35,620 nt of DNA, taken from assembly GCA_027459775.1 (NCBI GenBank), contig DAIDHE010000399.1, positions 1 to 35,620 on the forward strand. The letters are read 5' to 3'. Shown in pieces: positions 1 through 35,620 of this stretch. The position numbers and the translations under genes were made by a program. The stretch's first letter is position 1, and each line of letters begins with the position of its first letter. Under the pieces are notes generated by a model. The model saw only the letters and a program-made list of their open reading frames with translations. It was not told the origin of the DNA and searched no databases. Origin of the DNA: Planctomycetales bacterium (GTDB lineage Bacteria > Planctomycetota > Planctomycetia > Isosphaerales > Isosphaeraceae).

Positions 1-365
1 GCGAGGACCGTCACAATTCGCCCACCGGGACGGTGTTGTTGAATGCGCTGGCTCGGATCGCGACCGCGACCTGGGTCGCACGCGAGGAAACGCTTGAGGC
101 GCTAGAACCCTATCATGTGCTCACGCTCGAGACGATGAAAAAACGCTTCCATTATCGTAGGCCCGGTTTGTGGATCCTGATGGCTCGAGTGTGGCGCGCC
201 GCCCCAGGGTTCACGATCCCGATTCGACCGCGAGACGCGGGCTGCAAGACCTGGATTACGCTGGACCAGCCGCTGCCGACCGCCGATCTCACGCCAGCTC
301 TCGACGATCCGGCCTGGTCGCGGACGACCCTCGATCTCGATCGCCTGCTTTCTGATAACGAATGA
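1..365 (+). CDS. DUF1802-like protein, C-terminal part (5' end outside window)
   Basis: The frame is open from the left edge of the window (first full codon at base 3) to a TGA at 363-365, so this is the last ~120 residues of a longer gene; the GTG at 33 is internal and not a credible start. Recognisable segments are REETLEALEPYHVLTLET, then RFHYRRPGLWILMARVWR, then GCKTWITLDQPL. From memory these match the end of DUF1802 proteins, which are small uncharacterised proteins of cyanobacteria and planctomycetes with a similar 'FHY...PG....ARV' and 'GC.SW..L' ending. No function is known. It reads in the same direction as the rhomboid gene 79 nt downstream, but the gap is AT-rich and may separate the two transcripts. 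Confidence 0.6.
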   Translation, partial: EDRHNSPTGTVLLNALARIATATWVAREETLEALEPYHVLTLETMKKRFHYRRPGLWILMARVWRAAPGFTIPIRPRDAGCKTWITLDQPLPTADLTPALDDPAWSRTTLDLDRLLSDNE

Positions 366-444
366 TAATATCTATGTTAATAGTACACAGTCGCGGACTT
401 CGCCTGCCTGGGCTTGTGTCATCCTCCGTTCGTCGAGGCGCCCC

Positions 445-1524
445 ATGACGCCGCGGGTGCTGATTCGCGAGGCCAGGGATTACCCCGCCACGTTCGTGCT
501 GTGCGCGGTCTGGTTGGTGGTATTCGCCGCGATGGTCGGCGCCGCGATCCAGGACGAGGGCCCGATCTCGTGGACTCGGCTCCTGGTCAGTGGGATCGGG
601 TCAGGCCGGCGATTCGGGGATCTTTCGCTGGTCGACGTCGGCCGCGGACAGGTCTGGCGGCTCGTCACATGTAACTTTGTGCATTTCAGCGTGCTTCATC
701 TCGGCCTGAATCTCATCGCGATGTATCAGCTCGGTACGCTGGTCGAGTCGTGGTACGGCAGCGCCCAATTGCTGGCGGGCTATCTGCTGACGGGCGGCCT
801 GGGGAATCTGATCGGGGTGGCGATCCGTTGGGGGCTCGCGCAGGACCCGCGGATTCATTCGGGAGGGGGCTCGGTGGTCCTGATGGCGCTGGTCGGTCTG
901 TGCGCGGTCGTGGGCTGGCGCGCGCGCAAGCGCATCGGCGCGGGCCTTTTTCGCCAGATGATGATCTTGCTCGGGCTGACGTTCCTGCTCGGCGTGGCCT
1001 TTTCGCATTCGATCGACAACTGGGGTCATCTGGGGGGTGCGATCGTGGGGGCCATGCTGGGGCGGATGCATTGGCTGTGGCTTGCGCGTTATGCTCGTCC
1101 CAGGGCCTGGGGCTCGGGGGTGCTCGCGACGATCGTGTTCGTGTCTTGCGGCGTGATTCAACTTGCCAGCGACATCCGCGAGCGCCCGCTCCGGGAACAG
1201 CAGCGGCTGGCGCGCAAGCTGATCGAGCACGAGCGGCTGGCGCGGTCGCTCGCGGTCGCCGGGGTGTTTCTCAAGCAAGGCTCGGACGCGAGCAGCCTGG
1301 CCGCCGTGCTCGACCGCCAGGAGGGGGCGCTGGGGCGCGAGTGGTCCCCTTCGCTCGATGTGCTGCGGGGCTTGCTCAATGCCTCGGCCAAGGGCAAGCT
1401 CACGAGCGCCGAGATCGATCAATTCGAGCAGCTCGCGACTCCTCTCATCAAACAATCCAAGCGCGAAGCCCTGCGCATCCGAGGGTCGCTCTATCAAATC
1501 GAGCGCTTGAACCCCCGGCGCTGA
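445..1524 (+). CDS. Rhomboid-family intramembrane serine protease
   Basis: A 359-residue polytopic membrane protein. After a first hydrophobic segment (about 16-36), WRLVTCNFVHFSVLHLGLN (71-89) carries the rhomboid TM2 pattern with H85 and N89. The probable nucleophile is S143 in GGGSVV and the probable general base is H195 in DNWGHLGGA, six TM segments being predictable before residue 235. The usual GxSG box is altered: the residue after the serine is V instead of G. The C-terminal third (about 245-359) is a charged, probably helical cytoplasmic tail. The ATG at 445 has a GAGGCG a few bases upstream. Rhomboids cleave membrane-anchored proteins within the bilayer; the substrate here is unknown. 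The gene is convergent with the SYLF gene. Activity is likely but the altered active-site box leaves room for an inactive pseudoprotease. Confidence 0.88.
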   Translation: MTPRVLIREARDYPATFVLCAVWLVVFAAMVGAAIQDEGPISWTRLLVSGIGSGRRFGDLSLVDVGRGQVWRLVTCNFVHFSVLHLGLNLIAMYQLGTLVESWYGSAQLLAGYLLTGGLGNLIGVAIRWGLAQDPRIHSGGGSVVLMALVGLCAVVGWRARKRIGAGLFRQMMILLGLTFLLGVAFSHSIDNWGHLGGAIVGAMLGRMHWLWLARYARPRAWGSGVLATIVFVSCGVIQLASDIRERPLREQQRLARKLIEHERLARSLAVAGVFLKQGSDASSLAAVLDRQEGALGREWSPSLDVLRGLLNASAKGKLTSAEIDQFEQLATPLIKQSKREALRIRGSLYQIERLNPRR

Positions 1525-1558
1525 GATCCTCTTAATCGCCAGGGGCTCTTCGGGAATG

Positions 1559-1626
1559 CACTCGCTTGCGCGTCCAGCTTGTCTGTGGTTGTCGCGGCCT
1601 TTACAAGACCGACGCGCAAGCGAGTG
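1559..1626. repeat. REP-like inverted repeat (16-bp perfect arms)
   Basis: The 16 bases at 1559-1574 (cactcgcttgcgcgtc) are the exact reverse complement of 1611-1626; with three mismatches the pairing extends to 24 bases (1559-1582 with 1603-1626), leaving a loop of about 20 nt. It lies between the converging rhomboid and SYLF genes, so it could fold as a bidirectional terminator or RNA hairpin. There is no T-tract, so a simple intrinsic terminator is not evident. A diverged copy of the arm occurs at 1710-1732, which argues for a repeat family. Confidence 0.7.
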
Positions 1627-1709
1627 AGTATCAGAAGCAGATGTGCTATCAGGAACGAACGCGCTGGCGCGTGGGGGATGTATTCTGACGACCGCGACGG
1701 CTCGAAATC

Positions 1710-1732
1710 CAAGCCCGAAGCGTAAGCAAGTG
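1710..1732 (-). repeat. Diverged third copy of the REP-like arm
   Basis: Read on the minus strand this is cacttgcttacgcttcgggc followed by ttg, which matches the arm at 1559 at most positions (cactcgcttgcgcgtccagc, then ttg). Together with the hairpin at 1559-1626 it suggests a small cluster of repetitive extragenic elements between the rhomboid and SYLF genes. The match was made by eye. Confidence 0.5.
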
Positions 1733-1770
1733 CATATCGGAAACCCACAACTCCGTCGCACCCCGGGGAA

Positions 1771-2628
1771 TCACGGATTCCTGACTGTCCCAGGATCGAT
1801 CGAGCCAGACGCGGACGCCGTGTCGGTTCGAGGCCTTGGCCCACTGGGAAGACGGACCTTGGGATCCTTCGTGGGGGTTTCCGCGACCTTGGCCGGCGAC
1901 GGCTTTGTCATGGCCGTCAGCGTGCTCTTGAGGCGAGCGACTTCAGGGGAGACCGAGACAGGTTTGGCCTTGGCCTGGGAGACCGCGGGGTCGAGCTTGG
2001 CGCCTTTCGCCGGCCCGTCGGAACCGGCCCGCGTTTTGTTGGCGTCAGAGATTAGTTGTATGCTCACAGGCGGTGTAGAAGTATCCGTCGTGATCTCGAC
2101 GCCCACGCGGGCGGCGAGAAGAACGCCCTGCTTTCGGGTGTAGACCAGAACGCTCTCGTGGTCGGAAGCGCTGACGTTCGGGCCCCGGAATCGATCGCGG
2201 TGTTTGATGATCGTCCACCGGACATCGGCGCCAATCAGGAACCGGCCATGTGCGTCGGCGGCTTCGAGAGTGCGGTAAATGACGATCGAGTCGGTGACCA
2301 AGAGCCCCGCTTGCAGACCTAGTCCGACCCCCCACGACCTGACCAGTTCGGGATCATCCCACCCCCCGTTTTCCCCTCGGCTCAGGAAGACTCCCCGGCC
2401 TTGCTTCCGGCCCAGGCCGGTCATGCTCTCGACCATGTGGGGCATGATCAGAACGCCCTTCGCCTCGCGCAGGAACCGCGCCGGAATGCCGGAATCGGGC
2501 TTGGAGGCGATTTCCTCGAGCAGTTTCGTCGCTTCGACCACGGCGGACGTCTCGTCGCCCGCGCGCGCCATCGAGGCGATCACAAGAACCAAGATCAGGA
2601 TCAAACTCGGGAGCGGCCTGGGGATCAT
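1771..2628 (-). CDS. Secreted SYLF/Ysc84-domain protein
   Basis: The start is taken as the ATG at 2628 because it gives a clean signal peptide (MIPRPLPSLILILVLVIAS, cleavage after ARA at about 23) and has GGGAG ten bases upstream; a 15-codon longer frame exists but lacks these features. The protein is 285 residues. Residues about 30-185 fit the SYLF (DUF500, Ysc84) domain: a short helix with KLLEEI, REAKGVLIMPHM, the GRKQGRGVFLSR strand, then SWGVGLGLQAGLLVTDSIVIY, GADVRWTI and a final YTRKQGVLLAARVGVEI. The family binds lipid, and in eukaryotes phosphoinositides; bacterial members are exported and uncharacterised. Residues about 200-285 are a Lys/Pro/Ala/Ser-rich, probably disordered tail. 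It is a single gene, divergent from the giant repeat protein gene. Confidence 0.88.
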   Translation of the reverse strand: MIPRPLPSLILILVLVIASMARAGDETSAVVEATKLLEEIASKPDSGIPARFLREAKGVLIMPHMVESMTGLGRKQGRGVFLSRGENGGWDDPELVRSWGVGLGLQAGLLVTDSIVIYRTLEAADAHGRFLIGADVRWTIIKHRDRFRGPNVSASDHESVLVYTRKQGVLLAARVGVEITTDTSTPPVSIQLISDANKTRAGSDGPAKGAKLDPAVSQAKAKPVSVSPEVARLKSTLTAMTKPSPAKVAETPTKDPKVRLPSGPRPRTDTASASGSIDPGTVRNP

Positions 2629-3014
2629 CGATCGACTCCCTTCAAGGAATCCGAGGAGGGGCGGCGCGCCCACGGGAAGGCATGTCCACGAAAACGAACC
2701 GAACGGAATCTATTCCTTCGCGGCAAAGTGGCAAAGGCCAGGTTTTGCGAATCGATGAGGGCGTGGCGGCCATTTCGCCTTGACGCATTTCGCCTCGTGG
2801 CGTAATTACAGCCCACTCGCTGGCGAGTCGCTCACTTGCGCACCCATCCGCGAGAACGCTGAACTCACACACAAGAGACGAATCGTCGCTGATTGAGCGG
2901 ACTTTTCCAGACCACGGCCGCGACCCCCGCGCCACGCCACGAAACCGCGCCTTTTGCGTTTGAGCCAGCCCGCGTTCGAGACCGCCAGGATCGGCATCCC
3001 ATGAGGTGGAACCC
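2629..3014. other. Divergent intergenic region (386 bp) between SYLF and LEPR-XLL genes
   Basis: This stretch must hold the promoters of two divergent genes. On the minus strand TTGCCA, 16 bp, TAGATT around 2707-2735 is a weak sigma-70-like pair that could serve the SYLF gene. The ten bases catttcgcct occur twice, at 2771-2780 and 2786-2795, and actcgctggcgagt at 2815-2828 is a short palindrome. No convincing promoter was found for the rightward gene, and no coding region or RNA gene was seen. Confidence 0.4.
3003..3009 (+). promoter_or_regulatory. Ribosome binding site that decides the start of the giant protein
   Basis: GAGGTGG ends 5 nt before the ATG at 3015. The longer frame could begin with the GTG at 3006, but that GTG lies inside this site, so the ATG is the more likely start. 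Confidence 0.6.
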
Positions 3015-6000
3015 ATGGTCAGGCACGGATACGCCGCATTGTTATTCCCGCGCGTCAAGCCCCCAATTCGGCTTCGCAGGCCGGCGCTTGAGATTCTCGA
3101 GTCGCGACGATTGCTCAGCGACGTGCGGTGGATCGCGCCGACCTCCGGCGACTGGAACACGCCCGCCGACTGGAGCACCGGCCAGACGCCGGGGCCGGGC
3201 GACAACGTGGCGATCGACGTCCCGGGCGTGACGGTGACCGTCTCGTCGGGGACGGAGACCGTCGGATCGATCACCAGCAGCGATCCCCTCGTGATCAGCG
3301 CGGGGTCGCTCACGGTGAGCTCGGGCGCATCGACGTTCACGGGCGGTCTGACGATGACGGGCGGTTCATTGACGGCCGATGGATCGGGGGTCTCGCTGAC
3401 CGTGAGCGGAACCACCAGCGTCACGTCGGCCAGTCTTTACGCCCAAGATGGCGCGACTCTCGGTTTGCCCGGCTTGAGTCGCTATTCGAATCCCGAGCCG
3501 GCTTACCCCGCGTATCCTGGTCCCACGACATTCATGGCTTCCGGCACGGGCTCGGTCCTCGCGCTTCCGGGTCTGACCGCGATGGGCGCGCTCAGCGCGA
3601 AGCTCTCGATTCAGGCTCAGCAAGGGGGCCAGGTTCTGGTTCCCGCCTTGAGCGCGATCATCAGCTCCTCGGCCGTCGCTCAGATCACGTCGAGCGGCGC
3701 GAACAGTGTGGTCGATGTTTCCGGACTGAAGACTCTTGACGACGGCCTGACCTCGCCGTCCGTCGACTCATGGTATTTTGACGACTCACTCTCGACCCTC
3801 GACTCTGGAACCATCCTGGACGGATCTCTTCAGACTCTGAACGGGGTCAATGTCACGGTCGACGGTGCGTCGACGCTTGCGGCGGGGCAGTGGACCTCGT
3901 TCACCAATGGCAGCATCACGTTGAACGGGGGCGCGTACAACCTCTCAGCGCTCGCGAACATCACGGGCTCGAGCGTCGTCGTGAGCGCGGGCAGCCTGAC
4001 GCTCCCGGCGGTGACGACCTACGCGGATGTCGGACTTCCCTACCCGGCCTACCTCGACGTCAACGTCGAGACGACTTTTCAGGCCAACGGCCCAGGCGCG
4101 GTCTTGAGCCTGCCGAATCTCGTATCCCTCGGCCAGATGTCGGGTACGCTCCAGATTCAGGCCGATCAGGGGGGGCGGACGCTGCTTCCCGCGTTGGAAT
4201 CGATCGACACGTACGCCGATATTATTGATACCGTTCAGATCACGGCGGATGGCGCGACCAGCGTGGTCGACCTCTCGGGGCTCAGGTATTTCGTCAATCC
4301 CTTTGGGAGCGGCTCGGACGAGATTTTTGCAACGAATTCCGGGACGATTCTGGATGGGTCGCTCCAGACCTTGAGTGGTGTCAACGTCACCCTTGACGGC
4401 GAACCGACCATGGCCGTCGCGCAGTGGACGTCGTTCACCAACGGCAGCATGACGGTGAACGCGGGCATCTATTCGCTTTCGGAGCTCGCGACGATCACGG
4501 GTTCGAGCTTCACCGTGGATGGCGGCGAGCTCGTGCTCTCCGCCGCGACGAGTTATTCCAACCCGGTGTATTTCCCCAGCACCACGTTTCAGGCGACCGG
4601 CTCGGGGTCGGTCTTGAGTTTTCCGAATCTGACTTCCCTGGGCTCGATCGGCGGCAAGCTGGTGATCGATGCCTCGCAAGGCGGGCGTACGCTGCTTCCC
4701 GACTTGACCGCGATCGACATCCCAGAGATTGTTCAGATCGCCGCCAGCGGCGTGGGGAGCGAGATCGATCTCTCGGCGCTCGAGACCTTCGACCTTACGG
4801 CGCAGCCCAATTCCTACAACGATCCGGCGAACACGGGCTTGCTCTCGGCCACGGAGTCAGGGGCGATCCTGGATGGTTCGCTCCAAACCCTGAACAATAT
4901 CGAAGTGACCTTGGACGGTAGCGGGGCCATGGCCGTGGCCCAGTGGACGTCGTTCACGAATGGCGACATGACGGTCTACGGGGGCGATGAGACGCTTACC
5001 AGTCTCGCCGCGATCGGGGGTTCGAGCTTTGACGTGTACGGTGGTGGGAATGGGAGTGCGAGCCTGATTCTGCCGGCGGTGACGACTTATTCCAATTCCT
5101 GGAACGTCAACGCGAGCTCCTTTCTGGCAAGCGGCTCGGGGTCGGTCCTGAGCCTGCCGGCCCTCACGTCCCTGGGTTCGATCGCCAACAGTCTGGTGAT
5201 CCAGGCCGAACGGGGAGGCCAGACGCTGCTTCCCGCATTGACGGCGATTGGCAGCGCGGTCAGCAGCCAGGATACGGTGCAAATCACCGCGAATGGCGTG
5301 AATAGCGTCGTCGACCTCTCGGCGCTCAAGGAATTCGTCAGCCCCTCCATGACGTTCAACCCCTACAACTCGGACGAACTTTCGGCGATCGGTTCAGGGA
5401 CCATCCTGGACGCCTCGCTTCAGGCTCTGAACGGCGTCAATGTCACCCTTGACGGCGCCCCGACCATGGCTGTCGCCCAGTGGACGTCGTTCACCAACGG
5501 CAGCATGACGGTGAACGCCGGGGTTTATTGGCTGTCGGAGCTCACGACGATCACGGGTTCGAGCTTTGATGTGAATCCGGCCGGCAGCCTGACGATCTGG
5601 GCGACGTCCTATTCCGATCCCACGGGCTCGGCCTCGACAGACTTTCAGACGATCGGCTCGGGCGCTGTCTTGAGTTTTCCGTTGCTGACGACCCTGGGAT
5701 CACTCAACAGCGCGTTCTCGATCCAGGCATTGCAGGGGGGCCAGACCCGGCTTCCCGCCTTGACCGCGATCAACACCACTCTCGGCGGCCAGGGGAGCGT
5801 TCAGGTCACGTCGGATGGCGCGAACAGCGAGGTCGACCTCTCGGGCCTGACGGTTTTCGTCGGCCCTTCCGCGGGCGCGGGATCCTCGAGCCTGGACGGG
5901 TTTTTCACGGGCAATTCAGGGGCGATCCTGGATGGATCACTCCAGACCTTGAACGGGGTCGACGTCACCCTTGACGGCGCCCCGACCATGGCCGTGGCCC

Positions 6001-8546
6001 AGTGGACGTCGTTCACAAACGGTACCCTCACGGTGGACGCGGGCGTTTATTGGCTCTCGGAACTGACGACGATCACGGGCTCGAGCTTTTTCGTGAACTC
6101 CGGCAGCCTGACGGTTTGGGCGACGAGCTATTCCCAGGATAACGGCCGTTCCCCGAACAACAATTCGATCCAGGGAATGTTTGAGGCAAACGGCCCGGGC
6201 GCGGTCTTGAGCATGCCATACCTGAGTTCCCTGGGCGCTGTCGCGTACGGCCTGGATATCTTCGCCAGCCTGGGGGGCCATACGCTGCTCCCCGCCTTGA
6301 CGGCGATCGACGGCACCGTGGTCAGCCCCGAGAATGTCCAGGTTCTGGCGGATGGCGCGAACAGCGTGGTTGACCTCTCCTCGCTGACGACTTTCGTCGA
6401 AACGCCGGAATCGCTTCCCGAAGGGTTTTCAATCCAGGGGGGCGAGATCTCGGTCCAGAGGGCAGGCACGATCCTGGACGCTTCGCTCCAGACGTTACGC
6501 TATGTCGATGTGACCCTGGACGGTACTGGGATCATGGCCGTCGCTCAGTGGACGTCGTTCACGCATGGCGGTTTTCTGGTGTCTGGCGGCGCGACCGTTC
6601 TCTCGGGGCTCACGACGATCACGGGATCGAGCTTTGAGGTGGACGGGTATGGGCGCCCGAACGCGAACGCGAGCCTTACGCTGCCGGCGGTGACGACGTT
6701 TACGAGCGCGGCGGGGACGGGTGAGTTCTCTTTTCAGGCGTATGGCGCGGGTGCGGTGCTGAGCCTGCCGAATCTGACGTCGCTGGGTTCGTTCACTGGC
6801 GATCTATCGATTCAGGCCGATAACGGCGGCCAAACTCTGTTTCCCGCCCTGGCGGCCATCGAGAGCACCCGGATCGCTCCGTGGACCGTTCAGATTTCCG
6901 CCAGCGGCGCGGGCAGCGTCGTCGACGTCTCGGCGCTGACGATCTTCAACGACGCCGGTCTTCCCAGCATTTCCGGGGCCGGAACCATTGTGGGCGCACT
7001 CTCGGCCACGAATTCCGGGACGATTCTGGATGGCGCTCTCCAAACGTTGAACAATGTCGATGTGACGCTGGACCAGACGGCGACCATGGCCATCGCCCCG
7101 TGGACGTCGTTCACGAACGGTGAATTTCAGGCGTACGGGGAAGTGTATTCGTTGTCCAGGCTCAAGACGTTCACGAGCTCGAGCTTCGTGGTCGATTCGT
7201 ACGGCGTCGCGCCGTCGCCGCCATCGAGCTCGATCAATCCCACGGGCTCGCAAGGTTCCACTTTTCAAGCGAATGGCTTCGGAGCGGTTCTGAGTTTTCC
7301 GAGCCTCACGTCCCTGGCCTCGCTCGAGGGCGATCTGGTGATCGAGGCCTTGAACGGCGGCCGAACGCTGCTTCCCGCCTTGACCGCCATCAACACCGCT
7401 CCCGATTCCGTTCAGATCACGGTCAACGACACGGGCAGCGAGGTCGACCTGTCGGCGCTCACGACTTTCATCGGCGGACCCGGATCGACGCTTTCGGTCA
7501 CGTCATCGGGTACGATCCTCGACCCGGCCTTGACCGAGCTGGCGGGCCTGAGCGTCACGATTGACAGCACGGCTGCCATCGACGCCAGTCTCTGGTCGTC
7601 GTTCACGAACGGGAGCCTGACGGTCACGGGCGGGTGGTTGGAACTCGCGGGGCTGACGAACGTGAACGGAACGAGCTTCGTCGTCAACGACGCCGTGCTC
7701 TCGATGCCAGGCGTCACCCGTTATTCCAGCGAGATCGGCCCGAGCAGTTTCACGGTCCAGGGCTTGGGCGGCACACTGAGCATGCCCTATCTGACGACCG
7801 TCGATCTCAGCCCCCAAGGCACACCGTGGGACGTGAACGCCATCTGGGGCGGGCAGATCCTTCTCCCGTCGCTCTCCAGCGTGACGACCACGGCCGAGAA
7901 CCAGTCGGGGGCCCATTTCAGCGCGGTCGCCGCGGGAAGCGAGATCAACCTCTCGAGCCTGACCACCCCTCCCGGAACTGTCGCGAGTTTCACCGCGACG
8001 TACGGCGGGACCATCCTCTTGCCCCCGCCGCCGCCGGTCGCTCTGGACTCGGTGCGGCTCATCGAGAACAAAGCCCAGAAAGTGACCGAGATCCTGCTTA
8101 CTTTCAGCGGCCCACTTGATCCTGCCACGGCCGACCAGGTCGCCTCCTATGCGCTCTCCACTCCCGGAAAGAATGGCGCATTCACGGCCAAGAGCGCGGG
8201 GGTCATCCGGCTGGGGAGCGCTCTTTACAACGGAGCAAACGTGGTGGCGCTTGATCCCAAGAATCCGTTCACGCTTGCCAAGCCGGTTCAGCTTCTCATT
8301 GCGGGCGCCTCGAAAGGGGCGACAGGCGGCTCGGTGGTCGAGGTTTTGACCAAGAACACGCCCCACGGAGTCGTGCGGCCGCCGAGGGTCGTCAAGCCGG
8401 CCAGGAACAAGATCCCATCCCCGCGCGAAGTCGCCCATGCGGCGCACGACGCCGCGATCACCGGGGGCGAGCGGGTCGCGCGCCGGCTGTCGCCGCGGAT
8501 CGACCTCGCGCTTGCCTCCGTGCATCACGATCATCGACGGGGTTGA
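3015..8546 (+). CDS. Giant LEPR-XLL-type secreted protein with eight tandem ~175-residue repeats
   Basis: An 1843-residue protein. Residues 25-35 read LEILESRRLLS, a variant of the LEPR-XLL motif that marks the N-terminus of many large planctomycete exported proteins (NCBI family name 'LEPR-XLL domain'). Next comes a region with WNTPADWSTGQTPGPGDNV (about 49-67), typical of autotransporter-like beta-strand proteins. From about residue 264 to 1663 there are eight repeats, each opening with SGTILDGSLQTLN and containing AQWTSFTNGS, TTITGSSF, GSGAVLSFPNLTSLGS, GGQTLLPALTAI and VDLSAL. Residues about 1676-1785 (LDSVRLIENK to LLIAG) resemble an Ig-like/Big domain. The C-terminus is basic and His-rich (ALASVHHDHRRG). 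Gly, Ser, Thr and Ala dominate and cysteine is almost absent, which suggests a long beta-helix at the cell surface. The function is unknown; adhesion or matrix formation is a guess. Confidence 0.85.
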   Translation: MVRHGYAALLFPRVKPPIRLRRPALEILESRRLLSDVRWIAPTSGDWNTPADWSTGQTPGPGDNVAIDVPGVTVTVSSGTETVGSITSSDPLVISAGSLTVSSGASTFTGGLTMTGGSLTADGSGVSLTVSGTTSVTSASLYAQDGATLGLPGLSRYSNPEPAYPAYPGPTTFMASGTGSVLALPGLTAMGALSAKLSIQAQQGGQVLVPALSAIISSSAVAQITSSGANSVVDVSGLKTLDDGLTSPSVDSWYFDDSLSTLDSGTILDGSLQTLNGVNVTVDGASTLAAGQWTSFTNGSITLNGGAYNLSALANITGSSVVVSAGSLTLPAVTTYADVGLPYPAYLDVNVETTFQANGPGAVLSLPNLVSLGQMSGTLQIQADQGGRTLLPALESIDTYADIIDTVQITADGATSVVDLSGLRYFVNPFGSGSDEIFATNSGTILDGSLQTLSGVNVTLDGEPTMAVAQWTSFTNGSMTVNAGIYSLSELATITGSSFTVDGGELVLSAATSYSNPVYFPSTTFQATGSGSVLSFPNLTSLGSIGGKLVIDASQGGRTLLPDLTAIDIPEIVQIAASGVGSEIDLSALETFDLTAQPNSYNDPANTGLLSATESGAILDGSLQTLNNIEVTLDGSGAMAVAQWTSFTNGDMTVYGGDETLTSLAAIGGSSFDVYGGGNGSASLILPAVTTYSNSWNVNASSFLASGSGSVLSLPALTSLGSIANSLVIQAERGGQTLLPALTAIGSAVSSQDTVQITANGVNSVVDLSALKEFVSPSMTFNPYNSDELSAIGSGTILDASLQALNGVNVTLDGAPTMAVAQWTSFTNGSMTVNAGVYWLSELTTITGSSFDVNPAGSLTIWATSYSDPTGSASTDFQTIGSGAVLSFPLLTTLGSLNSAFSIQALQGGQTRLPALTAINTTLGGQGSVQVTSDGANSEVDLSGLTVFVGPSAGAGSSSLDGFFTGNSGAILDGSLQTLNGVDVTLDGAPTMAVAQWTSFTNGTLTVDAGVYWLSELTTITGSSFFVNSGSLTVWATSYSQDNGRSPNNNSIQGMFEANGPGAVLSMPYLSSLGAVAYGLDIFASLGGHTLLPALTAIDGTVVSPENVQVLADGANSVVDLSSLTTFVETPESLPEGFSIQGGEISVQRAGTILDASLQTLRYVDVTLDGTGIMAVAQWTSFTHGGFLVSGGATVLSGLTTITGSSFEVDGYGRPNANASLTLPAVTTFTSAAGTGEFSFQAYGAGAVLSLPNLTSLGSFTGDLSIQADNGGQTLFPALAAIESTRIAPWTVQISASGAGSVVDVSALTIFNDAGLPSISGAGTIVGALSATNSGTILDGALQTLNNVDVTLDQTATMAIAPWTSFTNGEFQAYGEVYSLSRLKTFTSSSFVVDSYGVAPSPPSSSINPTGSQGSTFQANGFGAVLSFPSLTSLASLEGDLVIEALNGGRTLLPALTAINTAPDSVQITVNDTGSEVDLSALTTFIGGPGSTLSVTSSGTILDPALTELAGLSVTIDSTAAIDASLWSSFTNGSLTVTGGWLELAGLTNVNGTSFVVNDAVLSMPGVTRYSSEIGPSSFTVQGLGGTLSMPYLTTVDLSPQGTPWDVNAIWGGQILLPSLSSVTTTAENQSGAHFSAVAAGSEINLSSLTTPPGTVASFTATYGGTILLPPPPPVALDSVRLIENKAQKVTEILLTFSGPLDPATADQVASYALSTPGKNGAFTAKSAGVIRLGSALYNGANVVALDPKNPFTLAKPVQLLIAGASKGATGGSVVEVLTKNTPHGVVRPPRVVKPARNKIPSPREVAHAAHDAAITGGERVARRLSPRIDLALASVHHDHRRG
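3804..8003 (+). repeat. Eight in-frame tandem coding repeats of 492-552 bp
   Basis: Repeat units begin at 3804, 4338, 4857, 5394, 5916, 6462, 7014 and 7506, each at the codons for S/A-G-T/A-I-L-D; a remnant of a ninth (GGTILLP) starts near 8004, and a 5'-truncated copy precedes 3804. Unit lengths are 534, 519, 537, 522, 546, 552, 492 and about 498 bp. Units 4 and 5 are the most alike (both with DGAPTMAVAQWTSFTNG and VYWLSELTTITGSSF), pointing to recent duplication, while the first and last are most diverged. Length differences fall in the loops before SGTILD and after the ITGSSF strand. Confidence 0.9.
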
Positions 8547-8561
8547 GACGTTCGCATGTGA

Positions 8562-9416
8562 TCATCCTAGTCCGGCGGCGATGCGGGCGGCGACCCGTTC
8601 GATGAGCCTGGCCAGGATGGGGGCGGCCTTGCGGCCGGCGTCGAGGACTTCGTCGTGGGTGATGGCCGCGGCGGTGACGCCCGCGGCCGAGTTTGCCACG
8701 AGCGCCAGCGCCAGAACCTCGATGCCCGCGTGGCGGGCCGTGATCGCCTCGGGAACCGTCGACATCCCCACGACGTCGGCCCCCAGGCCGCGCAGCATGC
8801 GGATCTCGGCGGGGGTCTCGTAGCTCGGGCCCGGAAGACACGCGTAAACGGCCGAGGCCAGGTCGAGCCCGATCCGCTTGCCCTCTTCCTTGACCGTGGC
8901 CCGCAGCCGTCTGGAATAGACCTCGGTCATGTCGGGAAACCGCGTCCCGAGCCGATCGTCGTTGGGGCCGCGGAGCGGGTTCGCACCCAGCAGGTTCAGA
9001 TGATCGGAAATCACGACCAGCATTCCCGCGCGCAGGTCGACCCGGATGCCGCCGGTCGCCGCGGTGAGGATGAGCGTCTTCACGCCCAGCCGCTCGATCA
9101 CCCGGACGGGGAACGTGACGGCCTCGAGGTCGTGCCCCTCGTAATGGTGAAACCGGCCCTGAAAGACGATCGCGCGCGCGCCCCCCAGGCCGCCCATGAG
9201 CACCTTGCCCTCGTGACCGGCCACGGTGGTCCGGGGGAAATGCGGGATCGCGGCGTAGGGAACCGCGAGCGGATCGGTCAGGCGATCGGCGACCACGGCG
9301 AGCCCCGAGCCCAGCACCACGGCCAGGTCGTGAGGCCCAGCGGCGTTCGATCGCAATAACGCGGCCGCCTCCTCGGCGCGATCGAAGAGCCCCAGGTTGT
9401 GCTCGGATAAGATCAT
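8562..9416 (-). CDS. punA: Purine nucleoside phosphorylase (trimeric, 6-oxopurine type)
   Basis: The enzyme splits inosine and guanosine (and deoxy forms) with phosphate into base and (deoxy)ribose 1-phosphate in the cytoplasm. The 284-residue length is normal for the trimeric class. Visible signatures are VVLGSGL (34-39, phosphate loop), GRFHHYEGH (87-95), LPGPSYETPAE (194-204), VGMSTVPE (216-223) and ANSAAG (241-246). E200 and N242 match the Glu/Asn pair that gives 6-oxopurine specificity in the human enzyme (E201/N243). The start chosen is the ATG at 9416, which overlaps the TGA of the upstream transporter gene as ATGA; a longer reading from 9437 would begin inside that gene. It ends 15 bp from the convergent repeat-protein gene, so no separate terminator is visible there. 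It is the last gene of the salvage operon. Confidence 0.93.
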   Translation of the reverse strand: MILSEHNLGLFDRAEEAAALLRSNAAGPHDLAVVLGSGLAVVADRLTDPLAVPYAAIPHFPRTTVAGHEGKVLMGGLGGARAIVFQGRFHHYEGHDLEAVTFPVRVIERLGVKTLILTAATGGIRVDLRAGMLVVISDHLNLLGANPLRGPNDDRLGTRFPDMTEVYSRRLRATVKEEGKRIGLDLASAVYACLPGPSYETPAEIRMLRGLGADVVGMSTVPEAITARHAGIEVLALALVANSAAGVTAAAITHDEVLDAGRKAAPILARLIERVAARIAAGLG

Positions 9417-10822
9417 ATCAAGATCCCTGCAATACACGCCGAGAGATAATTGGCGAGGGTTCCGGCCAGGAGCGCGCGCAGGCCCAGCCGGGCCAGGTCA
9501 TGCCGCCGTTCGGGGGCGAGCGCACCGATGCCGCCCAGCTGGATGCCGATCGAGCTGATGTTGGCGAACCCGCACAGGGCGTAGCTCGAGATCACGAACG
9601 AGCGGTCGATCAGCGTGTCCTTCATCTTGCCCAGGTCGTTGAAGGCGACGAGCTCGTTGACGACGGTTCGGGTGCCGAGCAGGGTTCCGACGGCCCGGCA
9701 GTCTTCCCAGGGGACGCCGAGCATGTAGGCCACCGGGGCCATCGCCCAGCCCAGGATGCCCTGGAGCGACGTGCCCAGCCGCGCGAGCCCCAGGTTGACG
9801 AGCGCGATCAGGGCCAGGAACGAGATCAGGATGGCGGCGATGTTGAGCGCGAGCTGAAGGCCGTCGCGGGTGCCGCGGGCGGCGGCGTCGAGCACGTTGG
9901 CGTCGCTCGAGATCTCGGCCGCGTGGAGGGATCCCAGGGTCTCGGGCGAGCCGGTCTCGGGCACGAGCATCTTGGACATCAGGATCGCGCCCGGCGCCGT
10001 CATGATGACGGCCGTCAAGATGTGGTGGGCCTGGACGCCGGCGGCGAAATAGGCCGCCATCACGCCCCCCGAGACGTGCGCCATCCCGGACGTCATGACG
10101 GTCAAGAGCTCGGACCGGGTCAGCCGCGGCAGATAGGGGCGGATCGTGAGCGGGGCCTCGGTCTGGCCCAGGAACAGCGAGGCCGCCACGTTGAGCGATT
10201 CGGCCCCGCTCGTGCCCAGGAACCTGGCCATCACGAATGCGAACCCGCGCACCACCCACTGCATCACGCCCAGGTGATAGAGCACCGCGAACAGGGCCGC
10301 CACGAAGATCACCGTCGGCAGCACGCGAAACGCGAACACGAACGCGGCTGGCCCTTCGGGGTCGACCAGCGGCCTGCCAAAGACGAACTCCGCCCCCACG
10401 AGCGCGCACCCCAGGATCGATTCCACCGCCTTGCCCGCCGACCGCAGCGCCATGATCCCCGCCGGCAAGCGCAAGACCGCGAGCGCGAACGCCCACTGAA
10501 GCACGAGGCCCCAGAAGACGACCCTGCGCGAGATCGCGCGGCGGTCGTCCGAGAGAAACACCGCCACGCCCAGGATGGCGGTCATTCCAAAAAGCCCGCG
10601 CAGGCGGTCGGCGAGATCGACGGGGTCGATCGATTCAGGCAGCGAAAACTCCTTCGTCCAGCGGCCGATCGAGATCTGATAGAACCGCCGGACCTCGACC
10701 GGCTGGACCGTGATCTTGGCCGGCGGCGCGGGGGGGGGCGGCGGGCGATCTTCGCGATCTTGCGCGCGGGCCGACTGCGCGGCCAGGATCAGGAAAAACA
10801 AGAGGGCGGGCGGAATTCGCAT
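9413..10822 (-). CDS. nupC: Concentrative nucleoside transporter (CNT/NupC family)
   Basis: A 469-residue inner-membrane symporter that should import nucleosides with Na+ or H+. Family motifs are clear: GQTEAPLTIRPYLPRLTRSE (219-238), the following GMAHVSGGVMAAYFAAG (246-262), TRTVVNELVAF (384-394, CNT 'NEFVAY' motif) and SYALCGFANISSIGIQ (412-427). Unlike NupC of enteric bacteria it begins with a cleavable-looking signal (MRIPPALLFFLILAAQSARA) followed by a proline-rich stretch (27-34) and about 45 polar residues before the first CNT helix, so a periplasmic N-terminal extension is likely. It sits 23 nt after deoA and overlaps the phosphorylase start by 4 nt, consistent with a single transcript in which imported nucleosides go directly to the two phosphorylases. 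Confidence 0.92.
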   Translation of the reverse strand: MRIPPALLFFLILAAQSARAQDREDRPPPPPAPPAKITVQPVEVRRFYQISIGRWTKEFSLPESIDPVDLADRLRGLFGMTAILGVAVFLSDDRRAISRRVVFWGLVLQWAFALAVLRLPAGIMALRSAGKAVESILGCALVGAEFVFGRPLVDPEGPAAFVFAFRVLPTVIFVAALFAVLYHLGVMQWVVRGFAFVMARFLGTSGAESLNVAASLFLGQTEAPLTIRPYLPRLTRSELLTVMTSGMAHVSGGVMAAYFAAGVQAHHILTAVIMTAPGAILMSKMLVPETGSPETLGSLHAAEISSDANVLDAAARGTRDGLQLALNIAAILISFLALIALVNLGLARLGTSLQGILGWAMAPVAYMLGVPWEDCRAVGTLLGTRTVVNELVAFNDLGKMKDTLIDRSFVISSYALCGFANISSIGIQLGGIGALAPERRHDLARLGLRALLAGTLANYLSACIAGILI

Positions 10823-10845
10823 CGAGCCTGGCTTTCCACGTGGGT

Positions 10846-12177
10846 TCAGGGACCGGAGGTTTTCGCGGGAGAGATCGCGATTCGTTCGACCATGAGGGGC
10901 GCGGGCTCGACCGCGTGATCGGCGATCTCGAACGCCTCTTGGATCAGCACCCGAGCCTCATCGAGCCGCGATTCGCCGTCATGGTGCAGCGTGCACAGGG
11001 GCTCGCCGGCGGCCACGCGGTCGCCGACTTTCTTGTGGAGCATCACGCCGACCGAGTGATCGACGCCGTCTTCCATGCGCGACCGGCCAGCGCCAAGAAG
11101 CACGGTCGCGTGTCCGATGGGTTTGGCGCGGGCGCGGACGACACAGCCGGAGCGCGGAGCGAGCAGGGGGGTCTGATGCCGCGCCCGCGGCAACAGCCCG
11201 GGGTCGTCGACCACCCGCGGGTCGCCCCCCTGGGCGGCGATCACCCGGCGAAAGCGCTCGAGGGCGGCGCCGTCGTCAAGCGTGCGCTGGCAGACCGCGC
11301 GGGCGGCCTCGATCGAGGGTTCGAGCCCCGCCATGAGCACCATCTCGGCCGCCAGCTCGAGCGAGAGCGTCATGAGATCGGCCGGCCCCTCGCCCTTCAG
11401 GCACGCCGCGCACTCGATCACCTCGAGCGCGTTGCCCACCGCCAGGCCCAAGGGCTCGTCCATCCGCGTGACCAGGGCCGTCATCCGTTTGCCCATGCGC
11501 GCGCCGATTTCACACATCGTTCGCGCGAGCTCTTGAGAACGCTCAAGCGTGTTCATAAATGCGCCGTCGCCGGTCTTGACGTCGAGCACGAGGCCGTCGA
11601 TCCCCTCGGCGAGCTTTTTCGACATGATCGAGGCCGCGATCAGTGGGATCGATTCGACGGTCGACGTGGCGTCGCGGAGGGCGTAGAGCTTTTTATCGGC
11701 GGGGGCGATCTCGGCCGTCTGCCCGACCAGGACCAGCCCGCATTGCTCGAGCACGCGGGCGTATTGATCGAGGTCGAGGTCGACGCGGAAGCCGGGGATC
11801 GATTCGAGCTTGTCGAGGGTTCCGCCGGTGTGGCCGAGCCCGCGCCCGGAGACCATGGGCACCATCACTCCGGCCGCCGCCGCGATCGGCGCCAGGATGA
11901 GCGACGTCTTGTCGCCGACGCCGCCGGTGCTGTGCTTGTCGATCTTGGGTCCGGCGATCCGCGCGAGATCGACCACGGTCCCGGAATGGAGCATCGCCTC
12001 GGTGAGCGCGACCGTCTCGGCCGGGCTCATGCCCCGCCAGTAGATCGCCATGAGGAGCGCCGACCACTGGTAATCGAGCACTTCGCGGGTGGCGATGCCG
12101 CGCACCATCCAGGCGATCTCGGCCGGCTCGAGCGGTTCGCCGTCCCGTTTTTTCCGGATGATGTCGGGGGCTCTCAT
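10846..12177 (-). CDS. deoA: Thymidine / pyrimidine-nucleoside phosphorylase
   Basis: The cytoplasmic enzyme phosphorolyses thymidine, deoxyuridine and, if the pyrimidine-general type, uridine. The 443-residue length matches the family. The start MRAPDIIRKKRDGEPL is typical; KIDKHSTGGVGDKTSL (78-93) forms the phosphate-binding loop and SGRGLGHTGGTLDKLE (110-125) is the family signature. The C-terminal domain contains the usual LPRARHQTPLLAPRSG strand and HKKVGDRVAAGEPLCTLH barrel-sandwich segment. Sequence alone does not separate thymidine phosphorylase (deoA) from the broader pyrimidine-nucleoside phosphorylase (pdp); the presence of upp next door would fit the latter as well. It lies 42 nt after upp. 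Confidence 0.92.
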   Translation of the reverse strand: MRAPDIIRKKRDGEPLEPAEIAWMVRGIATREVLDYQWSALLMAIYWRGMSPAETVALTEAMLHSGTVVDLARIAGPKIDKHSTGGVGDKTSLILAPIAAAAGVMVPMVSGRGLGHTGGTLDKLESIPGFRVDLDLDQYARVLEQCGLVLVGQTAEIAPADKKLYALRDATSTVESIPLIAASIMSKKLAEGIDGLVLDVKTGDGAFMNTLERSQELARTMCEIGARMGKRMTALVTRMDEPLGLAVGNALEVIECAACLKGEGPADLMTLSLELAAEMVLMAGLEPSIEAARAVCQRTLDDGAALERFRRVIAAQGGDPRVVDDPGLLPRARHQTPLLAPRSGCVVRARAKPIGHATVLLGAGRSRMEDGVDHSVGVMLHKKVGDRVAAGEPLCTLHHDGESRLDEARVLIQEAFEIADHAVEPAPLMVERIAISPAKTSGP

Positions 12178-12219
12178 GGCGTCTCTCGCGGTCCGACTCG
12201 CGTGGGGGCGATCTGGGAA

Positions 12220-12852
12220 TCAGTCGCCGGTGCTCTCGGTGTTGAACTGGCGGTCGCCGGCGTCGCCGAGCCCGGGGTAGATGAAGCCAATCTCATTCAA
12301 GCAATCGTCGATCGCGGCGACGTGGATCGACACGTCGGGCATTTTCGCGCGCATGGCGGCGACGCCCTCGGGGGCGGCGATGAGCGCGATGAGCTTGAGC
12401 CTGGGCACGCCGGCGGCCTTGACGACCTCGCAGGCGCGGATCGCCGAGCCCCCCGTCGCCAGCATGGGGTCGAGCAGAAGCGCCAGATTCATGCGCGGCC
12501 GGGGCGGGATCTTGTTGTAGTATTCACGGGGCATGAGCGTTTTTTCGTCGCGATAGAGCCCGACGTGCCAGACCTCGGCCTCGGGCAAGAGATCGAGGAT
12601 GCCCTCGGCCATCCCCAGCCCGGCCCGCAGGATTGGCACCACGCCCACGCGATCGATGAGCCGGGCGCCCTCGGCGACGCCCATGGGGGTCGTGACCTCC
12701 AGCTCTTCGGTGGCCAGGTCGGCGGTCGCCTCGTAGGCGAGCAGCCCGGCCAGAACGCGTACCAGCCGGCGAAAGTTCGCCGGCCGCGTCCCCACGTCTC
12801 GCAGCGCGGCGAGCGCCTGTTTCACGAGCGGGTGCTGGGACTCGGTGACCAT
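12220..12852 (-). CDS. upp: Uracil phosphoribosyltransferase
   Basis: The enzyme joins uracil to PRPP to give UMP, completing the salvage of uracil released by the pyrimidine phosphorylase. The frame stays open far upstream, but the start is the ATG at 12852: it gives 210 residues, the usual length, and has GAGGAG about 10 nt upstream. Motifs seen are GVVPILRAGLGMAEG (70-84), the PRPP loop LLLDPMLATGGSA (125-137) and the uracil-binding C-terminus GFIYPGLGDAGDRQFNT (189-205). It is the first gene of the leftward salvage operon and is transcribed divergently from the ECF sigma factor gene. Confidence 0.94.
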   Translation of the reverse strand: MVTESQHPLVKQALAALRDVGTRPANFRRLVRVLAGLLAYEATADLATEELEVTTPMGVAEGARLIDRVGVVPILRAGLGMAEGILDLLPEAEVWHVGLYRDEKTLMPREYYNKIPPRPRMNLALLLDPMLATGGSAIRACEVVKAAGVPRLKLIALIAAPEGVAAMRAKMPDVSIHVAAIDDCLNEIGFIYPGLGDAGDRQFNTESTGD

Positions 12853-13220
12853 GCGCGCGAGACTCCTCGAGCAAACGCCGGGCGTCGTCGCGGGGAGCGA
12901 GCCCGTTCGCGAAGCGGAAGACGACGCTGGATGCGGTTCATGGAAACGACACATCCTACACCAACCGCGGACCGCGGGGAGGATGCCGGCGGATTTTTCC
13001 ATGGGCTTCGGGGCCGGGTGCTCGTATCCTCGAGCGCGAACGGCCGGCCAGATCCTGCGCACGAGATGAGCCGTTACGGAACCCATCGCGGATGTTCGTC
13101 CGGTTGATCCACGATCGATTGGAGCCGTCCTGGGTGTGGTCGTGGGCCTGGGAGTGGGCCTCCGGCGAGTTCTTCTCCGATTCTCGGTCCTGATTTCCGG
13201 CGGGCGCGCGGATAACCTGT
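12853..13220. other. Divergent intergenic region (368 bp) between upp and ECF sigma gene
   Basis: The region should contain the promoter of the salvage operon (leftward) and of the sigma-kinase pair (rightward). It contains one copy of a dispersed repeat (12943-13000). An ECF-like GGAAC at 13078-13082 followed by CGTC at 13097-13100 was seen, but the 14-bp spacer is too short to be convincing. No tRNA or small coding region was recognised. Confidence 0.4.
12943..13000 (+). repeat. Dispersed ~55-bp intergenic repeat, copy 1
   Basis: The stretch starting gaaacgacacatcctacacc and ending in a T-run (about 12993-12998) aligns without gaps over about 50 bases with 19002-19051 at roughly 75-80% identity, counted by eye. 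The shared core reads ccaaccgc followed by a G/C-rich imperfect palindrome and then atttt. Both copies are in the same orientation and both are outside coding sequence apart from overlapping a stop codon in copy 2. The GC-rich dyad plus T-run could act as a rightward terminator, which would be odd here, between two divergent genes. Confidence 0.6.
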
Positions 13221-13871
13221 ATGGGAACCCACATGGACAAGATGCCCGGCGACGGCACCGACCCAATCGAGAGCCTTCGGGGCGGAGGCGGCGAGGCGCT
13301 CGCGAAGCTCTTCGCCGAGCACCGAGACCGGCTCAGGCGGATGGTGGAGCTGCGCATCGACGCCCGGCTGCGGTCGCGACTCGATGCGTCGGACGTCCTC
13401 CAGGAGGCGTATCTTGATGTCGCGCGCGACCTCGCCGCCTATTTGGCCGACCCCAAGCTCCCGCCGCTGCTCTGGTTGCGGCTGCACGTCGGCCGGCGTC
13501 TGACGACGCTGCATCGCCATCACCTGGGCACGAAAATGCGCGACGCCGGGCTGGAGATCGCGCTCTATCAGGGCGCATTGCCCGAGGCCAGCTCGGCCGC
13601 GCTGGCCTCGATGCTTCTGGGGCGGCACACGTCCCCGACCCAGGCGGCCGAGCGCGCCGAGCGGCTGCTGCGGGTCCAGGAGGCTCTCAACAGCCTGGAC
13701 CCGATCGACCGGGAGATGCTCGCGCTGCGGCACTTCGAGCATCTGGGCCGGGCCGAGGCGGCCCAGGTGCTGGGAATCACGCAAGAAGCCGGGTCGAAGC
13801 GGTACTTCCGCGCCTTGAAGCGGCTCAAGGACGCACTGGCGAGTCTACCTGGCGGCTGGGAGGGTCTCTGA
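13221..13871 (+). CDS. ECF-type RNA polymerase sigma factor (planctomycete subfamily)
   Basis: A 216-residue sigma-70 family protein with region 2 (about 20-90: LFAEHRDRLRRMVELRID, then LDASDVLQEAYLDVARDL, LLWLRLHVGRRL) and region 4 (about 150-212: ALNSLDPIDREMLALRHFEHL, EAAQVLGITQEAGSKRYFRAL). The RLRSRLDASDVLQEAYLD pattern and the insert between regions 2 and 4 fit the planctomycete-specific sigma subfamily. Such factors direct transcription of a regulon and are often encoded next to Ser/Thr kinases. No anti-sigma factor gene is present; the next gene, 2 nt downstream, is a giant kinase, so control by phosphorylation is the likely mode (inference). Starts at 13221 or at the ATG 13233 (M5) are both possible; neither has a strong ribosome binding site. 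Confidence 0.9.
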   Translation: MGTHMDKMPGDGTDPIESLRGGGGEALAKLFAEHRDRLRRMVELRIDARLRSRLDASDVLQEAYLDVARDLAAYLADPKLPPLLWLRLHVGRRLTTLHRHHLGTKMRDAGLEIALYQGALPEASSAALASMLLGRHTSPTQAAERAERLLRVQEALNSLDPIDREMLALRHFEHLGRAEAAQVLGITQEAGSKRYFRALKRLKDALASLPGGWEGL

Positions 13872-13873
13872 CG

Positions 13874-16800
13874 ATGTCCATGTTCTCGAGTTCCCGCGAT
13901 TACGGCCGGTTCGACGAGCTGGCCCAGGAATTCGCCGAACGTTTTCGCCGCGGGGAACGGCCGAGCTTGCAGGAGTACGTCGATCGCCTGCCGGAGATGG
14001 CCGACGAGATTCGCGAGATGTTCCCGGCCATGGTCGAGGTCGAGCGCGCCGACGGCGACGCGCGGGGCGACTGGGTTTCACCCCCGCCGCTGGCGCCGCA
14101 TCTCAGCCAGATCGGCGACTACCAGATCTTGCGCGAGGTTGGCCGCGGCGGGATGGGGGTGGTCTACGAGGCCGAGCAGATCTCGCTCGGGCGGCGGGTC
14201 GCGCTCAAGATCCTGCCCGCCCACGTCACGGGCGATCGCAGGGCCCTGGAGCGATTCCACCGCGAGGCGAAGGCGGCTGCGCGGCTGCACCACACCAACA
14301 TCGTGCCGGTGTTCGAGGTTGGGCGGGATCGAGACGTCAGCTTCTACGCCATGCAGTTGATCCAGGGCCAGGGACTCGACCAGGTGATCGACGAACTGCA
14401 GCGGCTCCGTGATCCAGGCCGCATCGCGAACGCAAATGCCGCGACCAGCCCTGAGAGTCTCGATCCGCCCGAGACTGGATCTCACGCTCGGCGGGCCGCC
14501 TCCGCGATCCTGAAAAAGCGTGACCTCACCCGGATGGCCGAATCCCTCCTGGGCGGCCGGATGCCGGCCGATGGGCTGGGATCGCCGGCGACCGGGTCGC
14601 TCGCGATCGACCTGCCGGCGGAGAGAGGGTTTGTCGCCACGGAACGATTTGACCTTGAGGCGGCCTCCAGTCAAGAGCCGGGGTTGACGGTGGGCGATCA
14701 TCCTCCGTCTGCGCCCGGATCCGCGTCGATCAGCTCGGCGGTGTTGCCCGGGGGTAAGCATGTGTCGGAGGTCGACACGACCGGCCGTCGCCAGCCGTTC
14801 TTCCGGAGCGTCGCCCAGATCGGCCGCCAGGCGGCGCAAGGGCTGGCGCACGCCCATTCTCGGGGGATCATTCACCGCGACATCAAGCCGTCGAACCTGC
14901 TCTTGGACACCGACGGGGTCGTCTGGATCACCGACTTCGGTCTCGCCAAGGCCGACGAGGACGGCCTGACGGCCAGCGGCGACCTCCTGGGCACTCTCCG
15001 CTACATGGCGCCCGAGCGGTTCCGGGGCGTGGGAGACGCCCGCGCCGACGTTTACGCCCTGGGTCTCACCCTCTACGAGCTGCTCACCCTGCGCCCGGCC
15101 TACGAATCGACCGACCGGCTGAAGCTGATCGAGAAGGTCAAGAACGAAGAACCGGTCCGGCCCCGATCGATCGACAGCCGCATCCCCCGCGACCTGGAAA
15201 CGATCGTGCTGAAGGCGATCGAGAAAGAGCCCGGGGCGCGGTACGCGTCGGCCGATGCGCTGGCCGAGGATCTGCGGCGGTTCCTGGCCGACGAGCCGAT
15301 CAAGGCGCGCCAGGTGAGTACCACGGAGCGGTACTGGCGGTGGGCGCGGCGCAATCCGGCGATCGCGGTTCTGGGCGGGGTGCTCACGGCGGTGCTGGTC
15401 GCCGTCAGCATTGGCTCATTGTCCGCGGCGACCTATTTTCGCGGTCTTGCGGAAAGCGAGCGACTCGCGAAGCTGCGATCACAGTTCGATAATAAGACCG
15501 CGATCGACGCCCAGAAACAGGCCATCCGCGAGCGCGACAGGTCGGGTCGGCTCTCGGCGGGCCTGGCGCTCGAGAAGGGAATCGCCCTGGCCGAGGAGGG
15601 CCACGCCGACCGGGGCTTGATGTGGATGCTCGAAGCCCTCAAGTCCGCTCCCGAGAGCGCCGAGGGTTTCCGGAAGGTGGCGCGCTGGAACCTGGGGGCG
15701 TGGCTGGGGCAGGTTCACAAGACGGTCAGAATCCTCGATCTCAGTGGCCGTCCCAAGTCCGCGTACCTCGACTTCAGCCCCGACGGAAAATCGTTCGCGA
15801 CGGCTAGCAATGCTCTTGATCAGTCGATCGCGACGCCAATCGAGCTCTGGGAAACCGCCTCGGGGCGAAGGCTCGCCTCGTTTCCCGCTGCTTTTGCCCC
15901 GTTCGCCTTCGGACCGGACGGAAAGATCCTGGTCGCCAATGCGGGCAACCGCGGGCGCCTCGTGGCCGTCGACCTGGCCACGGGTCGCGTGCGTTGGACG
16001 AGCTCGGAGTTACCCGGAGATTGGTCCGGAGGCTTCGCATTCAGTCCCGACGGTTCCACGGTTCTTGCGCCACGCGGTGACGACCAACACAACTGGTGGC
16101 TGTTTCGACTGGACCTCGCCACTGGCCGCCCGCGTGGAGAGCCCGTGCGAGGCCGGGCAGGCATGGCTGTCGCTCCCGACGGCGGAACCGCCGCCACCGG
16201 CCGATTCGAGAACGAGGAGCTGTTCATTGATCTGCTCGACCTGCCCTCGGGCCGGCGCAGGGCGTCATGGCGCGCCGGCGGTCAAGGCATCTTCATGTTG
16301 AGCTTGAGCCCCGATGGGAAGTCGCTGTTCGAAGGCAGTACTTTCGTCGACCGTGCCAACGTCCGCGGTCTCCGCGGATCGGGTCGGATCCTGGACATCG
16401 ATCTGGGAAGACCGACCGGTTCGCTCATGACCGGAGTGACTTCCGCCTGTTATAACCCCGCGGGCGATCGTGTTTTGACGGTGAATGACGGCCTGAGGCA
16501 GCTTCGTGACGCGGCTAACGGCCGGGTCTTGGGCTCAGGCTTTCATGAGGAGTTCATGGGCGGCCCCTTCCATTCGGAGGGTCGTCTCGTGCTGTCCGTC
16601 TCTAACAACACCGTCCGGTTGTTACAGGTCTCGGCGGATGCGGAGCCGGTTTCCGACGGCGGACCCGCCAAGTACGAGCCGGTGCCTGGAATCAAATCCA
16701 ACAATAAGTTTCGGGGCTCCTTCGCGATCTGGGCGGGGCTGCGGGCCGATGGGCGGATCGCCGTGTCGCTGGCCGAGGATGCAGGAGGACGAGAACGGAT

Positions 16801-19003
16801 CCGATTATCTGATCCCGCGACCGGCCGCCCCTGGGGAAGGCCCGTGGCGCACTACCCTGGTTGGATCGTGAGAGCATTCGCCTTCAGTCCGGACGGCCGC
16901 TGGTTCGCGACCGGGAGCAATCCGCCCCTCGGTAGTCTCGCCAGCGAGGTACGGCTTTGCGACGCGACCACGGGGCGGTTGCTTTTTCCGCCGATCCCGC
17001 ACACCAACTTTGTGTCCGCGCTCGCGTTTCACCCCGGCGGCAAGATCCTGGCCGCCGGCGATTTCAACGGCCTTGTGCGGCTCTGGGATACTTCCACCGG
17101 CAAGGAAATCGGCCGCCCGCTCGCTCAGGGCGAGATCGTGCTCGGTCTCGCCTACAGCCCGGACGGCACGATGCTCGCCGCGGGTCTGTCGGACGACCAT
17201 ACCGGCAAGCCTGGGGTCCGCCTCTGGGATGCCACGACGCGGCAATCGATGGGGGGCTTGATGCCCAGTTCGATCCCGATCGACCGGATCGAGTTCCGCC
17301 CGGATGGTCGAGCCCTTCTCACGGGAAGTCGTGGGTCCGAGGGGTTCAGCAGGCTCTGGGACACGACCCGTTGTCAGGCCCTCTGCGAGCCGATTGTTCA
17401 CGAAGCGCCCGCCGGATTCCGTCCCGACGGTCGCGCCTTTCTCACGCTGGGAAGGGACGGCACGGTCAAGCTCCGCGATGCAACCAACGGAGAGGTTCTC
17501 ACCAGCCTCGTGTCTTCGTTGTCACGGGCGACGTGCGCGGCCTTTCGCGGCGATGGCGGCCTGGTCGCCGCGGGATTCGAGGATGGCTCGGTCCGGCTCT
17601 GCGACCTGGCCGCCGCGCAGCCGGTCGGCCCACCGCGATTTATGAGGCACGGCGTTCATCAAGTCGCATTCACGTCCGACGGCCGGACGGTCGTCGCCAT
17701 CGACGACGAGGGCGAAACCCGCGCCTGGCTCGTTCCCGAGCCGCTGGCCGAATCGAGCATCGACGACTTGACGCTCCGCGTCGAGGCACGAACCGGCCTC
17801 CGTATGAGCAGGAACCTCGCGATCTCGCGGCTGAGCAGCCCTGCCTGGCGCGATCGGCTCGAGCAGCTCTCCCGTCTCGATCCCTCCGCCTTGAGTCTGG
17901 ACGACGATCCCACCTGGCACGAGCCGATGGTCCTCGAGGCCGAGCGGAAGGGCAACGCATTCGCGGCGATCTGGCATCTCGACCGCCTGATCGCCGCCCG
18001 GCCCGACGACTGGCACCTGCGCGCCCGCCGTGCCCGCGCGTGGTCCCTGTCGGACCAGTTCGACAAGGCCGCGGCCGATTACCAACAGGCCGAGCGGCTC
18101 GGCTCGCGGGAGCGGATCCTCGACTTCCAGACGCACTGCGTCACCGACAGCACCAGGGCCGATCGCTGGGCCGAGGCTCTCTGGTATCTCGACCGCCTGC
18201 TCGCCGCCCGGCCCGACGACCGGCTGCTTCACGAGGAACGCGCCGCCGTCCACGGCAAGCTCGGCCGCGAGGCCGACCGCCAGGCCGAGCTCGCCCGCGT
18301 CTTCGAGCTAGGCGCCGACAAGGGACTCGTCATGCCACGGGCCGAAGAGCTTGGCAAGGCCGGCCGCTGGGCCGAGGCCGCGGGCCTGCTCGCACGCTGC
18401 GGCCGGACTGACCCGCTCAGCCGAGAGCTGGCCCAGGCCTGGGGCGTCGCCTGCCTGAAGGCGGGCGACCACGCCGGCTATCGCGAGGCCTGCGCGGCGT
18501 TCTTGGCCTGCCAGGGACCGGACCCGACGGTCGTCTGGAACGCCTTCAGCGCCGCCTCGCTTCTCTCCCTGGGCCCCCAGAGCCTCGATGATTACCACAT
18601 CACGATGCATTGGTTCGAGAGCCGGCTCTCCGCCACTCCCGCGCCATCACCGGTGTACCGGCATCTGCACTCGGTCGCTCTGGGCGGGATCCTGCTTCGC
18701 GCTGGCCGGATCGACGAGGCAATCCTTCGAATGCACGCGGGAATGGCCGTCGGGAAGGAGGCCGAAGGGCCTGGCGATTGGGCCTACGTGGCCCTGGCCC
18801 ACGCGCGCAAGGGGAACCTCAAGGACGCGCGCCGGTGGCTCGATCGCCTTCGCGGTTTCACGTCGCATCCTGATCCGCGGACGACCTTCTGGGATCTCCA
18901 GGAGCTCGCCCTCCTCCAGAGCGAGGCCGAGTCGCTGCTCCTCGACGCCGGGTTCCCGAATGATCCCTTTCATGCCCCGGCGCAGCCTGATTCGGTTCGT
19001 TGA
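13874..19003 (+). CDS. Giant membrane-anchored Ser/Thr protein kinase with WD40-like and TPR repeats
   Basis: A 1709-residue Hanks-type kinase. Residues 83-480 form the kinase: glycine loop GRGGMG (90-95), lysine K112 in VALKIL, catalytic HRDIKPSN (334-341), DFGLAK (354-359) and the MAPERF activation segment (378-383). All key residues are present. Between the hinge (MQLIQGQGLDQ) and helix E there is an insertion of about 130 low-complexity residues (175-308). One TM helix (about 495-517) follows, then a charged segment and roughly 15 WD40-like blades (about 620-1290; FSPDGK and VRLWD motifs) which could make two propellers, and a TPR-like C-terminus (about 1310-1700). By topology the kinase would be cytoplasmic and the repeats outside the cytoplasmic membrane. 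It starts 2 nt after the sigma gene with GGAGGG upstream, so the two are co-expressed and probably form one signalling unit. Confidence 0.93.
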   Translation: MSMFSSSRDYGRFDELAQEFAERFRRGERPSLQEYVDRLPEMADEIREMFPAMVEVERADGDARGDWVSPPPLAPHLSQIGDYQILREVGRGGMGVVYEAEQISLGRRVALKILPAHVTGDRRALERFHREAKAAARLHHTNIVPVFEVGRDRDVSFYAMQLIQGQGLDQVIDELQRLRDPGRIANANAATSPESLDPPETGSHARRAASAILKKRDLTRMAESLLGGRMPADGLGSPATGSLAIDLPAERGFVATERFDLEAASSQEPGLTVGDHPPSAPGSASISSAVLPGGKHVSEVDTTGRRQPFFRSVAQIGRQAAQGLAHAHSRGIIHRDIKPSNLLLDTDGVVWITDFGLAKADEDGLTASGDLLGTLRYMAPERFRGVGDARADVYALGLTLYELLTLRPAYESTDRLKLIEKVKNEEPVRPRSIDSRIPRDLETIVLKAIEKEPGARYASADALAEDLRRFLADEPIKARQVSTTERYWRWARRNPAIAVLGGVLTAVLVAVSIGSLSAATYFRGLAESERLAKLRSQFDNKTAIDAQKQAIRERDRSGRLSAGLALEKGIALAEEGHADRGLMWMLEALKSAPESAEGFRKVARWNLGAWLGQVHKTVRILDLSGRPKSAYLDFSPDGKSFATASNALDQSIATPIELWETASGRRLASFPAAFAPFAFGPDGKILVANAGNRGRLVAVDLATGRVRWTSSELPGDWSGGFAFSPDGSTVLAPRGDDQHNWWLFRLDLATGRPRGEPVRGRAGMAVAPDGGTAATGRFENEELFIDLLDLPSGRRRASWRAGGQGIFMLSLSPDGKSLFEGSTFVDRANVRGLRGSGRILDIDLGRPTGSLMTGVTSACYNPAGDRVLTVNDGLRQLRDAANGRVLGSGFHEEFMGGPFHSEGRLVLSVSNNTVRLLQVSADAEPVSDGGPAKYEPVPGIKSNNKFRGSFAIWAGLRADGRIAVSLAEDAGGRERIRLSDPATGRPWGRPVAHYPGWIVRAFAFSPDGRWFATGSNPPLGSLASEVRLCDATTGRLLFPPIPHTNFVSALAFHPGGKILAAGDFNGLVRLWDTSTGKEIGRPLAQGEIVLGLAYSPDGTMLAAGLSDDHTGKPGVRLWDATTRQSMGGLMPSSIPIDRIEFRPDGRALLTGSRGSEGFSRLWDTTRCQALCEPIVHEAPAGFRPDGRAFLTLGRDGTVKLRDATNGEVLTSLVSSLSRATCAAFRGDGGLVAAGFEDGSVRLCDLAAAQPVGPPRFMRHGVHQVAFTSDGRTVVAIDDEGETRAWLVPEPLAESSIDDLTLRVEARTGLRMSRNLAISRLSSPAWRDRLEQLSRLDPSALSLDDDPTWHEPMVLEAERKGNAFAAIWHLDRLIAARPDDWHLRARRARAWSLSDQFDKAAADYQQAERLGSRERILDFQTHCVTDSTRADRWAEALWYLDRLLAARPDDRLLHEERAAVHGKLGREADRQAELARVFELGADKGLVMPRAEELGKAGRWAEAAGLLARCGRTDPLSRELAQAWGVACLKAGDHAGYREACAAFLACQGPDPTVVWNAFSAASLLSLGPQSLDDYHITMHWFESRLSATPAPSPVYRHLHSVALGGILLRAGRIDEAILRMHAGMAVGKEAEGPGDWAYVALAHARKGNLKDARRWLDRLRGFTSHPDPRTTFWDLQELALLQSEAESLLLDAGFPNDPFHAPAQPDSVR

Positions 19004-19059
19004 AACGAGACGTCCCACGCCAACCGCCGATTCCGGGCGGCATGTCGGTGATTTTATCG
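19002..19059 (+). repeat. Dispersed ~55-bp intergenic repeat, copy 2
   Basis: It begins gaaacgagacgtcccacgcc, overlapping the TGA stop codon (19001-19003) of the kinase gene, and continues through a GC-rich imperfect dyad to gattttat. It is the counterpart of 12943-13000. Its position right after the kinase stop would suit a terminator for the sigma-kinase transcript. Confidence 0.6.
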
Positions 19060-19183
19060 GGGGCGGGCCGTTAGAATCAGAAATAGCGTCGGACACGGTT
19101 TCCAAGCTCGGGGCCCGAGACTCGGATTGGGTCGCGATGTGATCGAATCGCTCTCGGCGCGAAACCCTGGAGACTATCGAATC

Positions 19184-19450
19184 ATGAACGTCATGATCCA
19201 ACTCTCGCCCGAGCAGGAAAGGCAGCTCACGGAGAGAGCGTCCCTGTCGGGCGAGGAAGTCGCGGAATACATCCACCGCATCATCGAGCGGCATATCAAG
19301 GCCCCGGCCGTCCTGGAGGCGATCCTGGCGCCGGTGCGAGATCAGTTCGCGGCGAGCGGGATGAGCGAAGAGGAACTCGACGCTCTCGTCGAGGAAACGC
19401 GCGACGAGATGTGGCGAGAGAAGAACCCGCCCCGTCCCACGGCATCGTGA
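19184..19450 (+). CDS. Putative antitoxin partner of the PIN toxin
   Basis: An 88-residue acidic protein starting at ATG 19184 with GGAGA at 19169-19173; an ATG at 19193 is an alternative. The N-terminal part (VMIQLSPEQERQLTERA, then GEEVAEYIHRIIERHI) has the strand-helix-helix look of a small DNA-binding antitoxin of the ribbon-helix-helix type, and the C-terminal part (FAASGMSEEELDALVEETRD) is the kind of acidic helix that wraps a PIN toxin. I recognise the pattern as common next to COG1569 PIN genes but cannot assign a named family. Its TGA overlaps the GTG of the toxin gene. Antitoxins of this type usually repress their own operon. Confidence 0.72.
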   Translation: MNVMIQLSPEQERQLTERASLSGEEVAEYIHRIIERHIKAPAVLEAILAPVRDQFAASGMSEEELDALVEETRDEMWREKNPPRPTAS

Positions 19451-19917
19451 CCCCTCGCGCGGTCTTTGATTGTATGATCTTCGTCCAGGCGCTGGCCAGC
19501 GACAAGAGCCCGTCGTTCGCCTGCTTCGAACTGGCCCGAAACGGGATCCTCGATCTCTGCGTGAGTCTCGAAGTGTTGAACGAGGTACGGGGCGTCATGA
19601 CCCGCTCGAAACTCCAGAAAAAACTTCCAGGTCTGACGGCGGAACGGACCATGGCGTTTTTGAGCGACATCGCCTCTTTTTCGACCTTTGTCTCGGAAGT
19701 CCCGCGACGGTTTCAGTACGAGCGCGACCCGAAGGACGAATGTTACGTCAACCTCGCGCTCGCCGCCCAGGCCCGCTACCTTGTGAGTCGTGACACCGAT
19801 CTCCTGGACCTCGCGGACGACGAGGGTTTTCGCCATCGGTTTCCCGACCTCCGCATACTCGGCCCCGTAGCCTTGCTGCGTGCGACGTCCAATGCTGCGT
19901 CGAACGGCAATGCGTAA
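19447..19917 (+). CDS. PIN-domain toxin (COG1569 type putative ribonuclease)
   Basis: The proposed start is the GTG at 19447, which overlaps the antitoxin stop as GTGA and gives a 156-residue protein beginning MTPRAVFDCMIF; the frame is open from 19411. PIN nucleases use a cluster of acidic residues to bind Mg2+ and cut RNA: D8 (VFDCMIF), E46 (EVLNEV), D97 (RDPKDE) and D116/D118 (VSRDTDLL) are all present. The KDECYVNLALAAQARYLVSRD segment is diagnostic of the 'putative toxin, PIN family' group. The catalytic set is complete, so it should be active. Targets are unknown. The gene converges on the leftward cluster with 133 bp between them, in which no terminator is evident. Confidence 0.85.
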   Translation: MTPRAVFDCMIFVQALASDKSPSFACFELARNGILDLCVSLEVLNEVRGVMTRSKLQKKLPGLTAERTMAFLSDIASFSTFVSEVPRRFQYERDPKDECYVNLALAAQARYLVSRDTDLLDLADDEGFRHRFPDLRILGPVALLRATSNAASNGNA

Positions 19918-20050
19918 GGCTCGCGCCCAGGACAACACCGCTACTCGGCGAGTATTCCGAAACTGGCGAGGCTCACAGAACGTCCTCCCGTTGCCCGCGA
20001 GGTTTCATTGTCATGTCGTCGGTCACCCTCGGCGGCGGGCCTGGCGGTCA

Positions 20051-20836
20051 TCACTTGGGAACCCACCCCCTCGTCGTCCTGGCGTCGAAGCGGGCGGGGA
20101 GGGTGAACGCGACGGCCACGGGCGCGTCGGCCACGACAATCCCGCCGAGCTTCGGCTCCCACGCCCAGGTCCATTTCGCCAGCTCGGGCCCGGCCATGAG
20201 GACGCGGTCGAAAACGCGGGTCGAGCGGTCCTTGACCCAGCCGCCGTAGCGGTTCGTATACTGCCAGACCTCGTGCCGGATCGTGGCCGCCCGCGCCCCA
20301 AACTCGCCGTCGAAACTCGTGGGCTCGTCTCGCACGAGCTGCACGAAGACGCGGACCTCCTTTCCCTTTTCGTCGCCGGCGAGAAAGAGCGGGCTCACCT
20401 TGTTCTCATAGTGCCGCGACTTCGCGATGTCGCCCACGATCCAGGCGCGCGTGTCGGCCTCGGGCTCGGGTGCGTCCGCGGGCCAGAACGGGTCGAACTC
20501 CTTGATCGGAGGGTAATGAAACCCCTCGACCCGGACCTTGGTCGACGTGATCACGACCAGGTCGTACCGACCCGGCGGAAGCCCGCGAAAGACCCACCGG
20601 CCGTCCGCGTCGCGGACCGCCTTGGCGTCGACGCGGGGCTGGTCGATCCTGGCCTTGGCGTCGACCGGGACGCGGGGGTTGCCGTCGTCGTCCCAGCGCC
20701 TGAGAGCGCCCACCATCGCGACCGCGTCCGAGCCGCCGAGCGTGAGCACCAGATCGCCCGCCCGCGCGCTCGTCGTCAAGACGCAAGATAGGGCGAATAG
20801 CTTGAGAATCGACCGGCGGAATGGATTCGGATTCAT
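20051..20836 (-). CDS. Secreted protein with carboxypeptidase-regulatory-like fold
   Basis: A 261-residue protein with a signal peptide (about 1-26, RRSILKLFALSCVLTTSARA). The segment from about 27 to 95 (LVLTLGGSDAVAMVGALRR, then DADGRWVFRGLPPGRYDLVV) matches the prealbumin-like fold found as a regulatory or stalk module in many exported proteins. The rest (FHYPPIKEFDPFWPADAPEP, VGDIAKSRHYENKV, VRDEPTSFDGEFG, EVWQYTNRYGGWVKDR) is not recognised but looks like a conserved planctomycete domain. It is the last gene of the leftward arm, 24 nt after the PA14/PKD gene, so it is probably co-transcribed; a role at the envelope with the MoxR proteins is inferred from position only. Confidence 0.75.
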   Translation of the reverse strand: MNPNPFRRSILKLFALSCVLTTSARAGDLVLTLGGSDAVAMVGALRRWDDDGNPRVPVDAKARIDQPRVDAKAVRDADGRWVFRGLPPGRYDLVVITSTKVRVEGFHYPPIKEFDPFWPADAPEPEADTRAWIVGDIAKSRHYENKVSPLFLAGDEKGKEVRVFVQLVRDEPTSFDGEFGARAATIRHEVWQYTNRYGGWVKDRSTRVFDRVLMAGPELAKWTWAWEPKLGGIVVADAPVAVAFTLPARFDARTTRGWVPK

Positions 20837-20860
20837 GCAGATGCTCTTAAAAGTGAGTGT

Positions 20861-23014
20861 TCACCCGTTAGTCGTTTTCTTGGGCCTGGGCGAGGGTTTG
20901 GCGAGCTTTTGCTTGACCTCGGGGACGAGCGGGCTGCCGGGATAGTCGTTCAGGAACGCGCGATATCCGGCGGTGGCGCGATCGGCGTGGCCGAGGCCGT
21001 CCTCGCACAGGGCGGCGAGGTAGGCGAGGCGGTCGGCGTCGGAGGAATCGGGGTTCACGGCGAGGGCGTCGCCGGCGACGGCGATGGCGCGGTCGAGCTT
21101 GCCGCGGGCCGCCCAGTAGCGCGCCTGGAAGAGGGGAAGCGATCCCTCGACCTTGTCGGCCGGGTATTCGTCTTGCCAGCGTCTGAGCTCGACGAGCGCC
21201 CGGTCGAGCTGCTTGTCGCGCAGGAACGCCTCGGTCGAGCGGCTCAAGGCCCCCCGCCACGACGACTGCTCGACGGCCGTCCGCCGCGAGCCGGGCGCGG
21301 ACGCCATGGCTTGCTGGTACGAGGCGAGCGCCCCCGCGCGGTCTCCCTTGCGGGCGAAGTAATCGCCCCAGGCGCGATGGAGCCGCGCGACGAGCGCGGG
21401 CTCGCCTGCGCTCTTCAAATGGGTGGCGGCGGAATCGAGCAGCGGCCTGGCATCGCCGGCCTGGAGCAGGTCGCCAAGCGCGATATCGGCCGCCTCGAGC
21501 GCGTAGGCCGCCCGCTTCGCGGGCGCGATCTCGCCCCGGGTCGTCGCGGCGGCCTTCCACGCGGCGAGCGCGCTCGCAGGGTCGTCGAGCGTGTCGCGCA
21601 ACAGCGGCCCGACCAGGTTCACGAGCGCATCGAGCGTGGGCGGAAGGGCGCCGGCCTGGCCGGAGACGAGACCGGCCTTGCCCATGGCGGCCGCCTCGGC
21701 CGGATGGCCCCCCTCGATCTCGGCGCGGACGAACTGCACCAGACCCAGCGGATCGAGCTTCGACGGCTCGTCGCCCCGAATCGCGACCAGGTACGCGGCC
21801 AGGCTGTCCGGCGGATGGCTCGGATCGGCCAAGACGGCGGGCCGGCCGATCTCGATCCGGTTCGAAACCACCTGCGCGGCCAGTTCGCCCGCGTTCGAAA
21901 GCCGCACCGTGTAGATCCCGGGATGAAGGTAGATATGCTGTGGCGTTGCGGCTTTCGAGACCTGGCCGTCGCCGAAATCCCAGTGCGGCCGGCCGCGAAG
22001 ATTGAGCGCGCGGAAAGCGACCCGCACGAGCGCGGGCGCATCCTCGAAACTGGACAGCACCACCTCGCCGAGCGCCTGGGCTTCCATGTCGTGGATCGGG
22101 TGCGCGCCTCGCCAGGGCCCGGCGGCGGGCAAGAACGCGACTTGATCCGAGCCGAACGCCGCGGGCGGGATCAGTTCGGGCTTCGTGACGCCCGGCGGCT
22201 GCCAGGCCGCCACCATGCAGGCGTCTGGTCCCGCCGCGGCATGTCGATATTCAAACGTGTGCGTGCCAGCGCTCAGTGCGATCGTCCCCTTGTGCCGGGC
22301 GTCTCCGGTCGCGCCGTGCGCTCCGGGGGCGGCCGCGACCGGGCGGCCGTCGATGGACAGAAAGCTGCAATCCTGGCTCGTCGTGAAGAACTGATAGTCG
22401 CCGGCCCGCCGGATCCGCAACACGCCGGAATAAAGGCTCAGGAACGGCTCCGGGCCCGGCTCGAGCGGATTGTAGCGATCGAAGACGTTGGGCACGTAAA
22501 GGCGGCCGATCGGCTTGGCCGCGTCAAAGGCCGCGCGCACCGAGCCGGCCTGGTTCAAGTCGCAGGCCCTCCAGCGGCGGGTCTCGAGCATCAGACCGGC
22601 CGTCGCGGTCCACGGCGGCGACTCGTTCGTGTTCTTGCCGCCGTAGTAGATCGTGTAATCGGACTGCCGCGGGGCCGGCTGGAACGCGACGCGGCAGAAA
22701 TCGCCCGGCCCGACCTGCAGCATCCGCCAGGGAACCGGCTTGTGCCGGCCGTCGAACACCGCCAGGTTGAGCCCGCCCGGATCGAGCTCGCCGTGGGTGA
22801 AGAACTGGGTGACGACGACGGCCGGTTCCGCGGCCGCGGCCGGCAACCGAACGCTCCGGTGATAGCCGAAGCGGGCGGCCGCGGCCTGGTCGGGCGGTTC
22901 CGCGCCGGTCTCTTGCGCGTGCGCCCCGGCGGCCAGGGCCAGAACGATCACGGCGGCCGATCCGCGATCCGAGAGCCGGCCGAGGAGAGCGATTCTTGAG
23001 CGTGGATTCCACAT
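20861..23014 (-). CDS. Secreted PA14-PKD-TPR protein
   Basis: A 717-residue exported protein (signal about 1-33, ending GAHA). Residues about 50-130 form a beta-rich domain of the type that binds carbohydrate or organises other domains (FFTHGELDPGGLNLAVFDG). Residues about 180-290 look like a PA14-type domain (SGVLRIRRAGDYQFFTTSQD, then LSIDGRPV, GTHTFEYRH). Residues about 330-392 are a PKD domain (PHWDFGDGQ, then HIYLHPGIYTVRLSN). Residues about 420-700 are helical repeats of TPR type (HRAWGDYFARKGDRAGALAS, YWAARGKLDRAIAVAGDALA). PA14 and PKD modules typically recognise sugars or mediate surface interactions, and TPRs bind peptides. It lies 32 nt downstream of the MoxR ATPase and so shares its transcript. 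This domain order is unusual for a Bat/MoxR operon. Confidence 0.82.
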   Translation of the reverse strand: MWNPRSRIALLGRLSDRGSAAVIVLALAAGAHAQETGAEPPDQAAAARFGYHRSVRLPAAAAEPAVVVTQFFTHGELDPGGLNLAVFDGRHKPVPWRMLQVGPGDFCRVAFQPAPRQSDYTIYYGGKNTNESPPWTATAGLMLETRRWRACDLNQAGSVRAAFDAAKPIGRLYVPNVFDRYNPLEPGPEPFLSLYSGVLRIRRAGDYQFFTTSQDCSFLSIDGRPVAAAPGAHGATGDARHKGTIALSAGTHTFEYRHAAAGPDACMVAAWQPPGVTKPELIPPAAFGSDQVAFLPAAGPWRGAHPIHDMEAQALGEVVLSSFEDAPALVRVAFRALNLRGRPHWDFGDGQVSKAATPQHIYLHPGIYTVRLSNAGELAAQVVSNRIEIGRPAVLADPSHPPDSLAAYLVAIRGDEPSKLDPLGLVQFVRAEIEGGHPAEAAAMGKAGLVSGQAGALPPTLDALVNLVGPLLRDTLDDPASALAAWKAAATTRGEIAPAKRAAYALEAADIALGDLLQAGDARPLLDSAATHLKSAGEPALVARLHRAWGDYFARKGDRAGALASYQQAMASAPGSRRTAVEQSSWRGALSRSTEAFLRDKQLDRALVELRRWQDEYPADKVEGSLPLFQARYWAARGKLDRAIAVAGDALAVNPDSSDADRLAYLAALCEDGLGHADRATAGYRAFLNDYPGSPLVPEVKQKLAKPSPRPKKTTNG

Positions 23015-23046
23015 GGATGTTCATCCCATGAAAAAAGCAAACGAGC

Positions 23047-24135
23047 TCAACCCGGCGATTTGTGTTTGGGTTTCTCGGGTGCGGGGTGGTGTTCGCCGTA
23101 GGCGGGCTCGGGGACGGTCTTGAGCAGTTTCTCGATGATCTTGTCGGCGTCGACCCCTTCGGCGTCGGCGTTGAAATTGGTGAAGACGCGGTGTCGCAAG
23201 ACGGGTCGAGCGACGGCGCGGATGTCGGACGCGGCGACGGCCAGGCGGCCGTGCAAGACCGCGCGGGCCTTGGCGGCGAGGATCAGATACTGCGCGGCCC
23301 GCGGGCCAGCCCCCCATGCCAGCCACTCCTTGATGAACGGCGGCGACTCGGGCTCGGCGGGCCGGGTCGCGCGCGCCAGGTCGACGGCGTAGTCGACCAT
23401 GTGGTCGCTCGCCGGGATCTCGCGCACCAGGTGCTGGATCGCCAGCAGATCCCGCCCCTTGAGCACCGGGTGGATTTCCTCGGGCTTCGCCTGGGTCGTG
23501 GCGATCACGATTCTGCGCTCTTCGTCGCGGGTCGGGTAGCCGATGTGGATCGAGAGCATGAACCGGTCGAGCTGGGCCTCGGGGAGCGGGTACGTCCCCT
23601 CTTGCTCGATCGGGTTCTGCGTCGCCATCACGAAAAAGGGCTGCTCGAGCTCGTAGGTCTTGGTCCCCGCGCTGACCTGGAATTCCTGCATCGCCTGCAA
23701 CAGGGCCGCCTGGGTCTTGGGCGGGGTGCGATTGATCTCGTCGGCCAGGACGATGTTGGCGAAGATCGGCCCTTGCAAGAACCGGAACGTCCGCTTGCCG
23801 GTGGCCGCGTCCTCCTCGATGATCTCGGTGCCGGTGATGTCGCTGGGCATCAGGTCGGGCGTGAACTGGACGCGACTGAACTTGAGATGGAGCGCCTTCG
23901 CGAGCGTCGAAATCGTGAGCGTCTTGGCCAGCCCCGGCACGCCGATGGTCAGGCAATGGCCGCGCGCAAACAGACAGATGAGCATTTGCTCGATCATTTC
24001 ATCCTGGCCGATGATGACCTTGTGGATCTCGCGCCTGAGCAGCTCGTCGGCCTTGCGCACCCACTGGATGGCGTCCTCGGGGCTCATGCGTTCCTTTTCC
24101 CGTTCTTTCTCGGCGGCGTGGGGCGTTGCGTTCAT
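23047..24135 (-). CDS. moxR: MoxR-family AAA+ ATPase
   Basis: A 362-residue cytoplasmic AAA+ ATPase of the MoxR/RavA class, which works with VWA proteins as a chaperone to assemble or activate target complexes. Walker A is GVPGLAKT (65-72), Walker B NIVLADE (127-133), sensor 1 ATQNP (171-175), with the family's PSDITGTE (97-104) and PLPEAQLDRF (183-192). The C-terminal lid follows. There is an unusually charged N-terminus (EKEREKER, 9-16). It is 42 nt after the BatA-like gene and 32 nt before the PA14/PKD gene on the same strand. Confidence 0.95.
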   Translation of the reverse strand: MNATPHAAEKEREKERMSPEDAIQWVRKADELLRREIHKVIIGQDEMIEQMLICLFARGHCLTIGVPGLAKTLTISTLAKALHLKFSRVQFTPDLMPSDITGTEIIEEDAATGKRTFRFLQGPIFANIVLADEINRTPPKTQAALLQAMQEFQVSAGTKTYELEQPFFVMATQNPIEQEGTYPLPEAQLDRFMLSIHIGYPTRDEERRIVIATTQAKPEEIHPVLKGRDLLAIQHLVREIPASDHMVDYAVDLARATRPAEPESPPFIKEWLAWGAGPRAAQYLILAAKARAVLHGRLAVAASDIRAVARPVLRHRVFTNFNADAEGVDADKIIEKLLKTVPEPAYGEHHPAPEKPKHKSPG

Positions 24136-24177
24136 CGGCTGGCTCCGGCCCGGCTCGCGGGCGGGTGTTGTGATCGA

Positions 24178-26469
24178 TCAGAGCTTGGACAAATACTCCA
24201 TGACGTCGTCGACGGGCGGCGCGGCGGCCGCGGCCCGGGTCGTGGGCGCTGGGGTCGCGGCCTGGGGGGCTTGCGCGGAAGCGTCGACCGCCGCATCGGC
24301 CGTTCGGGCGGCCTTGCGATTGGCGAGAAACGCCTCGAACACCAGCAGGACGAGCACGGCCGCGAGCAGGCCCTCCCAGAGATTCGTCCCCTCGCGAAGC
24401 TGGTGGATCGCGCGGGCGAGATCCTCGGGCCGCTCGCAGTAGACCAGCGCATGGGGTTTGAACCGGGCCTCGAGCTCGTCTCGGCTCAGGGTGGCGGGAT
24501 CGGATTCGCTGGGGTCGACGTTCACCGCGAGGGCCACGTTCCGCTCGGCCCGCGGCCCGGCGCCGCCGCGAAGGTGAAAGACATAGACACCGGCGTCGTG
24601 GGTGTCGGCATAGCGCAGCGCCCCGCCGTCGGCTTCTTGCGGGCGGATGCGGATCTGCTCGCCCGAGGGGCGGACGATCTCGACCTCCTTGGCCCGCGCT
24701 GGCCCCGCGCCGAGCGGGATCACGGCCGGGCTGCCGGCCAGGACCGGCGGCCGGTCGGCCTCAGCGCCCGCCAGGTGGAACGTCAGCCGCGCGAACAGCG
24801 GCAGGAAGAGCGGCTTCAAGGGAAGATTGGTCCACGGCGACGCGACGCCGGTTCCCAGGAGCAACACCGACCCCTCCCCGACCTTGAGCTCGACCATGAG
24901 CGGCTGCCCCTGATCGAGCCGGGCGAGCACCCGGCCCGCCGACCGCGGACCCCACTTCAGCGGCACATATTGATAGATTTGCACGGAACGATAGAGCGAC
25001 GCCGGCTCGGTGAGCGGGGCGAACGGGGGGTAGTCCTTGTCGAGGAATCCGATCGGCGTTCCGTCGCCCTGGGCGTTGGCGGTTTTCTGGGCGGGTTCGA
25101 GCGGGGCGGGGAGGAGCTCGCCTTGTTCGAGCAGGTTCATGGCGTTGTAGGCGTCGGGCTCGACATTGTCGCCGCAGATCCAGACCAGCCGGCCGCCGCC
25201 GTGGACGTACGAGCGCAGCCGGGCCGCCAGCTCGGCGGCGGGGGCGGGAAGATTGACGGCGTAGACGACCGCAAATTCGCCGAGCGACCGGGCGCCCCGC
25301 GGGCCGTTGCCCGCGGCTTCGTCGGGCGTCATCGAAACCACCCGGACCGCGCCCGCCCCTGGCGAATCGGGCGCGAGTGCGCGCTCGAGATAGAACGAAT
25401 CCTCGGCGTAGGGGATCTCCTCGCGCCGGGGCTTGATCACGGCCACCGGGATTTGCTGGTCGACCGAGAGGGCGAAAAACAGCCGGTTGTCGAGCGGCGA
25501 GGCGTCGTCCTCCGTCAGCCGGACCTCGCCCTTGTGCACGCCTCCCCGGTCCGGAACCAGGCGAAACTCATGGCGGACCGTGCCCCCGGCCGGCACGCTC
25601 AGCGTCGGGCTCACCGCTTGCTTGACGCCGTCGAGGTCGAGCTCGACGTGCTTTTGCTGGGGCGCCGGCGATGCACTCCGAACCTCGACCGAGACCCGCA
25701 CCGGCACGCCCGTCGCCGGGGCCGGGCTTTGCAGGCGGATCTCCTGGAGCGCCGCATTGAGCATGGGATCGCCGCGGACATTGACCACGACCACGGGCGC
25801 TTCTCCCTTTCTCGGACCGGTCGCCCCGTCGTCGTCCGCTTTCGCCTTGAGCCCTTCCCAGCCGACCGCCTGGTTCTCGGTGACCACGTAGATCTCCTTC
25901 ACGGCCGAGTCCGCCTGGTCCAGAAGCTTGCGGGCCTCGAGCAGCCGGGCGGCAAGATCGGCCCGCTCGTAACTGGGCTTGGCCTGCTCGAGCGCCTGGC
26001 GGACGGCCTCGTGCGAATGCTGGAGCCGCCCCAGCGCGCGGTCGGGCGGACCGCCCGTAAAGAGCAGCGCGACCGGATCGCCCTCGGCGTGCGTGGCCAG
26101 GATCTGCTCGGCCGCCCGGCGGGCCGTCTCGAACCGCGGATGGTCCTGGTCGGTCTGGCCCATGCTCGCCGAATTGTCGACCACGATCGCGAGCGCCACA
26201 CCCTTGCCGCCGCCGGCAAGCGCACGCAGCCCCGACACCGCCGGCCGCGCCAGCCCCAGCGCGACCAACACCAGCGCGGCCACCCGCGCCGCCAGCAACA
26301 GCGCGTCGTCGACGTATTTGCGCCGCCGCGTCTTCCGCACCGAGAGCCGCAGGAATCGCAGCGTGCTGAACCGGATCTCCTTGGCCTTTTGCCGGTGGAT
26401 CAAATGGATCACCACGGGCGCCAGCCCGGCGAGCGCGGCCAACAAGAATAAGGGAGCACCGAAGGTCAT
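24178..26469 (-). CDS. BatA-like membrane protein with VWA domain
   Basis: A 763-residue protein. Residues 1-75 are the BatA/aerotolerance N-terminal unit: a TM helix (about 5-24), HLIHRQKAKEIRFSTLRFLR (22-41), then a second TM helix (about 56-74). A VWA domain follows with a MIDAS motif DNSASM (98-103). The middle is beta-rich and periplasmic by topology, and also contains a DUF-like segment around 430-600. A single TM helix (about 695-715, WEGLLAAVLVLLVFEAFLANR) near the C-terminus leaves a short Ala/Pro/Thr-rich tail. The ATG overlaps the stop of the DUF58 gene (ATGA at 26466-26469), giving translational coupling, as expected of partners in one complex with MoxR. Confidence 0.88.
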   Translation of the reverse strand: MTFGAPLFLLAALAGLAPVVIHLIHRQKAKEIRFSTLRFLRLSVRKTRRRKYVDDALLLAARVAALVLVALGLARPAVSGLRALAGGGKGVALAIVVDNSASMGQTDQDHPRFETARRAAEQILATHAEGDPVALLFTGGPPDRALGRLQHSHEAVRQALEQAKPSYERADLAARLLEARKLLDQADSAVKEIYVVTENQAVGWEGLKAKADDDGATGPRKGEAPVVVVNVRGDPMLNAALQEIRLQSPAPATGVPVRVSVEVRSASPAPQQKHVELDLDGVKQAVSPTLSVPAGGTVRHEFRLVPDRGGVHKGEVRLTEDDASPLDNRLFFALSVDQQIPVAVIKPRREEIPYAEDSFYLERALAPDSPGAGAVRVVSMTPDEAAGNGPRGARSLGEFAVVYAVNLPAPAAELAARLRSYVHGGGRLVWICGDNVEPDAYNAMNLLEQGELLPAPLEPAQKTANAQGDGTPIGFLDKDYPPFAPLTEPASLYRSVQIYQYVPLKWGPRSAGRVLARLDQGQPLMVELKVGEGSVLLLGTGVASPWTNLPLKPLFLPLFARLTFHLAGAEADRPPVLAGSPAVIPLGAGPARAKEVEIVRPSGEQIRIRPQEADGGALRYADTHDAGVYVFHLRGGAGPRAERNVALAVNVDPSESDPATLSRDELEARFKPHALVYCERPEDLARAIHQLREGTNLWEGLLAAVLVLLVFEAFLANRKAARTADAAVDASAQAPQAATPAPTTRAAAAAPPVDDVMEYLSKL

Positions 26470-27365
26470 GGGCCGGCCCGTTTCTCCAGATAGCGCGCCA
26501 GGGCCCTGTCATAAGGCTCGGTGGTTTCCATCAGGACATGGTCGATCCGACATTGTGCGCACACGCCGCGGCAGCGGTCGAGGAACTCGGCGAACCGCGC
26601 GCGGTAGTCGTCGCGGACGTAGCTCGGATCGACCTGGATCGTTTCGCCCGTCTCGACGTCGTGAAACGTGGCCGTCTCGCGGTAGGGGAACTCGATCTCG
26701 GCGCGGTCGAGCACCTGAAACACGATCAGCTCGTGGCGCTTGTGGCGGAGGTGATGAAAGGCCGACGCGAGGGCGTCGGGATCGTCGTAGAGATCGCTCA
26801 AGAGGACGATCAAGCTCCGCCGCTTGAACCGGTCGGCGAGCCGGTGCAAGGTCGCGGAGAGGGCGGTCGTCTTGCCCGGCCGGACCGCCTCGAGCTGCTT
26901 CATCATCTCGTCAAAATGCCGCGGCGAACCGCCGGCGGGCAGGTCGAGCCGGATCTTGTCGTCAAAGGTCGTCAGCCCCACGGCGTCTTGCTGTTTCATC
27001 ATCAGATAGGCAAGAACCGCCGCGAGGAACGACGCGTATTCGAGCTTGGTCCGCCCGCCCGGCGCGCCCGCGAACGCCATCGACGCGCTCGCGTCGAGCA
27101 CGATCTGGGCGCGAAGATTGGTCTCTTCCTCGTACTGTTTGAGATAGAGCCGGTCGGTGCGGCCCAGGACGCGCCAATCGAGGTAGCGAAGATTGTCGCC
27201 GGCGACGTATTTGCGATGCTCGGCGAATTCGACGCTGAAGCCCTTGTAGGGGCTCGAGTGCAGGCCGGCGATGAAGCCCTCGACGACCCCGCGCGAGGCG
27301 AGGCCCAGGTTGCGAACCCGCGCGAGGGCGGCCGGCTCCAGATACCGATAACCACGCCCTTTCAT
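26466..27365 (-). CDS. DUF58 protein (VWA-like partner of MoxR)
   Basis: A 299-residue protein. The start is the ATG at 27365, which overlaps the TGA of the upstream VWA gene as ATGA; a 26-codon longer frame reads into that gene. The DUF58 signature is plain: GLHSSPYKGFSVEFAEHRKY, AGDNLRYLDWRVLGRTDRLY (56-74), then a VWA-like MIDAS DASASM (91-96). DUF58 proteins are usually encoded next to MoxR ATPases and are thought to recruit them to clients. There is no TM helix, so it should be cytoplasmic. It ends by overlapping the BatA-like gene by 4 nt. Confidence 0.93.
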   Translation of the reverse strand: MKGRGYRYLEPAALARVRNLGLASRGVVEGFIAGLHSSPYKGFSVEFAEHRKYVAGDNLRYLDWRVLGRTDRLYLKQYEEETNLRAQIVLDASASMAFAGAPGGRTKLEYASFLAAVLAYLMMKQQDAVGLTTFDDKIRLDLPAGGSPRHFDEMMKQLEAVRPGKTTALSATLHRLADRFKRRSLIVLLSDLYDDPDALASAFHHLRHKRHELIVFQVLDRAEIEFPYRETATFHDVETGETIQVDPSYVRDDYRARFAEFLDRCRGVCAQCRIDHVLMETTEPYDRALARYLEKRAGP

Positions 27366-29617
27366 CGCAGTTGATACCTCTTGCGCAGGGTCCACTCGGC
27401 GGTGAGGGCGGCCGCGAACAGCCCCCAGTAGGGGACGGGCCACGAGAGCGGCTGCTCGAGCGCGACCCGTGATCGCCGCTCGCGGCGGTCGAGCTCGTCG
27501 ATCAGACTGTCGGCCGTGCTGAGATGACGATACCGCCCCCCCGCGGCCGACGCGATCTGGGTCAGGGTCGCGTCGTCCAGGTCGAGCCGGTCGTACTCGA
27601 GATTCGGGCGGCCGACGTCGAACGGGGTCGTGACCGCATGGAGCACGGTCTTGCCCAGGGTCGCGTCGACGAAGACCTTGTACGTGCCCGACCGCTTGGG
27701 CGCAAAGGTCCCCGAATAGCGCCCGGCCGCGGCGGGATCGGGCGTGAGCGTGACCGTCTCGGGAGCGCCCGCGGACCCTTGAACCCGCGCGGCCACCTCG
27801 GCATTCGCGGTCCCTTCGCCCTCCTGATCGCGGACCACGGCCACGATCACCGCCGGGGCGTTGGGCTCGTAATACGCCTTGTCGGTGTGCGCCAGCACGC
27901 CGGCCTCGGCCTTCACGGCCTCGGTCCGATTGGCCAGCCAGCGCACCGTTTGGCCCCAGAACCGCGAAAACGGCGACTCCTGGTCGAGCGCCTTGGGCGC
28001 TTGCTGCCAGTTCCGGGTCGTGTCGCCGGTGAAGACCATCGCGCGCCCCTTGCCAAACGGCTGCACGGCCACCACCGGCATGGGCGCGCTCCCCGCGCGC
28101 TCGGCCGCGTTCACCGCCAGGACCGTCGCCCCCGGCTTCGCCCCCGTCACCCGCACGCAGCCCTCGAGCGGCGGCAGGCCAGGCGCCTGCGCGGGGCCGG
28201 CGGTCGTCGGAAAGAACTTGGCGATGTTCGCCATGATCGGGTGCGAACGTCCGTCCGGCGTGAGCGTCGGCACGAACGGCTCGGTCGCCTGGGCCGACTC
28301 GCGCTTGCCGACGAAGACCGGCAACGCCTCTTCAAGAGGCGTGCCGCCATAGCCGCCCGGGCCGAGGCTGTGATAGCCCCCCATCATGAGCAGCCCAGCG
28401 CCCTCCCGCACCCGCTTCACGAGCGCCGCCATCGAGCCGGGCTTCCAGTACGAGCTGTCCAGGTCGCCCAGCACGATCACGTCGAACCGGTCGAGCACCG
28501 CCGGGTCGGACGGGATCCCGGCGAGTTTCAGCCCCTCGATATTCGTGCGCTCGAGAAAGACGCCAGGTCGCGTTTGCACGAGCGCGCAAAACTCGAGGTC
28601 GGGATCCTTCGAGAGAAACCGCTGCACGATCGCGCCATATTCGGCCCGCAGGGTTCCCTCGAGATAAAGCACGCGGATATGCGAATCGACCACCTGCGTG
28701 ACGGCCGCGCGGTGGTTGTTCTCGGTGATGCGTTCGCCAGGGACCGCCGGCACGCGAACGGTGTAGGTGTGCCGCCCCTTGACCGTGGGCACGATCTCGA
28801 ACGCCACGTCCTGGACCACCCCGTCGCCACGCAGCTCGACCTGGGCCTGCTTGATCGGCTTGTCGTTCTCTTCGAGCGCGACCGTGACGATCTGGCCGGC
28901 GAGCCCCGACTGGCCGATGTGGGCCGTGATGTGGGCGCGGTTGTCGACGGGGAGCTGCTCGGGGCATTCGAGGCCGGCCAGGCGGACGTCGCGGAATCCG
29001 GGTCCGTCGCGGAGGCTGTCGCCGACCCCGATCGTGTGCACCACCCGGCCCAGCGTGGCCGCCAGCGCGACGGGGTTGCCGGCCGCGTTGTGGACGCCGT
29101 CCGAAAACAGGAAGATCGCCGCGACGTCGCGGGCCGGGACCGCCCCCGCCGCGGCCGCCAGCGCACGCGAAAGCGACGTCGCCCGCCCGTCGGGCTTGAT
29201 CCGGGCCAGGTCGCCCGCGCGCTCGAGCGGCGTCGCCCCCTCGTCGAAGCTCATGAGTCGCACGTCGAAATCCCGCGCCAGCTTGCCCGACCACTCGAGC
29301 ACCCGCACCCGCTCTTGATCAAACCGCGACATCCCGGTCGCCTGGTCGGCCGTCGCCATCGACGCCGAGGCGTCCACCAGCATGATCACGCTTCGCCGCC
29401 GGGTCTCTTCCTTCTCCATCGAGAGCACCGGCCTGAAGATCAGCAGCACGACCACGACGATCGCCAGGGCCCGCAGCCCGAACAAGGTCCGCCAGCGGCC
29501 CGCCGTGAGCCGGCGAAACGCCCCACGGTAAAACGCCCACGCCAGCGCGAGCGAGCCCGCCAGGACCGCGAACATGGTCCCGACGCTGTACCCCGGCTCG
29601 AGGCTCAAATGAATCAC
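27362..29617 (-). CDS. Membrane VWA protein with glutamine-amidotransferase-like domain
   Basis: A 751-residue protein. Two N-terminal TM helices (about 14-31 and 48-63) precede a VWA domain with MIDAS DASASM (82-87) and a further SFDEGATPL/TSLSRAL element. The central part (about 318-430: IRVLYLEGTLRAEYGAIV, FDVIVLGDLDSSYW, GAGLLMMGGYHSLGPGGY) resembles the class-I glutamine-amidotransferase-like fold seen in 'DUF1355/glutamine amidotransferase' VWA proteins of MoxR clusters, but no catalytic Cys triad is visible, so it is likely non-enzymatic. A beta-sandwich (about 580-680) and a terminal TM helix (about 727-745) follow. The start is a GTG at 29617; the ATG at 29575 is an alternative. The TGA overlaps the DUF58 ATG. 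Confidence 0.85.
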   Translation of the reverse strand: MIHLSLEPGYSVGTMFAVLAGSLALAWAFYRGAFRRLTAGRWRTLFGLRALAIVVVVLLIFRPVLSMEKEETRRRSVIMLVDASASMATADQATGMSRFDQERVRVLEWSGKLARDFDVRLMSFDEGATPLERAGDLARIKPDGRATSLSRALAAAAGAVPARDVAAIFLFSDGVHNAAGNPVALAATLGRVVHTIGVGDSLRDGPGFRDVRLAGLECPEQLPVDNRAHITAHIGQSGLAGQIVTVALEENDKPIKQAQVELRGDGVVQDVAFEIVPTVKGRHTYTVRVPAVPGERITENNHRAAVTQVVDSHIRVLYLEGTLRAEYGAIVQRFLSKDPDLEFCALVQTRPGVFLERTNIEGLKLAGIPSDPAVLDRFDVIVLGDLDSSYWKPGSMAALVKRVREGAGLLMMGGYHSLGPGGYGGTPLEEALPVFVGKRESAQATEPFVPTLTPDGRSHPIMANIAKFFPTTAGPAQAPGLPPLEGCVRVTGAKPGATVLAVNAAERAGSAPMPVVAVQPFGKGRAMVFTGDTTRNWQQAPKALDQESPFSRFWGQTVRWLANRTEAVKAEAGVLAHTDKAYYEPNAPAVIVAVVRDQEGEGTANAEVAARVQGSAGAPETVTLTPDPAAAGRYSGTFAPKRSGTYKVFVDATLGKTVLHAVTTPFDVGRPNLEYDRLDLDDATLTQIASAAGGRYRHLSTADSLIDELDRRERRSRVALEQPLSWPVPYWGLFAAALTAEWTLRKRYQLR

Positions 29618-29644
29618 AACCCCACCCCCCGGCCCCGGGAAAGG

Positions 29645-30301
29645 TCATCCTCGCCGGCCCTTCGACTTCTCCGTCCGGGCCTTCTGCTTCCGCCTGGCCT
29701 CACTCACCGCCTGCTCGCCCACCCCGATCGCGCGGACATACACGAGCGCCTTGAGCGCCATCCCCGCCGGCCCCTTGTCGCGCTTGTGAAGCACGTACTT
29801 CTCGGCCTCGCCTCCCCCCTCGGGCGCCACGTACACCAGCGCCGACATCGGCCCCCGCAGCGTCCGCCCGTCACGCAGCGTGATCGTATGAATGTATTCA
29901 CGCGAGGGATACGAACGCCCGGTGAAAACCTTTTCATCATTGGCGTTTTCCTTGAACCGCCATTCGGGCTCGAGCCATTCGCGCTCGACCGTCCCTTCCA
30001 CCTTGCGAATCGCCGCGAGCGGAACCTCGCGCTGCCGCTCGGTCTTCGCATCGTAAATCTTGAGCCGGGCGTCCCGGGTCAGGTAAACCCGCCCCAGCCG
30101 GATCGCGCCGTCGGAAAGCTCGACGTAGCCCGGCAGCGAATCGTCGCGCGCCTGGGCCTTCGCCGCCGGCTCGAACGGGTTCAATTCCGCCGGATCTTGA
30201 CCCGCGATCGACAGCCCCGCCCCCAGCGAGGCGAAGATCAGACCCGCGGCCAAGCTCACGGCCCACCGCTTCCACGTCGACCCAACTGGCTCGTCCATCA
30301 T
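29645..30301 (-). CDS. Exported protein of unknown function heading the MoxR arm
   Basis: A 218-residue protein with a signal or anchor segment (about 12-34, RWAVSLAAGLIFASLGAGLSIAG would-be helix). The body is beta-rich (LPGYVELSDGAIRLGRVYLT, REVPLAAIRKVEGTVERE, EYIHTITLRDGRTLRGPMSA) and the C-terminus is strongly basic (ARRKQKARTEKSKGRRG). I do not recognise a named family; the 'LSDG..R.GRVYLT' and 'TLRDG..L.G..S' strands look like short SH3- or Lsm-like modules common in planctomycete exported proteins. Either of two adjacent ATGs (30301, 30298) can serve; GAGGG is 4-7 nt upstream. It is first in the leftward arm, 27 nt before the VWA gene. Confidence 0.72.
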   Translation of the reverse strand: MMDEPVGSTWKRWAVSLAAGLIFASLGAGLSIAGQDPAELNPFEPAAKAQARDDSLPGYVELSDGAIRLGRVYLTRDARLKIYDAKTERQREVPLAAIRKVEGTVEREWLEPEWRFKENANDEKVFTGRSYPSREYIHTITLRDGRTLRGPMSALVYVAPEGGGEAEKYVLHKRDKGPAGMALKALVYVRAIGVGEQAVSEARRKQKARTEKSKGRRG

Positions 30302-30387
30302 CGGACCCTCGCGCGACCCGGAAAAGGATGGCTCGTCTTTCGCCGAGATTCCCTCATCGATCCAGAAAAACTTGGTTGCACCTATGG

Positions 30388-30416
30388 TTGATGGAAATCT
30401 CTATCTGTAATATACT
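30388..30416 (+). promoter_or_regulatory. Predicted sigma-70 promoter of the rightward arm
   Basis: TTGATG at 30388-30393, a 17-bp spacer and TATACT at 30411-30416 match the consensus in 4/6 and 5/6 positions, in an AT-rich island within otherwise GC-rich DNA. Transcription would start near 30423, giving a leader of about 58 nt before the ATG at 30481, which has GAGGGGG 7 nt upstream. No comparable promoter for the leftward arm was found in 30302-30480. Confidence 0.5.
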
Positions 30417-30480
30417 ATTTGTGGTGACGGAAGGCAAAGAGAACGGGCGTCCTGTTCGAAGGCGAACGAGGGGGTGGCCC

Positions 30481-32064
30481 ATGTCGGGAACAGACGAGGG
30501 GTCGGGCGGCGGGTTGTCGCGCCGGGGTTTTCTGGAGGGGTCGGCCTGGGCCTACTGGTCGGCGGCGGGCGCGGCCGGGAGCGTCTTGCTCCCCGAGATT
30601 GCGCGGGCGCGAGCCGACGATGCCGCTTCCGGCCCGGTGGACTGCGGGCCGCCGCCCCAGGCGAAACCCCAGAGCCGGACCGGCGGCGAGTCGTTTCCAC
30701 CGCTGCCCCTCCCGGCCACGCCCCTGCGGCGGACCGAAAAGAAACGGCCGCCCGCCCCGCCCCCGTTGATCGGCAAGATGGCCTTGGGCCGCGTGCGGTT
30801 CATTCGCAAGGGCAACGAACGCGTCCAGTACCGCGACTGGATGACCGACCCCGCCGACGTCGACAGCCTGCTCAACTGGACCAACACCAAGCTGGGCATC
30901 CATTACGGCAAGGCCGAGGTCGATTTCGACCACTTCTCGTTCGACCCCCGCGAGGTGCCCGCCTTGCTCTTCGCCGGGCACAACGCCTTCACCCTCGACG
31001 ATCGCGTGCGCGGGCAGCTCGCCCGCTACGTGCTCGACGGCGGCACGATCATCGGCGACGCCTGCTGCGGCTGGAAGGATTTCAACAACGCTTTCCGCCG
31101 CGAAATCGCGGCGATCTTCCCCAACCGCCCGCTCCGCAAGCTCACCCCGGACGAGCCCCTGCTGTCAGCCTATTACAAGCTGGGCGACTTCACCTACCAG
31201 AAGGCCGACGGCTCGAAATACCAGGCCGAGCCCTGTCTCGAAGGCATCGGCTTCGGTTGCCGCACCGGCGTGATCTATTCCCCCGCCGACCTGACCTGCG
31301 GCTGGGACGGACACGACCACCCCCGCGGCCTTCGCGTCGTCATCGATCAGGCCCGCCAGATCGGCGCGAACTACGTGACGTACGTGCTAGGCAGCTATCA
31401 GCTCGGCCGGTTCCTGAGCACGACCAAGGTCTACCACGAAGCCTCCGCGCCCGCCCGCGACGACTTCATCTTCGCCCAGATCATCCACGAGGGAGACTGG
31501 GATCCCGACCCCTCGGCCGTGCACAACCTGCTCAAGTACGTCCGCGACAACTCGACCTTGACCATCAAATTCAAGCGCGTGGATGTGAAGCTCACCGACC
31601 CCGGGGCCATGAACTATCCCCTGCTTTACATCACCGGCCATCACGACTTTCGCTGGTCGAAGGCCGAGGCCGAGTGGCTCAGGCGCTACCTGACCGCCGG
31701 CGGCATGCTGCTCGCCGACGCCTGCTGCGGCCGAGCCGCGTTCCATCTGGCCTTCGAGCGCGAAATCGCCCAGGTTCTTCCCGAAAGCCGCCTCGAGGAC
31801 ATCCCGCTCGACCACCCGCTCTATCACGCCCACCACGACATCGGCCGGGTCTCGTACACCCCGCGGGTCGCCGAGGACTTTGGCGCGCTCTCCGCCCCCA
31901 GCCTCAAGGGTATCACGCTCGACGGCCGCCTGGCCGTCGTCTACAGCCGCTTTGACCTGGGCAACGGCTGGGAACAATTTCCCCACCCCTACGCCTATGG
32001 CTACAGCGAGAAAGACGCCCTCGCCATCGGCGCCAACGTGATCGTCACGGCGGTCACGCACTGA
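30481..32064 (+). CDS. Tat-exported protein with two tandem DUF4159 domains
   Basis: A 527-residue protein starting at ATG 30481; a longer open frame from 30328 lacks a ribosome site and would place coding sequence over the promoter. Residues 13-45 are a twin-arginine signal (SRRGFLEG, then a hydrophobic run ending ARARA). A proline-rich linker (about 56-98) is followed by two DUF4159 domains, about 101-310 and 325-527. Each has an opening RV.F.R or FIFAQIIHEGDWDPDP strand, PALLFAGHN or PLLYITGHH, and an identical DACCG motif (193-197 and 413-417) followed by an FxxAFxREIA helix. DUF4159 proteins are encoded in MoxR/DUF58 clusters and resemble glutamine-amidotransferase-like domains; the repeated DACCG may be the active or metal-binding site (inference). 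It is co-directional with the 1133-residue protein 20 nt downstream. Confidence 0.88.
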   Translation: MSGTDEGSGGGLSRRGFLEGSAWAYWSAAGAAGSVLLPEIARARADDAASGPVDCGPPPQAKPQSRTGGESFPPLPLPATPLRRTEKKRPPAPPPLIGKMALGRVRFIRKGNERVQYRDWMTDPADVDSLLNWTNTKLGIHYGKAEVDFDHFSFDPREVPALLFAGHNAFTLDDRVRGQLARYVLDGGTIIGDACCGWKDFNNAFRREIAAIFPNRPLRKLTPDEPLLSAYYKLGDFTYQKADGSKYQAEPCLEGIGFGCRTGVIYSPADLTCGWDGHDHPRGLRVVIDQARQIGANYVTYVLGSYQLGRFLSTTKVYHEASAPARDDFIFAQIIHEGDWDPDPSAVHNLLKYVRDNSTLTIKFKRVDVKLTDPGAMNYPLLYITGHHDFRWSKAEAEWLRRYLTAGGMLLADACCGRAAFHLAFEREIAQVLPESRLEDIPLDHPLYHAHHDIGRVSYTPRVAEDFGALSAPSLKGITLDGRLAVVYSRFDLGNGWEQFPHPYAYGYSEKDALAIGANVIVTAVTH

Positions 32065-32083
32065 AGAAACACGAGGCGGACCC

Positions 32084-35000
32084 ATGACCTCGCAAGCCGA
32101 CGAAGTGATCGCACGACTCGAACGGGCGCGCCAGGGCTGGTGGCGTTATTCCATGGTTTCGGGCCTGGTGCTGGCCAGCGCCTTCGCCCTGGCGGCCTTC
32201 GCGGCGCTCGCCTTGATCGACGCCCTGTTCGGCCTATCCCAGCGCGGGCTGCTCGTGCTCCTGGTCGGCTGGGCGCTGCTCACCGCCGCGGCCCTGCTCA
32301 TGCTGATCGGGCGGATGCGCCGCTGCCGGCGAAACCTCTCCGCGACGGCCCGCCGGGTCGAGCTCGAGATGCCCGAGCTCGAAAGCCATCTGATCAACCT
32401 CGTCCAGTTCTCCTCGAGCGCGACCTCCCCGAGCCCGAATGGCGCTGTCGGCGACCCGTTTCGCCAGGCCGCGATCCACGCGGCCGCGTCGGCGATGACC
32501 GACGCACCCTTTGAACGGGCCGCCACGCCCCGCTCGCGGCGCCGTCGTTTCGCGCTCGGCTTGCAAACCCCCCGCGACGCGCTCGAGGCCCTGGCGATCC
32601 TCGCGGCGGTCGCCCTCGTCACCGCCGTGCTCGCCGCCGCCGTACCCACCTGGGCCTCGGCCACTCGCCGGCTCGCGCACCCCTGGGCCTTCATCCCCAC
32701 CACCGGCTCGGTCAAGATCCTCAAGGTCGACCCGGGCGACACCGAGGTGCTCGTGGGCTCGGGCCTGGAAGTCTCGGCCCAGGTCGACATGGCCGCGCAC
32801 AAGAATCCCACCGCGACCCTCTTCGTCCGCCCCAAGGGCTCGACCGCGCCCGAATCGGCCGTGCGAATGCTCCCCGACGCCAGCCGTCGCACGTTCATCG
32901 CAGCGCTTGCGCAGGTCGTCGGCCCGATGGAGTACCGGCTCCAGGTGGGCGACTCGCAAACCCGGCGCTACGCCGTCGGCGTCTACGAGCGGCCCACGGT
33001 CTCGGCCGTGGAAGCGACCTATGAATTCCCCGCCTACATCGGCCGGCCCAATCAGACGCTCACCCAGACCCACGCCGATCTGGAAGCGCCCGAATACACC
33101 CGAGCCGCGCTCAAGATCACCCCGTCGACGCCGATCGCCTCGGGCCGGCTCGAGATCGGCGGAAAGATGATCCCAGCACGCGTCGGCGAGGGCGGCCGCG
33201 CGCTCTTCGCGGAACTCTTGCTCAAGGAATCGACGACCTACACGATCCACCTGGTCACCCCGTCGGGCCACGTCGACGCCCAACCCCGGCTCAACCGCGT
33301 GACGGTCGTCAAGGACGCCCCGCCGACCATCCAGCTCGCCGAGCCCGGCCGCGACGCAAGCTCCGCCGCCGGCGCGAAGGTCGCGATCGTCGCGCGCGCC
33401 GGCGACGACCATGGCCTGAGCGAGGTCCGCTTCGAAATCCAAACCGGCGGCGACGAAAACGCCGATCGAGCGACCAAAGGCGGCCATGAGACCTCGGCAT
33501 CGGCCGCGGCGACGACCCTCGCGCGCTGGACGACCTTCGCCGATCCCTCCTCCGCGACCCTCGTTCGCGAGCTCGCGCTCGATCCGGCCAAATTCAAGCC
33601 GGGCCAAGCGGTGCTCGTCCGCGCGGTCGCGCGCGACGGCCGGGCGCTCCAGATCGCCGGCCTGACCCTGACGCCGCAAGAAACCGCCACGCCCTGGCAT
33701 CGCATCCGCGTGATCGCGACCGAGGCCCAATCCGCCGCCGACCTCGCCCGGCTCGACGCGCTCCGCGCGGGCGTGCTCCGCCTGCTCGAGCAACAGGTCC
33801 GCGCGCGGGTCGCGGCCGCCCAGGCGGCCAAGGCCCCCGTCCGCGACGACGCCACCAGGCTCGCCGCCCAATCCCTCCGCGGCCAGACCGACGTCCAGAA
33901 AAGCGCCGTCGCCCTCGTCGAGTCGATCGGACCAGACGCCCTCGAGGAAGCCCGAACCGTCAAGCGCGTCGTCAACAAACTGGCCTATGAAGACATGCTC
34001 ACCGCCGTCAAACAGGCCGAGACCCTCGCCCGCGTCGAGACCTCGGCCCCGCTCGACAAGCCGGCGGCCGAGCTGGCGCTCACCCAGAACCGCGTCATCG
34101 ACGTCCTCCGCAGGCTGCTGGGCGCGCTCGGCAAGGAAACCGCCGACCTGCTCGCCGACCTCAAGAAAAAGCCGAGCACCGAGCTGCCCCAGGACGTCAA
34201 GGACAAGCTCCGCCAGCTCAAGGCAAAACTGGACGAGTTCCTCAAACAGCAAAAGAAAGTGATCGAGGCCACCGAAAACCTCGCCAAGACCCCGGTCGAC
34301 GACTTCACCGAAAAGGAAAAACAGATCCTCAAGGATCTGGCCGCCGCCGAGGACGATTGGGCCAGATTCATGGCCGACAAGCATTCAGACCTGAGCAAGC
34401 TTCCCGAGCAAGATTTCTCGAACCCGAGCGCGCTCAAGGAGCTGCTCGACGTCCAGACCGAGCTCAAGATGGCCAAGGACGCCTTGACCAAGAAGACGGC
34501 CGAGATCGCCGTCCCGCTCGAACAGCTCGGCGCCGAGATGGCCAAGGAAATCACGACGAACATCGAAAAATGGCTGCCCGATACCCCCGACCGCGAGCGC
34601 TGGAAACAGGAAGAACCGCTCACCGACGCGATGAAGGAAGCCCCGATGGCCGAGCTCCCCAAGGAGCTCGAGGACATCGTCGGCAAGCTCATGGAAGAGG
34701 AAGAGGATCTCTTTGACGAGATGGAGGACGTCTCGAGCAGTGGGACCGACTCGCTCGACAAGGGCTCGGGCTGGGACGCGATGGACGGTCCGATCTCGAA
34801 CATGAGCGCCCGCGGCGTGACGGGCAACCGGCTGCCGAACACGAGCGAGATTTCGGGCCGGAGCGGCGAGGGCCGGTCGGGCAAGGCGACCGGCGAGTTC
34901 GTCGCCGACACGGCAACGGGCAAGGGGGGTCGAAAGACGCCCAGCCGGCTGACGAACGACCCCAACGTCAAGGGTCAGGTGAAGGATCTGAGCAAGGATC

Positions 35001-35485
35001 CCGTCGGGGGCGCGACCGGCGGCGGCAAGGAATCAGGCCAGGGCGGCGAGGGGCTCCGCGGACCCGTCCCCAACCGTCCCCAGCGCCCGCTTGCCCGGCT
35101 CGCCGCCAAACAGGCGTCGCTCCGGAACAAGGCGGAAGCCGTCGACCTCAAGTTCCAGGTGCTGAAATACCACCACACCGACCTCAAGAAGTTGATCGGC
35201 CAGATGGCCGCCGTCGAGGACGACCTCCGGTCGGGCCGCTATCGCAACGCCCTGCGCAGGCGCGAAGTGTTGCTTGACGGCCTGGGCCAGGCCAAGATGG
35301 CCGTCCGCGGCGAGTCGATCATCCGCCAGGACCAGACCGCCAACCTGCCGGCCGCGATCCAGAAAGAGATCTTGGGCACCATGAAGGAGGCTTCCCCCGA
35401 AGGCTGGGACGAGCTCAACAGGCGCTATTTCGAACGGCTCTCGACCGCCAAGCCCGCGCCCAGCAGCGTCGCGCCGCCGCACTGA
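32084..35485 (+). CDS. DUF4175-like membrane protein with long coiled coil
   Basis: A 1133-residue protein; GAGGCGG lies a few bases before the ATG. There are three TM helices (about 24-46, 54-76 and 167-188), a layout like DUF4175 proteins of MoxR/DUF4159 clusters. Beta-rich periplasmic domains (about 205-415; VDPGDTEVLVGSGLEVSAQV, ATYEFPAYIGRPNQTL) follow. Residues about 540-880 are strongly helical and charged (KKPSTELPQDVKDKLRQLKA, KQKKVIEATENLAKT) and should form a long coiled coil. The tail (about 900-1020) is Gly/Ser/Lys-rich and disordered, ending with a last helical segment. No enzymatic motif was seen, and the family has no known activity. The stop codon is 8 nt from the end of the IS5-type transposase, so the natural C-terminus may have been altered by insertion. 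Confidence 0.83.
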   Translation: MTSQADEVIARLERARQGWWRYSMVSGLVLASAFALAAFAALALIDALFGLSQRGLLVLLVGWALLTAAALLMLIGRMRRCRRNLSATARRVELEMPELESHLINLVQFSSSATSPSPNGAVGDPFRQAAIHAAASAMTDAPFERAATPRSRRRRFALGLQTPRDALEALAILAAVALVTAVLAAAVPTWASATRRLAHPWAFIPTTGSVKILKVDPGDTEVLVGSGLEVSAQVDMAAHKNPTATLFVRPKGSTAPESAVRMLPDASRRTFIAALAQVVGPMEYRLQVGDSQTRRYAVGVYERPTVSAVEATYEFPAYIGRPNQTLTQTHADLEAPEYTRAALKITPSTPIASGRLEIGGKMIPARVGEGGRALFAELLLKESTTYTIHLVTPSGHVDAQPRLNRVTVVKDAPPTIQLAEPGRDASSAAGAKVAIVARAGDDHGLSEVRFEIQTGGDENADRATKGGHETSASAAATTLARWTTFADPSSATLVRELALDPAKFKPGQAVLVRAVARDGRALQIAGLTLTPQETATPWHRIRVIATEAQSAADLARLDALRAGVLRLLEQQVRARVAAAQAAKAPVRDDATRLAAQSLRGQTDVQKSAVALVESIGPDALEEARTVKRVVNKLAYEDMLTAVKQAETLARVETSAPLDKPAAELALTQNRVIDVLRRLLGALGKETADLLADLKKKPSTELPQDVKDKLRQLKAKLDEFLKQQKKVIEATENLAKTPVDDFTEKEKQILKDLAAAEDDWARFMADKHSDLSKLPEQDFSNPSALKELLDVQTELKMAKDALTKKTAEIAVPLEQLGAEMAKEITTNIEKWLPDTPDRERWKQEEPLTDAMKEAPMAELPKELEDIVGKLMEEEEDLFDEMEDVSSSGTDSLDKGSGWDAMDGPISNMSARGVTGNRLPNTSEISGRSGEGRSGKATGEFVADTATGKGGRKTPSRLTNDPNVKGQVKDLSKDPVGGATGGGKESGQGGEGLRGPVPNRPQRPLARLAAKQASLRNKAEAVDLKFQVLKYHHTDLKKLIGQMAAVEDDLRSGRYRNALRRREVLLDGLGQAKMAVRGESIIRQDQTANLPAAIQKEILGTMKEASPEGWDELNRRYFERLSTAKPAPSSVAPPH

Positions 35486-35620
35486 GAGGTCGTCTAGAAA
35501 GCCAGTTTTGTCACGAGTCTACGGACCATCAGAGAAATCATCGATAATTCGATAAAGGCCTCGCTCGATGACGTCGTTCCCTCATAATCCTTGCTCAAGC
35601 GTCGCGACCTGCCGAGCCAG
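35486..35620 (-). mobile_element. End of an IS5-family insertion sequence (truncated by window edge)
   Basis: The remaining 135 bases are mostly the 3' end of a transposase gene read leftward. The element's terminal repeat must lie at or before the transposase stop (35494), i.e. in gaggtcgtct or slightly to its left, so its boundary is at or close to the stop of the DUF4175-like gene. The inverted repeat and target duplication cannot be confirmed without the other end. GC content drops visibly relative to neighbours. Confidence 0.7.
35494..35620 (-). CDS. IS5-family transposase, C-terminal 41 residues
   Basis: This short frame was found by translating the minus strand from the right edge. 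It reads WLGRSRRLSKDYEGTTSSSE and continues AFIELSMISLMVRRLVTKLAF to a TAG (35494-35496). The segment WLGxSRRLSKDYE is the conserved end of the DDE transposases of the IS5 family (normally VERTFAWLGR...RRLSKDYE, just after the catalytic Glu), and the following S.EAFI..SMI.LM.RRL helix is also typical. The catalytic Glu itself is outside the window. Confidence 0.85.
   Translation of the reverse strand, partial: WLGRSRRLSKDYEGTTSSSEAFIELSMISLMVRRLVTKLAF

What the first reader, a model, noticed from the sequence alone, without database searches (positions are those of the whole stretch)
30481..32064. Tat-exported protein with duplicated DUF4159 and a repeated DACCG motif
The two halves are clearly homologous but diverged, and each keeps an identical DACCG at residues 193-197 and 413-417. 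In many clusters DUF4159 is fused to a BatA-like membrane anchor; here it is free and sent folded through the Tat route, hinting that it binds a cofactor or metal in the cytoplasm. The vicinal cysteines could bind metal.
Basis: partly seen in the sequence, partly recalled or inferred. Interest (0 to 1): 0.5.

Follow-up and report, generated by a model that had tools for sequence, protein, structure and literature searches.

The report
Exported twin-domain protein with paired cysteines
A probably secreted planctomycete protein of unknown function carries two copies of one fold, and each copy has a small cluster of cysteines and histidine that evolution tends to keep or drop together, which points to a metal-binding or thiol-active site in each half.

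Summary
In detail: 527 residues, two DUF4159 domains (34% identical), DACCG at 193-197 and 413-417, and an SRRGFL signal. The paired cysteines are not family-wide (relatives have DDFWG, DDCIG, DAACG) but mark a short, exported two-domain subfamily of Planctomycetota. They belong to a set. In 286 unique domains, Cys-Cys occurs with a His at 167/387 in 177 and without it in 7; that His occurs without Cys-Cys in 6. On a tree they change together in about 9 of 11 independent pairs, oppositely in none on average. Asp123/343 and His280/502 follow more weakly. The predicted fold is glutamine-amidotransferase-like. I infer one metal (or thiol) site per domain; neither metal nor geometry is shown. Tat export is weak support: eight relatives keep both sites without a twin-arginine. 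Also found: a near-invariant PPLPLPxTPLRRxE peptide before domain 1, diagnostic of the subfamily; partial linkage to MoxR/DUF58/BatA-vWA genes; and a 218-residue protein in exactly the 5 of 59 genomes with a close orthologue. Two searches of open-access papers named no DUF4159 work.

The parts
30481..32064 (+). gene of the 527-residue exported protein with two DUF4159 domains
   Evidence: translation; PF13709 twice
30517..30534 (+). SRRGFL, twin-arginine motif of a Tat-type signal (residues 13-18); signal about residues 1-45
   Evidence: sequence; TatC in the genome; 49 of 72 relatives counted have an RR-type motif
30682..30765 (+). conserved proline-rich peptide GGESFPPLPLPATPLRRTEKKRPPAPPP (residues 68-95) between signal and domain 1
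   Evidence: 75 of 76 relatives' N-termini carry it; a DNA pattern blind to DUF4159 hit 34 places in 33 of 294 genomes, reversed pattern 0; 28 of 30 fetched hits lie in frame with DUF4159 domains
30820..31389 (+). DUF4159 domain 1 (residues 114-303)
31474..32052 (+). DUF4159 domain 2 (residues 332-524)
31057..31071 (+). DACCG of domain 1 (193-197)
31717..31731 (+). DACCG of domain 2 (413-417)
30847..30849 (+). Asp123, possible site residue of domain 1 (weaker coupling)
30979..30981 (+). His167, predicted site residue of domain 1
31312..31320 (+). His278-x-His280, possible site residues of domain 1 (weaker coupling)
31507..31509 (+). Asp343, possible site residue of domain 2
31639..31641 (+). 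His387, predicted site residue of domain 2
31984..31986 (+). His502, possible site residue of domain 2
29645..30301 (-). 218-residue protein with a hydrophobic N-terminus (read from sequence), divergent neighbour, co-occurring
   Evidence: same 5 of 59 genomes as the close orthologues; found in 19 of 67 loci with 1.5 kb upstream
27362..29617 (-). vWA + GATase1_like protein
26466..27443 (-). DUF58 protein with a DxSxS motif (DASAS)
   Evidence: sequence
24178..26469 (-). BatA/vWA protein with a DxSxS motif (DNSAS)
   Evidence: sequence
23047..24135 (-). MoxR-type AAA+ ATPase (AAA_3)
32084..35485 (+). 1133-residue protein directly downstream, no Pfam match
   Evidence: a homologue is present in 21 of 52 loci with 3.5 kb downstream

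Best explanation
An exported tandem protein of amidotransferase-like (GATase1) fold that belongs, at least in many genomes, with a MoxR/vWA (Bat-type) gene cluster. Each DUF4159 domain holds its own site in loops after the strands of the sheet, made of His167/387 and the vicinal Cys pair 195-196/415-416, probably with Asp123/343 and His280/502 (and His278 in domain 1). The most likely use of such a set is to bind one transition-metal ion per domain. The proline-rich peptide behind the signal is a flexible tether that docks a partner. Shown: domains, fold class, co-evolution of His with the Cys pair, the peptide, partial gene linkage. Inferred: that the residues meet in space, that Asp and the second His belong, that they bind metal, that the peptide binds a partner.
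For: Cys-Cys and His in 286 unique domains: 177 both, 7 Cys-Cys only, 6 His only, 96 neither. Of 17,391 column pairs, 167-195 and 167-196 rank 2nd and 3rd by corrected mutual information, 123-167 7th. On a tree built without the site columns, 11 independent pairs that differ in Cys-Cys: His167 same way 9.1, opposite 0.0, median p 0.004; controls Tyr142 1.0/1.6 and Asp193 3.3/1.9, p 1. Short doublets, domain 1, with the H-C-C set: Asp123 in 83 of 87 rows, His278 81, His280 83; without it 3, 4 and 8 of 24 (rows not freed of duplicates). Model pLDDT 89.8, pTM 0.86; His167 and Cys195 directly follow model strands 64-69 and 92-97. Fold: 4i66 Z 23.0 over 179 residues, rmsd 2.1; HisH 7ac8 Z 11.1 over 151, 3.5; ThuA-like 1t0b Z 9.5 over 164, 3.6, all on domain 2. 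ThuA profile match E 9e-6, probability 83%. Neighbourhood.
Against: No coordinates, so distances were not measured. Asp123 (5.2/0.1, median p 0.0625) and His280 (4.0/0.1, p 0.125) alone do not reach 0.05. The strongest coupled pair of all is another one, 202-266. Losses are few and partly one clade (the Phycisphaerae rows). The second Cys of domain 1 stays in 13 of 24 rows that lack the set. The only solved DUF4159-like structure found, 4i66, has DSAEG at the motif and is silent on metal. The MoxR/DUF58/BatA/vWA genes are seen in only 9 of 24 loci with 8 kb on both sides. Eight relatives keep both sites without a twin-arginine. A Cys-His set could equally be catalytic.
Confidence: 0.45

Rival explanations
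1. Thiol enzyme: a Cys of DACCG is a catalytic nucleophile in a GATase1/ThuA-type fold and His167 (or His280) its base; the other Cys tunes or protects it.
For: The Cys pair follows a strand of a fold matched by HisH and ThuA-like proteins, and the ThuA profile alignment puts DACC opposite a conserved IH..CA stretch; that this is the nucleophile-elbow place is recalled. Cys-His co-evolution.
Against: Both cysteines couple to the His about equally (7.9 and 7.4 sd), and in most domains with the His both are present (177 of 183); a single nucleophile would leave one free to vary. The amidotransferase profile did not align (probability about 1%).
Confidence: 0.25
2. Vicinal disulphide or redox switch: outside the cytoplasm the Cys pair forms a strained disulphide that opens on reduction and signals to the vWA/MoxR partners.
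For: Adjacent cysteines in an exported protein; the two tend to go together (Cys195 against Cys196: same way 4.9 of 11, opposite 0.0, median p 0.0625).
Against: Does not explain why a His, and more weakly an Asp and a second His, go with them.
Confidence: 0.13
3. Structural residues only: the set is a packing core that changes together because of clade history.
For: Few independent changes (11 pairs on supported branches); where the set is lost the replacements are mostly non-ligands such as Trp, Leu, Arg, Pro for His.
Against: Other conserved residues of domain 1 (Cys260, Arg261, Cys273, Trp275) stay in 21, 24, 22 and 21 of 24 rows without the set; controls Tyr142 and Asp193 show no coupling.
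Confidence: 0.15

Closest known systems
DUF4159 family (Pfam PF13709)
   Same: Both domains score over the family cut-off
   Different: Most single-domain members seen (chosen as best-scoring hits) have DDFWG or DDC(I/L/V)G at the motif; here DACCG in both domains plus the PPLPLP peptide
4i66, Hoch_4089 of Haliangium ochraceum (solved structure; no paper found)
   Same: Z 23.0, 179 residues, rmsd 2.1, 29% identity to domain 2
   Different: Chain of about 200 residues, DSAEG in place of DACCG and Asp in place of His387 by the alignment
ThuA (PF06283) and class I glutamine amidotransferases (PF00117)
   Same: Fold class; ThuA profile alignment at 83% probability over 105-106 columns
   Different: No profile match to PF00117; the His plus Cys-Cys set is not part of those profiles as far as seen
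Long DUF4159 doublets of Planctomycetota (own genome contigs C114, C450)
   Same: Two DUF4159 domains; the C450 copy lies near MoxR, DUF58 and BatA homologues
   Different: 767 and 854 residues with a weak toroid-type N-terminal match, DAACG in domain 2, no PPLPLP peptide (0 of 27 long doublets)
NorQ/NorD-type MoxR-vWA metal insertion (PMC13036017; abstract and introduction read)
   Same: A MoxR ATPase with vWA proteins near a candidate metalloprotein
   Different: Here client and cofactor are unknown and the candidate is exported; gene linkage only

Membership tests
DUF4159 (PF13709) | profile score over the curated cut-off | tested here: met
   234.4 bits against 25.9, two stretches; 148.2 and 91.5 bits for the two domains
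GATase1-like fold | fold similarity to HisH, ThuA and relatives | tested here: met
   Domain 2: 4i66 Z 23.0; HisH 7ac8 Z 11.1 over 151 residues, rmsd 3.5; ThuA-like 1t0b Z 9.5. Domain 1 was not searched alone; it is 34% identical to domain 2
class I glutamine amidotransferase (enzyme) | profile match to PF00117 | tested here: inconclusive
   local HH alignment probability 1.2-1.4% with 30 planctomycete sequences
class I glutamine amidotransferase (enzyme) | Cys-His-Glu catalytic triad in place | not testable with these tools
   no coordinates are given out
ThuA (PF06283) | profile relationship | tested here: inconclusive
   HH probability 83%, E 9e-6 over 105-106 columns; the Pfam scan names DUF4159 only
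Tat substrate | twin-arginine motif; Tat system present | tested here: met
   SRRGFL; TatC in genome; no signal predictor run and export itself not tested
metalloprotein | bound metal | not testable with these tools
   co-evolution only
MoxR-vWA client | physical or genetic dependence on MoxR/vWA | not testable with these tools
   gene linkage in 9 of 24 loci with 8 kb on both sides

The most novel reading that the evidence does not exclude
A new class of exported metalloprotein, with an Asp-His-Cys-Cys-His site in each of two amidotransferase-fold domains, matured by a MoxR/vWA insertion machine of the NorQ/NorD kind and recruited to it through a conserved PPLPLPxTPLRRxE peptide.
Probability: 0.15. 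Interest if true: 0.8.

Novelty: new variant of a known kind. Interest (0 to 1): 0.5.

Why it matters
DUF4159 has no assigned function in Pfam, and two searches of the held open-access library found no paper that names it, PF13709, Hoch_4089 or 4I66. The work here makes the family testable: a His plus Cys-Cys set per domain with two weaker candidates, a peptide that marks the subfamily and is not packed on the domains in the model, and a short list of linked genes. If the site binds metal, the Bat-type MoxR/vWA clusters of Planctomycetota would gain a plausible client, which bears on what such clusters do.

Tried and rejected
Shared site formed by the Cys pairs of both domains: weakened, since one domain can lose its set alone; not measured in space. 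Tat export as evidence for cytoplasmic cofactor loading: set aside. Cys260 and Cys273 of domain 1 as ligands: set aside, as they stay in 21 and 22 of 24 rows without the set; a disulphide between them is possible, untested. Packing of the peptide on the domains: residues 61-85 have pLDDT under 50 in the second model, rising after residue 90; low pLDDT is not proof of disorder. Other proteins with the peptide: in 59 relatives the eight best hits (E 2e-11 or better) are all DUF4159 doublets and the next is at E 0.0035. Viral structure library: no match at E 0.001 or better. NCBIfam: nothing for the protein, the 218-residue, the 1133-residue and the vWA-GATase1 proteins; MoxR, DUF58 and BatA were not scanned there. 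PF00117 profile: no alignment. The vWA-GATase1 protein as a specific co-occurring partner: homologues are in 59 of 59 relatives, so it is not specific. A first regular expression for the peptide was wrong and found 1 of 76; corrected. VIA-align rows cover mostly domain 2.

Rows dropped and biases: A2 (76 rows) leaves out L151, L153, L155, L156 and L171 of the 80 loci as split, frame-broken or cut; A3 (73 rows) also leaves out L130, L140 and L165. The 286 domains are those of at least 150 residues after removal of identical ones, out of 331 rows. In one search, 16 duplicate and 7 incomplete doublets were left out of the doublet table, but the per-residue rows (111 per domain) were not freed of duplicates; 'long' means that domain 1 starts after residue 300 of the open frame, which misplaces L166. 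The 80 loci were fetched with a pattern over residues 333-342, so invariance there is biased; the pattern holds no site residue other than that stretch, but the best 80 of 161 were kept by similarity to the window protein, which favours close relatives with the set. The single-domain proteins are best-scoring hits, and that table has repeated loci. Part of the output was cut; its headline rows for Cys260, Cys273, Trp275 and for His167 with Asp123 were not seen.

Full report
What is there. The gene at 30481-32064 (+) encodes 527 residues: a twin-arginine signal (SRRGFL at 13-18), a proline-rich stretch (about residues 55-95) and two DUF4159 domains at about 114-303 and 332-524. DACCG is at 193-197 and 413-417; the halves are 34% identical over 188 columns, E 3e-30.

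How widespread. The own genome has two more proteins with two DUF4159 domains, on contigs C114 and C450. DUF4159 was found in 88 of 246 sampled genomes of the phylum, the own one included. Close orthologues of the window protein are patchy: of 59 genomes searched (own included), G250 (75%), G276 (76-79%, in two pieces), G167 (71%) and G284 (64%) have one; three more have a distant one (G261 and G275 39%, G290 35%); the two other genomes of the same genus, both drafts, show none. A collection scan with a pattern outside the Cys motif gave 161 relatives, of which the best 80 were kept: 79 with planctomycete record titles and one Hydrogenedentota (L179).

The Cys motif. In a table of 110 ORFs (some repeated), many short two-domain proteins have DACCG or a close variant in both domains; long doublets often have DACC(G/S) in domain 1 and DAACG in domain 2; the single-domain proteins seen mostly have DDFWG or DDC(I/L/V)G. 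In the 76-row alignment Cys195 is kept in 63, Cys196 in 73, Cys415 and Cys416 in 63 each, His167 in 62, His387 in 63. The cysteines are a subfamily trait, not a family trait.

They belong to a set. Over 286 unique domains: Cys-Cys with His at 167/387 177, Cys-Cys without it 7, His without Cys-Cys 6, neither 96. Among 17,391 column pairs the strongest is 202-266 (9.9 sd); 167-195 (7.9) and 167-196 (7.4) come second and third, 123-167 seventh (6.2), and 280 is the next partner of 167 (3.9). A tree was built without the site columns. In 11 independent pairs on supported branches that differ in Cys-Cys, His167 goes the same way in 9.1 on average and the other way in 0.0, median p 0.004; Asp123 5.2 against 0.1 (median p 0.0625) and His280 4.0 against 0.1 (0.125), neither significant alone; controls Tyr142 1.0 against 1.6 and Asp193 3.3 against 1.9, p 1 (part of that output was cut). 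In short doublets with the H-C-C set in domain 1, Asp123 is present in 83 of 87 rows, His278 in 81, His280 in 83; without the set in 3, 4 and 8 of 24. Cys260, Arg261, Cys273 and Trp275 stay in 21, 24, 22 and 21 of those 24, and the second Cys of the motif stays in 13. In domain 2 with the set Asp343 is present in 72 of 89 and His502 in 73; without it in 4 and 3 of 22 (these rows include duplicates).

One site per domain. Distinct complete short doublets: both 70, none 19, domain 1 only 3, domain 2 only 3; long doublets: domain 1 only 17, none 8, both 2, domain 2 only 1 (the last is L166, a short protein placed there by its long open frame). Sets can be lost singly, which speaks against one composite site.

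Fold. AlphaFold on A2 gave pLDDT 89.8 and pTM 0.86. Foldseek has only 4i66 at or below E 0.001 (1.1e-11). VIA-align: 4i66 Z 23.0 (179 residues, rmsd 2.1), HisH 7ac8 Z 11.1 (151, 3.5), then IFT52, homoserine succinyltransferase and ThuA-like proteins near Z 9.5-10, nearly all on domain 2. In the model (full number minus 97) His167 directly follows strand 64-69, Cys195-196 strand 92-97, Asp123 comes after strand 16-20, and His278/280 after strand 164-170 and a short helix: all lie in loops after strands. From general knowledge of this fold such loops lie on one edge, where amidotransferases carry the nucleophile; that the residues meet here is inference, since no coordinates are given out. A profile alignment with 29 ThuA sequences (E 9e-6, probability 83%) sets the Asp of DACCG against a ThuA His and its second Cys against a ThuA Cys, with a two-residue gap between; 30 PF00117 sequences did not align.

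The peptide. GGES-PPLPLP(A/V)TPLRR(T/S)E(K/R)KRxPxPP stands in 75 of 76 N-termini long enough to tell; the exception, L165, has its upstream frame broken (the same contig, by its length, appears as L289 with the peptide in a separate frame). Eleven of the 33 invariant columns of the 73-row alignment fall in it. In the HMM-selected set it is in 36 of 39 short doublets, 0 of 27 long doublets, 1 of 35 short and 0 of 1 long ORFs with one domain. A DNA pattern for it hit 34 places in 33 of 294 genomes, the reversed pattern none; 28 of the 30 fetched hits lie in frame with DUF4159, and the other two are a contig end (L276) and the broken frame (L289). In the second model residues 61-85 have pLDDT under 50. 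Invariant yet apparently unpacked suggests a partner-binding peptide; the partner is unknown.

Export. Of 72 relatives with both data, 49 have an RR-type motif (48 with both sites, 1 with none); 23 do not (8 both sites, 11 none, 1 domain 1 only, 3 domain 2 only) (a regular expression, not a trained predictor). Site and RR signal go together in the sample, which may only follow clades, and 8 proteins have both sites without RR.

Neighbours. Upstream on the other strand lie the 218-residue protein, vWA-GATase1_like, DUF58, BatA-vWA, MoxR and a PKD/TPR protein; downstream the 1133-residue protein. By tblastn at 1e-8 with the window's proteins, 29 of 80 loci hold at least one of MoxR, DUF58, BatA or vWA-GATase1; with 8 kb on both sides 9 of 24. 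The own genome has 11 MoxR-type hits in 6.4 Mb, so a random 20-kb stretch would hold one in roughly 3% of cases (my arithmetic). The 218-residue protein is found in 5 of 59 genomes, exactly those with a doublet of 64% identity or more and not in the three with a distant doublet; in G167 it lies far from the doublet, next to the vWA-GATase1 gene. The vWA-GATase1 protein itself has homologues in all 59. The vWA proteins and DUF58 keep DxSxS. MoxR-vWA pairs insert metal into nitric oxide reductase (PMC13036017, abstract and introduction read), which makes a metalloprotein client a reasonable guess and no more.

Literature. DUF4159 and PF13709, Hoch_4089 and 4I66 gave no paper in the held open-access library; most subscription papers are not in it.

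Verdict. Real, conserved in its subfamily, and not described in what I could search. The evidence favours a His plus Cys-Cys set per domain, probably with an Asp and a second His. Metal binding is the most likely reading at 0.45; thiol catalysis follows at 0.25. Interest 0.5.

Noticed in passing
29645-30301 (-): 218-residue protein without a Pfam or NCBIfam match, present in exactly the same 5 of 59 relative genomes as the close orthologues of the finding's protein, in one of them at a distant place.
   Followed up: partly
30682-30765 (+): Near-invariant proline-rich peptide after the signal, unpacked in the model, found in frame with DUF4159 in 28 of 30 pattern hits.
   Followed up: yes
L007:2921-5482 (-), L008:1920-4220 (-): Long paralogues in the same genome have a weak terpene-cyclase/TED-type toroid match before their two DUF4159 domains.
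   Followed up: no
13874-19003 (+) and 13221-13871 (+): Ser/Thr kinase with WD40 repeats next to an ECF-type sigma factor.
   Followed up: no
445-1524 (+): Rhomboid-family protein.
   Followed up: no
L165 and L289: Orthologue whose peptide and domains lie in different frames, either a sequencing error or a broken gene.
   Followed up: no
window columns 202/422 and 266/488: The strongest co-varying column pair of the DUF4159 domains lies outside the Cys site and is unexplained.
   Followed up: no
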